DNA of 64,000 nt from the NCBI GenBank assembly GCA_016647705.1, contig CM028326.1, positions 3,658,001 to 3,722,000 of the forward strand, read 5' to 3'. Positions 1 through 64,000 of the stretch are shown here, one piece after another. The notes beneath the pieces were generated by a model. That model had not been told where the DNA came from. It saw nothing but the letters and a program-made list of their open reading frames with translations, and did no database searches. Both the position numbers and the translations under genes were made by a program. The stretch's first letter is position 1. Every line of letters starts with the position of its first letter. Origin of the DNA: Eucommia ulmoides (taxonomy: Eukaryota > Streptophyta > Magnoliopsida > Garryales > Eucommiaceae).

Positions 1-1242
1 AGTTTTGACAAGAATAATTAAAAATATATTTTCTTTTTTATACAACAAATTTCATATACAAAACGAGCTTAAAAACTATAAATATAAAAATGATAAACAT
101 CTATATATATAAATATATATATCATATAACAAAATCTTAAAGTGAAGGCCTAAACTTTCAAATGAATAAGAGTTCACAAATTTTATTTTCTTTATTTTTC
201 ATAATTTTGAGTACATTCTAATTACTAGAAGTATTTTTCAATTGATTTTACTACTATAATTCTACTAATCTAATGTTTTTAATGTGTGAGTATGTTAAAA
301 GTTTTCAATCATTTCATTATCATATTTCTATTAAAAACATATAATGTCACTAATGGTTAGAATTTGAGAGGACTCCAAAATACTCTCTATATAAAAATTC
401 TTTTCTTTTCACCCCATAATTGGACACACTTTAAAATTGTCTAAATTTTTATATATTCTTGTGCTTATTCTTTAAACTTTTGTTATTATCAATACATTGC
501 TAATGTATATACCAAGAACTTGTCAACATCTTGTCATTCAATTGTAAAACAATTAGTTCAGGTTATATGCAATTCTTTATACTAGGGCTTCGAGATTGAG
601 ATCGACGTCAACTGAAAGAACTGGATCATTATTTCGGTGCAAATTTTAGGGGCTCATATTGTCTCTTCCTCTTCTTTCTATAACATCCCAACTTTTTTAG
701 AGTTCACCAACACTAATTTCATTCTTTCTAAGTTTCTCAACATTTTGAGTATATTTAAATTATTAAGAGTATTTGTTAATTAATTTCATTTTAAATAATT
801 TGAACACGCACATTTCTTTAAAATTAAAATTATGTTAAACTAAATTTTTTATCATTTATCAAACATTAAACAATATTTTTAATTTCAACACCCAAAAGTA
901 AAATAGTCATAACACTAATTGAAAACAAATATTACGAAATAGAAAAAATAAATATTTCAAACACTGCAAAATAATACATAGTTCACCCACTGAAAACAAA
1001 ATAAAAATATAAACTCCACTAACTAATACAAAATATTTTTTCAAAAATAACAAATATAAAATATATTTAAATAATCAAATAAAATAAATAAAAAAATTAT
1101 TTCAAAACCCGAGCTTAGCACAGGGCTAAAACTAGTCCATTTGAAATTAATGCCTGTTTTATTTTAATTAGCCTTTCTATTTTAATTGGCCAATGGGATA
1201 GTTTGTGTAATTCTCAAGGTGACGTCTTTATCTTGTCCTATA
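1..1242. other. AT-rich intergenic DNA upstream of the NLR gene
   Basis: Very AT-rich sequence with no long open frame, no recognisable repeat ends and no RNA gene. The last 100 bases should hold the NLR promoter and leader, but I see no clear TATA box that fixes a start site. Confidence 0.6.
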
Positions 1243-3624
1243 ATGTCTTCGCATGGAGAGATCATTGAAGTTTTTAAAGTCAAGACAAATCTTTTTAGCT
1301 TATTGTTATATGCGCTTGTGAATTTTCAAACAGATAATGCCTCCACGATACTTGTGGCACAATTCAAAGATATTACATTCAAGATTGAAGATGTCGTCGA
1401 AGAATTCATGCTGGAGATGGAGCTTGTTGAGGCCTACAAACCAGCCAACATTTGCGGTATCAAGTCATGTACAACCAGCATCTTTTGCATCTTGAAGCAG
1501 AAATTTCTCATCTTTCAGTTTCATCAACAACTCAAAAGAATCAACAAAGACCTTGGTGTTCTGCCTAGCAAACTAAGCATCGATATTGCAGGAAGCAGCA
1601 ATCAAATTAGAGAGGAGGAAGAAGAAGAAGGCAAGAGTCATCAGGGACTCTCCTCCCCTGATGTGGAGGATTTGTACATTGTAGGGATCCAGAAACATCT
1701 TGCTAACCTTGAAAAACTCATGGAAGAGTCCAAGGAACAAATGCATGTGATCACAGTCTGGGGGCCAGGTGGATGCGGTAAGACAACTCTTATCAAACAA
1801 TTATACAAAAACATCCAATTGAGCAACAACATCTACGCTTGGGTCTATGTGGGGCGATTCGGCAAAGTTAAAGGCATTTGGAGGGAAATGGTGAAAGAGT
1901 TCCACAGTAGTGTCAAAGCTAAAGTTCCAAGTGATATTGATGAGATGAATGGGGACAAGCTACAACGATTCCTACTCAAGTACTTGAAAGATAAGAGGTA
2001 CATTCTCATCCTTGATGATGTTTGGGATCCCGAACTCTTTTTGGAAATTCAATACGCGCTTCGAAACGGCAACATGAAGTCCTCTATCATCATCACTACA
2101 CGTGATGAAAATGTAGCTCGTCTCTCTCAGCTTGTGGCCAAACACCATAAGCTCCAGGTAAAACTTTTGAATCCTGACTTGTCTTGGGATCTTTTCTGCA
2201 AAGTAGCTTTTCAGAATTATCGCCCTCGGGGATGTTGCCCTGAATATTTAAATGATGTGGCAAATGAGCTTGTCAAAGGATGCCAAGGCTTACCTTTTGC
2301 GATCGTAGTAGTTGCCAGCTTGATGGCATTCAAAGGTAATAACACAGAAAAATGGGCAGGAGTCAAGAGGGTTCATTTAAATATGGAGGACAATCTTAAC
2401 GGAGTAAATCAAAATCTGTTGTTGAGTTATAAGCATCTACCTAGACATTTAAAAAATTGTTTCTTGTATTGTGCGATGTTTCCCAAAGGTCATCGGCTCA
2501 CCATTAAAAAGTTGGCACGTTTGTTGATTGCTGAGGGTTTGGTCGAGGAAAAAACTGGGATAACGCAAGAAGAGGTTGTCAGAGATTACTTTCTCCAGCT
2601 CAGCAGTAGAAGCATGATACAGATCACTCACAATATGTTAGGAAAAACAACTTTTCAAATGCACGATCTCATGCATGATGTTGCGATTCCTATTCTTACC
2701 AATGAGAACTTTGGATTGATATTCTTGGAACAGAGTACTTGTAATCAATTGGACGCAAAGCAGCGGCGTCTGAGTCTTCACAAAACTTCACCGACTCTTC
2801 AACTCAACAACAATGGGGAATGGAAGCCACGTTCACTTATTTCGTACCGTAGCAATTCATTTTGCTTAACTGGGTTTCAGATTTCACGGAACTTTAAACT
2901 TCTGAGGGTGTTAGACTTGGATGGAAATAAATTTGAGAGCCTACCTGATGAAATGGGGGATTTGATCCACATAAGGTACTTAGGTTTGAGGGGAACATCT
3001 ATTGATAATTTTCCAGCTTCCTTTGCAAAGCTGTGCCATTTGCAAACATTGGATGCTCGAAATACCAAGGTTCGTTCCTTGCCTGAATGGATAATAGGGC
3101 TTAAACAATTGAGACACCTCCTTGTGGAAAATTCGTTGCAACGTGCGAAATTGCAGAGTGCAGCATTCAAGTCTACACAACTTCAAACACTATCAGGGAT
3201 AGAAGTGGAAGCTAATCAGGTAAGTAAACTGGTTGAAATGAAACAAGTAAGAAAGTTGAAAATCTCTGTCACTGGGATCGATTGCCATCACGATATCTGC
3301 GCTTCTCTTGGACAGATGGTTAATCTTCAATCGCTCTCTCTTGACTGTCATAATAAACAACAGCTAGAAGTAGGGTTGGTCATGGGCCGGGCCGGGCCGG
3401 GTTCGGGCCGGGCTTTAGGTAGAATATTACAAAAAAGTGTCCGGCCCTAAGTTCGGGCCTTGTTTTTATTCCCAAGCCCGGCCCTATCAAAATAATTAGG
3501 GCCCTAGCCCAACCCTCGGGCCGGCCCGGCCCTATAATTTTTATTTTTTTTTTTCAAACCAAATCAACCCAAATCAAACATAATCACATTCAAATAAAAA
3601 AAAAAAATCTACAACCAAAAAAAG

Positions 3625-3700
<76 letters not shown>

Positions 3701-4404
3701 ATTTAAATCCTCGGGCCGGGCCGGGCCGGCCCTATAAAATATTGGCCTTGCCCAAGCCCGGCCCTAATTTTACTCGGGCCTAACTTTTATAGTCCAAGCC
3801 CGGCCCACGGGCTCAAAACATATACCAAAGCCCTAAAAAATAGTGGGCGGGCTTGGCGGGCCGTGCGGGCCCCCAAGCCCATGACCATCCCTAGCTAGAA
3901 GTAGGAGCCCTATCGCCACTTGAGTGTCTCAAGAAGCTCACATTACATGGAAGCATCAAGAAGTTGCATTCTTTTCTCGGTTCAAATTGCAAGCTCCAGG
4001 AAATTACGTTATACGGTTCTGGTTTAGTTGAGGATCCTTTTCCCATTCTGGGTGAGTTGCCAAACCTCATGAGACTCGCTCTTGAGATTGCTTACGAGGG
4101 AGAAGAGTTAAATTGTGGACCTCACAGCTTTCCCCAGCTCAAGTTTTTGAGGATTTCTTTTACCGTCACCCTGACAGTGTGGAATGTTGCCTTTGGTTCC
4201 ATGAAAAGGTTGAAGACACTAATTTTGTTTTTCTGTCCAAATCTACAAATGGTTCCGGACATCTTGCAGTCCCTGAAAGAACTGCGAGTAGTGCTAATGG
4301 AAAGAATGAGCAAAAATTTGTTGGCAAAGATAGCAGTTGGTAGTCCAGAACATGAGAAGGTCAGACACATTCCTAGGATTTTATGTGAAAGGGAGGCTGT
4401 ATAA
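1243..4404 (+). CDS. CC-NB-ARC-LRR (RPM1-type) disease resistance gene, split by a hAT MITE
   Basis: An intracellular immune receptor of the CNL class. Residues are counted from the first in-frame ATG (1243). An EDVVEEF stretch marks the coiled-coil (Rx N-type) domain, which is short and poorly conserved. The NB-ARC domain follows: P-loop GPGGCGKTT (174-182), kinase-2 ILILDDVWD (near 254), RNBS-B IIITTRDE, GLPF (the GLPL motif), RNBS-D CFLYCAMFP and MHD (473-475). LRRs begin with LLRVLDLDGNKFESLP. There is no intron. At 3371 a MITE interrupts the LRR; the coding sequence resumes after it at 3902 in the same frame and ends at 4404. Without the MITE and one target copy the protein would be about 876 residues, normal for the family. 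As it stands the frame stops at 3450, giving about 735 residues with 20-odd transposon-encoded residues and a loss of the C-terminal LRRs. The N-terminus may lack an upstream piece. Whether the allele is functional is unknown. Confidence 0.9.
3371..3893. mobile_element. hAT-type non-autonomous element (MITE) inserted in the NLR
   Basis: A 523-bp element. The left end reads TAGGGTTGGTCATGGGC and the right end is the inverted TAGGGATGGTCATGGGC. The 8-bp target duplication GCTAGAAG is perfect (3363-3370 and 3894-3901). An 8-bp duplication and TAGGG termini are hallmarks of the hAT superfamily. The interior is built of iterated GGGCCGGGCC motifs near both ends, a (CA)n(TA)n microsatellite at about 3627-3684 and no coding capacity. 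Element plus one target copy is 531 bp, a multiple of three, so the host frame is kept on the far side, although stops lie inside the element. Confidence 0.9.
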
Positions 4405-5454
4405 CACGCAAATTGAGAGAAGGTATTGTCTTTCCTGAATCCTATTACTAAGGCTTCAATAGTGTATCATATTACTATGGCTTCAATAAATTCCCAAATG
4501 AAAATATGTTCATAACTTGCTTCTCTCCATTCTCATCTTCTTCAGATTCTCTGTTTCAAGGTAGTTTTCCATTCAAATTTAGTCATTCAATATTAAAATA
4601 ATTTCTCCCTTTTTCTCTTCTAATAGACAATTATTGTTATTTTAAGTTACAATAGAGCTCTACACTCCCTTCCCCCCCCCCCCCCCCCCAATTATATCCG
4701 TTATATAGCCAAAACAATAGGTTAACTAAGGAAGAATATTGCCATACTTAATAGACCAATAAAACAAAAAAGGTCACTCAAAAACAAAAAAGCTCAACAT
4801 GACCTGTAAAATATTAAATACTAATTAAGCGGAAAAATGGATATTTCAACACTCCCTCTCAAGTTAAGGAGAAGATATTGATGTGCTCTAACTTTACAAT
4901 GACTGATTGAAGAAGAGGTGGTCCAATTGATTTGGTGAACGGTCAATTGTTTGTCTCCTAACTGAATTTTTTTTTTTTTTTCCCCGGATGAAGTGGATAT
5001 TAATTTTGATGATGCTGAGTTCTTTCTAGTTCTTTGGATACATGTAAACTTTATACGTATGTAATAACTACAAAATTGGGAAAAACGTTATGCTGACAGG
5101 TTCAAGAATGGCTCAAATGGAACAATGAAGTGAAGACTGCGCAAAGCATAAAGTGAGAAAAAAGGTAATGTTTCCTGAACCATTCTGTCTGTCTGAAAAA
5201 ATGTTTCTTATTTCACTCTCCATAGTGTTCTTTCTGAGGCACGTTTTTGGGATTGTCTTTGGTATACAAAAGAATTTGAAATTTGTCGTCGTTGTGTATC
5301 GCCTTGTCTGTGATCTGTCGGTCATAACTACATACAGAACCTGTTTTTGTTTTATGGCACATCCTTTTAATATTTTGACATTTTGGCTAGAGGGTCGAGA
5401 TTAGAATTAGAAATTAATATAGACACAGATTGTGTCATTTCATATTTCAAGTTC
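4405..5454. other. Intergenic DNA 3' of the NLR
   Basis: It holds the NLR 3' untranslated region (an AATAAA-like signal near 4486), a poly-C run near 4672-4689 and a stretch near 4845-4880 (CACTCCCTCTCAAGTTA) that resembles the sequence next to plant Copia LTRs. The last is too decayed to delimit. No gene seen. Confidence 0.5.
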
Positions 5455-5705
5455 CATGCTTCGAAACGCTTCGTATGTGTAGGGTGGTCTTCGGCCTCTT
5501 TCAACCCCGAAGAAAGGATATCAAGGGGACCCAACATTGATGTGGGATTCAACACACTCAACATCAAATAAAATATCTAGCTCTGATATCACGTAGAAAC
5601 CTAAGAGACCTCACTCACTCTTAAAAAACACCTTGAGATGGGAGGATTGCCTTGGGTTTTATCTATAGCTCAAGATCAGGCAACACAAGCAATGTGACGT
5701 ACTCA
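5455..5705 (-). mobile_element. Decayed TRIM (LTR-retrotransposon in miniature), family alpha
   Basis: Fossil. It contains the inverted signature of the TRIM family seen intact at 48242-48667: ATGTGGGATTCAACAC, then a degenerate tRNA-Met primer-site complement (GCTCTGATATCA), then an LTR piece with the TATAGCTCAAGATCAGGCAACACAAGC-like segment. It has no coding capacity, as usual for TRIMs. Clearly old and broken, with many differences from the intact copies. The ends are approximate. Confidence 0.6.
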
Positions 5706-5809
5706 TTATGCACATTTAATTTGGATGCAGTCTATCACATCCTTCGGCATGTTCTAATCTCAGTCTCTTCTATGTGACTGGGTTGTAAGAAAGACTTCAC
5801 TTTTTTTTT

Positions 5810-6130
5810 TTTTTTAAGACTTCAATTTTTTTATTTTTTATTTTTGTTAAAACCTCGGCGAAGCTAGGGGGCTTATAATAATTAGAAATCAAGAATACAA
5901 CTCACAGAGGGGGAGCAAAACCTAACCTCTGAACCGAAAAACCAAACCCATAGACAAACTAACATGAGAAAATTTGTGCAAGACAAAATCAAAAAAGACT
6001 TATCTTTTAGCCTTCCGGATGTTCGGGAATCGAAGTTTATCTAGCCTTGAGCAACCCCGAACAAAAGACAGACATTCTGATTCAGTTGTTTTACACATAC
6101 CAATTATGCAAGGCCGAACGATGACATAAG
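5810..6130 (-). mobile_element. Probable 3' tail of a LINE/SINE-type element
   Basis: Read on the minus strand, the stretch ends with CCTCGGCGAAGCTAGGGGG read in reverse, followed by an A-rich tail (the T-runs at 5802-5850 on the plus strand). That short motif next to poly-A resembles the 3' end of plant non-LTR elements. No coding remnant was recognised, so the family is uncertain. Confidence 0.35.
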
Positions 6131-6723
6131 GTCGGCTTCTCGACCTCTTTTTTTTTTTTTTTTTTTTTAATTAAATGAATCTCGTGTTGTCATAGATATG
6201 GATGATCTTCTGGTCTATCGTTTGAAACTCTGGAGATAAAATCTTATTACAGGGCTCAAGGAATTGGAGTGAGATTGGCAGATTGCTTGTCCGGAAAAAG
6301 GAAGACTTGTGTGGAGTGAGAACAAAGGTGGAATTGTTTTTGCTCTATCGTATTGTCTTTAACGTCACTTGTTTTGGGAACATATTTGAGGAAACTCCAT
6401 TGGCTTGACCAGCTAAGATCCATTCGATGGACAGACTACTTTACGACGTGGACAAAAGTGGGAAGAAATAAAAAGTTTTGATACGCCCGTACTGTCTAAA
6501 TTGCACTTTGTACCCTTCAAGATTCTACTGGATTGCACTTTGTACTCTTAAATTTTTATTTGCTCGACATATTGCCTCTTGAAGTTTAATTCATATTTGC
6601 TTAGACATATTGTTTTGTAAAGTTTTAAATTTTATCGAATTTGGGGACCATTTTGTCATAAAGTAACATTTAATAAGATTTTAGTTAGAGATGTGACGGA
6701 AGAATTGATCCATTCGGTTTCTT

Positions 6724-7110
6724 AGGCCTCACTTGGTTACTATTTCCATTCCTTAATTTCTGTTTCCACTCTCAAACTTTTAGTATTAATGTAGAGAGAA
6801 ACATTTTGTAAAGATATTTTTATTCCCAAAATTTTGGGAGTAAGAATCTAAGAAACAAAAAATGTTGATTCTTATTCACTCACACAAAACTATTATCACT
6901 ACCATCTCGTCGGCCACCATATATTTAAAGAAGAAAAATACAGATGTTGCAAACAAATGTATTTCTTGCTTCTGTTCTCATAAATTAAAAGAAACAATTT
7001 TAGGGTAATAGCCATTATTAACATGTTTCTATTCTTGAAATATTCTAGAACGAAAATAAAATTTTAATATTAATTTATTGGAAGTAAAAACAAAAGAACA
7101 GAAACACTAA
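6724..7110. mobile_element. MITE, family C (copy 1)
   Basis: It begins GGCCTCACTTGGTTACTAT and ends in GAACAGAAACACTAA. The central tracts TCCCAAAATTTTGGGAGTA and AATGTTGATTCTTATTCAC reappear inverted near 42450-42520, so this is one of two copies in the window lying in opposite orientation. No open frame. The target duplication is not certain. Confidence 0.5.
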
Positions 7111-9530
7111 GGCCCCGTTCGATTAGGTGGCATTTGGTTAGTGTTCCTACTTTTCTCAACCCAACTGAAATGGATTGGGTTGGATTAAGTTGAGAATTTT
7201 GTTTCCTTCTGGGAACAAAATTGCGTTTGGTAATGACAGAATTTTATTTTGTGCTGGGAACAGAATCGCGTTTGGTAACGCATAATTATGTTTCCTTCTA
7301 TTAACAGAATTGTGTTTGGTAATGAGTAACTCTAAAATCAAAAGAAACACTCAATCCACCGAATTCAAACACCAGACACAAATCAACAGGATGGCTATCC
7401 CCATTAAGAGTCTCTAATTTTCTATTCAAACCAGAAATCAACATACCCAACACAAAGAACCCATCGTACTCTTCATCTTCTTTACTATTTTCAGCCTCAA
7501 ACACCTGCTATAGAAAATGGAACCTGAAAGATTTGTCGTTGTTTCAAAGCACGTCGGAATGGAACAAGGACACGATAAAGAAGTACGCAGTGGTGAAGAA
7601 GAAGAACGATGACGGTGTGAAGAATAGAGGTGACGACGAGAAGCAAGATCCTTCAAAATCACACACCCAACCTCAAAATTTCTGATTGGGATGAAAAGCA
7701 AGACGAATAGCTGAAGAAACACTCATAATTCCCCAATTTTCTCCACCCTAACAGACCCAGGATTTATCTCAACACTATTCAGCCACAAAACCTTGCAAAA
7801 ATCAAGTCGAAGACCATTACCCCCTCAAATCGATCCCGAACAATGCGGTCGTTCTTCATTCCATGGCTAAATCGTTTGTGAATCCTAAACCTAAATCGAT
7901 TTCGTAAAGATTCGAACATTTTTTTCGGAGCTAGGATTTCAATTTCGGTACAGAAACAGCAACAGAGGGGAGAGAAAGAGAGAGAAGATTCAAACATGGA
8001 TTTCGAAGCTAGGGTTTTGATGAACACTGACGCTTGGGAAGAAAAAGAGCAGCAACGAACACCTTAGCTTGGGAAGAAGAAAAGCAACGATGAACACCTT
8101 GGCTTGGGAAGAAGAAGAGCGGCGACAAAATAATGGAGGAGGAGAAGGATGATTGGGGATGTGAGAATAGAAAAGTAGAATAGATTCTCTCATTAAAAAC
8201 CTAATTAATACCGAGCGTGTCCTTATTTCGGGAAGAAAGGGTTGGGCACAAAAAAACAGCTATTTTTTGTTTCCACTTTCTTTAGCTTTTCAAAAAACAA
8301 TTCTCATTTTTGGATTAGGTTGGGTTTGGTTTTGTGTTTGCCAAACGCATTCCCAAAAATTAATTCCATAATTTTTGTGTTTCCAACCCAACCCAACCCA
8401 ACCCAAAAATTCTGGAATTGATTTTTGGAAACGCGTTTAGTAAACACAAAACTCAACCTAACCTAACCCAAAAATGAGAATTGTTTCTTGAAAAGCTAAA
8501 GAAAGTGGAAACAAAAAATAGTTGTTGTTTTTTTTTTTTTTGCCCAACCATTTCTTCATAAAATAAGGACATGCTTGGTATTAATTAGGTTTTTAATGAG
8601 AGCGCCAGTGTTCGTCGAAACCCTAGCTTTGAAATCCATGTTCGAATCTTCTCTCTTTCTCTTTCTCTCCCCTCTGTTGATGTTTCTGTTCCAAAATCGA
8701 AACCCTAGCTCCGAAAAAAAATGTTTGAATCTTTACGAAATTGATTTAGGTTTAGGATCCACGAACGATTTAGCCATGGAATGAAGAACAACCGCATTGT
8801 TTGGGATCTATTTGAGGGGGTAATGGTCTTCGACTGGATTTTTGCAAGGTTTTGGGGAGGAATAGTGTCGAAAAGAACCCTAGGTCTGTTAAGGCGGAGA
8901 AAATTAGGGAATTACGAGTGTTTCTTCAGCCATTTGTCTCGCTTTTCATCCCAATCAGAAATTTTGAGGTTGGGTATGTACGATTTTGAAGGATCTCGCT
9001 TCTCGTCATCATCTCTGTTTTTCACACCACCGTCGTTCTTCTTCTTCAGCACTGCGTACTTCTTTATCGTGTCCTTGTTCCCTTCCGACGTGCTATGAAA
9101 TAGCAACAAATCTTTCATGTTCTATTTTCTATAGCAGGTGTTTGAGGCTGAAAATAGTAAAGAAGATGAAGAGGACGATGGGTTCTTTGTGTTGGGTATG
9201 TTGATTTCTGGTTCGAATAGAAAATCAGAGACTCTTAATGGGGATAGTCATCTTGTTGATTTGTATCTGGTGTTTGAATTCGGTGGATTGAGTGCTTCTT
9301 TTGATTTTAGAGTTACTTATTACCAAACGCAATTATGTTCCCGGAAGGAAACAGAATTATGTGTTACCAAATGCGACTGTTCCCAGCACAAAATAAAATT
9401 TTGTCGTAACCAAATACAATTATGTTCTCATAAGAAAACAGAATTTTCAACTCAATCCAACCCAACTCATCCTAGTTGGGTTCAAAAAAGTGGGAACACT
9501 AACCAAACGCCATCTAACCAAATGCTACCT
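7111..9530. mobile_element. Foldback element with ~1.2-kb inverted arms
   Basis: The two halves are inverted copies around a centre near 8320-8400. Left TTTGGTTAGTGTTCC pairs with right GGAACACTAACCAAA, and the similarity runs through the arms (GTGTTTGAATTCGGTGGATT at about 9270 is the inverse of the sequence at about 7350). The outer ends are GGCCCCGTTCGATTAG and, inverted, GGTAGCATTTGGTTAG, flanked by TAA (7108-7110) and TAA (9531-9533), which would fit a PIF/Harbinger-like insertion; this assignment is tentative. Both arms carry the same coding-like tract (for example KDTIKKYAV, SKEDEEDDGFFVLGM), possibly captured from a host gene that I cannot name. Confidence 0.65.
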
Positions 9531-9613
9531 TAAGTTTCGTTTTGATGGAAGAGAGGAAAAAGTATAGGGGATAGAATACAGGGTTTATATTTGGATGCAT
9601 GTACGTATGTAAT

Positions 9614-10610
9614 TAGGGATGCCACAAAAAATCGAACCGATGGGTAACCGGGAGAAACCGAACCTAATTGTTCGATTTTGAAACCGACTAAATGGTGTGG
9701 TTTTGGTTTTGGTTTTGGTTTTGAAATTAACAACCGAAGCGGTTTTAGTTTTAGTTTTGGTTTTGAAATAGAAACCGCAAAACCGAACCATGAAACTGAA
9801 CCACAAAATCGAACCGTAAAACCGATATTTTAGAAATATTTTTATTACATATATATCCTTATTTTTTATATATTTATATTTTAACCCTAATATATATGTG
9901 TGTGTGTGTGTGTTTTATTACACTTTTAACCCTCTTTTTATCTTTTATATATATATATAATATTAAAAGGGTATTAGATTTCACTTTACAAATCACAGCC
10001 GACTCATATATTTATATATAACGGTGATAGTGATAGGGTTTCACTTCACAAATCACAGCCGACTAATTCAGTTTTCACTCCTCAATCGAATCATCTCTTC
10101 TCTTTCTCTCATCAGCAATTCGGCATTGAATGCTCGTAACTACTAGCTCAGTTATTGAATCGCATTTCTCACATCTTTGCTTGTTTGTTTGTTTTTTACA
10201 GGATTAAAATCGTCGTTACTTTTGCTTTGGAGAATTTGATTTTGATTGTTATGCCATACTATAGTATTTTAATTATGGTTATTGTTTAGAAATTTTAATT
10301 ATAGTTACCGGTTGAAAACTTTAATTAAGATTATTTTGTAGGTTTTTTTTTTAGAAGTTATGTTTGATATTTTAGCTTTTTTTTTTCATTTATATATAAA
10401 ACACAACGATATGCGGTTTTGGCTTTATATTTTGTTTTTATAAAATTGAAAAATCTTAAATGGTTTCGTGGTTTGCGATTTTAGTTATGGTTTTGTGTAA
10501 ATTTAAATGGTTTGATTTTAAAACTGAACCGGCGGTTTTGGTTTTGGTTTGATATATTTATAATGGTTTTGATTTTGGTTTTATATGAAACCGAACCAGT
10601 GGCATCCCTA
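9614..10610. mobile_element. hAT-type non-autonomous element, well preserved
   Basis: Perfect 12-bp inverted ends TAGGGATGCCAC / GTGGCATCCCTA and a perfect 8-bp target duplication TATGTAAT (9606-9613 and 10611-10618). At 997 bp it has no coding capacity. The subterminal regions consist of iterated GGTTTT and AACCGAA motifs on both sides. This iteration near the ends is also the plan of the hAT MITE in the NLR, though the motif differs. Confidence 0.92.
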
Positions 10611-10618
10611 TATGTAAT

Positions 10619-11593
10619 AAAATAAAAGGTTATTTATACTAAGTTTTCTTGTATTTTGAATTATTTTTCACTTTATTATCATCTAATTTGAAAATATATA
10701 CTTTATTCTCTTGGATTTTGAATTAAAGTGTACTTTAAATCTTACAAAATTTTTAAAAAATGAAAAACTCCCAACGCATACTAGATTTTCAATTTTAGAA
10801 TACAATTATAAAAAAATAAAAAATTATAATATGCTTGACGTAAATCAGATCTTCAATTTTAAAACAATTGTAATCTTAAATGACCTGTATTTTGAATGAT
10901 TTATATATAAATAGATTCGTCTAAAAAAAAAGTACTATAATTTGAAATCGAGAATTCGATAAAAATAAATATATAAAATTTGTCACTCAAATTACTCACT
11001 CCTCCTAGAAAAATTATTCGTTTTAGATGAAAAATCAAATTTTGTAAACATATCTATTTTTTTTATAATTTTCCTATGTTTTAAGAGACGCAAAAAAAAA
11101 AATAATAAATAAATTAGCTATTTTGATATTTAATATATTTTAAGAAATAAAATCTTCAAAATTTTAAAATAATTTAATTAAATTCGATATAAACCTTGCA
11201 TATTAAAATTGATTCAAAATTGATTTTTTTTTTTTTCCAAGTAGTCACAGCCTCGGTGGTCTAACCCCAAGGCCAACCCTATCCCCCTCCCCCATCCAAA
11301 CAACCAATCTCCTACTCCCACCCTTCTCTGTCCCTCGAATCCCGATCCAATCCGACTATCACGCTATATTTGGAATTCATTGTGGGATGTGTATAATTAA
11401 AAATGAAAGGTGCAAAACGAAACAAATTATAAACATTAGGGGTGTTAAGTGTAATTTAAATAGGATATTTATCCGGATATTTGAATGTCAATCCACATGG
11501 GTTCGTTACGCGGCTTAGACACACCGTTAACGCGAAGAACCCGCTCTCTCCTCTCTCACACACACGGTCACACACAGTTCCTCGAGCTGTGCG
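10619..11593. other. AT-rich intergenic DNA upstream of NCL
   Basis: Mostly A/T runs with no recognisable element ends. A short C-rich patch at 11240-11360 precedes the NCL promoter. No gene seen. Confidence 0.5.
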
Positions 11594-11600
11594 TATATAA
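11594..11600 (+). promoter_or_regulatory. Probable TATA box of NCL
   Basis: TATATAA lies 54 bp before the NCL start codon. This predicts a transcription start about 30 bp downstream and a leader of 25-30 bases. Confidence 0.6.
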
Positions 11601-11653
11601 TATATAGCTCTAATCCAACGCCAACTGCAAAATATCAACGGAACTCAACAGCT

Positions 11654-14600
11654 ATGGCTCCCAAATCGGCCCTCGCATTCCTCCTCGTGAGCTTCGCCCT
11701 CTGCGGCCTGTCCTGCGCCCGATTCATTTCCGAATCCGTGCCGTCAATTTCGTCTCCGGATCTCATCTCCGACGGTGTTCATGGAGAGTTTAAGGCGCCA
11801 AACATCCTCCGCCTCAATCGGCTTATCGAGTCGGAGGGCTGCGAGCAGACGTACGGCTTCATGCCGTGCACCAGCACCGCACTCGGCAACGTCTTCCTCA
11901 TATTGGTCTACGGCTACCTCATGTTCCTTGCGGCCACTTATCTCTCCTCCGGGAGTGAGATCTTGCTGGAGATTCTCGGTCCCGGTATCATTGGAGGGCT
12001 TTTCCTTCCTGTGTTGGGTGCTCTGCCCGACGCCATGCTCATTCTCGGTACGAATTTCTGTGTTTTTCCGGTGCTAATAAGATCTTTATTTGCTTTCTGG
12101 GGAACTAATATCTGTTTGATTTTACCTAAAACGAAAAGAAATGAGAAAATGATTTCATTCTTCACAATTACATTCAACAATCAGCCGAAAAATTCAAACA
12201 TGTGACCCACATTCCAGCCTGCTCAAACCATTTGATAGAAGATATGTGTAAATTTCTTGGATATGTCAAATCCCTGCAACCTTAGGTGACCGTCAGCCTG
12301 CTCAAACCATTTGATAGATGATATGGTCTTCCTCTTATCCTCCAAACAAATCTGACTTTCCAAAGTAATGGCATCCCAAGAATTTTGGACAAATGTTATC
12401 TCATTTCTCTTCTTCTATATACAGTACACATCTGCAGAAAGAACAAGCCTCAAATCAGTGTCTCGGTCTTTATACAACTTTGAGGTTTCCCTTTATATTG
12501 TCGGTTCACGATTTTTATCGCGTCAGCTAGATCGATATCTAGCCTTCTCTTGCTATTCCGCCGCATCAAAATCTGACTAGAGTACTCCGCTCACAAAATA
12601 AATTACCTTTATTTTATGATTTTAACGGGTTTGTTTTTTTGTTCCTCGTTTTTCTTGTTCTGTTAAAGTTATCTTCCAATACCGTTTCTGGTACGCTGAT
12701 CGAGTGATATCTGTAATTTTCTTTCATTTTGTTGCCTGCCATAATACATTGTTTTTCACAGTGTCTGGACTGTCTGGAAGCACAGAAACTGCTCAAAGTC
12801 AGGTTTCCGTTGGAATGGGCTTGCTGGCCGGATCCACTGTCATGCTTCTTACAGTAATATGGGGAACCTGCGTTGTTGTTGGCAAGTGTGACATACAGAA
12901 TTCGGTCGCTGTAGACCTAAAGGATACTGAACGATTCAGTTTATCTGGTTTGTCTCCTCACTTACAACATACTTTCAAATATCTAAAGAACTATTCTAGT
13001 ATGTCCGTCTGTTATTGATTGGAGTTTTTCAGGCATGATTTATTTCCTCCGATAATTTCAGGGTCTGGTGTTAGTACTGATATCTGGACAAGCTATGCAG
13101 CAAGGATCATGGTCGTATCTCTGATCCCGTTCTTAGTTGTCCAATTACCACAGCTGCTCCATTCGACTTCAGGAAGACACTTGGTAGTCTTGATTGCGCT
13201 CATCGTTTCTCTCATGCTGTTGATTTCCTACTGCCTGTATCAGGTAATTTTTTGTGTTTAAAGCATTGATTCCATTCAGCACAAAATTACAACAGCGGGA
13301 ATCTTCGTGCACTGGACTGTCATTGTTTACAAAATTGCAACAGCAAAATAGAAAAGTAGCTGTCAATATTTTTTGAATTCGAAAAATGCTTACAAAAAGA
13401 AAAAGAGAAAAATTAATTGGGTAATTTAGAAGTTTGTATTACAAATACATATTTAGCATTGAATGATCTTTAAGGAATGGAATTGAATTCTAATGGAATG
13501 GAATCAATTGAATGGATGTCCATTCCAAATTCAATTTGATTCCATTGGAATGCGACTCCATTCCATCCAACCAAACGAGCCGTTAGAGTATTGCCATAAC
13601 TGGAGCGATTTTAAGAGTATGAGGTTTTTTACTTCTTGATGGATTTACAGTGTCTGACTTCCTTCTGAACTTCTCATGCAGGTGTTCCAGCCATGGATTC
13701 AGAAGAGAAAGCTTGCTTATGCCAAGCATAAGCATGTAATATCAGGAATTCTGAAGCATTTAAAAGAAAGTCCACTTGGAAGGCTAGCCACCGATGATGG
13801 CAAACCAAATGAGGAAGTTTTGAAGAAGTTAGTTTACTTTCATCTCCTGCTGCTGCTGATTATATCAAACTCCATGCTGTTATCTGATATTTTTCAGATT
13901 TTTTTTTTGGCAGGATATTTAATGCTATTGATGAAAACGGGGACGGATTTCTGTCAGCTATAGAGCTAAGAGCACTAATTGTAGGAATTCAATTCGGTGA
14001 AATCAACTTAAACGAGGATGATGCTGCAGGTAAAGTGATGAAAGATTTCGACACGTCTCTTGATTCCAAAATCGATTTGGATGAGTTTATTAATGGAATC
14101 GCAAAATGGCTTGATGAAGCCAAGTGTTCAAAACCTTCTTCTCTTGAAGCTGGTCCCGACACGATGAATTACTTGTCGGATTATCACAAGGTTTGCTCTT
14201 AATAATAATAATAATAATTAAAACACGCAAATTGTTTGTTAGATAACAAAATCATGATTTTTTATTTTTATTTTTTTGCAGCAAACAAAGAGAGAACATG
14301 ATCTTTTGGGAGATCATAGCGACGAGACTGTGGATGGTGTTGAAAATCCCAAGTGGACTTCATATAAGGCTGTATTACTATTGTTGCTGGGGACAGTTAT
14401 AGCAGCTGTGGTTGCCGATCCTCTGGTGGATGCTGTCGATAATTTCTCCACCGCTACAAGCATTCCTTCTTTCTTTATATCCTTCATTGCTCTCCCCGTG
14501 GCAACCAATTCGAGCGAGGCTGTCTCAGCCATCATCTTTGCTAGCCGGAAAAAATTGAGATCCGCATCATTAACTTTCTCTGAGGTACGCCAAAAGATTT

Positions 14601-15654
14601 TAAAAAAAAAAGTTTTTTTTTGCCATGACCCCCAATTTTTGCAGTCAATTATCTACCTCACTCACTCATAGTAACTGTTTGAAAAGTCGAGTAATTCTGT
14701 CAGAAGTCTAAAATTTGTGACTACACAGAAATCACTATAATATTTTACATTTAAAATATTACAGTAATCTTCATACAGTGCAGTTATTTTTGAATTTTGA
14801 CAAAATTATTAGACTTCTCACTAAGTTATTATAAGCGCATAATTTGCATGTGCAAAAATTGTATGTTCAGGACCATGGGCAAATCCAAGAACCGGCCCCC
14901 CATTAATTGCAAATACATAAATATTATTATATGGATCAAAATACTAACTTCCGTGGTCCAAAAATTTGTTTTTGTTTAAAAAAAGGTGGGTGCACGATAA
15001 ATTGACTAAATCTGAATTTATTGATTTATGAAGATAAATTGGTACGAGAATATTATTATTTATTTGTTATGTATACATTGTTGAATTTATTCTTTAATTT
15101 TTTATTTTTTTTAATATTATTTTATCATTTATTAGATGTCTCTGACTTAGTAAAATTTCTGGATCCGGCCCCTGTTGTGGATGAACCCCTTAAAACAAGA
15201 CAATCACTAAAGTTTGTGATTACAAATCATTTTGACCTTCGCTTGATGGTTTTAATGTTAAAAATAAAAAATCATGAAGTAGTATTTATTAGCTTCATTA
15301 CATGAAAATGCAATATCATAAAAGGAAAAGAAAGAAAAAGAAAAAAAAAAAGGAAAAATAATCCAAAAATGATCCTTTATTTGCTTCTTTTTTTTTTTTT
15401 TGCAGATATATGGAGCGGTAGCCATGAACAACGCTCTTTGCTTATCGGTGTTTTTAGCGCTTGTTTACGTGAGGGGATTGACATGGGATTTCTCGTCGGA
15501 AGTTCTCATCATTCTAATGGTTTGCATTGTGATGGGTGCCTTTGCAAGCTTCCGCACCACCTTCCCTCTCTGGACTTCTTTTGTCGCCTTTCTCCTCTAC
15601 CCTCTCTCCCTGGCTCTGGTATACGTTCTCGACTATGTTTTTGGTTGGTCGTAA
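11654..15654 (+). CDS. NCL: Sodium/calcium exchanger NCL (EF-hand cation/Ca2+ exchanger)
   Basis: An NCX-like antiporter of internal membranes (vacuole in Arabidopsis) with two EF-hands, involved in Ca2+ balance and salt response. Seven exons with GT-AG introns join in frame: 11654-12047, 12762-12947, 13062-13243, 13682-13827, 13914-14190, 14282-14584, 15406-15654, giving 578 residues, near the family's 585. Residues 1-22 form a signal peptide (FLLVSFALCGLSCA). Exchanger repeat 1 contains SGSEILLEILGPG and GLSGSTETAQSQV. EF-hand loops are D309-E320 (DENGDGFLSAIE) and D349-E360 (DTSLDSKIDLDE); both keep acidic residues at positions 1 and 12, though the second has leucine at loop position 4 and serine at 6. 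Exchanger repeat 2 contains FFISFIALPVATNSSEAVSA. The last exon encodes closing membrane helices. The frame is intact and the gene is probably functional. Introns 3 and 6 carry short palindromic or low-complexity debris only. Confidence 0.93.
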
Positions 15655-15691
15655 ATTCAATAATTTTGGCTACTTTTTTCTTTTTTTCTTT

Positions 15692-15723
<32 letters not shown>

Positions 15724-16646
15724 CTCTTAAGAAGATCGTTTTGCGTTAGCCAAGTAAAGTCACACAAGTGATTTATGTAATTTTCAATGTCATGCCAATT
15801 ATGGTAAATCAGGTGTAAAGTAATGAAGCCACATGATTGTGAAGCTTAGGTATGTTCCAAATGCTAATGGAAATCGTTTATCATAGTAGCTATGTAAATT
15901 TGAAAAAGAAAAAAAATGGGAACTTTAATATTATGTGATTCAAAACATGGAAATTGCCTCTTTGTATCATAGGGTTAAAGTTGAGTACAATTGATCTTTC
16001 TCAGACCCCCCAACGACAGGAGTTTTCGTGTACTGAACTATCACATGTAAAACATCAGGTCTTTTTTCTAAATATTCAAAGTGACATCAAGACTTCCTTC
16101 TTCTACATTACTATTACTGTTGCTACTATGGGTTGCTTCTACTTCTTTTTCTTTCTCTTTGTCTCGTCGTCTTTCCAACGGAAAGAAATTAAAGAAGGGC
16201 CGTCCAACCTGACTTTGTTTGATTGTATTTTCCTGAAATTTTGGATTAAAAAATAATTAATTGTTAATTTTGTGAGCGAAAGGAAAAAAAAAGTGTTAAA
16301 ACACTGTTATTTATTATTTTTTGAAATAAAGATTGACAAAACAAGTCAATTTACTTAAAAATAAAAGCAAAAAACGAACGTATTCAACAACAACAACTAA
16401 ACATTTATCCCACTTAAATAAGGACGGCTAAAACAACAACAAAAAACGAACGAAAATATACGTAGATAATATCTAAATTTTATCCATATAAACGATCTAC
16501 TAATCAAAAAATATAAATTATTGCAGGAAAAACAGAAGAATAAGATGGAAGGGTAATAATCCATCCATCTCCATTTATTGCTCGAAATAAAATAAAAAAT
16601 AAGAACACAAAAAAACAATGCCTTATATTCTTTTATCTTATATTTA
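15655..16646. other. Intergenic DNA between convergent NCL and the SPEAR-like gene
   Basis: It holds the NCL 3' untranslated region, a poly-T run at about 15689-15723 and AT-rich sequence. No further gene or element recognised. Confidence 0.5.
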
Positions 16647-18710
16647 TCATAGTCTTACTTGTATTTGATATGGCTCGGAATTACCACCAGAAGTTGAATG
16701 GCCTTCCCTGCAAATGGCCCAAGAAAGTTTACCAAAATTAAAAATAAATGTTACAAAAAAATATATATATATATAATTGAAGATAAATTATTGATTAAAG
16801 TCCTCTTCACTAATTTTTATTGGTCAAATTTGTCCCTCAACTACAAACCCTAGTTAACGTTTCGAAAAACAATAACAGGCTATTTATCGTCATGGGCTTC
16901 AAATTTCACCTTTGACTATATACCTGACTCGTCATATTAACTTTATATAAGAAGTTTAATAAATTTGTCAAAAGTCCAAAGTCACTACAAGATTTCTGCC
17001 AGTGATTTTCATGTAGTACAATGATTTTATACTTCTAAACTGTCTGCCAAACGGGTCATAACCGTACCTGAAATCCGAGAAGCCACCGTGTGAAGCCGGT
17101 CCTTCCATTAAGGTGATGGGAACACCATAGGGAAGAAGATAGTTGTCTGTGCCAGAGGAGGAGCTTAGAGGTAATGGAAGTGGCCTCTTCATGCCAACCA
17201 TCTGCATTTCACATGAACAGATAAACTTAATATATGAAATGTTAAATTAAAAACTTGGAACAGAAGCAAAATCATGATGTTCTTTTTGGTTCTGTTCCCA
17301 GGAAATTCATTATGTTCTTTTTGGGATCAGAAACAGAAACTAAAAAAAACAAAAAAAGAGTTGTAAACAAAACCTGATCTTCCTCTGGCAACAAAGGGAT
17401 GCAACTGATCCCATGATAGCTTTGGTTTGAAGGGGGCTCCATCTGTAAATTTATTTGAGATAATATGATAAAAAAAAAATTTAACATTTCAATTATTTAT
17501 TCATCATCAACGCTAAAAATATTATGTATAAATGGCACTTTGCCCCCCTGTTATTTTACTAAATTGCATTTTAAACCTCTTATGGTCCATAATTTCACGA
17601 AATGACAAACTTACTTTATACCCGACATGACCCGGAAAGACTCAATCTAGGAAAATAAAAGAAATGACAAAGACAAAACAAATAAAGAGCAAATATATAT
17701 TGTCCGATCTCACCCAGACCCAATCCGAGTATAAATATCAATTGATATTAAATAATTTATTAATTTTAACTTTTAAAAATTTAACTATTAATTTTACCTC
17801 AAAATTTAATTATTATTGTAAATCACATGCAAATAGTATTTACTAAAATACCAAAGGAGGAGTATGAAGTACAATTCAGTCTGACTATAGCATGTCATTA
17901 ACTCAAATAATAATAATTAAAAAAAAAATTAATTGTATTTTAAAATTGATATACCGGCACTCTCTCAAGTTCTTGATCAAATGGAGAAAGTCAATCAAAA
18001 GTATAAATTAACTTTATTTTTAATTTAAATTCAATAATTAAAAATAAAAAATAGAAAATTGATATTTTCTATTTCTAACTCTCTTTATCTCCCTACTTTT
18101 ATTTTTAATAATATAAAAATTAAATAAATGATAAATTTATCTATTTCATATAAAATTTGCAAGAAAAAATGACCTATTTTTATATTATTATTATTATTTT
18201 TAATTAAAAAAATTTGTAAAATATTAAAAAAAAAAAAAAAAAAAAAGATTAAAGATTGAAGTGAAAAATCAGCAGACTTACCATTAATGAAGAAGATGAT
18301 TGTTGAAACTGAAGTGATCTTTGCATCAGATCGAAGGGAAGCCGAATGTGTGCGTTTCTTGATTTATAATGCAAATTCAAATCGTCACAACAAAATTTCC
18401 GTTTCTTGTCTTGAAAATTGTAATTACTAAGCCCGGGAACAGAATTCTGAAGCGCAAGATCAATTAACGGCGGCAATGGAAGCGGCGGCGGCGGTATTCT
18501 AGGACGAAGATTTGGCCTGAAATCGGCATAATGAATGGTTAGAGGGGAAGAATCCCGCTTTTGTTGGTTCTCCAATCTCATCTTCTCAAGTTGAACAACA
18601 CTCAGTCCTCTGAGTGGAACACTGTTTGGCATCCCCGTTGACCATCTGCGGCCGCCGTCACCGCCGCCGCCACTGTTACTGCAGTTCCGGTTATGTTCTT
18701 CCGGAACCAT
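16647..18710 (-). CDS. SPOROCYTELESS/SPEAR-like transcriptional regulator
   Basis: Four exons on the minus strand join in frame through GT-AG introns: 18710-18282, 17442-17374, 17201-17068, 16707-16647, giving 230 residues. The key segment is RGLSVVQLEKMRLENQQ (about residues 34-50), which matches the SPL/NOZZLE-SPEAR helix (consensus RGLGVAQLE-(K/R)-x-RL) that mediates protein contacts in regulators of sporocyte formation and TCP activity. A glycine-rich start (GGGGDGG), a proline run (IPPPPLPLPPL), LIDLAL, DDLNL and LPLPL segments follow. The last three could serve as EAR-like repressor motifs, but the C-terminal EAR motif usual in the family is not seen; the model ends PYQIQVRL. The final exon is short, and a GTAAG lies just before its stop, so further splicing is possible. 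Family call fairly likely, orthology open. Start chosen as the first ATG of the open frame. Confidence 0.65.
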
Positions 18711-18810
18711 GATGGTCCTTGCCCTCTAACTCCAAGAAACCGATGGATTTTTCAAAAGAAAACACAAATGGGTATTTAAATGTGAAGATCAATCAACCAA
18801 ATAAACCCAC

Positions 18811-18865
<55 letters not shown>
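18811..18865. repeat. (AT)n(AG)n microsatellite
   Basis: About 22 bp of AT repeats run directly into about 33 bp of AG repeats, followed by T and G runs. It lies just upstream of the SPEAR-like gene start, in its promoter or leader. Confidence 0.9.
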
Positions 18866-18871
<6 letters not shown>

Positions 18872-19581
18872 TTTGGGGGGGGGGGAGGGGGGGAGAGAGT
18901 CTGGGTCTAAGATCCTCGGATTTTTCCGCTTGAGGTGTGCGCGAGACAGATGAAACGAGTAGAAATGAAACCCATATTTCGGAAATCAAGAAATTTAAAC
19001 GCAAATCCAAAGCATTAGAAGTTTTGCCCTCTTTCTCTCTCTAATTTCTCGCCCAAATTCTCGCTCCACTCCTTCCTAGACCGACTCTCAAGTGCTGCAT
19101 TTCTCTCTCCACACACACATGCAAGAGAAATGATTTCTGTCTCCCTCTCTCCAAGTAGCCATAGAGCTTCAGAGAATCATTCAAGAGTCTCTCTCTGTCT
19201 CTCTAGAATTATGTTTTTGTCTTCTCTGGACTTCCAAAATGAGCTAAACCCCATTGTTGATAAGCAAGTGTCATCTCTATCAGTAATTTTTTGGTTAGGA
19301 GACGTTTGAACTTCAGATGTTTCACAAGGGGGGAGGTAAGTTAGATATCAATCAGATTACAAACGATTTCCTTAATTGCTTATTTATTGCATTTGAGAAA
19401 GGCTATCGAAATTTGTGGTTGATTCTAAACCATTCATCGTCTTTGAATCCATTTTGATCAGCTAAATCGTACAAGTTTTATTGCTATTAACACTCATTAA
19501 GCGCCTGATATTAAGCATTTAAATCCTCTCGAGTTTTTTAAAAACAAAATATATTTTAAAATTCACTGGAACAAGCACCGA
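18866..19581. other. Upstream region of the SPEAR-like gene
   Basis: A pyrimidine-rich stretch at about 19030-19210 (CTCTCT tracts on the plus strand, so GA tracts for the minus-strand gene) looks like a plant promoter or leader. No separate gene recognised. Confidence 0.4.
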
Positions 19582-19655
19582 GGTCCCGTAGCTCAGTTGG
19601 TTAGAGCGTTGGTCTTATGAGCCGAAGGTCGCGGGTTCGAGCCCCGCCGGGACCA
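19582..19655 (+). tRNA. tRNA-Ile(UAU)
   Basis: A 74-nt cloverleaf. The acceptor stem GGTCCCG pairs with CGGGACC, followed by discriminator A. The A box GTAGCTCAGTTGG and B box GGGTTCGAGCCC are intact. The anticodon arm is TTGGT-CTTATGA-GCCGA, so the loop CTTATGA gives anticodon TAT, reading AUA. No intron, and no encoded CCA, as expected for a nuclear gene. Transcription is from the internal boxes; a T-run does not follow immediately. Confidence 0.9.
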
Positions 19656-21940
19656 TCTCAAATTTGTACTTCTTCAACGTTTTAGGTTAATCCCAATTTT
19701 AAGCAAAAAAAAATAAAAATGGACCCAACCCAATTCTATTTTTTGATAAAATACTATTTGTTAAAAAAATTTAAAAATATATTTAAATTTAATATCCCAA
19801 TTTGCCTTTAAAAAAAATAACATTTATTTAACAATCTTCCTCCCATCATCTGACAAGATCTGGTTTGATCTAGCCGGATGGGACATAACCGTCAATTTTG
19901 CTTTGGTTTTCTTCAATCTCTTTGTTTCTTCTTCAATGTGCTTAACCTCATCTCTTATGATGTTCAAGGAAGGTACGAATAGAAATCCTTCTTCTCGAAT
20001 TGAAGCCTCTTAACCCAAAGGATTAAGAGAAACAAGGGAGGAAATCATTCCCCCCAAGGATTAGGCTAATTTTGAAGGAATTTTAAAACTTCATCTTATG
20101 CCTCTTAGCCATTTAAGGGATTTAGTACAGAACAAAAGCATTAAGGTAAAACATAATTAAGAGATTTATACTCAATTTAAAATTAAAATAGAATAAATTA
20201 TGGATTAAATTGTCTAATTCGGACTATTAACCAATCTATACAAAACAACTAAACGCGGAAGGTTAAGCCTTTTGAAGGGCTTAAAAGGCTTAGAGGAGTT
20301 TATTTAAGCTCTCCTTATGCTTAGTTTGACTTATGTGGCTTTTCAAAAAGAACTATTGAAAATGAGTTGTTGAAAGGAAATTATTGAAAATGTGAAGTGA
20401 ATTGCTTGGTGAATTTGTCAAAAAGTAGTTGTTGAAATGGAAAGGGACGCAATGAGTTTTTCGTAAACATTAAAAGACTATTAAATTATTAAAATAGACA
20501 TATATTATATTTATTTATTCCTGATATTAGTCAATTATAAAAAACAAGATACATATAAAATGAATATTTATTTATATTTAACATATGATTAATGTAAAAA
20601 ATTATATATGATGTGGAAAATTTAAATTTAAATATTATAAAAAATCTTACATCTTGCAAATAAAAAATTAAAATATTATTAAATAAGAAAAATTAGAAAT
20701 TAACTATATTTTCGTAATAATAAAATAAAATAAAAAATGTAATCTTGTCATATAAAATTTCAACAATTAAAAACGCTTATTTTGATTATTAAAACCACCA
20801 TTCTCTTAACTTTTAAAAGTAACCCAAAAAAATAGAAGTTCACATATACTTTTTTATTTTGAAAAGTTAATTATCAAACACGCTTAGCCTAACTAGCTTC
20901 TCCCTTTCAAAAGGAGAAGTATCAAAAAAAAAAGGGTCAAATTAAACCTTCATCTTACTAATATTATTAGCACATATTCTATAAACATACTTGAAAAGAG
21001 TAATCTCTTGATCTTCGATTAATAAATCCACGCATTCAAAGTGTAACTAATCCTAAAAATATATATTCCGAAGCTTTTAAAAACAATTTAAGAAAAAATA
21101 TTTACGAAACAGACAAAACACAAATCTTTGTGAAAAAAACTAAGCACTGAAGCTTAAGCGTTTTGAAGGGCTTAGAGGAGCTTATTTGGACTTTCCTTAA
21201 TTTTACTAATATTAGTAATGCATATATTCAATAAACATACTTGTAAAGAGCAATCTCTTAGATGAATATAAATGGTTTGAAAAATTATCTTTCCTAATTT
21301 TTCGGCAAAATAAAAATAAAGGGAAGTAAAGTGCAATTAACCAATATATTTTTTTCCACAGCTCTATGCTCACTCACTGGGCTTAACTAGGCCCATTATT
21401 AATTTTAAACTATAACCTCATTTTGGGCCCATTTAAATGGGCCTGTAATTTTAGTTGCAAGGCCTGTCCACCTACACTGCCTAAAAGAACTTGTGGGCTT
21501 AACCCAACTTTATTTTTAAAAAATCGACCGTGAAAACACTCTCTTGGAAAAAATAAAGTTAGATTAAGTACAATAAATCTAAGTGGTCCGACTATTTCCC
21601 GAACTCTGCTCATAGCGGGAGTTTTGTAGCATCGAGTTGCCTTTTTTTTTTTTAAATTGACAGGCAAAGTAGAAATTGAATATGATATCTTCAATTAAAA
21701 AGACATTTTCTGAAATCAAAGAAAAATAGAACGAAAAATAAAATAAAGCCTCGTTTGGTATGAAGGAAAATTTAAGGGGAAAAAAATAATAATTAGTGAA
21801 TAGTCTCAATTACAGAGTCTTAACTTATAATTTATTATATTTTACTTTTAACTGGAATATAAATTTTTATTATATTTTGTCTTATGTTTTACTCTCATGA
21901 TCAATGTTCACTTACATCTTTAATCAAATGTTTCCAATTA
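19656..21940. other. Intergenic DNA with decayed direct repeats
   Basis: No gene. Two diverged direct copies of a segment with AAACATACTTG and AGAGTAATCTCTT lie at about 20953-21010 and 21200-21258. A segment with TTTTGAAGGGCTTA occurs at about 20270 and 21160. Probably old MITE fragments. Confidence 0.4.
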
Positions 21941-21942
21941 AA

Positions 21943-22378
21943 ATTTGCATCATCGGCCTCCGTTGCTACCTACCTTTACCCGTTGTCAGATCTCAGGCCT
22001 CCGGTCGCTGAAGTCCAACAACCAGTCGCCGGAATTCTTCTTAGTTATATTTAACTATTTTTTAGTTACATATAACTATTTTTTTAATGTACTTTTTAGT
22101 TACAGTTTTAAGTGTATTTTTATTTATGCTTTAGTTTTTTTTTTAAGTTACATTTATATAATATTCCAATGACTGACAATCGAAAAATTAGTTAAACTAA
22201 TTGAAAATGTAACTAAAAAATATACCAAAAACATGTTACTTAAAAATTAGTTGAATATAACTAAGAAAAATTGGCAATCAGTGACCAAGGTTTTGGTGAC
22301 TAGCAACCAGCAGAGGCTAGAATCCGACGGTTGGAGTCTGGTGGCCAGCGTTGGTAGGTGGCGGTTAACGATGCAACC
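21943..22378. mobile_element. Foldback MITE
   Basis: The left end TTGCATCATCGGCC is mirrored by GCGGTTAACGATGCAA at the right. The arms continue with TAGTTATATTTAAC mirrored by GAATATAACTA, at about 70-80 percent by eye. No coding capacity. The target duplication could not be fixed. Confidence 0.55.
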
Positions 22379-22742
22379 CTCATTGAAAAATTAGTATTTT
22401 CATGAATTCTAATAGATGAGACCTAAATTAAACTACTTATTTGGTTTAAATGTTTTTATTAATCTGGTATCATTATTAGCATATCCCATCAACTATCTAA
22501 AAAATAGGAAGGAAAATGCACAATTTCCTAAACAATTCTTGATCTCCACCAATTTGGGAGGAAAGGGAAGATAAATGAGAAAAGATTCTTAAAATAGACA
22601 TTACAAAATAGCTACAAGATATGAAAGTGACTACAATTGTTTACATGAAAAAATTGCAATAACTTTTATGTGTGTAGTAACTTTGAACTTCAGAAATAAT
22701 AATAAAAAAAAAAAATTAAAAATTATTGTAAAACATGGTCTA

Positions 22743-23301
22743 TGTTGGGTTTATCCCAAATCAAATGTGGAAGGTTGAGTTAACTTTTAAAGTTGAGTGT
22801 GAAACATGGTTATAAGTGTGAAAGAAAATCTCACCACATGAGTCCAAGACCACAATAGACTGGTATCAAAGTTTATATTACAACAACTCTAACCCAATAT
22901 TCACAAAGGAAGAGACTGGTTGAGAGTTAATCGACCCAAAAGCCTGATATGTGAAGGAAAAATTGTTGAGTGTATCTCACATTGGATATGGAAGAAACTG
23001 ATGGTCAGTTTATAAGTGTGAGGAAAAATCTCACCTCATGAGCTAACGTTTGGGGTTGAGAGAGACCCAAAACCACCTTATACTGGTATCAGAGCCTAAA
23101 TTACAACAATTCTGACTCAATAGTCACAAACGGAGAGACTAATTGAAGTTTAGTCGATCAAAAGCTCGATGTGTGAAGAGAAATTATTGGGTTTATCACA
23201 CATCGAATGTAAAATGGGTTGGTGGTCAAATCATAAATATGAGGGAAAGTCTCACATCATGTTCTAGCTTTTGGGGTTGAGAGAGGCCCAAGACACCTTA
23301 G
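22743..23301 (+). mobile_element. TRIM element, family beta, with three LTR copies
   Basis: Fossil. Three direct copies of a roughly 117-bp LTR begin TGTTGGGTTTATCCCA or a variant (22743, 22964, 23185). The first two are followed at once by a tRNA-Met primer site (TGGTATCAAAG, TGGTATCAGAGCC at 23084) and a short internal segment ending in a purine tract. The arrangement LTR-inside-LTR-inside-LTR is typical of recombined TRIMs. No proteins are encoded. The copies differ noticeably, so it is fairly old. The other copy in the window is at 49141. Confidence 0.8.
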
Positions 23302-25900
23302 AGTTTGCATGGGCAAAAGATTTAAATTTGTGAATTGGTCACCAAAAACTCTTTTTTTTTCTATTTTTTTTTTCACGAGGGGTAAAAATATTATCCTTTT
23401 ATTTTATTTTTCTTTCCATTATTTTTTTTTCTTCATATTCCTACCAAACACAACCTAAGAAAAGCTATAGGGATTAAAAAATGTCACTTTACGTGATATA
23501 TAATATAACATGAGTTTATTCTAAGAGGATTAGTCTCATTGATAAAGAGAGATATCATTTTTTTTTATAAATTAAGAATTAATCCTTTCCAAGAGCCATT
23601 TTAGAAAAGTGCACCAAGCATGTGAGTAACTGCTTTGAAAATCTTATCCTCCTCTATATGTAACATGAGTTTTTGTCTAACATTTAGAAACCATTTTTTT
23701 TAACCTAAAAGAGAAACATTTAGGACAACCCAACTCATGTATCTTTCATTACATTTTCATCTCTTACATCACACGTCCATTTTTTTCCTGATTGGATTGA
23801 AAAAATTTCCCCAACAACACCCGTTTGAAAATGTGTTTTTTTTTTTTCTTTGAAGTCTTGAAACCGCCTGCCAAACAGCCCCTTATTTCAATTAAGGAAG
23901 AACAAGTATAATCCAATTGGTTTCACACAGACACATCATTGAACCACCATAAGCTGTTTTGTACTTGCTGACTGGTATTGCTCATCCACCATAAATAACA
24001 ACCACCAACCATTGATTATCAAACACTCAGTCCTATTTTACATTTTTTGTTTTTCTATTATGTGATGTTGTCTGCGGTTTACTGACCTAATAACTTTTAG
24101 ACTGAGTACATGTGGTCTAAACTACTATATATATATCAGATAGTCTTTGTAATAATTCTCATATGAAATCTCAACCTAAGTTACTAGGCCAGGGGACCAC
24201 ATAAGACATTATAAATGGCATCAGAAAATTGACCCTATTCCATAAATGATATTATGGTGGTGTTGATAGAAAATTAGAGCTCTAGAGAGGGGTAGAAGTC
24301 GTTTATGGTCTACTTTGTGTCTGATTTGTCCCGTTATTTACACCACCAAACAAGGGGACCAAGTGGGTCAACACGATGAGAAAGTTGCGTTTTTTAGTAT
24401 GAAATATTGTGAAATACAAGAAAAAAACAAATGATTGATCTACAAAGTATCATATGAACTATTACGCCAGTATGTAACTCGAGTTAAGCATTTAGGGTCA
24501 TGTGGACTTGGTCCTAAGGTTAATAGACCTGTAAGCTGTAAGTTGCATTGGGCGTTATAATTTTTCTTTTTTCGAAAAAAGAAAATACAATTTCCAGCTA
24601 GAGGATAGACAATTTAATTGATGAGAAGAGGGGGTGGGGGACCATGGAATGTGGAAGTGATGAGAGCCAATTACCAGATTTTGATGGCATCCATCCACTG
24701 CCTTCATTGATTGAATGCCCTAAACTTTTGCTATTTGCTCCTACAACAATCCCAACTCATTTAGGTTTTTTGACCCCCTCACCCCTACGGTCTTTCAGTC
24801 AACGGTCTACCGTTTTAAAATTTTTGGATCTTTTATACAAAAGTTCACCAAACTTATCTTGGATAAAAATATCATTATTTCTTGATCAAATTCCAAAAAA
24901 AAATTGTCATTTTTCATCCTTTACTACTCTCACAAAAAAAAAAAGGTCACATTAATTCAATTTCATAAACGAAATCGATCAATATTATAGAGTTGTTGAA
25001 CATAACACCGCGATATTCAAATCCCGAGATTGATTATGATTAAAAACGGAAAAAAGGGCATGCGCATCATTTGGACAACAATTTGTAACTATTACAAACA
25101 AACATATGTGTATAAAAAGCAGAACATGAAACAAAATTCATAATTAGTAGGATTGGACACGTCCATGGCAAAAAAACCTTTTTAAAAAGAGTTGTTGAAC
25201 AATAAAAAATGAGTTGTTTACGTTTGTCAAAAAACAATCGTCACAAAGAAGAAATATGCAATAAGCACGTATAAACATTTGTGTAGATACATTAAAAAAC
25301 TATTAAATTACTCAAATGAATACACACACATATATATGTGTGTGTGTGATATTTTTATATATGTCTTAATGTTAAATCAAAACAAAATATATATATAAAA
25401 AAATATTTACTTGTATTAATTCTGGATTAAAATAAAATTTTGTAAATAATAAATTTAAATATCATTATCATTTCGTAACAAGAAACTAAAAATAAAAGTA
25501 CGTCATGCAAAATATTACTAATTAATAAAAATTGACTATTAAAAATACTTTTCTTTTAAAATCGGTTAAAAAAACAGTTTCATTTGTTAAAAAATTATCA
25601 ACTTAGGACAAAACATGGACTTCTCGTTCCAAGACTAAACGTTTGCCATTTTGATGGACTAAATCTTAAAACTGAATAGATCAAGATTTTTTATAATAAG
25701 TTTGTTCGATAACTACAATTAAGACCCCTTAATTAATTAAGTTTGTAAAATTTGTTTAACATTTTTTAGTTAAAAAAGGACTACTTAATTGTCTTGCTAA
25801 ATCTGCTCAGCCAAAAAAAATTCAATTCTTAAGATTTTAATTTTATTAAATAAATTTTAGATATTTTCAATATTTAAAATTTAGCGCCAATAGACATTGA
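23302..25900. other. Intergenic DNA, no gene recognised
   Basis: AT-rich DNA. An open stretch at 24644-24955 has no protein similarity I know. A segment near 25180-25600 resembles the one near 20330-20830 (GAGTTGTT, CATTAAAA-GACTATTAAATTA), suggesting two copies of one old repeat. Confidence 0.4.
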
Positions 25901-25901
25901 C

Positions 25902-26697
25902 GCTACGTTTAGTACGCCGGAATGGAATGGCTATTACCATTCCTATGTTTGGTGACAAACAGGATTAAACATGATATTGGAATGGTCATTACCATTCTCA
26001 TATTTAGTTACAAAATACATTAAACATAGTATTCGAATTACCGATAAATAAAAATGAAACAAGATTCTTAAATATTCAAAAAATTTAAAACAATTTTTTG
26101 GAAATATAACAGAATTATTCAGAGACACTAAACAAATGTCACCTAGGTTATCCTTTAACCCAACAAACTAAAGGGCTTGGAAATATTTTCGTAATTCTGT
26201 TTCTCTTTTTTCTGTTCCCAAAAAATTTTATAACGAAAAAAATAAAATGATTTGGTTATGTTCTAAGAACAAAACAAAACAATTTTTTTTTCCTATTTTA
26301 CTAATTTTGTTCCAATCATTTTGTTAACAGACTTAAGAGAAAAACACCAAACCCCAAAAACATATTTTTGTTTTTGTTCCCTGATTTCGTTCTCATATTT
26401 CTGTTTCCGTTCCATGTTTTCTAAGAACAGAAACATGAACGCAACACCAGCATATTTTTGTTTCTCTTCCCAGAATTTTATTTTTTATTGTGAAAAATAC
26501 GGAAACAGAAGTATATGCCCTTCTTCTTACCTAATAGCTCATTTAATTTGGGATTGACTAATCCATGAGTTGTGACATTAGTCATCTTGGGAATGGGAAT
26601 AGGAATGAAAACTGATCCCATTGGAAATGGACGGTCATTCTCAACTTTATTCCAATCCCAAGACAATCTCAAGATGAATCCCAGGTACGAAACGTAA
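25902..26697. mobile_element. MITE with TACGTTT termini and probable nested insertion
   Basis: The left end CTACGTTTAGTACGCCGGAA is mirrored at the right by CCAGGTACGAAACGTAAT. Sequence like GGAATGG-TTACCATTC lies beside each end. The middle (about 26180-26530) is rich in TTTCTGTTCCC and its inverse and may be a second small foldback element inserted into the first. No coding capacity; superfamily not determined. Confidence 0.5.
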
Positions 26698-27289
26698 TGT
26701 GAGTGGGCTAAAAAGGAAGGTGATTGGTTCCATTTAAAAAAAGAAGTAAATCAAGCTATGAAGCCACCCTCTACATGAAGAATAGACCATTTCCAGAAAC
26801 AGAGGAACACAACGCAAAGCTGAATTCAGTACCAACATGGGGATTGGACTCCTTTTTTTTTTTGAGAAATTGTTTCCTGATTTAGAAACTTAAAGATCAC
26901 AAAATAAGTAACAAGAATTGAAAATTTAAGGAAACAACACAATTTCACAAAAGTAGTCTACAAAGTTTAAGCTCTGAGAGCTCCATGGAAACATGAAAAT
27001 GGAAGCTAAAAGCAGAGAATTAACATAGAAATTAGCAAACCGTGATTTGAAGAATCAACGGCAGCAGCCACTGACTGAAGTCTCTCCCTGAATTTCCACG
27101 TCAAAGCGTAAAGTTCTACGGCGGGTTGCAGCTGATGATCGATTGACTCCTGCAATTTGAATTCATTGTTGAATTTTGAGTTGTAATGGTGGAAGAAATT
27201 GAATGTTAGACTAATAATGGTGAATTTGAGAAGTGGGTATTAAAAATCTTACTGTTTGGGAGAGAGAAGATTTCAGATTTTGAGGTCAA
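26698..27289. other. 3' side of TCP4
   Basis: Likely includes the TCP4 3' untranslated region. No separate gene or element recognised. Confidence 0.4.
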
Positions 27290-28564
27290 TCAATGGCGAG
27301 AATCGGAGGAAGCAGAGGACGGCTTGTCAGAGATGCCGTCGTGTTCCTCTTCGTCACCCTGGATCCGTGCTGGAATTTGGAACCCAGAGAATCCGCCTCC
27401 GGAGGCGAATCCGATGCCGGGCATGGAGTTTGGATGGATTGGAAGTGTCTGATAGTGTTGACGATGATGATCGGCGGCGGCGGCCATGGCCATCGCCGAT
27501 GGATCCATCCAAGCACGAACCGAAGGTGTGTTACTGGACTGAAGGGGTCCCCTCTGAGAAAACAAATGGTTTTGGCCGAACAACGGCTGCAGCGACGGCG
27601 GAGTCGACGGCAAATTAAACGCGAATCCTCCACCACCACCACCACCGGCGCCGGTGGTGTCTCCACCAGCATTCCAAGCTGCCATTCTCTGAAATCGGCC
27701 AATCTCGGCGGCCTGGCTGTCCGACCAGCCAGCGTTATCAAAACTCAACGGAGTGTTGCGGGAGAATAGGGCTTGCTCGCTGTGGCTTGTCGGGTCTTGG
27801 TGTTGGGTCTGTTGGTTATGGTGGTGGAGAAGAATCGGAGCTTGAAAAGACTGAAGAGAAAGCCTTAGATCTTGGCTCTGGCTGCTGGTTCTCGACAGCA
27901 AATCCGGCGGCGGGAAGCCGTGGAACTGGATACCGGAGGAATTTGGCTCCGTAGCAGCACCCATCGGGAAAAACGACTTTATGGTGTCGGCAATGGAGTC
28001 GGAGTCCAGCGACGGTGGCAAAAAGCTTTGATTATCAGTCGGATCCCTATTTCTCGTCATTGCCCGCTTATTTGAAGGCCCGGCGGCTGTTTCCGGCACA
28101 TCGTGGAGGTCGATTTGAATCTGATGCTGCTGCTGATCGATTTGAATCTGATGCTGCTGCTGATGCTGAAGCCGATGGTTTTCGTCATCCTGCGTTTGGC
28201 CTTCGTCGAAGTTCAAATTCGCCGTCGACCCAGTTGTGGGTTTCCACGCGGGTAGCTCCGCGAGTTCATCAATGGCTGGCTTGGCATTCTTGATGAGCCA
28301 ATCGACCGCTTTACTGGGTCGGTCGTAGCCCAGCCGGTCCTGGACGTCGTAGAACTGAATCGCGGTGTTGGCCGACAGCCGGACCCGGCGGTCCCTGGGC
28401 CCTTTCGCGGTGCAAACCTTGCTGTGCCGGTCTTTCCGCCCGGTGGACCGGACAATGTGACCGCCCTGGACTTCCACGATCTCTCCGCCGGAGTTTCTTA
28501 GCCCCAATCTCGACGTCGTCGGCTGTTGCTGGTAAGGATGCTGGTGATGAGCTGTATCTCCCAT
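27290..28564 (-). CDS. TCP4: TCP4-type (CIN class II) transcription factor
   Basis: A DNA-binding regulator that promotes the switch from leaf cell division to differentiation. It is a single exon of 424 residues, close to Arabidopsis TCP4 in length and layout. The start is the ATG giving MGDTAHHQ; upstream in-frame codons lack an [20 protein letters not shown] precedes the TCP domain (about residues 43-100): basic part [18 protein letters not shown], then helix-loop-helix with FYDVQDRLG and SKAVDWLI. Glutamine/histidine-rich stretches follow, then the CIN signatures [19 protein letters not shown] and [19 protein letters not shown], the RGPLQSS motif encoded at the miR319 site, PGIGFASGG and the ending [11 protein letters not shown]. 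The frame is intact. Regulation by miR319 is expected. Confidence 0.96.
27534..27554 (-). promoter_or_regulatory. miR319 target site in TCP4
   Basis: On the mRNA the site reads GAGGGGACCCCTTCAGTCCAG (27554 down to 27534; shown in parts GAGGGGACCC and CTTCAGTCCAG). It is the conserved miR319 complement of CIN-type TCP genes, encoding RGPLQSS. The seed part TTCAGTCC matches fully, with mismatches towards the other end, as in known targets. Confidence 0.9.
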
Positions 28565-29207
28565 TTTTTGTTCCAATCTCGCATATTCGGCGTTTTGCTC
28601 CAAAGAAGAGGAAGAAGGAAAGTACGAACGCTTCTTCGGCGGCGGCGGCGGCGGTGAATCTAGTCCTGCGTAAAGTAGCTGCTGCTGCTGCTGGTGGAGT
28701 TCTTGAGCTTGTTGAAAGTGGTGGCGGAGGCCATGGAAGGCTTGCTGCTGCTGCTGCTGGTGATGGTTTTCTTTCTCTGAAGGGTCTTGTTCCTCTTCTC
28801 CTCCTCCATCTCCTCCTACATTTCTCGAGCTTAAAACCTGGTTCTGGTTTTGGTTTTGGTTCTGGTTCTGATTCTGAAGAAGAAGAAGAAGATGATGATG
28901 ATGGTGATTCCTCTGAGGATCCAGACTCAGACCCTTGTTTTTTCCCCCTTCCAGCTTTTAATTGACACAACTTTTTCCTAGTGGGTTTCTTCCCTCTCAC
29001 TACTCTCTCTCCTCCCCTGCTTTTCACCCTCCTCTTGCTTCCTCCCCTGCCACCCCTCTGAAACTTGATTCTGCTTCTCCTTCTCTCTCCACTCCCAAAA
29101 CACCCTGCCATTCAACCCCCCAAATCCCATCACAAAAACCCCCAAACCAGGAAAAAAAGATTAAAACCCAAACTCCAAACCCTGCCTAACCCATCTCTCT
29201 CCTCTCT

Positions 29208-29240
<33 letters not shown>

Positions 29241-29290
29241 GCAGCAACCAAACAGGGGAGCAATTACAGAAGAAAAGTGAGAAATTATGA
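28565..29290 (-). other. TCP4 leader and promoter region
   Basis: CTG/CAG runs (28675-28765), GAA and GAT runs near 28878-28905 and a (CA)n microsatellite at about 29213-29240. The apparent open frames here come from low-complexity sequence. I see no TATA box that fixes the start site. Confidence 0.5.
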
Positions 29291-31618
29291 TATGGGTATT
29301 CGAGAATCGGAAGAAGTAGAGAGAAATTGAAGATGGGTTTGTATAATTTGGGGGGATGGAACAGTAAATATTGAGGATACGGAGAGAGAGAAAGAAGAAA
29401 GGTTCTTGGTTGGGCCTATAAGTGGCCTTGGTGCCACTTGAGGGAGAGTGGCAGTGTTTTGGTCAGTAAAGATCTCATCACTGCCCTCTGCTCCTCTTCT
29501 TCTTACACAAATCCCTCGAAATAAAATTTTAATTAATTTTTTTATTAAAAAAAAAAAATTATATTTAGGTCGGTTGCGAAAGGTATCCTTATTAATCAGA
29601 ATTTGATTTTCATTTTGATAATTAAATTTTAAATTTAATCTTAAAAGCACTAAACTAATATGGAAGAATATGTAAGATCATCCGTGAGATAATTAGTTGA
29701 AATACGTGTACATTAGCACCGGACACACTTTACTTGGTCAAACACATCTTACCCTAAAAAGAAAATTATAATTTTTAATTAATAATTTAATATTATGTTA
29801 AAGAGCTTTTTGCACTTTGCTTTTTGAAATTTCTTTTTCAATTTGAATATATTAAATTCTGAAACATTCAAATAATGTCAAGTTAGTCATTTTGTCATTT
29901 TTTATAATGGAATTCATTCACGTGAGTGATTTCGTGTTCAACACTTAACTGATTTTCGATATAAAAAATAATAAAATTTCCGACTGTGACTGACTTGATA
30001 CAATTTTGATATTTTAAGGTTTAATATGTTCAAACTAAAAGTAAAATGGTTAAAATGGTATTTCTCCAAAACTTCAGGGCTGCAAAGTTCAAAAACCACT
30101 TATGTTGATTAAAGTACAAGAATGTCGGGCTGATAGTTATGGGGCTAAAGTAGAAATAAGGAATAGTTGAAGTCATAAAAAGAAACGACTTAATTGCTTT
30201 TTACCCTTACCATAAATCATCCCTCTTAACTCTTTTTTATTTTGTGGTTTCTCAAGGTATCCGCGCACCACGGTCGGCGAAAACTAATCTCTCGAGATAC
30301 TGTTAGACGTCAGAAATGAGGATCTCTCCCAACGGAGTATTTTTCATACATAACCTCCACAAATCAAATTTTATTCGAAAAATATAAAAAAAAAATATAT
30401 ATTTTTTTATTTAAATTTAATATTTAAGAAGATTAAACAAGAAAAAACTAACATTTTCTCTTTATTCTTACTTCTCTTTTTACTTTCTCTTTTAGAGCGC
30501 TTTAGATCTTTACACTGACGCAAACCCGACATACAAGTCACTGCAGATACGCGTCAATGCCTAACTCAAAAAAAGGAAATGTTTTGCTAATTAGAGTATC
30601 GTTCTTTGTCCAACATTGTTGTTCCTTGTTTGTCTACTTGCTCTCTCATTTCAATCCACTTCATATAATATTTAGATAAAAATAATAATTTCACTTATTA
30701 ATATATTCAGTTAAATTTTTTAAAATTAATTTATTTTAAAGAAAAAAGGATACAAAAATGATAACATATAAGTTTTTAAATAATGAAATAACATAAAATA
30801 GAAGTTTTTAGTAAACAATTCACGAAATTAAAATTTTAATCCATACAGTTCACGTGCTACAATGATTTCTCTAGAAGTTCAAATAAAAGATTGTAGTAAC
30901 TTTCATGACGTACAGTGATTTTTAGACTTTTGATAATAATTTTAAATTTTAAAAAAATTATTATAGCGCTTGAATTGTATAGATTAAAATTTTAATTTCG
31001 TGATTTTTATAAAAAAAACTATAAAATAAGATGAAAGTATGGGGGGGGTAAAAGGCAATTATTCCAGAAGATAAAGAAAGCAATTTAGTCATGGATAGAT
31101 ATATCCTTCAAATGACACCACCACCCCCATCGCCATCCTGAAAGTGACTCAGCCTTCTTTAGCTTTTCTTCTCTCTCTCTCTCCCTCTCCTCTTTCTCTC
31201 TCCTCTTTCTCTCTCTCTCTTAAAAGAAACAACATCATCCTTCCCTCAAATTGCCCTTTCCCAATTTTTTTTTTTTTTTTTTGTGGGTTTGTTGGAGTAA
31301 TGTATATGGCATCTCTTGTTTCCTGACTTTTTAATTATTATTTTTTATTTTTTACTGCCTTTTCTTAATGCTTATCTCTCTGTCTCCTTTTGATTTTTTG
31401 TTTTTATTTCTCTATATTGGGAATAGCATAATTTTTTTGGACACTTGTTCTTGAGTTTATAGGTGAAATTAACAAATGACCCCAATACTCTTTGATAATT
31501 GTTTTCTTCACCCCCACATGTTTTTAAAATGGCTTGTTTTGGTTGAGAATCTAACCAAAACAAAAAATAATAGAAAAAATAAATAAAATCTAAAAAAAAA
31601 TATATTTTGTTTTGTTTT
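29291..31618. other. Intergenic DNA, no gene recognised
   Basis: AT-rich sequence with a pyrimidine-rich patch at 31160-31220 (CTCTCT tracts) and a poly-T run near 31266-31282. No protein-coding signal or clear element ends. Confidence 0.4.
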
Positions 31619-32345
31619 GGGAAAATTACATTCTTGATCTTTATCTGCGTTTGTTTGGATAAAAAAGAATAGGAAAATACGAGGAAAAAAATTAGGAAAA
31701 AAATAAGAAAGAAATATGCACAATTTTTTTGATTTGGGAGAAAATTAAGAAAAATAAGAGAGTGTTTTTAGAAGAAAAAAAATTACAATTATACCCTTGA
31801 TAATATAATTTTTAATTTATTTTTGTCATATACAAGGGTAAAATAGTAACTTAAATTAAAGTGAATTATTTTTCTGATATTCATTTTTCTTTCCTAACCA
31901 AACAATACTAATAAGAATATGTCATTTGTGTCTACGTGAACCCTATGATTTGTTAAATTGCATATTTGATCTTTCAAGTTTCACATTTGTTCTAATTCCG
32001 TAAAATTGAAAATATTGTTAATGATTTTAAACAAAAAATAGTTTGTATTGAGCATGTGAGATTCTAAAAGGGATATGTTCTTTATTTTATTATTCCACAC
32101 TAAATTTAAGACGTCTGTCTTAATAACAATTTAAACTTTTTTATATCATTCTTAAGACGAATCATGGTTAGAAAAATATTAAAAAAAAAAAACGTTTTAG
32201 ATTTAGTAGATCGAATAAATGACAAAATTTTCCTGTTAAAAAATCAATTTAATCACAACTTATTTTTTATCCAAAATTATTAACAATATTTTAAAATTTT
32301 AAAGATCGATACAAATATAATATTTAAAAGATAAAATTTTAGGAT
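31619..32345. mobile_element. MITE family A (copy 1), interrupted by MITE family B
   Basis: Family A parts: GGGAAAATTACATTCTTGATC at the start, then TTAAATTGCATATTTGATC, and AACAATATTTTAAAATTTTA with ATACAAATATAA at the far end. It shares these with copies near 38930 and 46805. A second element (about 31640-31915), with TTTGTTTGGAT at one end and CCTAACCAAACAA at the other and a core ACAATTATACCCTTGATAA, lies inside it. No coding capacity. The edges are approximate. Confidence 0.5.
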
Positions 32346-32624
32346 TTTGATTTCGATTGTGGTTTAGGTTTTATTGCTTGATAATTTATTGATTGTGATT
32401 TAGGGTTCGTTTTTAATTTATTGGATAAAATCGTTACCAAACGCAATTCTATTATCAGATTCAAAAAAAAATTATCGTTACTAAATGCGATTCTGTTTAA
32501 AAAAAAAATAGAATTCTTATTTCATCCTATTCTATTTCATCTTCATTTCACTACATGTCATAAGTACGAAACGGTTACCAAACGGTTCTAAATATTTTTT
32601 AAACCAAATAAAGCCCTAAAAATT

Positions 32625-32896
32625 GAGTTCTTAACCAAATAATTGTTTATTAAAAAAATAATTTCTGAAAACGGTATACTTCAAACTTATTTACGTGAGA
32701 GGTGTAAAACGCATTACCGAAATGCGTTTTTCAAAAAACGCATTTTCAAAATGCGTGTTTAAACAGTGGGTTTGAAAGTTAAAAACGCAATACCGATTTG
32801 CGTTTTTAAAAAACGCAAATCGGTTTTGCGTTTCTTAAAGCCCAAAAAAAAAAAAAAAAAAAAAAAGTAAAAACGCAGAAGCTTTCTGCGTTTTTC

Positions 32897-32928
<32 letters not shown>

Positions 32929-34272
32929 TTTAAAAAACGCAGAAGCTTTCTGCGTTTTTCCAAAAAAAAAAAAAAAAAAAAAAAAAACCGTTCGAAAAAC
33001 GCATAAAGCTTCTGCGTTTTTCAAAAAAAAAAAAAAAAAAAGATAAAAGAGAATAACGGAACGATCAGTGCGTTCTTCGGCAGTGTGCAAATCTTTGAAA
33101 GCTTTTCTTCTTTCTCTTTCTTTTTCTTTTTTTTTTTTTTTTTTTTTTTTTTTTCTTCAAGAACGTTTTTTTTTTTTTTTCGCCATTTTCCCACCATTTT
33201 CCTCATTCATATTTGGCTTAGAAGAACCATTTTTTGATTAGTATGAAATGATTCCAAAAAAAACAAAAATGCGCTTTTTTAAAAAAAAATTACACTAATT
33301 GAAATTAAAATAAAATTACATGTGAATATATAATATATTTTTACAAATTTATAATACATGTCGTCATTGACTTTCTATGTACCACACCCCCTACGTCTGA
33401 TGTTTCTCCGTTGCCGCCGTAAAGGAAGTGGAAGTTCTTCGGCGTCCTCCGTCTGGAGATGATTAACTTGAGTAATGTGTCCCAAGTCCATAGTAGATGG
33501 ATATGTTGGTTCCTCCACGATGGGCAACAAATATTCATCATTTCGCTCCCATGGGACTGGTGACACGCGTCTTCCAATTCCTCTGGGTACACCATGTGTC
33601 ACACGAGGAACAGATACTGAGCTCGATGATGGAACATCCATCATCGGGGTGACAAATGTGTTACCCACTGACCATCCGGAACTGACGCCCAGTTCGGTAC
33701 CATAATCTGAAAAGAAATTATCCATCCCGTAGTTAGATGGTCCGGCACTGGCGTCGTCATCCAACGGCTGATCTCGCGTATCCAACGGCGGACTCGGCAT
33801 CAGGTGTCCCGGACTCGGCATCTGGTGTCCCGGACTCGGCATCAGGTGTCCCGGACTAGACATTTGGTGTCCCGGACTAGGCATCTGGTGTGGCAACTGC
33901 CGACGATAGGCACGGGAACAAATGTCGCGCGATAAGTATGTAACCCGTTCAAAATCCTCTGGTTGTCTTGTTTCAATTGCAAGTTCACTCATTCGCATCA
34001 GGTTTGAAATATCGGGTTCCTGCAACATAAAGTTAATTACACCTAAGTAAATGAACATTATACAAAATAATAAATATATGTTCTAATTAAATTATACCTC
34101 TATCGTCGGACGACCTCCTACTGCATGATAGCCGAAGTTTGGTCGGTAAGATGGGTTCACTATGAACCGCCTTGTGACTCCCCAATACCAAGGCATGTAA
34201 TCATCAAATACATCTGTACCAACCTGAAGGTTACTTAAATCTGGTGGTCGCCGGCTATCCCATGCTCGTATA
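32625..34272. repeat. Left inverted arm of the Mutator-type palindrome
   Basis: Inverse of 35757-37404. The main differences seen are in A/T tract lengths plus a few substitutions. The similarity stops abruptly at 34272, after the inverse of TATACGAGC. It carries the minus-strand copy of the gene's 3' half. Confidence 0.88.
33375..34272 (-). pseudogene. Inverted partial copy of the plant-mobile-domain gene
   Basis: Minus-strand duplicate of the end of exon b (from about 34272) and all of the last exon (about 34019-33375). The predicted last-exon protein differs from the plus copy at only three positions or so among about 210. It lacks the start and the front half of the domain, so it cannot make the full protein by itself. 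Facing the plus copy, it would pair with that transcript over about 1.6 kb. Confidence 0.8.
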
Positions 34273-35320
34273 CCTGATCATTGGCAGATTACCAAGGTAC
34301 ATAAGAAGCCTTCGTGGGTACAGTTGATAATTTGAGATAGCACAGCAAGGGCCGAACTATATTTCGACTAGATTCCTAACCTAAGAACTCAGTGTATATA
34401 GGTATCCAGGTGGATTTAGGTTGTCCTATGATCACCATCTAGAATAGTAAGACAAATAATACATAAACAACCCAAAGGGGTGTCTAGACTAAAATAAACA
34501 TTACAATCACATGCTTAATTTAGGATATATAGGAAGCACATGTGGACTCTACCACATCCTTTGAACACTAAAGAGATAGTCCTGCACCTCAGTTAGAGCT
34601 GGGGAACATTATATTCAGTGTCTTCATTTAGAATCTGTAATAGGACTCACCACAACTAGAGCTGTGGCACATTATATCATATCTTTTCCGTAGAGAGTTT
34701 CTTCACATAAAACTCGCACTAATCACCAACTGTAAACTATAATTCCAAAAAATAAACAAGTATCACAGAGCCTTAGTCTACAACTGGGGAATATTTTATC
34801 CGAGGTCAAATTTTCCCCTCGGGAAGTTTTTTAGTCCTCGTTAGGTAGTCCTAGGTAGGATATGGCTAAGAAACTGAACTAGGTGTTGAGTTTTCCCAAG
34901 GGTCTTTGCCCGTGTGAAATCTCTCAGTCATTTTCAATCTTATATTGATATGACGACCCAAGAATCAGTTTCCCTAACCAAAACATGTTCCACCAAATAT
35001 TGATGTACTTTCCATGCTAGAACTACATGTGACCTGATTCTTATTAATTTGAGATATGTTGGAGAACCCTTTGGGTACAATTACAACCATGAGTCGATTG
35101 ATCGAGTGTCATCTTCTTTGCCTTCTACAGGATAGACCATGCATCATCCTTTAGGAATATATTGGAAGGGCTCGTATAGAGTTTCATCCTCACTGAGAGG
35201 GGACATGAGGTTCCCAGGCGCCCCTTGGGGGTCTCGGTACGTTATTATATAATAAAATGTTTAAGCAATTCAAATATTTCATTTCATGTAGTAATAATTA
35301 ATTTTTATGGCTGCATACAG

Positions 35321-36650
35321 TTGGAAAGTATCATTCAATTTAGATAGCGAGCCGATGCACGTATTGATTGTGTATCGTGATCAGTTAGATCGTCTACAAG
35401 ATTATGAGGTCAGTTACAGATTTACGTAAGATGTTACTAATGTTTTATATATGATTATATTTATTATTTAATTAATTTATTTGTATGTTCTTTGCAAGGT
35501 TATTTGGATGCCGTATCCAACTGATCTCTTGAACCAATTACCACAATATTGTCGTGATGGCGAAGAAATTTGGATGGCGTCTGTGCCCCTGATATGCTAC
35601 GAAATTGTAGAGTATCATTACCCCCATCGCACACTACGACAGTTTGGTTTTTGCCAAGGAATTCCCTGGCTGAGCGACACATATAAAGATATGCATTTCA
35701 ATAGCCGGAGGGGAAAATTTGGCACAGACTGGTCGATAGTGCACGGGGCACATATACGAGCATGGGATAGCCGGCGACCACCAGATTTAAGTAACCTTCA
35801 GGTTGGTACAGATGTATTTGATGATTACATGCCTTGGTATTGGGGAGTCACAAGGCGGTTCATAGTGAACCCATCTTACCGACCAAACTTCGGCTATCAT
35901 GCAGTAGGAGGTCGTCCGACGATAGAGGTATAATTTAATTAGAACATATATTTATTATTTTGTATAATGTTCATTTACTTAGGTGTAATTAACTTTATGT
36001 TGCAGGAACCCGATATTTCAAACCTGATGCGAATGAGTGAACTTGCAATTGAAACAAGACAACCAGAGGATTTTGAACGGGTTACATACTTATCGCGCGA
36101 CATTTGTTCCCGTGCCTATCGTCGGCAGTTGCCACACCAGATGCCTAGTCCGGGACACCAAATGTCTAGTCTGGGACACCTGATGCCGAGTCCGGGACAC
36201 CAGATGCCGAGTCCGGGACACCTGATGCCGAGTCCGCCGTTGGATACGCGAGATCAGCCGTTGGATGACGACGTCAGTGCCGGACCATCTAACTACGGGA
36301 TGGATAATTTCTTTTCAGATTATGGTACCGAACTGGGCGTCAGTTCCGGATGGTCAGTGGGTAACACATTTGTCACCCCGATGATGGATGTTCCATCATC
36401 GAGCTCAGTATCTGTTCCTCGTGTGACACATGGTGTACCCAGAGGAATTGGAAGACGCGTGTCACCAGTCCCATGGGAGCGAAATGATGAATATTTGTTG
36501 CCCATCGTGGAGGAACCAACATATCCATCTACTATGGACTTGGGACACATTACTCAAGTTGATCATCTCCAGACGGAGGACGCCGAAGAACTTCCACTTC
36601 CTTTACGGCGGCAACGGAGAAACATCAGACGTAGGGGGTGTGGTACATAG
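35321..36650 (+). CDS. Transposon-carried plant mobile domain (PMD, MAIN-like) protein, 5' end unresolved
   Basis: Three exons join in frame: 35321-35408, 35499-35927 and 36006-36650, with GT-AG introns. Signature parts of the aminotransferase-like plant mobile domain (the family of MAIN/MAIL1 and PP7 long-form homologues) are VYRDQLDRLQDYE, VIWMPYPTDLLNQLPQYCR, PLICYEIVEYHYP, LRQFGF, GTDWSIVHGAHIRAWDSRR and DDYMPWYWGVTRRF. The C-terminal part has five units of an octapeptide-like repeat (MPSPGHQ/L, MSS-GHL), then ends with a basic RRQRRNIRRRG. Earlier exons should lie within 34273-35320; a possible exon end is near 35237 (GGGTCTCGGTAC before GT), but I could not fix a start codon. Such genes occur as cargo of Mutator-type elements in plants; their role there is not known to me. 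Confidence 0.75.
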
Positions 36651-37404
36651 AAAGTCAATGACGACATGTATTATAAATTTGTAAAAATATATTATATATT
36701 CACATGTAATTTTATTTTAATTTCAATTAGTGTAATTTTTTTTTAAAAAAGCGCATTTTTGTTTTTTTTGGAATCATTTCATACTAATCAAAAAATGGTT
36801 CTTCTAAGCCAAATATGAATGAGGAAAATGGTGGGAAAATGGCGAAAAAAAAAAAAAAAAGAAAAAGAAAGAAGAAAAGCTTTCAAAGATTTGCACACTG
36901 CCGAAGAACGCACTGATCGTTCCGTTATTCTCTTTTATCTTTTTTTTTTTTTTTTTTTTTTGAAAAACGCAGAAGCTTTATGCGTTTTTCGAACGGGTTT
37001 TTTTTTTTTTTTTTTGGAAAAACGCAGAAAGCTTCTGCGTTTTTCAAACAAATTTTTTTTTTTTTTTTTTTTTTTTGAAAAACGCAGAAAGCTTCTGCGT
37101 TTTTCAAACAAATTTTATTTTATTTTTTTTGAAAAACGCAGAAAGCTTCTGCGTTTTTACTTTTTTTTTTTTTTTTTTTTTTTTTGGGCTTTAAGAAACG
37201 CAAAACCGATTTGCGTTTTTTAAAAACGCAAATCGGTATTGCGTTTTTAACTTTCACACCCACTGTTTAAACACGCATTTTGAAAATGCGTTTTTTGAAA
37301 AACGCATTTCGGTAATGCGTTTTACACCTCTCCCGTAAATAAGTTTGAAGTATACCGTTTTCAGAAATTATTTTTTTAATAAACAATTATTTGGTTAAGA
37401 ACTC
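35757..37404. repeat. Right inverted arm of the Mutator-type palindrome
   Basis: Inverse of 32625-34272. The outer 450 bp (about 36930-37340) contains repeated units GAAAAACGCAGAAAGCTTC-TGCGTTTTT separated by T tracts of 10-25 bases. Each unit is itself a short palindrome around AAGCTT. Confidence 0.88.
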
Positions 37405-37809
37405 CCTAAAAATTTGCTAGTTTTGGACAAACTGTACTTCGACGTTACATCCCTTTATTAGTACAATCTTTTCAGTGAATCAGTGTACTTATCCATTTTC
37501 ATCATGAATTAAGTGTTCCAAATTACACTAAAGGCCCCTAAACTAGTAATTTATTACAATAGATTTTCTATTTTTGGATTTAAACTCCTTTCCCTTTTCA
37601 ACTACTTTAAGTACTTTAATCTCATGATTACAACTGAACTACTTTTTTATTTCCCAAAAAGTAGCCCTTTTTTTTTTTACTTTTATTTTAAGTAATACAT
37701 ACACATGGGGTCAAGAACTCGAGGTGTGGTTTCATTGGTGGATTATGCATAGTTCAAAGTAATTAATCTTGATAACAAAAAATGACCCTAAATTTTATAA
37801 TTAATTTAA

Positions 37810-38540
37810 AGGAAAAATATCATTTAGATCTTCTAACTATTGACACATTTTTAAGTAATCCCTCTAAATTTAAACGTTTCATTTCAAACTCTCTACGTAT
37901 TATAACGTTTCAAATTCGTCCCTCCGTTAAAGATTCCGTTAAAATTAACAGAATTTCAGGGACAAAATGGTTTTTTTCACGTTTTTTAATTTTTTTAATC
38001 ATTTTTAATTAATTTCTTTTTTCTCTCTCTTCCTCCCCTTCCTCTCTCTCTCCCGCCACCTCCCTCTCCCTCCTTCCCTCTCCTCGCCACCTCCCTCTCC
38101 CTCTCCCTCTTTCTCCCCTTCCCCTTCCCCTTCCCCTCTCTCCCTCCTACCCTACCCCCTGCAACAGGGGTGAAAACACCCCCTGTTTTAGGGGGTGGTT
38201 CCACCCCCCTGAACCCCCTGAAACAGAGGGCGCAACCACCCCCTGAAACAGGGGGTGAACTCACCCCCTGTTACGGGGGTGGGGTGGGAGGGGAAGAGGA
38301 GGGAGAGGGAGGTGGCGGGAGAGGAAGAGAGAGAGAGATAAAAAAAAAATAATTAAAAAATTAAAAAAACGTGAAATTACCATTTTGCCTTTAAATTCCA
38401 TCAGTTTTAACTGAATTTCTAACGGAATGACGAATTTGAAACGTTATAATACGTAGAGAGTTTGAAATGAAATGTTTAAATTTAGAGGGACCACTTAGAA
38501 ATATATCAATAGTTAGAAGGTCTAAATTGTACTTTTTCCT
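37810..38540. mobile_element. 731-bp terminal-inverted-repeat element with a GC-rich palindromic core
   Basis: The ends AGGAAAAATATCATTTAGA and, inverted, AGGAAAAAGTACAATTTAGA are flanked by an 8-bp duplication TAATTTAA (37802-37809 and 38541-38548). Arms of about 190 bp continue with CTTCTAACTATTGA and CCCTCTAAATTTAAA. The centre (38155-38290) is a run of mirrored CACCCCCTGTTTTAGGGGGT-like units, very unlike the AT-rich surroundings. No coding capacity. Confidence 0.75.
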
Positions 38541-38929
38541 TAATTTAATACCCGGCAAATCCACTCAACTCCGATTAAAAATTCAAAATTACTGCACACT
38601 ATAAGAATTATAATATTTTTTTATATAAAAAAATTACTGTCACTTTTATATATTACAATAAATTTTTATCTATAAAAAATTAATATAATGTATGAACAGT
38701 ATAAAAAATAAATAAAATTCGTAAATGGTTAATTAAAAAAATGAGAAGAAAGCAAGAATATGTTTCCCAAGATTTTTCCTTCAATTTATTCATGAAAGCT
38801 ACATATATATAAACATGTGATTTTCTCAAATATTTAATTAATTTTAAGATTTTTATTTTCCAATTATTTTCAAAATTTATATAATTATTTGTTATATGAG
38901 AAATAATATTTCGTTTTTATAGTAAGGAT

Positions 38930-39440
38930 GAATTAAGTATTTGGTCCCCTAAAGTGTGTGGTAGGTGTCAATGTGGAGCGTCAGATTTGTAAAATTGTAT
39001 ATTTGATCCCTTAAGTTTCATATTAATTTGTTTCAATCCCAAAAAATTTAAAAAGTTGTTAATATTTTCGGTGGAAAATGGGTCATGCTCAGTACGAGAA
39101 CTTATAATGGAGATAGTTGATCATGTCATCATCCTATTAAACCTACGACATTATCCCATAACCTTTTCCTAACAACAATTCATCTGAAAAATGAGGAAAA
39201 GAAGCGTGAACAGTTATTAGATAAAAATGTCTTATGTTTAATGGAGTGAGAAAATGACAAAATATCGTCATTAGAAAATCATTTGCTGAGTATAATTCAT
39301 TTTTCGTCCAAAATCATTAAAAATATTTCTAATTTCACAGGATTGAAATAAATATAAAATTTGAGGGATTAAATATGCAATTTAACAAACGATGCCCCCC
39401 ATACTTCAAAGGCCAAAAATATAATTTTCCCTTTTAGGTT
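38930..39440. mobile_element. MITE family A (copy 2)
   Basis: The left part reads TTTGGTCCCCTAAAGTGTG and TTGTATATTTGATCCCTTAAG. The right part is the inverse (GGGATTAAATATGCAATTTAAC, then GGCCAAAAATATAATTTTCC; shown in parts). This is the copy without an internal insertion. No open frame. Confidence 0.55.
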
Positions 39441-41634
39441 TAACTAATTCTTTCAATTACAAGTAATTTCATAGTTTATTTATTGAAAATTTTATCTTCA
39501 AAATAGTTTCATGTCACATAAATAAGTAGGCAAAATGAGCCAAAAATTGATTATGTTTAAAACTAAGATTTTTCTTAATTATATTATCATAATTATTGTT
39601 AATTTGTACATGTGACATTCAATTATCTTATGAAATTGCAAATTAAAATAATTGAAAATGTGAGTCAAGCAAATAATATTAAATTTCAATCACTGAAAAG
39701 CTTCAACCCACGAATAGGGTTAAGCAAATCTTAGCCATGCAAAATATTGTTTTCAAAGTCAATTTTGAACTCATATAACAACTTGTCTCTAATTTATTAT
39801 GAAAATATATGAAATGACTTTGGTATTAGTCAAGACGACAGTAGTGTTTCGGTATAAACTCTATAAAATTTTAAGTTTATCTTTTTTTTATTATTTATTT
39901 ATCTAAAATTATTTTAAAAAATAAACGCGCTACAATTGACTATAAGGTTTATCTCCAAATGATTGACAAACCAAGAGTACAAGACGAGTATAGTTGAGGG
40001 TAGTTAGTCGAGTGGCAGCTCCTCACCTTTCATATGATCGGGACACCGAGACTGCTACTCTCCATGAAAAATGTAAAAATGTTGTAATGAATATTCAAGA
40101 AAAATATATTTTTCTTTCTTTTTTAAAGATAGGATTTTCCAGCTATGGGGATGGTTTACTTGCAGAGTAGAGACAAACCTAAATTTTCAGGCAAAGGGTG
40201 ATACTGCTGGTTGCAATCAATGCAATCCCTGTCCGTTGGGTTGGACATGCAAATTTGTTTGAATTTTCCTGGACTTATTTGGCAATAAACACGATGTATT
40301 ATTGATGCATACTAGCCACCTAGGGCCTCCTGCACCGACCTCCAGAGTGAGAATAAGTTAAATTCCTAGAAAATTTTGAGAGAGTAGTAATTTTTAAATT
40401 TAATACGTACCTCGGTCGATATCCCTTCTTAGTATTTATATGCGTGAACATGTCTTCATCAAATCTCGGCATATCTCTATAATGCCCATATAATTTGCGA
40501 GATTGAAGATTTATGAGCCGTTATCATAAATATCAAATTCTCATTCCTTAAATATAGGGTCTAGTAACTGTTCCTGAACTAGATAGTAATCCTTCCAGAG
40601 CCCTGGATGTTGTCTCAGCCATCCTTGGTTATCCCGAGAATTGTCTGGGAGCACTCAAACTTCATACTCGAGAGGCTCTCAGTTATAATTGTTGTTGACA
40701 TTGTCTTTGGTTTTGATCTTGGAATCCTAGCAGAAACCTCAAATCCTTATATTGAGTTCAGACTCATGTGAATTGCACGTGAGTCTTGAAGTCTGATTCT
40801 TCACATACACGTGTATTCCACGAGAACTTCTTACTCGTGATATTATTTGGAACTTTCCAAAATATCCCTCAAGTACTTTTAAAATAAAAGGGCAACTAAA
40901 TTCTTAAAAAAATCACATACGCGCGCGCGCACATATATATATCACGTGTTTTGGTTCGCCCTAAACAAATTCTTACACCGGGGGTAATTATCAGTGAAGA
41001 ATCTTCGTCATGAGAGTAAGTATTTCAGGAGAAGATAATTCTAAACTGAATGTATATCAAATTGGTCGTACATTTTCTCACACCAATAAGGGGTATTTAT
41101 AGTTCTTCGTTAGAGGGAAAATAGGGGAGAGAGAGAGAGAGCATGTAATCCTGAATCCGTTTTAAAGAGCACACCCATAGCGTAACTAACATTCTAACCA
41201 AATCTGCTCAAGAACTCCACCCGTGCATGAATTCAGGTGCTGGGTGGCCATGGGTCTGACTCGTGAGTTGCTTGCCCACAGGGCTTTGGCCCATCCAGGT
41301 AGGGGTCTTGGCCCCATCTGAGATGCGGAGGCCCTGGACCCATTTGAGGTAGTTCGGACTTGTTGCTACGCATGTGTTCTAGACCCAATTCAACGTAAAT
41401 TCACATAAACAACTCATGACCAAATTCACCATCATCAATATATATATATAAACAAACTAGATTCGCCCCGTGGGTGTGTTTCAATTTTCAAATGCAAGTG
41501 AGTTAGTTCATAACGAAGAGTTAGTTCGTAACAAAAGGTGTGCATGAATGAATGATGAGGTAGTTGATGATAGTGAGTCCCAAAGCACGCATGCAAACTC
41601 AACTTTATGAACATTTATTTATATGCAGATATAC

Positions 41635-41692
<58 letters not shown>

Positions 41693-42184
41693 GGTTGGTT
41701 TGTAAAAAGGCCCCCAACCTAAAGAGTCTATCACTGATCCACAGCCTCATGTGGTGTGGGCCAGTTTATCAGCTGTGACACAGAAGACCCCACACCCTTT
41801 GCTTTATTGTCACTATTACTTCTTTCTTCTTTTCTGTCCCGGCCCTTAGAAACATTTTTTTATCAATTATCATGCATACATACAATACCCCACCTCCCAT
41901 CCATTCACTCCTCAATCTCGCACACACATTAACTCTGTCTTGTATGTGCCAGCTAGCCCCGACGGAGAAAGTCACAATAAACCAAACGTCCATTTGTTGA
42001 TTTGTGCACCTCAAAAACGCAATTCCAACTTAAAATTATATGGTATTGAGTGTAGTAACTCTATTGACGTATATAATTTGAAAAATTGATGTAAGATAAA
42101 AATCTAATAAATAGTATGCACAACGCACCAATGCATGGGGGTGTACTATATGTTATTTTTTCTCTCCAAGCTTCAAATTGCGCT
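39441..42184. other. Intergenic DNA, moderately complex, unassigned
   Basis: No gene recognised. A short SINE-like patch (about 39995-40075, GTAGTTAGTCGAGTGGCAGC, CCTTTCATATGATCGGGAC) may be tRNA-derived. The tract 40150-41400 has balanced base composition, unlike the AT-rich DNA around it, and could be a decayed retroelement or LTR, but no protein or end motif supports that. An (AT)n(AG)n microsatellite is at about 41634-41690. Confidence 0.4.
41634..41690. repeat. (AT)n(AG)n microsatellite
   Basis: AT repeats run into 40 bp of AG repeats, the same composite form as at 18811-18865. Confidence 0.9.
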
Positions 42185-42605
42185 AATTATGTGGCGTTTG
42201 GTTAGTATTTTTGCCTTTTCTAGTTTCTACTTTTAATACACTGGGATGAGAATTTTATTTCCGTTCTGAATTATTCAGAGAATAGAAACATGTTTGGTAA
42301 CGACCATTGTCTTGAAATTGTTTCCTTTAATTTATGAGAATAGAAATAAGAACCACATTGGTTGCAACATTTTTTTTTTTTTTAAATATTTGGTGGTTGG
42401 CGGATGGTGGTGGCCGGCAGGGTGGTAGTGGAAATAATTTTGTGGAAGTGAATAGGAATCAACATTTTTTTTACTTCTCACATTCTTAATAAATTTAGGA
42501 ATTACTCTCAAAATTTTGGGAACAAAAACTTGTTTGTTAAATACATTTTTGTACATTAATTCCAAAATTTTGGGAGCAGAAACAGAAACAAAATGGGGCC
42601 TTCGA
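42185..42605. mobile_element. MITE, family C (copy 2)
   Basis: Opposite orientation to 6724-7110; shared tracts include GAATCAACATTTTTT and CAAAATTTTGGGA. The interior has a TGGTGGTGGCC patch. The ends are approximate (GTGGCGTTTGGTTAG to GGGGCCTTCG). Confidence 0.45.
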
Positions 42606-43309
42606 CACTAATTCAAAACTCCGTCAAATATTGTGTTATAAGTAAAAACGTAAGGGTGTGGAGCAAATTTTGTCCAAACATAAAGGGTATAAAGTGTTAC
42701 TTATCCAAAGACTTGAAAAGCATTTAAAGAGAAATGAATAAATTGTCTCATTTGTCGGTGTGAATTGTTGACTATATTGTGGATCTTATTTCTAATAAAA
42801 AGTAATAATAAAAAAATCATTAAAAACTCAAAAAATAAAAATTAAAAAAAGGCATATATTCTTGACCAACTTGTTACCCCCCATTACTTAGCATCAACAT
42901 CCTATGAAGCTTTCCACGAATCATGAGTTGTTTTATTGGTTTACTAGAAAGGATATACTCAATATATGTCATGTAATTGATGGATTTGGAAATTTAGTGT
43001 ATATACAGACACACTAGAGATTTCGAAAGATATTGTATTGACTTTTCTAATTTATAAATATAAAAAAAATAATAAATAATAACAAAATAATCAATTAAAT
43101 AGAAATATAAAAATTAAATAGTACAAAATGTAATTTTATTTAACCGTTTTAGAAGTGAAAATGTAAATTTTTTGTACCAAATATTTTGGGATATTTTGTT
43201 AGTTGGTTAGAAATATTATATAATACAACATTATAAGTATTTGAAATAGTATTTGATCTCAACTGTTAAATTTAAAATTGATCCAACGGGTGAAAATGTT
43301 CAATTTAAA

Positions 43310-46300
43310 CGTTAGGGCGTTCCTTACTAGTGACACACTACATTTTCACCGCCCAGATGTAATGAATAATGAGAGAGGGTGGGCTACATAGGGCATCGCC
43401 CGGAAATGATGCGCTATGTTTTTGCCCGGATACGATGTCAATGAGAGAGGGTTGTTACATTATGGTGGATGGGTGTAGATAAATAAGTTAGTCCATGAAA
43501 ATAAGTTTAGGTTGACAACTTGGAATATAGGAACGTTGACGGGTAAGACCCGAGAATTGGTGGACATAATTTGTAGAAGGAAGATTAATATTCTATGCTT
43601 ACAGAAACTAAGTGGGTTTGAGAGAGGTCTCGAAAAATTGAGAGTACGAGATATAAATTATAGTATACAGGGAAGGATAAACATAGGAATGAGGTGGGTA
43701 TCATGGTAGATAGGAATTTAAAGGATAACGTTGTTGATATTAGGAAAGTAGGCGATAGGATGATGGTTATGAAGTTGGTAATTGGAGAAGAGGTGATTAA
43801 CGTTATTAGTATGTATGCTCCTTAAGTTGGACTACAAGAAAATGTTAAACGAGAATTTTGGGAGAAGATGAACGAAATCGTTTAAAGTATACCTAACCAA
43901 GAAAATTTATTTATTAGGGGAGACTTGAATGGACATTTCGGGAAGGAAATGGAGACTTTCGAGAAAGTACATGGTGGTTATGGATTTAGGGAGAAGAATG
44001 CAATGGGTGAGATGATTTTAGATTTTGCTATGACGTGTGATTTAATTTTTCTAAATACATGTTTCAGGAAGAGGGATGAACACCTATCACATTTAAGAGT
44101 GATCAGAGGAATAACCGGATAGATTTTGTCCTTACTAGAACGAGTGATCATTTAATATGTAAGGACTGTAAATCTTACCCGGAGAAAGTATTACTACCCA
44201 ACATAGACTAATGGTCATTGATCTGAAGTTTCAGGGGTGAAAACGGGAGTCTAAGATAAGTAGGCATGTAAAGATACATTTGAGAGATCTAAGAGATGAA
44301 AAGATGGAGTTGTTTAAGGATAAAATTAGCAAGGATGAGTTATAAAAGAGACATGAGGATGTGAACAAAATGTGGATTGATATGGTTAGTCGTATTAAAG
44401 ATATATAAAGAAAAGTTTTAGGAGTTTGTAGAGGAGGAGGACCATAATATAAAAAAAGTTGATGGTGGAATGAAGAGGTCCAAAAAGTCGTTCGGGACAA
44501 AAAAAATAACTTATAAAGAATGGAAAAAATATCGAAGTCGGGAGAGTTTGGAGAAATATAAACATGCAAAAACGGAAGTGAGAAAAGTAATTAAATAATC
44601 AAAATTTAGGGTGTATGATAATTTGTATCAAAAGTTAGATACAATAGAGGGGGAGAGAAAGATATTTAAACTTGTTAGGCAACGTAAACGAAAGACTAGA
44701 GATATTGAAAATGTCAGATGCATCAAAGACATTAATGAAAAAGTATTGGTGAAGGATGAGAAAATTATAGAACGATGGGGGAGTTATTTTTATAATTTAT
44801 TTGATGAGAATGACGTTGGAAAATCTAGACTAGAGTTGCTTAATTTATCTTCAGATAAGATTTATAGGTTTCATAGAAAAATTTAGGATTTCGGAGATTA
44901 GAATAGAACCAAGGAAGATGAGAATTGGAAAAGCAGTAGGGTCAGATGAAATCCCTATAGTGGTGTGGAAAAGTTTGGGAGATATTGAGAGAGAGTGGTT
45001 GACTAGACTTTTCAATAATATTTTGAGGACTAAAAGAATGTTTGACGATTGGAGGAGGAGTATCGTAGTGCCCATCTATAAAAATAAAGGAGATGTTAAA
45101 AGTTGCACGAACTATCAGGATATAAAACTTATGAGTTATACTATGAAAGTTTGGGAGAGAGTGATAGAATATAGAATAAGACATGAAACGAGTATAAAAG
45201 AGAACCAATTTGGATTTATACACAACCGACCAACCACTGAAACTATTTATTTACTCAGGAGATTAATAAAAAAATATAGAGTAAAGAAGAGAGATTTATA
45301 TATGGTATTTGTGGACTTGAAAAAAGCTTATGATCGAGTACCCATAGAAGTTTTGTGGTGGTTGCTAGAAAAGAAAAATGTATCCAATGTGTATATCAAG
45401 GTAATTAAGGATATGTATGAAAGTATAGTCACTAGTGTTCAAACATGAGGAGGCGTACTTGTGCATTTCCTATTAATATAAGCTTACATTAAGGATCATT
45501 TTTAAGTTCTTATCTTTGTTCTGGTGATGGATGAGCTCACAAAACATATTCAAGATGGAGTAGCTTGAAATATGTTGTTTGCGAATGATATCGTATTAGT
45601 TAACGAAAGTATAATAGGTCTTAATACTAAGTTAGAAAGATGGAAAGAAACTTTAGAGTCTAAAGGTTTGAAGGTTAGCAGAAGTAAGGCGAAATACATG
45701 CATTGCAATTTTAGTAATGCCTGGAGAGATGGTAGGGCGGTCAAAATTAGAGATGATGAGGTGCCGAAGGCTGATCATTTTAGATATTTAGGTTCAATGA
45801 TTTAGAGCAATAGCGAAATTAAGGAGAATATTATGCACAGAGTCAAGATAGATTGGTTAAAGTAGAGAAGTGCAGTTGGGGTGATTTGTGATCGTAGAAT
45901 TCCGTTGAAACTTAAAGAAAAATTCTACAAAACTGTTATAAAACCAGCGCTTCTGTATAATTCGGAATATTGAGTGACAAAAACGAATCATGTTCAGAAA
46001 ATTGTGGTGACAAAAATGAGGATATTGCGGTGGATGAGTGGAAAGACGAAAATAGATAAAATTAAAAATAAAACTACTAGAGAATTTAAGAATAACACCA
46101 ATCGAAGAGAAAATTAGAGAAAATCGTTTTCGATGGATTAGACATGTGCATAGAAGACCCATAGAAGCACTAGTGAGAAAATGTGATATAGTTTAAGTGT
46201 AGGGGACTAATAGAAGGAGAGGTAGACCTAAGAAAACGTTGGACAAGACTATTAGAAATGATTTAATGACATTAAATATGACAGAGAAGATGACCCTTGT

Positions 46301-46320
46301 TGTTGTATTGTTGTATTGAC
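43310..46320 (+). mobile_element. Decayed RTE-clade LINE
   Basis: A non-LTR retrotransposon remnant. The apurinic endonuclease begins at about 43512 (TTWNIGTLTGK, IDIICRRKI-like, then RIDFVLTRTSDH near 44115). The reverse transcriptase runs from about 44880 to 45810: RIGKAVGSDEIPIVVWK, motif A MVFVDLKKAYDRVP, then FANDIVLVNE where FADD is expected, so the first catalytic Asp of motif C reads Asn, then FRYLGSMI. The C-terminal part contains RWIRHVHRRP and NDLMTLNMTEK. The frame is broken by several in-frame stops (for example after DMYESIVTSVQT near 45448 and after FRYLGSMI near 45805) and by frame changes between the endonuclease and RT. The 3' end is TTGTTGTATTGTTGTATTG, the short-repeat tail typical of RTE elements. 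Inactive and old; no target duplication found. Confidence 0.85.
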
Positions 46321-46804
46321 AATAGTCTAATTTTGATATTTTTTTTTTGAAATTTGACTAGTGGTTTAACAATATGATTTTTTTAAAAAAAATAATAATA
46401 AAATATGTTTGTTCAAATGGAGAAAGGTTACAAAATTTGTAATATTGTAAAAAGAAAAGTAAACTAATTAATTGGAACATAATAGGTAATTTGAGTTATA
46501 TAATTTCCTGGATTGTGGCTATATTGATTTTCTAATTTATAATTTTTAAAAAATATTAAAAAAATTGTCAATTAAATACGAATCTAAAATTTAAAGAGGA
46601 CAACATATAATTTAATTTAATCGACTTGAAAATGGAGGTGTGAAATTTTTAGATGTGATTATTTTTTTTTTATAATTCAATCTCATTCAAATCAATCCTA
46701 ATATATATATTTTTTTTTTCACAAAAACAAAATCAATTTGTTTATATAGATTTTTATAAAAGAAAATAGTGGATAAATATACATAACTTTTCCTTGGGGG
46801 TAGG
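46321..46804. other. AT-rich spacer after the LINE
   Basis: Contains nothing I can identify. Confidence 0.4.
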
Positions 46805-47525
46805 GAGTGAATTATATTTTTGGTCCTTAAATATGAGATAGGTGCCTACCTAGATTATAAGATTTATCAAATTGTGCATTTGATCTCTTAAAATATGTTT
46901 GGCTGGAAGTATGAAAAAAGAAAAGGAAAAAAAAAATAAAGAGATAATATTTTTATCCACTGTGAAAAGAAAATTATTTTCTCTAATGTTACTTAGTTAA
47001 AAAAGAAAATGAAAGGAGAAAAAATAATTTACTTTTATGTAATTTATTATTTTGCCCTCACATATTATAAAAATAAATTAAAAATTTTATCATTAAGGGT
47101 ATAATTATAATTTTAATACCTTTAACTATTTTCCTTCAATTTTCTTCCTAAATTTGTAAGAAAAAAAAATTGTCTCGAAAATTGTGTTTTATCCATTTCG
47201 TTTTCTTTTCTCTTCTATTTTTCATCCAACCAAACATGATTTTTTTTTTTCTTTTCCATTCATTTCCTATCCAACCAAACACACACCCTTAAGCTCTATA
47301 TTTGTTTCAGTTCCGCAAAATAAAAAACGTTGTTACTGATTTGGATGAAAAATAAGTTGTATTCAACACGTGGTTTTGTAATAGGAATATTTTTATTATT
47401 TTATTTAATCTAGAATATTTTCTCCTCAAACATTTGGCGTCGAGAAAGTAAACAACATTTGTAATTTTATGAATTGAAACAAATATAAAGCTTGGGCACT
47501 AAATGTGCAATTTGACAATGGGAAG
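46805..47525. mobile_element. MITE family A (copy 3), interrupted by MITE family B
   Basis: Family A flanks: ATTATATTTTTGGTCCTTA and TTGTGCATTTGATCTCTTA on the left, GAAACAAATATAAAGCTTGG and AAATGTGCAATTTGACAA on the right. Between about 46895 and 47285 sits a family B copy (ends TGTTTGGCTGGAAGTATG and TATCCAACCAAACACAC; core AAGGGTATAATTATAATTT), in reverse orientation to the family B copy at 31640. Confidence 0.55.
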
Positions 47526-47660
47526 AAAGAAAAAGTAAAATGGACAATAAAGGCAACAAACCAGAAACACGACGAGATGATTACAGCTGTGGATAAGCTG
47601 ATTCTCCATTCAGGAAAACCTGAACTCCACTTGCCTTAACGGCGAGGAGTTCAATTTCAA

Positions 47661-50600
47661 ATGCTAATTTTACCGCCAAAACAAATGCTCACTCCTCCTC
47701 TGCTTCGTCTTTCTGCGCTGCCCGAAACCCAATTCAGAAATCTACACCGATTCCCAGTTCCCATATTCGAATTCAAAACCTCAATTCACTTTACACCCTT
47801 CTCACCACACACGTCGCTGCATCAAAATTCCAGTAAAAGGATTCCTGGGTCTCGGAGTGTTTTCCCTTGCAATTCTAGCTCGAATTCTTCATTTTCGTAT
47901 TCAGTTGATGACGATTTCGATGTCGAATTGGGACGCATGTTGTCGTTATTGCCGGAGGAGATGCGGCGGAGGGTCAGCGAGCACCCGGAGATCCGGCAAT
48001 TGATCGAGGTGGTCATGGATTTGGGTCGGAAGCCGCTTGCTCGGTTTCCTTCAGGTGACTTCGTTCTGTCGGATCATCCGATTAGCATGGAAGACCTTGA
48101 ACAGGCAACTTCGCAGGTATAACTGATTATTGCCTATCAGGTGTTTGATGAATTGCACAGAGTTATAGTTTCATCTCTAGCATGTGATGTTCTTTTCTTT
48201 TGTTTCTATCAGTTATTCAGTTAGATAGTTTATGTTTACTGTGTTGAATCCCACATGGCTTGATCCTGAACTATATATAAAGGGTAGGGCAATCTTCATC
48301 TTACAAGGCGTCTTTTGAGAGTGAGTTAGGTCCATTGGATTTTTTACACGGTATTAGAGCCAAGACTCTTGTCTTATGTTGGATGTGTTGAATACCATCA
48401 ATGTTGGGTCCCCCGATATCCGTTTGCAGTGATTTATTAAAAAGCCCAACTTGCGCGTGAGGGGGCATGTTGAATCCCACATTGATGTTTGGCCCTTTCC
48501 CCGATATTCGTTTTGCAGTAGTTTGTCAAAGTCCATCCTGCGCGTGGGAGCGTGTTGAATCCCACATCGCTTGTGTTACGTGATCTTGAACTATATATAA
48601 AGCCTAGGGCAATGTTGATATTACAAAATGTCTTTTAAAGTGAGTTAGGTCCATTGGGTTTTCTACATACTGCATTTACAGATGCCGGTGCAGTTCCAAT
48701 GATTGAATACATCTAATTCTTTGTAGAATTTGAGGGTTTTGATGTTTCCAAATAGTGTATATTTGAATTATGTCTTCTGGTTCATATCAGCTTTCCCATC
48801 ACAGGTTGGTGACTTTGCAGTTGACAATAGAGCAGGCATTAGCAGGACCTTGCACCGAATCAGTGCCATTAGAAACCGAAAGGGTGCAGTGATTGGCTTA
48901 ACTTGTCGTGTTGGCCGAGCGGTTTCAGGAAGCGCAAATTTATTGCGAGATTTGGTTAAAGATGGGGCTTCACTGTTGCTTATTGGGCCTCCTGGAGTAG
49001 GAAAAACAACAATTATAAGGTTAGCATTGAATGTGCATTTTTGAATACTTTGTCATTTTGCAAATGATGTAGTCTAGATAGGATCAGTGCTATACTGTCA
49101 CCACGTATATTGTCATGGGAGAGGTTTAATTGTTGAAATGTGTTGGGTTTATCCCACATCGGATGTGGAAGAGGTTGGTGTTTAGGTTATAAGTATGAAA
49201 GAAAGTCTTATTTCGTGAGCTAGGTTTTGGGGTGAGAGAAGCCTAAGACCACCCTATATTGGTATCAGAACCTAGATTACAACAACTCTGGCTTAATAGT
49301 CACAAAGGGAGAGACTGGTCAAGGGTTAGCCGATCAAAGGCCCTATGTGTGAGGGGGAGATTGTTGGGTTTATCCCACATAGGATGTGGAAGGGTTCATG
49401 GTCAGGTTATAAATGTGAGGAAAAGTCTTATCTCATGAACTAGTTTTTGGGGTAAAAGAGACCCAAGACCACCCTACGAGATGTATAGTATAATACAGTA
49501 GCTAAGAGCAAATGCTGTTTTGTTACTATTTTCATGTCAAAGGATCTAAACGCCATGACTTGGAATTTCCCAATTGGCAGGGACATAGCTAGGATGCTTG
49601 CAAATGATTACAGAAAGCGTGTGATGATAGTTGACACTTCAAATGAAATTGGCGGGGATGGTGACATTCCTCATGCAGGAATAGGTAATGCTCGCCGGAT
49701 GCAAGTCCCCCACTCTGATGTGCAGCACAAGGTATAAATTGGATCCATCCTCTCTTGTATCAACATAATAATTTACAAAGGATGTAAGACTTCTCAATTG
49801 GGTTCATTCATATAACCATGTAATTTAAAATTTAAACATAGATCTAATAAGGGTTCTTTCTGTCGGACTGTACGATTGATGTCTATGTCCATACAAACAT
49901 CAAAAATTGAGTTACGATTCTTATTGACTACATGTAAAATATTTTAACTTAAAGAAATAGACAATTTTAGAAAGAAAAAAATTGCAAACTAAATCACAAA
50001 TAAAGCTTGAAATTAAAGTAATTCATAATGAAAAAAAGTAACAAAAACTTTAATATCATCTTTTAGATGTAGCAAAAAGACTTGATATCAAACACAGTAA
50101 AAAGAAACAAATTTCAATCATGCAAAGTGTAACAACCCCCCAAAAATAAAAAGTGGAGTTGGGGCTTAAAAACCAACCCATGGTATTTGATTCTTGATCA
50201 AACTTGCTACATGCTTCATGATCCATAAAGATCCACCTTCTGAGCAGCAGAAACCATGTGCATGCCCTTCCTTTTCGGACCTCGAAACTGAATTTAGATC
50301 GGTTTGGAAATTTGTGAGGGATAAAACAGAGTGGAGGGTAAACTAAACCAACCAAATTAAAATAAAATGGATAAAATTAAATGAAATGAAACATTAAATA
50401 AAAAAAAAGAAAAAGAAAAAAAAAAGATGAAGTAGTAAGAAAATTGAAGCTTGGTTGAAAAAGAAAATTAATATACAAGCCAATGAAATAAAAAGCACAA
50501 ATTTGAAAAATTTAAAATAAAGTCTAAGGCGGACGGATGACCCTTGATCGATCATTATGGCGTAAACGGATTCATGTAGCCGACTTTACATAAGTGAGAT

Positions 50601-53600
50601 AAAGGTTTAGTTGTTGTTGTAAAGTCTAAGGAATGGACCAATAGAAACAAATACTAAACCAAGTAAAAAAGAGAGTATCAATTTCTTTTCTTTTAGAATG
50701 AAATGGTGTTCCTAGAATTTCGGCACTAAAAAATAGTGCACATGAACAGAAACAAATTTGTTCTTAGTCTTGGGACGCCTCAACCTAGTACCAAAGCAAA
50801 CCTAAATATTCACCTTTTCTCAAGTATAAAAATAAAATAAAAAATAAAAAAAGAAGTACAAAAAAAAAAGTCTGTTTGGGTTGCAAGAAAAATCAATGGG
50901 TACCCAATGCAAAAACGTACCTTGACATTGTTTTTAAGTGAAATGATAGCAAAATACCTCCACTTATCATGAGAACATTTCTTGAGAGGCAACACTTACA
51001 AATCAACCCCGGATCAATTTTAAAAATGTCTAAACCTGTTATGTCTGTCATGTTTTATATAATATATGTTAAAGTAAAAATGTGATATGAAAAGAACGAG
51101 AAAGTTTAACTATTGTGTTAACCTCTCCCACTATTTATAATAAGAATTAGGAAACCATACAGAAAACTCTAAGTAATAAAACAGACATAAATACCTTTTA
51201 ACACTCTCTTTCTAACTGGAGCATATATATTGTATACTCCTAACTTGTTACAAATGTATTTTATCCTTGAGCCCCCCAATGGTTTAGTAAATATATTAGC
51301 TAACTGATCAACTGAATTTACATGTTTAGTTTCAATTTGCTTCTGCAACAATTTTTTTTCGAATGAAGTAACAATCAACTTCAATATGTTTTATTTTCTC
51401 ATGGAAGACTGTGTTGGAAGCAATTTGAAGTGCTGCTTGATTATTACATACTAGATCCATCGGTGAAGAGTGTTCAAACCCAAGTTCTTCTAACAAATGT
51501 TTCAACCAAGTTAACTCATAAGTGGTATGGGCAAGTGCTCTGTATTCTGATTTTGCACTTGACTGTGCCACCATAGTCTGCTTTTTACTTTTCCAAGAGA
51601 CAAGGTTACTATCAACGAACACACAATATTCAGTAGTAGACTTCCTATCCGAGGACGATTCGGCTCAATCTGCATCCGTGTAGCCCTTTATTTGAGTATG
51701 ATCGAAGTTTTGATATAGCAGACCACAACCAAGAGCATCTTTCAAATAACAGAGAATACGGATCACTGTATCCCAGTGACAAGTCATTGGACGATTTAAG
51801 AACTGATTGATAACACTAACAACAAAGGAGATATCTGATCTGGTAACTGTCAGGTAGTTCAACTTCCCAACTAATCGTCTATATTGTGCTGAATCTGTCA
51901 GTGGTACGCCTTGATCTGCTAACAGTTTGGTGTTAGGATCCATAGGTGAGTCAATCGGTTTAGCTCCTAACATTCCTGTTTCGCTCAATAGGTCAATGAC
52001 ATATTTTCTCTAAGACAGGTAAATGCCTTGACTTGATCGAGCGACTTCAATTCTCAAGAAGTACTTTAAGTGACCAAAATCTTTCGTTTGAAACTTACTA
52101 TTTGTAGAAATTTTAATGGGCCTAACTCACTCTCAGAAGACGTCTTGTAAGAGGAGGATTGCTCTTGGCTTTATATATAGTTCAGGATCAGGTAACACAA
52201 GCGATGTGGGATTCAACATGCCCCCTCACGCGCAGGGTGGACTTTGACAAACCACTGCGAACGGATATCGGGAGGCCTAACATCAATGTGGGATTCAACA
52301 CGTCCTCTCACGCGCAGGGTGGACTTTAACAAACCACTGCGAACGGATATCGGGCGGCCCATCATTGATGTGGGATTTAACACACTCAACATCAATGTGG
52401 GATTCAACACGCCCTCTCATGCGCAGGGTGGACTTTGACAAACCACTGCAAACGGATATCGGGCGGCCCATCATTGATGTGGGATTTAACACGCCCAACA
52501 TCAGACAAAAGCCTGGCTCTGATACTATGTTAAGAGGTTCCAATTTAAAGCCATATGATACTAAGTGAAGTAACTCTTTTGATTTATATAGTGGTTTGTG
52601 AACTCTTATATGAGCGATATGGGATAGGAATTTAACACCCGTCCTTGAGTGCAACCCCCGGTTTGCACAAATGATTTGATTATGAGGAAATGATGAAAAA
52701 TATGCAACCACTGGCTTACACATATGATTTGATTACGAGGGAATGAGAGACCCATAATTTTGGCTCTGATACCATGTAGAAATTTTAATGGGCCTAACTT
52801 ACTCTCAGAAGACGTCTTGTAAGAGGAGGATTGCCCTTGGCTTTATATATAGTTCAGGATCAGGTAACACAAGCGATGTGGGATTCAACATGCCCCCTCA
52901 CGCGCAGGGTGGACTTTGACAAACCACTGCGAACGGATATCGGGAGGCTCAACATTAATGTGGGATTCAACACTATTCAAAAACTTTTTGAGTTCCTGAA
53001 TACTACCGTAGTCATCCCCGGTAATCACAATGTCATCCACATACACAATCAACAATATTCTCCCGACTTTACTATGCCTGTAGAAGACGAAATGATCGAT
53101 TCTACATCGTCGAAGACCAAACTCAGTGACCATTTCACTAAATCTTCCAAACCATGCTTGAGGAGACTACTTGAGGCCATAAATAGATTTCTTCAAGCGA
53201 CATACCAATCCAGACTCCCCCTGAGCAACAAACCCAAGAGGTTGCTCCATAAATACTTCTTCAGTCAGATCGCCATTTAAGAAAGCATTCTTAATATCGA
53301 GTTGATATAATGGCCAACGAAAAGTGGCAGCCAAAGAGATAAACAAGCGAACAGAAGCGAGCTTGGCAACTGGAGAGAAGGTCTCAGAGTAATCAAGGTC
53401 GTATACCTGAGTATAGCCTTTAGCAACTAAGCAAGCCTTGAGTCGATCAATGGAGCCATCCGGATGAACTTTGACAGTGTACACCCATTTACATCCAACT
53501 ATTGTTTTGTTAGGCGGAAGCGAGACTAGATCTCAAGTGCCATTCTGATGTAAGACAAACATTTCTTCTTCCATTGCTTTTGCCCAACCAGGGTGAGTGA

Positions 53601-56600
53601 GGGCCTCTGAAACAAAATTAGGAATAGAAACAGAGGATAGAGAAACAACAAACGAGGAGTACAAAGGACATATGTGTGCATACGAAACAAAATTAGAAAT
53701 AAGATGGGTAGTACGTGTGCGCTTACCTTTCTATATGGCAATGGGCATGTCTAGGTCAGAGACGGATAGGTCGGCTGGAGAAGAATCTAAGGACACAGAG
53801 TCGATGGGCGCAACAGCGGAGGGGGCCTTCTGGCGACGAGAGTAGACCTGCAAAGGAGCTGAAGAACGACTAGGCGGGATAGGATCCGGAGTAGAGGAAA
53901 ATAGTGTAGGGTTTGGTACACTTGGCAAGGGAAGCGTAACATCCAAAATGTCTCGAGAGGAAGGGGCAGAAAAGTAAGGGGCAGACTCAAAGAATGTAAC
54001 ATCCGCACACACAAACAAGCGACGTAATGATGAATTATAACAACGATAACCCTTTTGTGTGCGAGAATAATCGAGGAAGACACATTTTAAAGCACGGGGA
54101 TCTAATTTGTCCCTGCCAGGAGTCAATTGATGAACAAAAGAAACACACCCAAATATTCGAGGAGGTAAACTAAATAAGGGAGAACGAGGAAAAAGAATGG
54201 AATGGGGAACCTTGCCGTTGAAGGTAGAGGACGGCATCTTGTTGATTAAGAAGCAGGCGGTAAGAACCGCATCACTCCAGAAATGTTTGGGAACGTTCAT
54301 CTCAAAAAGAAGAGTACGGGCTACTTCTAGGAGATGTCGATTCTTACGCTCAGTAACTACATTTTGTTGCGGTGTGTGAGGACAAGAAGACTGATACAAG
54401 ATACCAAAGTGTGACATAAATGAAGTAAATGGCTGAGAAAAGTATTCTTGAGCATTATCACTGCGAAGAATACGAACTAGTACATTAAATCGAGTTTTAA
54501 TTTCAGCATAAAACGCACGAAAAATCGAGAATAATTCTGAATGATCTTTCATTAAATAAAGCCAAGTAACTCTGGAAAAATCATCCACAAATGTCACAAA
54601 ATAATGAAAACCTAATGTAGAAGTAACACGAAAAGGACCCCAAACATCTGAATGAACTAAACTAAACGGACTCGATGCTCGAACATGAGTTAGGGAAGCA
54701 AATGAAATACGATGATACTTACCTAATTGACAAGACTCACACTCTAACGAAAACAAATGACGCAAATTAGGAACAAGTAACTTGAGGTTGCCAAGGCAGG
54801 GATGACCAAGGCGACAATGGATCTGGTGAGCGGAGGCAACAACAGGGCAGGTAGTTGGTAGGATAGCAGGACTCTCTTCATGGTCATCAAAGTAATATAG
54901 GCCATTTTCCTCACGCCCGATGCCAATCGTCTTCCGCGTCCTCAAATTCTGGAGAATGACAAAATTAGGAAAAAATGAGACAGAACAATTAAGGTGTTTG
55001 GTAAGCTTACTGACTAACATCAAATTAAAAGAAAACGAAAAAATATACAAGACAGAGGATAGAGATAAGGAGGGTAAGGGTGCCATTGTGCCAATGCTAC
55101 GGATAGGGACAGTGGAACCATTAACAACTGTAACAGGAGACAACGAAGGAGATGACTGAATATGTGTAAAGAGGGAAGAAGAAGAAGTACCTGACATGTG
55201 ATCAGTGGCAGCAAAATCTATGACCCAGGGTGTAGGAAGGGAAAGACGAATTGAAAGATAGGCAGTAGAAGTACCTCGTTGAGCTAAAGAAGCAATGGGA
55301 AGAGATGCCTGTTGGGATGCCTTATACTAAAGGAATTGAGCATATTCATCATCAGAGATGTCTTTGGCCGCCTGAGATTTTGGAATAGTAGGAGTATTTG
55401 GATAAGATGTCACTGCATTGGCGAATTTGGGAGGACGGCTAACTAAATCCCAACATGTTTCTCGAGTATGATTATCCTTTCCGCAAAAAGAGCACTGTCG
55501 ATGTGAGCCACGACCGCGACCACTACGTCTACCCCGAGGGCCACCACCACGAGAGAAACCACCACCACCACGAGAAAAACCACCAAGACCACCACTGAGT
55601 GAAATACCACGATCTCGTGTAGGAATCTGAGTAACAAGCGCCGAATGCTCAGATGACGCAGACGAACTCAAGCCAGACACATTATCCTTGGTAGTGCTAC
55701 GCGAGACGAGAGAATACATTTCGGTGATAGTCGGAAGAGTAGCACTGGAAAGAATCTGAGATCGGACTGGTTCAAATTCTGGGAGTAATCCAGTCAAGAA
55801 CTTTATGACAGCCATCTGCTCACGTTGCTTTTGTATTTCTTTCAGATCGATCGTCATCGGTAGGATAATATTCATCTCTTCATAGAGGCTGTTGAATGTG
55901 ACAAAATAATCTGTAATGGATTGCGTGCCTTGCTGAAATTGGAAGTACTCTATCGATAAATCCTACATCCTGGTGAAATTACTGGAATATAATATACGAA
56001 GATACTCCCATATATCTTTGCACGTATCTAAATGAGTACATAGATTAGCAACTTGAGGCTCCATCGAATTCCACAACGATGCTACAATTTGCACATCAGC
56101 CTGAATCCAGTCGTCATACTTTTTATCATCTGTTGCCGGAGCGGATTCCGTGAAGTGACGATGTTTTCCTTGTCCAGTGAGGGTTATTTTCACAGCCTTA
56201 GACCAATTTAAATAATTGGTTCTGTTCAACTTACGGGTTGTTAATGGTTGAGGTGTAGCCATCGACATTAGTACTCTCCAATACAACAACTAAAAAACAA
56301 CTTGCACAAGGGAAACAAACCAACAATATAAACAACTGTAGGGCTTAAACGAAGAACATGAGAATCAGAACAATACTCACGAACATCTGTAGGGCTGTCT
56401 TACGAACAATAACCAGAAGCAACAGCGGCAGTCTCAAGTCAGCGCAATTGAAGGCCGGCAAAGGTCCGGCGACGTCAGAGGAGATGACGGTGACGTGGAC
56501 GACGTCAATAGTGGACAGCGAGTAGGAGATCTGGTTCGCGATGATGGTACAACTCGATTTTCGGGTCGATGATGGTTCGCGATGATGATGGCAGCTCGGA

Positions 56601-59600
56601 ATGGCCTGGGTGACGGTCAGCGAGGCTTGGAATAGCCTGGGCGACGATGGCGAGGGGCGGATCTGAGTGTGTTGAGCGGTGGCGGCGGGGGCTTGTGGGC
56701 TGCTAGGGTTTTAGTTTTTTTTTTTTTTTTTCCTTATGAACAGTTGGCAGGGGAAAAGAGAAGAATTTTTTTTTTGGTTTGAACAGATCTATGGAATTAA
56801 TCTCCCATAACCTGCTCAGGATACCATGTTAAAGTAAAATGGTGATATGAAAAGAACGAGAAGACTTAACTATTGTGTTAGTCTCTCCCACCATTTATAA
56901 TAAGAATTAGGAAACCATACAAGAAATCTTAAGTAATAGAAAAGACATAAATACTCTTTAACATAATAGATAGTATACATAGACAGTTAGACACCCACAA
57001 GTTTGATAGGCCCTAGGTTCTAGAAGGAAGGGTAGTTTAGGTAGATCCCATTAGTAGTTGTTATTAGGCATCTTTCTGTTATAGGTTATTTTACAAATTC
57101 TGTTAAGGGGAGAGAAGGAGGAGAATATAAGGAGATAGCTGAGGGAGAATAAGGTATTGAGAAATTGTGAATTGTTTGTACTGAGCGTATCTCATTCTGG
57201 GAGAGATTCAAACCTCTCAAAAGCTTGGTTTATCTTTTTATCTTTCAGTTGTTTAATAAAAGCTCATCATCATTGAATTTCAATCATAAAATACCATAGC
57301 TACTAATCTGGTTCATATCAGAGTTTTACTACGATCACATTTCTCGTTGAATTTTAGAATTAATGTGCAAATACTGGCACACATTATTTATGCAACTGAA
57401 TCAGTTCGTTATATTCTTCATTTACATTCTTTTACAGTCACTGTTGCTATTGAAATTTGAGAAGCGTGCTCAGATATGTAGCTTTATATTCTATAGGTGT
57501 TGATAGAAGCAGTTGAAAATCACATGCCGCAAGTAATTGTAATTGATGAAATTGGCACAAAGCTCGAAGCAATGGCTGCGAGCACAATTGCACAACGTGG
57601 AATTCAGCTAGTTGCTACTGCTCATGGAGTGACTATCGAAAATTTGGTGATGAATCCATCTCTAGAAATGCTTGTTGGAGGAGTTCAGGTGAATCAATCA
57701 TTTCTGTAATTATTAATGAGTAGTTGAAGTTTCTGTTTGGAACATCGGACTAAAATTGAAGCCTTGGAATTGGCATTGTGAATTAACACACGTAAATTTT
57801 TACACTTTTACATACGTTCATTTCTAATTTCATTTATGAAGCTCCAATTCCAAGAAACCAAGCGCTACCTTAGGAATGAATATATGCAAAAATTCTTAGA
57901 TTTTTATATGCCTTCATTTCTAATTCCAATTCTGGAACTCCAATTCCTTGAAACCAAAGGCTACCCAAGATTTTTTACTTGAAGGCTTTTTTCACGTATG
58001 AGGCATTGCTATGCCTTTTCGGTATTAGTCACAGTTATGCATCCATTTGTCAGAGTGTGACGCTTGGAGATGAAGAGGCAAGCAGGAGAGGGGTTCAGAA
58101 AACAGTGCTGGAGAGGAAAGGACCATCAACTTTCAATTGTGGAGTGGAAATAATTTCGAAGACTGAGCTGCGAATTCATCAGAGTTTAGAAGCAACTGTT
58201 GATGCTATCCTTTGTGGTTAGTCTCTCTCTCTGTCATCATTTCTGTTATCCCTATGGTTTTTGACTTCTGACATTATTGTCTCACATGCTCTTGCTTTTA
58301 TGTTGAGGAAGGTCGTTTCCCTCCTTTTGAAGTCCGAAAAACAAATCCGGGACGAGAAGACGAAACATTACATGCTGAACCAGCCATTCACGGTTCGTCA
58401 TACGAAACAAATGAGAATATTGAAGAAATTCTACAGAAGAACGATGTGAATTCTAACCATAATGAATTCGTTTCTGAATTACCTCCAAGCATGGAAGAGA
58501 GTTCTTCTAAAGAAGGCCGAGGCCTTTGTTTATTTCTTTATGGGGTAAGACATCATCGCCACTAGTTAACAGATTTATGTAATTTAACTTGTCTTATACT
58601 TCCGTGGCTAAGTTGTCAGTTGTCTCAAAAATTTTAGCTTCTTATACTTGTTAGAATCCCACATCGAATTTGTGAAGCTTCTGATAGAATACTCTCAACA
58701 AATTGATAAAATCAACAATTAAAATAGGGAACTAAATGATAAAGGAAGTCTGAATGGATATTACTCAACGATTGAATGAAAAATTACAGTAAAAACAGTA
58801 ACTGAAGCTAGGAATTCGAGAGCCTAGTCTCTCCCTTTTGATCTCACTATTTCGATGCTTTTCTCTTCCCTCCCATGGCTATTTATAGATGAATCAGCAA
58901 CTAACGCTCATCAAATAGCTAACAAACTCAACTGACTAACTATATAACAAACTCAACCATTTCCAGCTCATCACAACTAACTCTCTGCTAACAGAAATTG
59001 GAAGTTTCTTCTGCAACTAATTCTTCATCCCTTTTCTCAGCCTTTGCCGCACATATAAGTGCTTTTAATCAATGGTCTATCAATACCGCCCCCTTGGAAT
59101 CTCACCTTGTTCTCAAGGTGAAAGGTGGGAAATTGTGCATTGAGAAACTCAAACTCTTCCCATGATGTCTCAAAATCCGGAAGATGCTTCCACTTAATCA
59201 ATACCTCCAACTTTTCTTGAGCATTGTAGCGTAATCCGTTCACTGCTACTGGCTCCACTTGCCACTCCATCTCTTTCGTAAGAACCTCAGGGATGGGTTG
59301 CACCCTGGTAGTCACGCGTACTGCTTTCTTCAATATTGAAATATGAAATACTGGATGAATGGAGGTAGTAGAAGGCAAGTCCAACTTATATGCCACAGCG
59401 CCAACTCGAGTCAGCACTTGATAAGGGCCGAAAAACTTAGGAGATAACTTCTCATTGGCTTTTCTTGCCAAAGACTTGTGACGATAAGGATGCAGCTTGA
59501 TATAGACCCAATCTCCAATCTCAAATTCGACTTTGCGGCGCTTCTTATCCGCATAGTCCTTCATGCGTTTCTGAGAGCGATTCAAATGAAATTTAAGTTC

Positions 59601-62600
59601 TTCTAAAATGTGATCCCGAACTTGTAATTGAGCATCTACCTCGGACATAAGAGTAGAACCCACTTCAAAACGTAACAACGGTGGTGGATCACGACGATAT
59701 AGAACGCAGAATGGAGTAGTGTGCATGGAAAAATGGAATGAAGTATTGTACCAATACTCCGCCCAAGGTAACCATGTAACCCACTGCTTGGGTTTGTCTC
59801 CTGCGAAACACCTTAAATAGGTCTCAATGCTCCGATTGACGACTTCAGTTTGTCCATCTGTTTGCAGGTGATAAGCGGTGCTGTGTTTCAATGATGTACC
59901 CTGTAAACGGAATAGCTCCGTCCAAAATTTGCTTAGAATCACCTTATCACGATCCGAAACAAATGGAGCGGGGTACCCCATGTAAGCGGATAATCTCTTT
60001 CACGAATACCGCTGCAACATCTGGAGCACTAAAAGGGTGTTTAAGTGGGATAAAGTGAGCGTATTTCGACAGTCGGTCAACCACCACAAATAAACAATTG
60101 AACCCATTGGATTTAGGCGGCCCCCTTCCACAAAGTCCATGGATAAGTCTTCAAAAACTCGTTCCGGAATTGGTAGTGGTTGCAGTAATCCTGTAGGACT
60201 TAGAGCCACATGTTTATTCCGTTGAGAAATTGAGCATTCGGCCACATAACGCTGCACTTGTTTCCTCATACCCGCCAATAAACATCTCGGGACAGCCGCT
60301 GGAATGTCCGTAAGACCCCAAAATGTCCTCCCATTTTGCCCCCATGATATTCTGCTAGCAATGTTGGAACGAGAGTGGATGTTGACGGAATCACCATCCG
60401 TCCTTTGTATAATAAAATGCCGTGCGGTATGCTGTAGTCCGGAAATGAGTCTGATCCTTGTAATAGCTGCTGTTTGATCGGACCATAAAGGATCTCGGAG
60501 TCAACGGCGTTGTTCAGCTCATTGTCTTGTACACAACATGAAACAGTGAGGACAACCAACTCACAACCTTCTTCTCTCCGTGATAACGCATCAGCTGCTT
60601 TGTTCTTAGGACTAGGTCGGTATTCGATGTCAAAATTGTAACCCCACAGCTTCATAACCCATTTCTGATGCTCAAAATTGTAACCCCACAGCTTCGTAAC
60701 CCATTTCTGATGCTCGTTAGATACCAGTTGTTGGTCAAGCAAAAACCGCAAACTTCTTTGGTTGGTACGCACAATGAACTTGCGTCCCAACAGATAAGGT
60801 CGCCACTTTTGGATCGCTAAAACAATAGCCATCAGCTCGCACTCGTATACTGACTTAGATCGATCCCGTTGGTTAAGGGCTTGACTAAAGAATGCGATTG
60901 GTCTCTGGTTTTGCATTAATACCGCGCCGATGCCAAAACCCGAAGCGTTCGTTTCCACCACAAACGGTTGATGGAAATTAGGAAGAGCTAATACGGGAAC
61001 CGTTGTCATTGCCACCTTCAAAGCCTCGAATGGTTTTTGTGCTTCCTCATTCCACCCAAAACGATCCTTCTTGAGTTGATTGGTGAGTGGTGCCGCTATG
61101 TGCCCATAATTGTGGACAAATTTCCGATAGTACCTCGTTAAACCCAAGAATCCTCGTAGGGCTTTTAGGTTAGGAGGGATTGGCTATTCCACCATCGCTT
61201 GGATCTTCTTAGGGTCTGCTGCTACCCCTGTAGCCGATACAATGTGACCCAAGTATTCTAACTCATGCTGTCCAAAAATGCATTTCTTGAGGTTAACCAC
61301 CAATGGATGAATCTTCATCGTCTCCAAAACCGTCCTCAAGTGTTCCAGATGATCCTCCATAGATTTACTATACACCAAAATGTCATCAAAGAATACCAAT
61401 ACAAACTTTCGTAAGTGTTGTTTAAATATCTCATTCATCAAAGCTTGAAAAGTCGCCGGGGCATTCATTAACCCAAACGGCATCATCAAGAACTCGTAGT
61501 GGCCTTCATGAGTCCTGAAGGCTGTCTTAGGCACATCTCGAGGGCTCACTCTAATTTGGTGATATCTCGACTTGAGATCCAATTTAGAAAAGAATTGTGC
61601 TCCATATAGTTCATCTAAGAGCTCCTCTATCACCGGCATTGGAAATTTGTCTGGAACAGTCACTCGATTCAAAGCTCTATAATTAACACAAAATCTCCAG
61701 CTACCATCTTTCTTCTTTACCAAAATCACGGGACTCGAAAATGGGCTATGGCTCGGCTGTATGATACCGACTGACAGCATGTCACCGACCAAACGCTTGA
61801 TCTCATCTTTTTGCACCTGTGGATACCGGTATGGTCTCACACTTACTGGTTCAACGCCTTCCTTCAAAATGATACAATGATCTCGCTCCCGTTGAGGGGG
61901 TAGTCCCCTCGGCTCCTTCAGCACTTCCGGATATTCTTGTAGCAGTTTGTTGACAGCTTGGGACACCTCCATGGCTAATTCTTCTTCTCCATTCCCTGAC
62001 ACTAAGGTCCCCAATTCAAGCAAATACCCAGATCCTTCATGCTGCACAGTACGTATTATTGCCTTGAGCGATATCTCCCTTTAGAATCAGCAACTCACTG
62101 GTTCAACGCCTGCACAATACGCTTGTTATATGATTAGCCTAGTCTCTCCCTTTTGATCTCACTATTTCGATGCTTTTATCTTCCCTCCCCATGGCTATTT
62201 ATAGATGAATCAGCAACTAATGATCATCAAATAGCTAACAAACTCAACTGACTAATCATATAACAAACTCAACCATTTCCAACTCATCACAACTAACTCT
62301 CTGCTAACAGAAATTGGAAGTTTCTCCTGCAACTAATTCTTCATCCCTTTTCTCAGTCTTTGCCGCACATAAGTGCTTTTAATCAATGGTCTATCAGCTT
62401 CTCACAGTGGTCTATATATGGAAAGTGCGCTACTTGACACTATATGATTTTAAGTTGGAACCTCCTAAGATTGCGTTAGAGTTAGGTTTAGGAAGTCTCG
62501 TTTGTTTGTCCCCGATTGTTTGAATTTTTGTTTAGTCTCTTCTGTTTTTTGATCGTATCATGTGCAAAACGGGGTTGCACGTAAGGGTGGGTGTTAGTAT

Positions 62601-63798
62601 CCCACATCGAATTTGTGAGGTTTCTCAAAGTAGTTTATATATGAAAGGAGTTACTCCACTTGACACCAAATGATTTTAAGTTGGAACCTCCTAACAATGC
62701 CATTATTAATTTCTTGTCTAATGTTGATACACGTACAATGGTGCATATATTGTTATGAATTGTTTCTTGTCAATGCATGTCATCATTATAATTTTCTATT
62801 GGCGTATAATTTTCTTGTCTTGTAGTAATGAACAGTTGATTGTAATATAATTAATCATCAAAAAAAAAAAAAACACCCCAGCACACGAAGGGTCTTGTTA
62901 CTGCAGGGTTGCTTTAACCTTATATACAGAGAGATTGTTTTAAAGATTTGAACCCGAGATCTTCATATCATAATAGAACAACTTTACCAATAATCATCTA
63001 TTAATTGCTAATTTCTTAAATTGAAGTCTCCCTGATAGCATAAGTATCTTAACATGTAGATTTCGTATCTGAGATGTATATATCGCTTAGCTTGTTCGAT
63101 TTTTTTGTTGAAAGATAACACCTTCACGCAAACTATGCCATTTTTATACTAGCGTAATATAGTTATTTGCCATGATGATGACTGGAAGCATGTAAGAAGG
63201 GATACGACATTTATTATGGTTCATCAAGTGACCTCCATTCCTCCTTGGACTTGTTTCTTTGTTTTCTATTTTTTTATCTTTTCAATTTTTTTGTGGAATT
63301 TCTATCAACATGGGAAATTAAGAATTGAATCTTGATTGCTTTGTGTTATGAAAAAAGAAAAAAAAAGGTACTGGTATATGGAACTTACATGGTGAGCAGG
63401 TACTATAGATCGCGGAGACAAGCGTGATACAAGTGATTAAACAGTTGAAAATGGATGACGCGGTTGAGTTTACTGACAATATCAGCACAGCGGATGCATT
63501 ACTTGCCTTGCAATCCAAGCTCAAGAAAAACCCTCGTATTCAAGCCGCTGCTAAATCTCGTGGTATACCTATTTATCTTGCCAAGGTAATTAATTACTTG
63601 TAACGAATTGCTAGGCATTTGAAGGTCCTTTTTCATTTTTTTTTCACTTGTGCATTCATTTTTTTGATTGTATAGACAAGCTCGCTGACGCAATTAACAA
63701 AGACTATACAATCACTGATGACCGATTATACGGATGGTCTCTACGATTTTGATTCTGAAGTCAAGATGAATGAGGCCGAGAAAGCTGATGCATTGGAG
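47661..63798 (+). CDS. Plastid Ycf45/SPD1-like P-loop ATPase, 3' end beyond the window
   Basis: Related to SEEDLING PLASTID DEVELOPMENT 1 and the algal plastid Ycf45/SpoIIIAA-type ATPases; needed for early chloroplast development in Arabidopsis. Eight exons join in frame: 47661-48116, 48805-49019, 49581-49731, 57497-57688, 58054-58216, 58312-58544, 63409-63585, 63676-63798; about 570 residues so far. The N-terminus is rich in Ser/Arg/Pro with few acids, as in a chloroplast transit peptide. Then come [19 protein letters not shown], Walker [10 protein letters not shown] (213-221), [20 protein letters not shown], Walker B VIVIDEIG (D291, E292), [20 protein letters not shown] and [10 protein letters not shown]-terminal region ([20 protein letters not shown]) follows; the rest lies outside. 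Introns 3 (7.8 kb) and 6 (4.9 kb) are swollen by retroelements. All exon frames are intact, so the gene is probably functional. Which of the two plant paralogues it is remains open. Confidence 0.9.
48242..48667 (+). mobile_element. TRIM element, family alpha, in intron 1 of the SPD1-like gene
   Basis: Fossil that looks structurally whole. LTRs of about 106-115 bp (48242-48347 and 48553-48667) begin TGTTGAATCCCACAT and end in CTACA or TTACA. A primer site like GGTATTAGAGCC follows the first. The perfect 5-bp target duplication TACTG is at 48237-48241 and 48668-48672. The internal part repeats a TGTTGAATCCCACATTGATG segment. No proteins are encoded, as usual for TRIMs. The LTRs differ by roughly a tenth, so it is not recent. 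Confidence 0.88.
49141..49479 (+). mobile_element. TRIM element, family beta, in intron 2 of the SPD1-like gene
   Basis: Fossil. Two LTRs of about 118 bp (49141-49258 and 49362-49479) begin TGTTGGGTTTATCCCACAT. The primer site TGGTATCAGAA follows the first, and the purine tract GAGGGGGAGA precedes the second. The flanks (AAATG / AGATG) suggest an imperfect 5-bp duplication. Same family as 22743-23301. No coding capacity. Confidence 0.85.
50530..50620 (+). mobile_element. 91-bp 5'-truncated RTE LINE tail with target duplication
   Basis: It encodes [15 protein letters not shown], the conserved C-terminus of plant RTE proteins, followed by a short 3' region and the tail GTTGTTGTTGT. It is flanked by the 11-bp direct repeat AAAGTCTAAGG (50519-50529 and 50621-50631). 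This is the expected product of target-primed reverse transcription that stopped early. Lies in intron 3 of the SPD1-like gene. Confidence 0.85.
52103..52972 (-). mobile_element. TRIM element, family alpha, nested in the Copia element
   Basis: Fossil with matching ends. Two 198-bp terminal repeats (52103-52300 and 52775-52972) sit in direct orientation, with a primer-site complement GCTCTGATACCA at 52763-52774 and a perfect 5-bp duplication CTATT (52098-52102 and 52973-52977) inside Copia sequence. Each 198-bp repeat contains two TGTTGAATCCCACAT starts, so it looks like an LTR fused to part of an internal segment. The repeats differ by only a few percent; younger than the Copia host. Confidence 0.9.
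52528..52637 (-). repeat. LTR of a third TRIM family (gamma) inside the nested TRIM
   Basis: A 110-bp block whose minus strand begins TGTTAAATTCCTATCCCA and ends TTGGAACCTCTTAACA, followed by a primer site TAGTATCAGAGCC. The end sequence TTGGAACCTC-TTAACA matches the family at 62592-62696. It appears to be a single LTR taken up or exchanged within the alpha element. Confidence 0.65.
56970..57330 (+). mobile_element. Possible lone LTR remnant
   Basis: Fossil, uncertain. The stretch has LTR-like features: TGTTATAGGTTATTTT, a GAGAGAAGGAGGAG region, TCAAACCTCTCAAAAGC, an AATAAAAG signal, then CTGGTTCATATCAGAG resembling a tRNA-Met primer site. No partner repeat was seen in the window. Confidence 0.3.
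58650..62696 (+). mobile_element. TRIM element, family gamma, split by a Gypsy insertion
   Basis: Fossil in intron 6 of the SPD1-like gene. The first LTR starts at 58650 (TGTTAGAATCCCACATCGAA), is cut by the Gypsy element at 58683-62396, and continues from about 62402 to 62470. The second LTR is 62592-62696 (TGTTAGTATCCCACATCGAA to ACCTCCTAACA, 105 bp). The primer site is degraded. It must be older than the Gypsy insertion it contains. Confidence 0.82.
58683..62396 (-). mobile_element. LTR/Gypsy chromovirus, incomplete, in intron 6 of the SPD1-like gene
   Basis: Fossil. The left LTR is 58683-59082 (400 bp, TGATAG...CTATCA) and the right LTR copy is the shorter 62136-62396. The purine tract beside the left LTR (minus strand AAGGGGGCGG) sets the orientation as minus. 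A perfect 5-bp duplication GCTTC (58678-58682 and 62397-62401) lies inside the gamma TRIM. Parts recognised: reverse transcriptase (FFDDILVYS), RNase H, integrase and a C-terminal chromodomain-like segment ([18 protein letters not shown]). Gag and protease are not recognised, so it is incomplete, with a few breaks. LTR difference is a few percent, suggesting low millions of years. Confidence 0.93.
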
Positions 63799-64000
63799 GT
63801 ATGGTCATTTTTTTTTAATTTTATATTTTTACTGATATCGCTGGCCGCTCGAGCTGAACGACGGAAATGTCCCTATATTGCTTCATATATTACCCTGCTA
63901 CCAAAAAATAAAAGTGCAATTTAACTTCTTTGCATCAATGTCAAGATCTTAAAAAAGAGGAGCTTAGAAATACAATGATCTCATGAAAAATCCACTTACT

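What the first reader, a model, noticed from the sequence alone, without database searches (positions are those of the whole stretch)
32625..37404. Young Mutator-type palindrome carrying a plant-mobile-domain gene and its own inverted 3' copy
Seen: 10-bp target duplication, GAGTTCTTAACC termini, about 1.65-kb near-identical inverted arms, and a MAIN-like PMD gene whose 3' half exists head-to-head in both arms. Known: inverted duplicates of Mutator genes (Mu killer in maize) can make hairpin RNA that silences the family in trans. Inference: this element, if transcribed through the centre, would silence PMD-carrying relatives, or possibly a host MAIN/MAIL1 gene. A non-autonomous element whose cargo is a domain gene plus its own antisense is unusual.
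Basis: partly seen in the sequence, partly recalled or inferred. Interest (0 to 1): 0.75.

Follow-up and report, generated by a model that had tools for sequence, protein, structure and literature searches.

The report
Mobile palindrome made from a transposon's end
A plant jumping gene whose second half was copied back-to-back onto itself, one of several such mirror-image derivatives in the same genome; if read into RNA it would fold into a hairpin that could shut down its own family, but that silencing is not shown.

Summary
In detail: a 4,780-bp palindromic element with a perfect 10-bp target duplication, GAGTTCTTAACC ends and ~1.65-kb inverted arms. The interpretation needs correction. The PMD gene is not cargo: the genome holds ~7.1-kb full-length relatives carrying a MULE transposase gene followed by a separate PMD gene. 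The window element is two copies of their 3' end, back to back, around a 919-bp fragment whose only close full-length match lies elsewhere on the same contig. A shorter palindrome on another contig shares arm-specific mutations and has its own target duplication, so the lineage has moved, which argues against an assembly artefact. Palindromes arose repeatedly in this family: 23 loci, at least six sets of breakpoints, one amplified to 17 copies, one made of the transposase end as in Mu killer. Trans-silencing is possible but untested. Six PMD loci outside the family share no 15-mer with the paired coding arm, so no host target was found. Palindromes and full-length copies both moved recently, so any silencing is incomplete. 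New variant of a known kind.

The parts
32615..32624 (.). left target-site duplication CCTAAAAATT
   Evidence: identical to 37405-37414
32625..34272 (-). left arm: inverted copy of the full-length element's 3' end (reference copy L012 positions 7228 to 5520)
32625..33146 (-). left terminal region: TIR of the 3' type with AAACGCA/TGCGTTT modules and A/T runs
33375..34019 (-). PMD gene exon 5, left copy
   Evidence: coordinates mirrored from the right copy
34098..34272 (-). end of PMD exon 4, left copy (5' truncated at the breakpoint)
34273..35191 (.). filler: 919-bp fragment of a dispersed repeat, 98% identical to G000:C2:38975128-38976045 (-); no other match longer than 500 bp exceeds 82%
35192..37404 (+). 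right arm plus right-only part: full-length element 3' end (L012 positions 4959-7228)
35192..35236 (+). remnant of PMD exon 2
35321..35408 (+). PMD exon 3, only in the right copy
35499..35927 (+). PMD exon 4, right copy (PF10536 match)
36006..36650 (+). PMD exon 5, right copy, with GHQMPSP-type repeats; ends at TAG
36879..37404 (+). right terminal region: 3'-type TIR
37405..37414 (.). right target-site duplication CCTAAAAATT

Best explanation
It is a non-autonomous, palindromic derivative of a young two-gene MULE (transposase, then a stand-alone PMD gene). Inferred step 1: during repair or replication of a family copy, synthesis ran through the 3' end, switched template to a repeat on the same contig (919-bp filler), then switched to a family copy's 3' end in reverse. 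That gave two 3'-type ends back to back and removed the 5' end and transposase. Step 2, movement, is supported for the lineage: two insertion sites with perfect, different TSDs share arm-specific mutations. Inferred step 3: the full-length relatives' transposase moves it by its two 3'-type TIRs. Inferred, unproven step 4: a transcript crossing the centre would be a hairpin of ~1.6-kb arms and ~1.5-kb loop, whose siRNAs would match the family's PMD 3' half and TIRs.
For: Seven full-length relatives of 7,040-7,228 bp with the same termini, one base differing at one end of L013; MULE transposase, DBD, SWIM and PMD domains in L012; PMD gene model in L010 with own ATG, GT/AG introns and 677 aa. Over the 7 copies the inner left arm is 97.7-99.8% identical and the right-only part 35286-35752 99.1-100%; whole parts 95.7 and 96.5% to L012, coordinates 7228-5520 and 4959-7228. 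Filler matches one locus at 98% over its length. L042 (C7:34.69 Mb) is a 2,794-bp palindrome with TSD TCAGAAGAAG and shares 36274 T (right) and 36561 A and 37333 A (left) with the window palindrome, alleles seen in 0 of 7 full-length copies. The 17-copy short palindrome carries a 22-bp insert at its join that repeats element sequence from near the PMD stop, and 11 of the 13 fetched copies have perfect 9-10-bp TSDs.
Against: The filler differs from its only close match at 15 of 919 positions (1.6%), four times the arm divergence (0.39%), so the matched locus may not be the true donor, or the arms were homogenised later. Only 1 of 7 full-length copies has a perfect TSD. Four of the six palindrome types show no direct TSD or lack a terminus. 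No intact empty site was found. The mechanism is read from junctions only.
Confidence: 0.85

Rival explanations
1. A natural Mu killer analogue: the palindrome is transcribed through its centre and its hairpin siRNAs silence full-length relatives in trans.
For: Plan: two TIRs from one end plus an inverted partial gene, as described for Mu killer (PMC3440606, abstract and passages). Paired 21-mers of the window arms cover 79-98% of the 894-bp PMD 3' part and 59-83% of the first 260 bp of the 5' TIR in the 7 full-length copies. A transposase-end palindrome also exists (L051).
Against: No RNA or methylation data. Loop of ~1.5 kb. Short palindromes (closest pair 0.1% apart) and full-length copies (0.6-1.9% over the same columns) both moved recently. 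Arm 21-mers cover none of the transposase coding region (0.00). Private mutations are C-to-T type in 84 of 113, but CG, CHG and CHH rates are alike, so no clear methylation signature.
Confidence: 0.2
2. Inert repair by-product that hitch-hikes: the palindrome moves because it has two good ends and has no regulatory effect.
For: Window join occurs once in the genome; several other palindromes are single and more diverged (L041, arms 1.3% apart outside runs; L051 and L053, 92.5 and 82% self-complementary; L052, about 96%); the most successful one has lost nearly all coding sequence.
Against: Does not by itself explain why one palindrome reached 17 copies, though small size may suffice.
Confidence: 0.65
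3. Assembly artefact: a false inverted join.
For: Inverted duplications are a known assembly error type (recalled); reads could not be examined.
Against: Perfect TSD; filler at the apex; unequal extent of the two sides; sibling L042 at another locus with its own TSD and shared arm-specific alleles.
Confidence: 0.03
4. Pack-MULE carrying a captured host PMD gene.
For: PMD-C genes are said to have been captured twice by MULEs (PMC5418596, passages).
Against: The PMD gene is at the same place in the 7 full-length copies examined; none of 6 PMD loci tested outside the family is close in sequence. An ancient capture by the family is not excluded.
Confidence: 0.04

Closest known systems
Mu killer (Muk), maize
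   Same: Rearranged MULE with two TIRs from the same end and an inverted partial gene (PMC3440606, abstract and passages)
   Different: Here the 3' end with the PMD gene, not the transposase end; a filler separates the arms; the lineage is at two sites and another palindrome of the family reaches 17 copies; no silencing shown. L051 in the same genome is the transposase-end version.
PMD-carrying MULEs (rice, other grasses, Amborella)
   Same: MULE with a plant mobile domain (PMC5418596, passages)
   Different: Those passages speak of fusion proteins with the transposase; here PMD is a separate gene with its own ATG about 0.2 kb after the transposase stop
FARE/foldback and MuTAnT-type MULEs
   Same: Long palindromic TIRs in MULEs (PMC4486113, passages)
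   Different: Here the inverted parts include coding exons of the family's own gene
Pack-TIR formation by gap filling and template switching
   Same: Filler between TIRs from the same chromosome or contig (PMC8277862, passages); the L042 join has a 2-bp overlap
   Different: The filler's match is about 35 Mb away (that paper reports most within 15 kb), it is repeat DNA, and the second switch inverts the element's own end

Membership tests
MULE (TIR type) non-autonomous element | 9-10-bp TSD | tested here: met
MULE (TIR type) non-autonomous element | TIRs shared with an element encoding a MULE transposase | tested here: met
MULE (TIR type) non-autonomous element | mobilised by that transposase | not testable with these tools
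   only two-site evidence of movement
Mu killer type silencer | both TIRs from one end of the autonomous element | tested here: met
   both arms match the 3' end
Mu killer type silencer | inverted duplication of the transposase gene | tested here: not met
   PMD, not transposase; met by L051
Mu killer type silencer | transcript giving siRNAs and dominant trans-silencing | not testable with these tools
   no RNA data
Pack-MULE | captured host gene fragment between the TIRs | tested here: not met
   PMD is the family's own gene; filler is a dispersed repeat
Foldback element | long modular palindromic TIRs making up most of the element | tested here: inconclusive
   outer ~520 bp modular; the rest of the arms is coding sequence

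The most novel reading that the evidence does not exclude
Palindromisation is a recurrent outcome in this MULE family, and the palindromes are mobile, self-spreading sources of double-stranded RNA against their own family: a set of natural Mu killer-like loci, some directed at the PMD gene and TIR and at least one at the transposase, that spread with the family's own transposase while restraining it.
Probability: 0.15. Interest if true: 0.8.

Novelty: new variant of a known kind. Interest (0 to 1): 0.5.

Why it matters
Mu killer is the usual example of a transposon silenced by its own rearranged copy. One genome with palindromes of several ages and origins, next to young full-length copies, lets one ask with small-RNA data how often such copies arise, whether they silence, and whether silencers can themselves spread. 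The two-gene structure also offers a MULE with a separate PMD gene for testing what PMD does for a transposon.

Tried and rejected
Purifying selection: raw pN/pS of 0.28-0.41 for three PMD exons and 0.33 and 0.72 for the two transposase frames looked like constraint, but after correcting for the mutation spectrum it is weak (PMD omega 0.57, P 0.045; transposase 0.81, P 0.19; with 8 more diverged PMD copies and 6 of the 7 full-length ones, exon 4 omega 0.56, P 0.027, exon 5 0.77, P 0.13). Not used as support.

RdDM signature from mutation contexts: rates alike in CG, CHG and CHH; could be the general C-to-T bias. Not used.

Palindromes only at the 3' end: suggested by 0 inverted pairs within 10 kb in the 40 scored matches of each (1,360 and 284 candidates), then disproved by the 5'-end 45-mer. 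Pattern lists were capped: at the 3' end 133 of 201 sites seen, at the 5' end 100 of 193, so more palindromes may exist. The 5' pair on C7 at 45.20/45.22 Mb, 19.4 kb apart, and the convergent 3' pair there, 9.1 kb apart, were not counted as palindromes.

PDB search with PMD exon 4: no match at E <= 0.01. Empty site: of 40 scored matches (156 candidates) only the window's own two flanks matched fully; the other 38 match the left ~60-145 bp at 72-85%, a repeat. Papers: I saw listings, abstracts' beginnings and passages only, no whole text.

Full report
Observation. The element at 32625-37404 is real. The centre, 34273-35752, is not symmetric.

The parent element. A search of the window's own genome (947 Mb, 391 contigs) with the left end found many relatives (40 of 849 candidates scored). 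Among the loci fetched, seven are full-length elements of 7,040-7,228 bp with the same termini, one base differing at one end of L013 (L009, L010, L012, L013, L015, L017, L018). In L012 they encode a MULE transposase (PF10551 E 2.9e-16, PF03108 E 4.7e-7, SWIM E 1.1e-7) and PMD (PF10536 E 2.2e-61 and 8.8e-18) in the same direction. In L010 a gene model drawn by eye gives PMD its own ATG, four introns with GT and AG borders, and 677 aa; in L012 the PMD ATG lies 183 bp after the transposase stop. Some copies carry stops or frameshifts (L012, L013, L017). PMD sits at the same place in all seven, so it is a resident second gene, not cargo.

What the window element is. Against L012 the left arm is positions 7228-5520 reversed and the right part is 4959-7228. 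The 919-bp piece between them is absent from the full-length copies and matches one locus, C2:38975128-38976045 (-), at 98%; no other match longer than 500 bp exceeds 82%, though short pieces reach 90%. That locus is part of a dispersed repeat (1,472 candidates, 40 scored). The filler differs from it at 15 of 919 positions, more than the arms differ from each other (5 of 1,298). This is unexplained: faster decay of repeat DNA, arm conversion or a closer unseen donor could each account for it. At 37257 the two arms carry alleles that both segregate among full-length copies, which fits two different source copies.

It moves. The window join occurs once in the genome, but L042 on C7 is a 2,794-bp palindrome with its own perfect TSD, TCAGAAGAAG. 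It shares with the window palindrome 36274 T on the right arm and 36561 A and 37333 A on the left arm, alleles seen in 0 of 7 full-length copies. L042 fits a shortened sibling: one deletion across the apex would give its join, but it lacks the filler, so gain of the filler by the window copy after the split is not excluded. Between the two, 3 of 1,294 (right arms) and 2 of 742 (left arms) positions differ, so they separated recently.

It is not alone. A 1.59-1.84-kb palindrome of 3' ends, with a 22-bp insert at its join that repeats element sequence near the PMD stop, occurs 17 times; the 45-mer join, allowed 3 mismatches, matched 17 sites, each with none, and no control hits. I fetched 13 of 17 whole; 11 of 13 have perfect 9-10-bp TSDs. 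It is nearer to L017 than to L012, unlike the window lineage, so it probably arose separately. Its own arms differ at 3-10 of 435-462 positions within an element. Two further 3'-end palindromes are L041 (C4, left terminus missing; arms 95.0% with gaps, 1.3% apart outside runs) and L053 (C11, both termini, no direct TSD, 82% self-complementary). At the 5' end, L051 (C14) is a palindrome of the transposase end, 92.5% over 4.3 kb, with variant termini and no TSD seen, and L052 (C3) a larger inverted duplication, arms about 96%, whose termini were not found in the stretch fetched. In total 23 loci and at least six sets of breakpoints: short (17), window plus L042 (2), L041, L053, L051, L052. The listed sites gave 21 head-to-head pairs in 133 of 201 3'-end sites, and 2 counted inward pairs in 100 of 193 5'-end sites; with the rest unseen, these are lower bounds.

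Does it silence? A transcript crossing the centre would fold back over ~1.6 kb. Paired 21-mers of the arms would match 79-98% of the 894-bp PMD 3' part, 90-96% of the last 240 bp of the 3' TIR and 59-83% of the first 260 bp of the 5' TIR, but none of the transposase coding region, in the 7 full-length copies (homopolymer-like 21-mers left out). Whether any such RNA exists cannot be tested here. Against efficient silencing, the closest short palindromes differ by 0.1% (median 1.0% over pairs of 13) and the 7 full-length copies by 0.6-1.9% over the same columns, so the family kept moving alongside its palindromes. For a host target, six PMD loci outside the family (C9, C4, C2, C6, C11, C3; found, chosen by me) share no exact 15-mer with the paired coding arm 35753-36656 (longest 10-13 nt), while two family copies at 92-93% share 470-522 21-mers. 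Other PMD loci (143 matches listed, 117 of 2,460 candidates scored) were not tested, the TIR part was not tested, and which of the six are MAIN/MAIL orthologues was not determined.

Comparison. Mu killer is described as an internally deleted, partly duplicated MuDR with two TIRs from the mudrA end; a long hairpin had been proposed, and that paper links silencing to short antisense transcripts instead (PMC3440606, abstract and passages). The window element has that plan at the other end. Its origin resembles the gap-filling and fork-switching models for Pack-TIRs (PMC8277862, passages). PMD in MULEs is known, as transposase fusions in grasses and Amborella (PMC5418596, passages); a separate tandem gene was not seen in the listings and passages. 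I found no report of a many-origin palindrome set in the listings of searches, which cover open-licence papers only.

Verdict. Structure, parentage and mobility are well supported. The silencing role is open. The finding is more interesting as a recurrent process than as a single element.

Noticed in passing
L022 (C9:20.90 Mb) and L024 (C9:22.09 Mb), flanks of the short palindromes: Neither has its own TSD, but their 3' flanks are reverse complements (ATCATAGATG / CATCTATGAT), as expected for a ~1.2-Mb inversion by reversed-ends transposition or exchange between copies. The 5' flanks do not match each other.
   Followed up: partly
L009 (C7:4.62 Mb) and L018 (C7:4.67 Mb), 5' flanks of full-length elements: CAACATGCA before L009 and its reverse complement before L018, 44 kb apart; both lack a normal TSD. 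Possibly another element-mediated inversion; the 3' flanks do not match each other.
   Followed up: no
7 fetched full-length copies: Only 1 of 7 has a perfect TSD, 2 have one mismatch and 4 have none by the test used, although interiors are about 99% identical.
   Followed up: partly
G000:C4:2507473-2604771: Cluster of nine PMD matches on one strand, six of them covering the whole profile in open frames of 784-909 aa, probably host genes; the one tested shares no 15-mer with the paired coding arm.
   Followed up: partly
window 27290-29111 (-): Long open frame that looks like a TCP transcription factor, left of the element and reading away from it (name recalled, not searched).
   Followed up: no
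window 1186-4404 (+), 44834-45448, 53731-55962 and 59037-62080: NB-ARC-LRR-like gene in two frames, a LINE-like reverse transcriptase piece, a Copia-like and a Gypsy-like element (names recalled from the translations).
   Followed up: no
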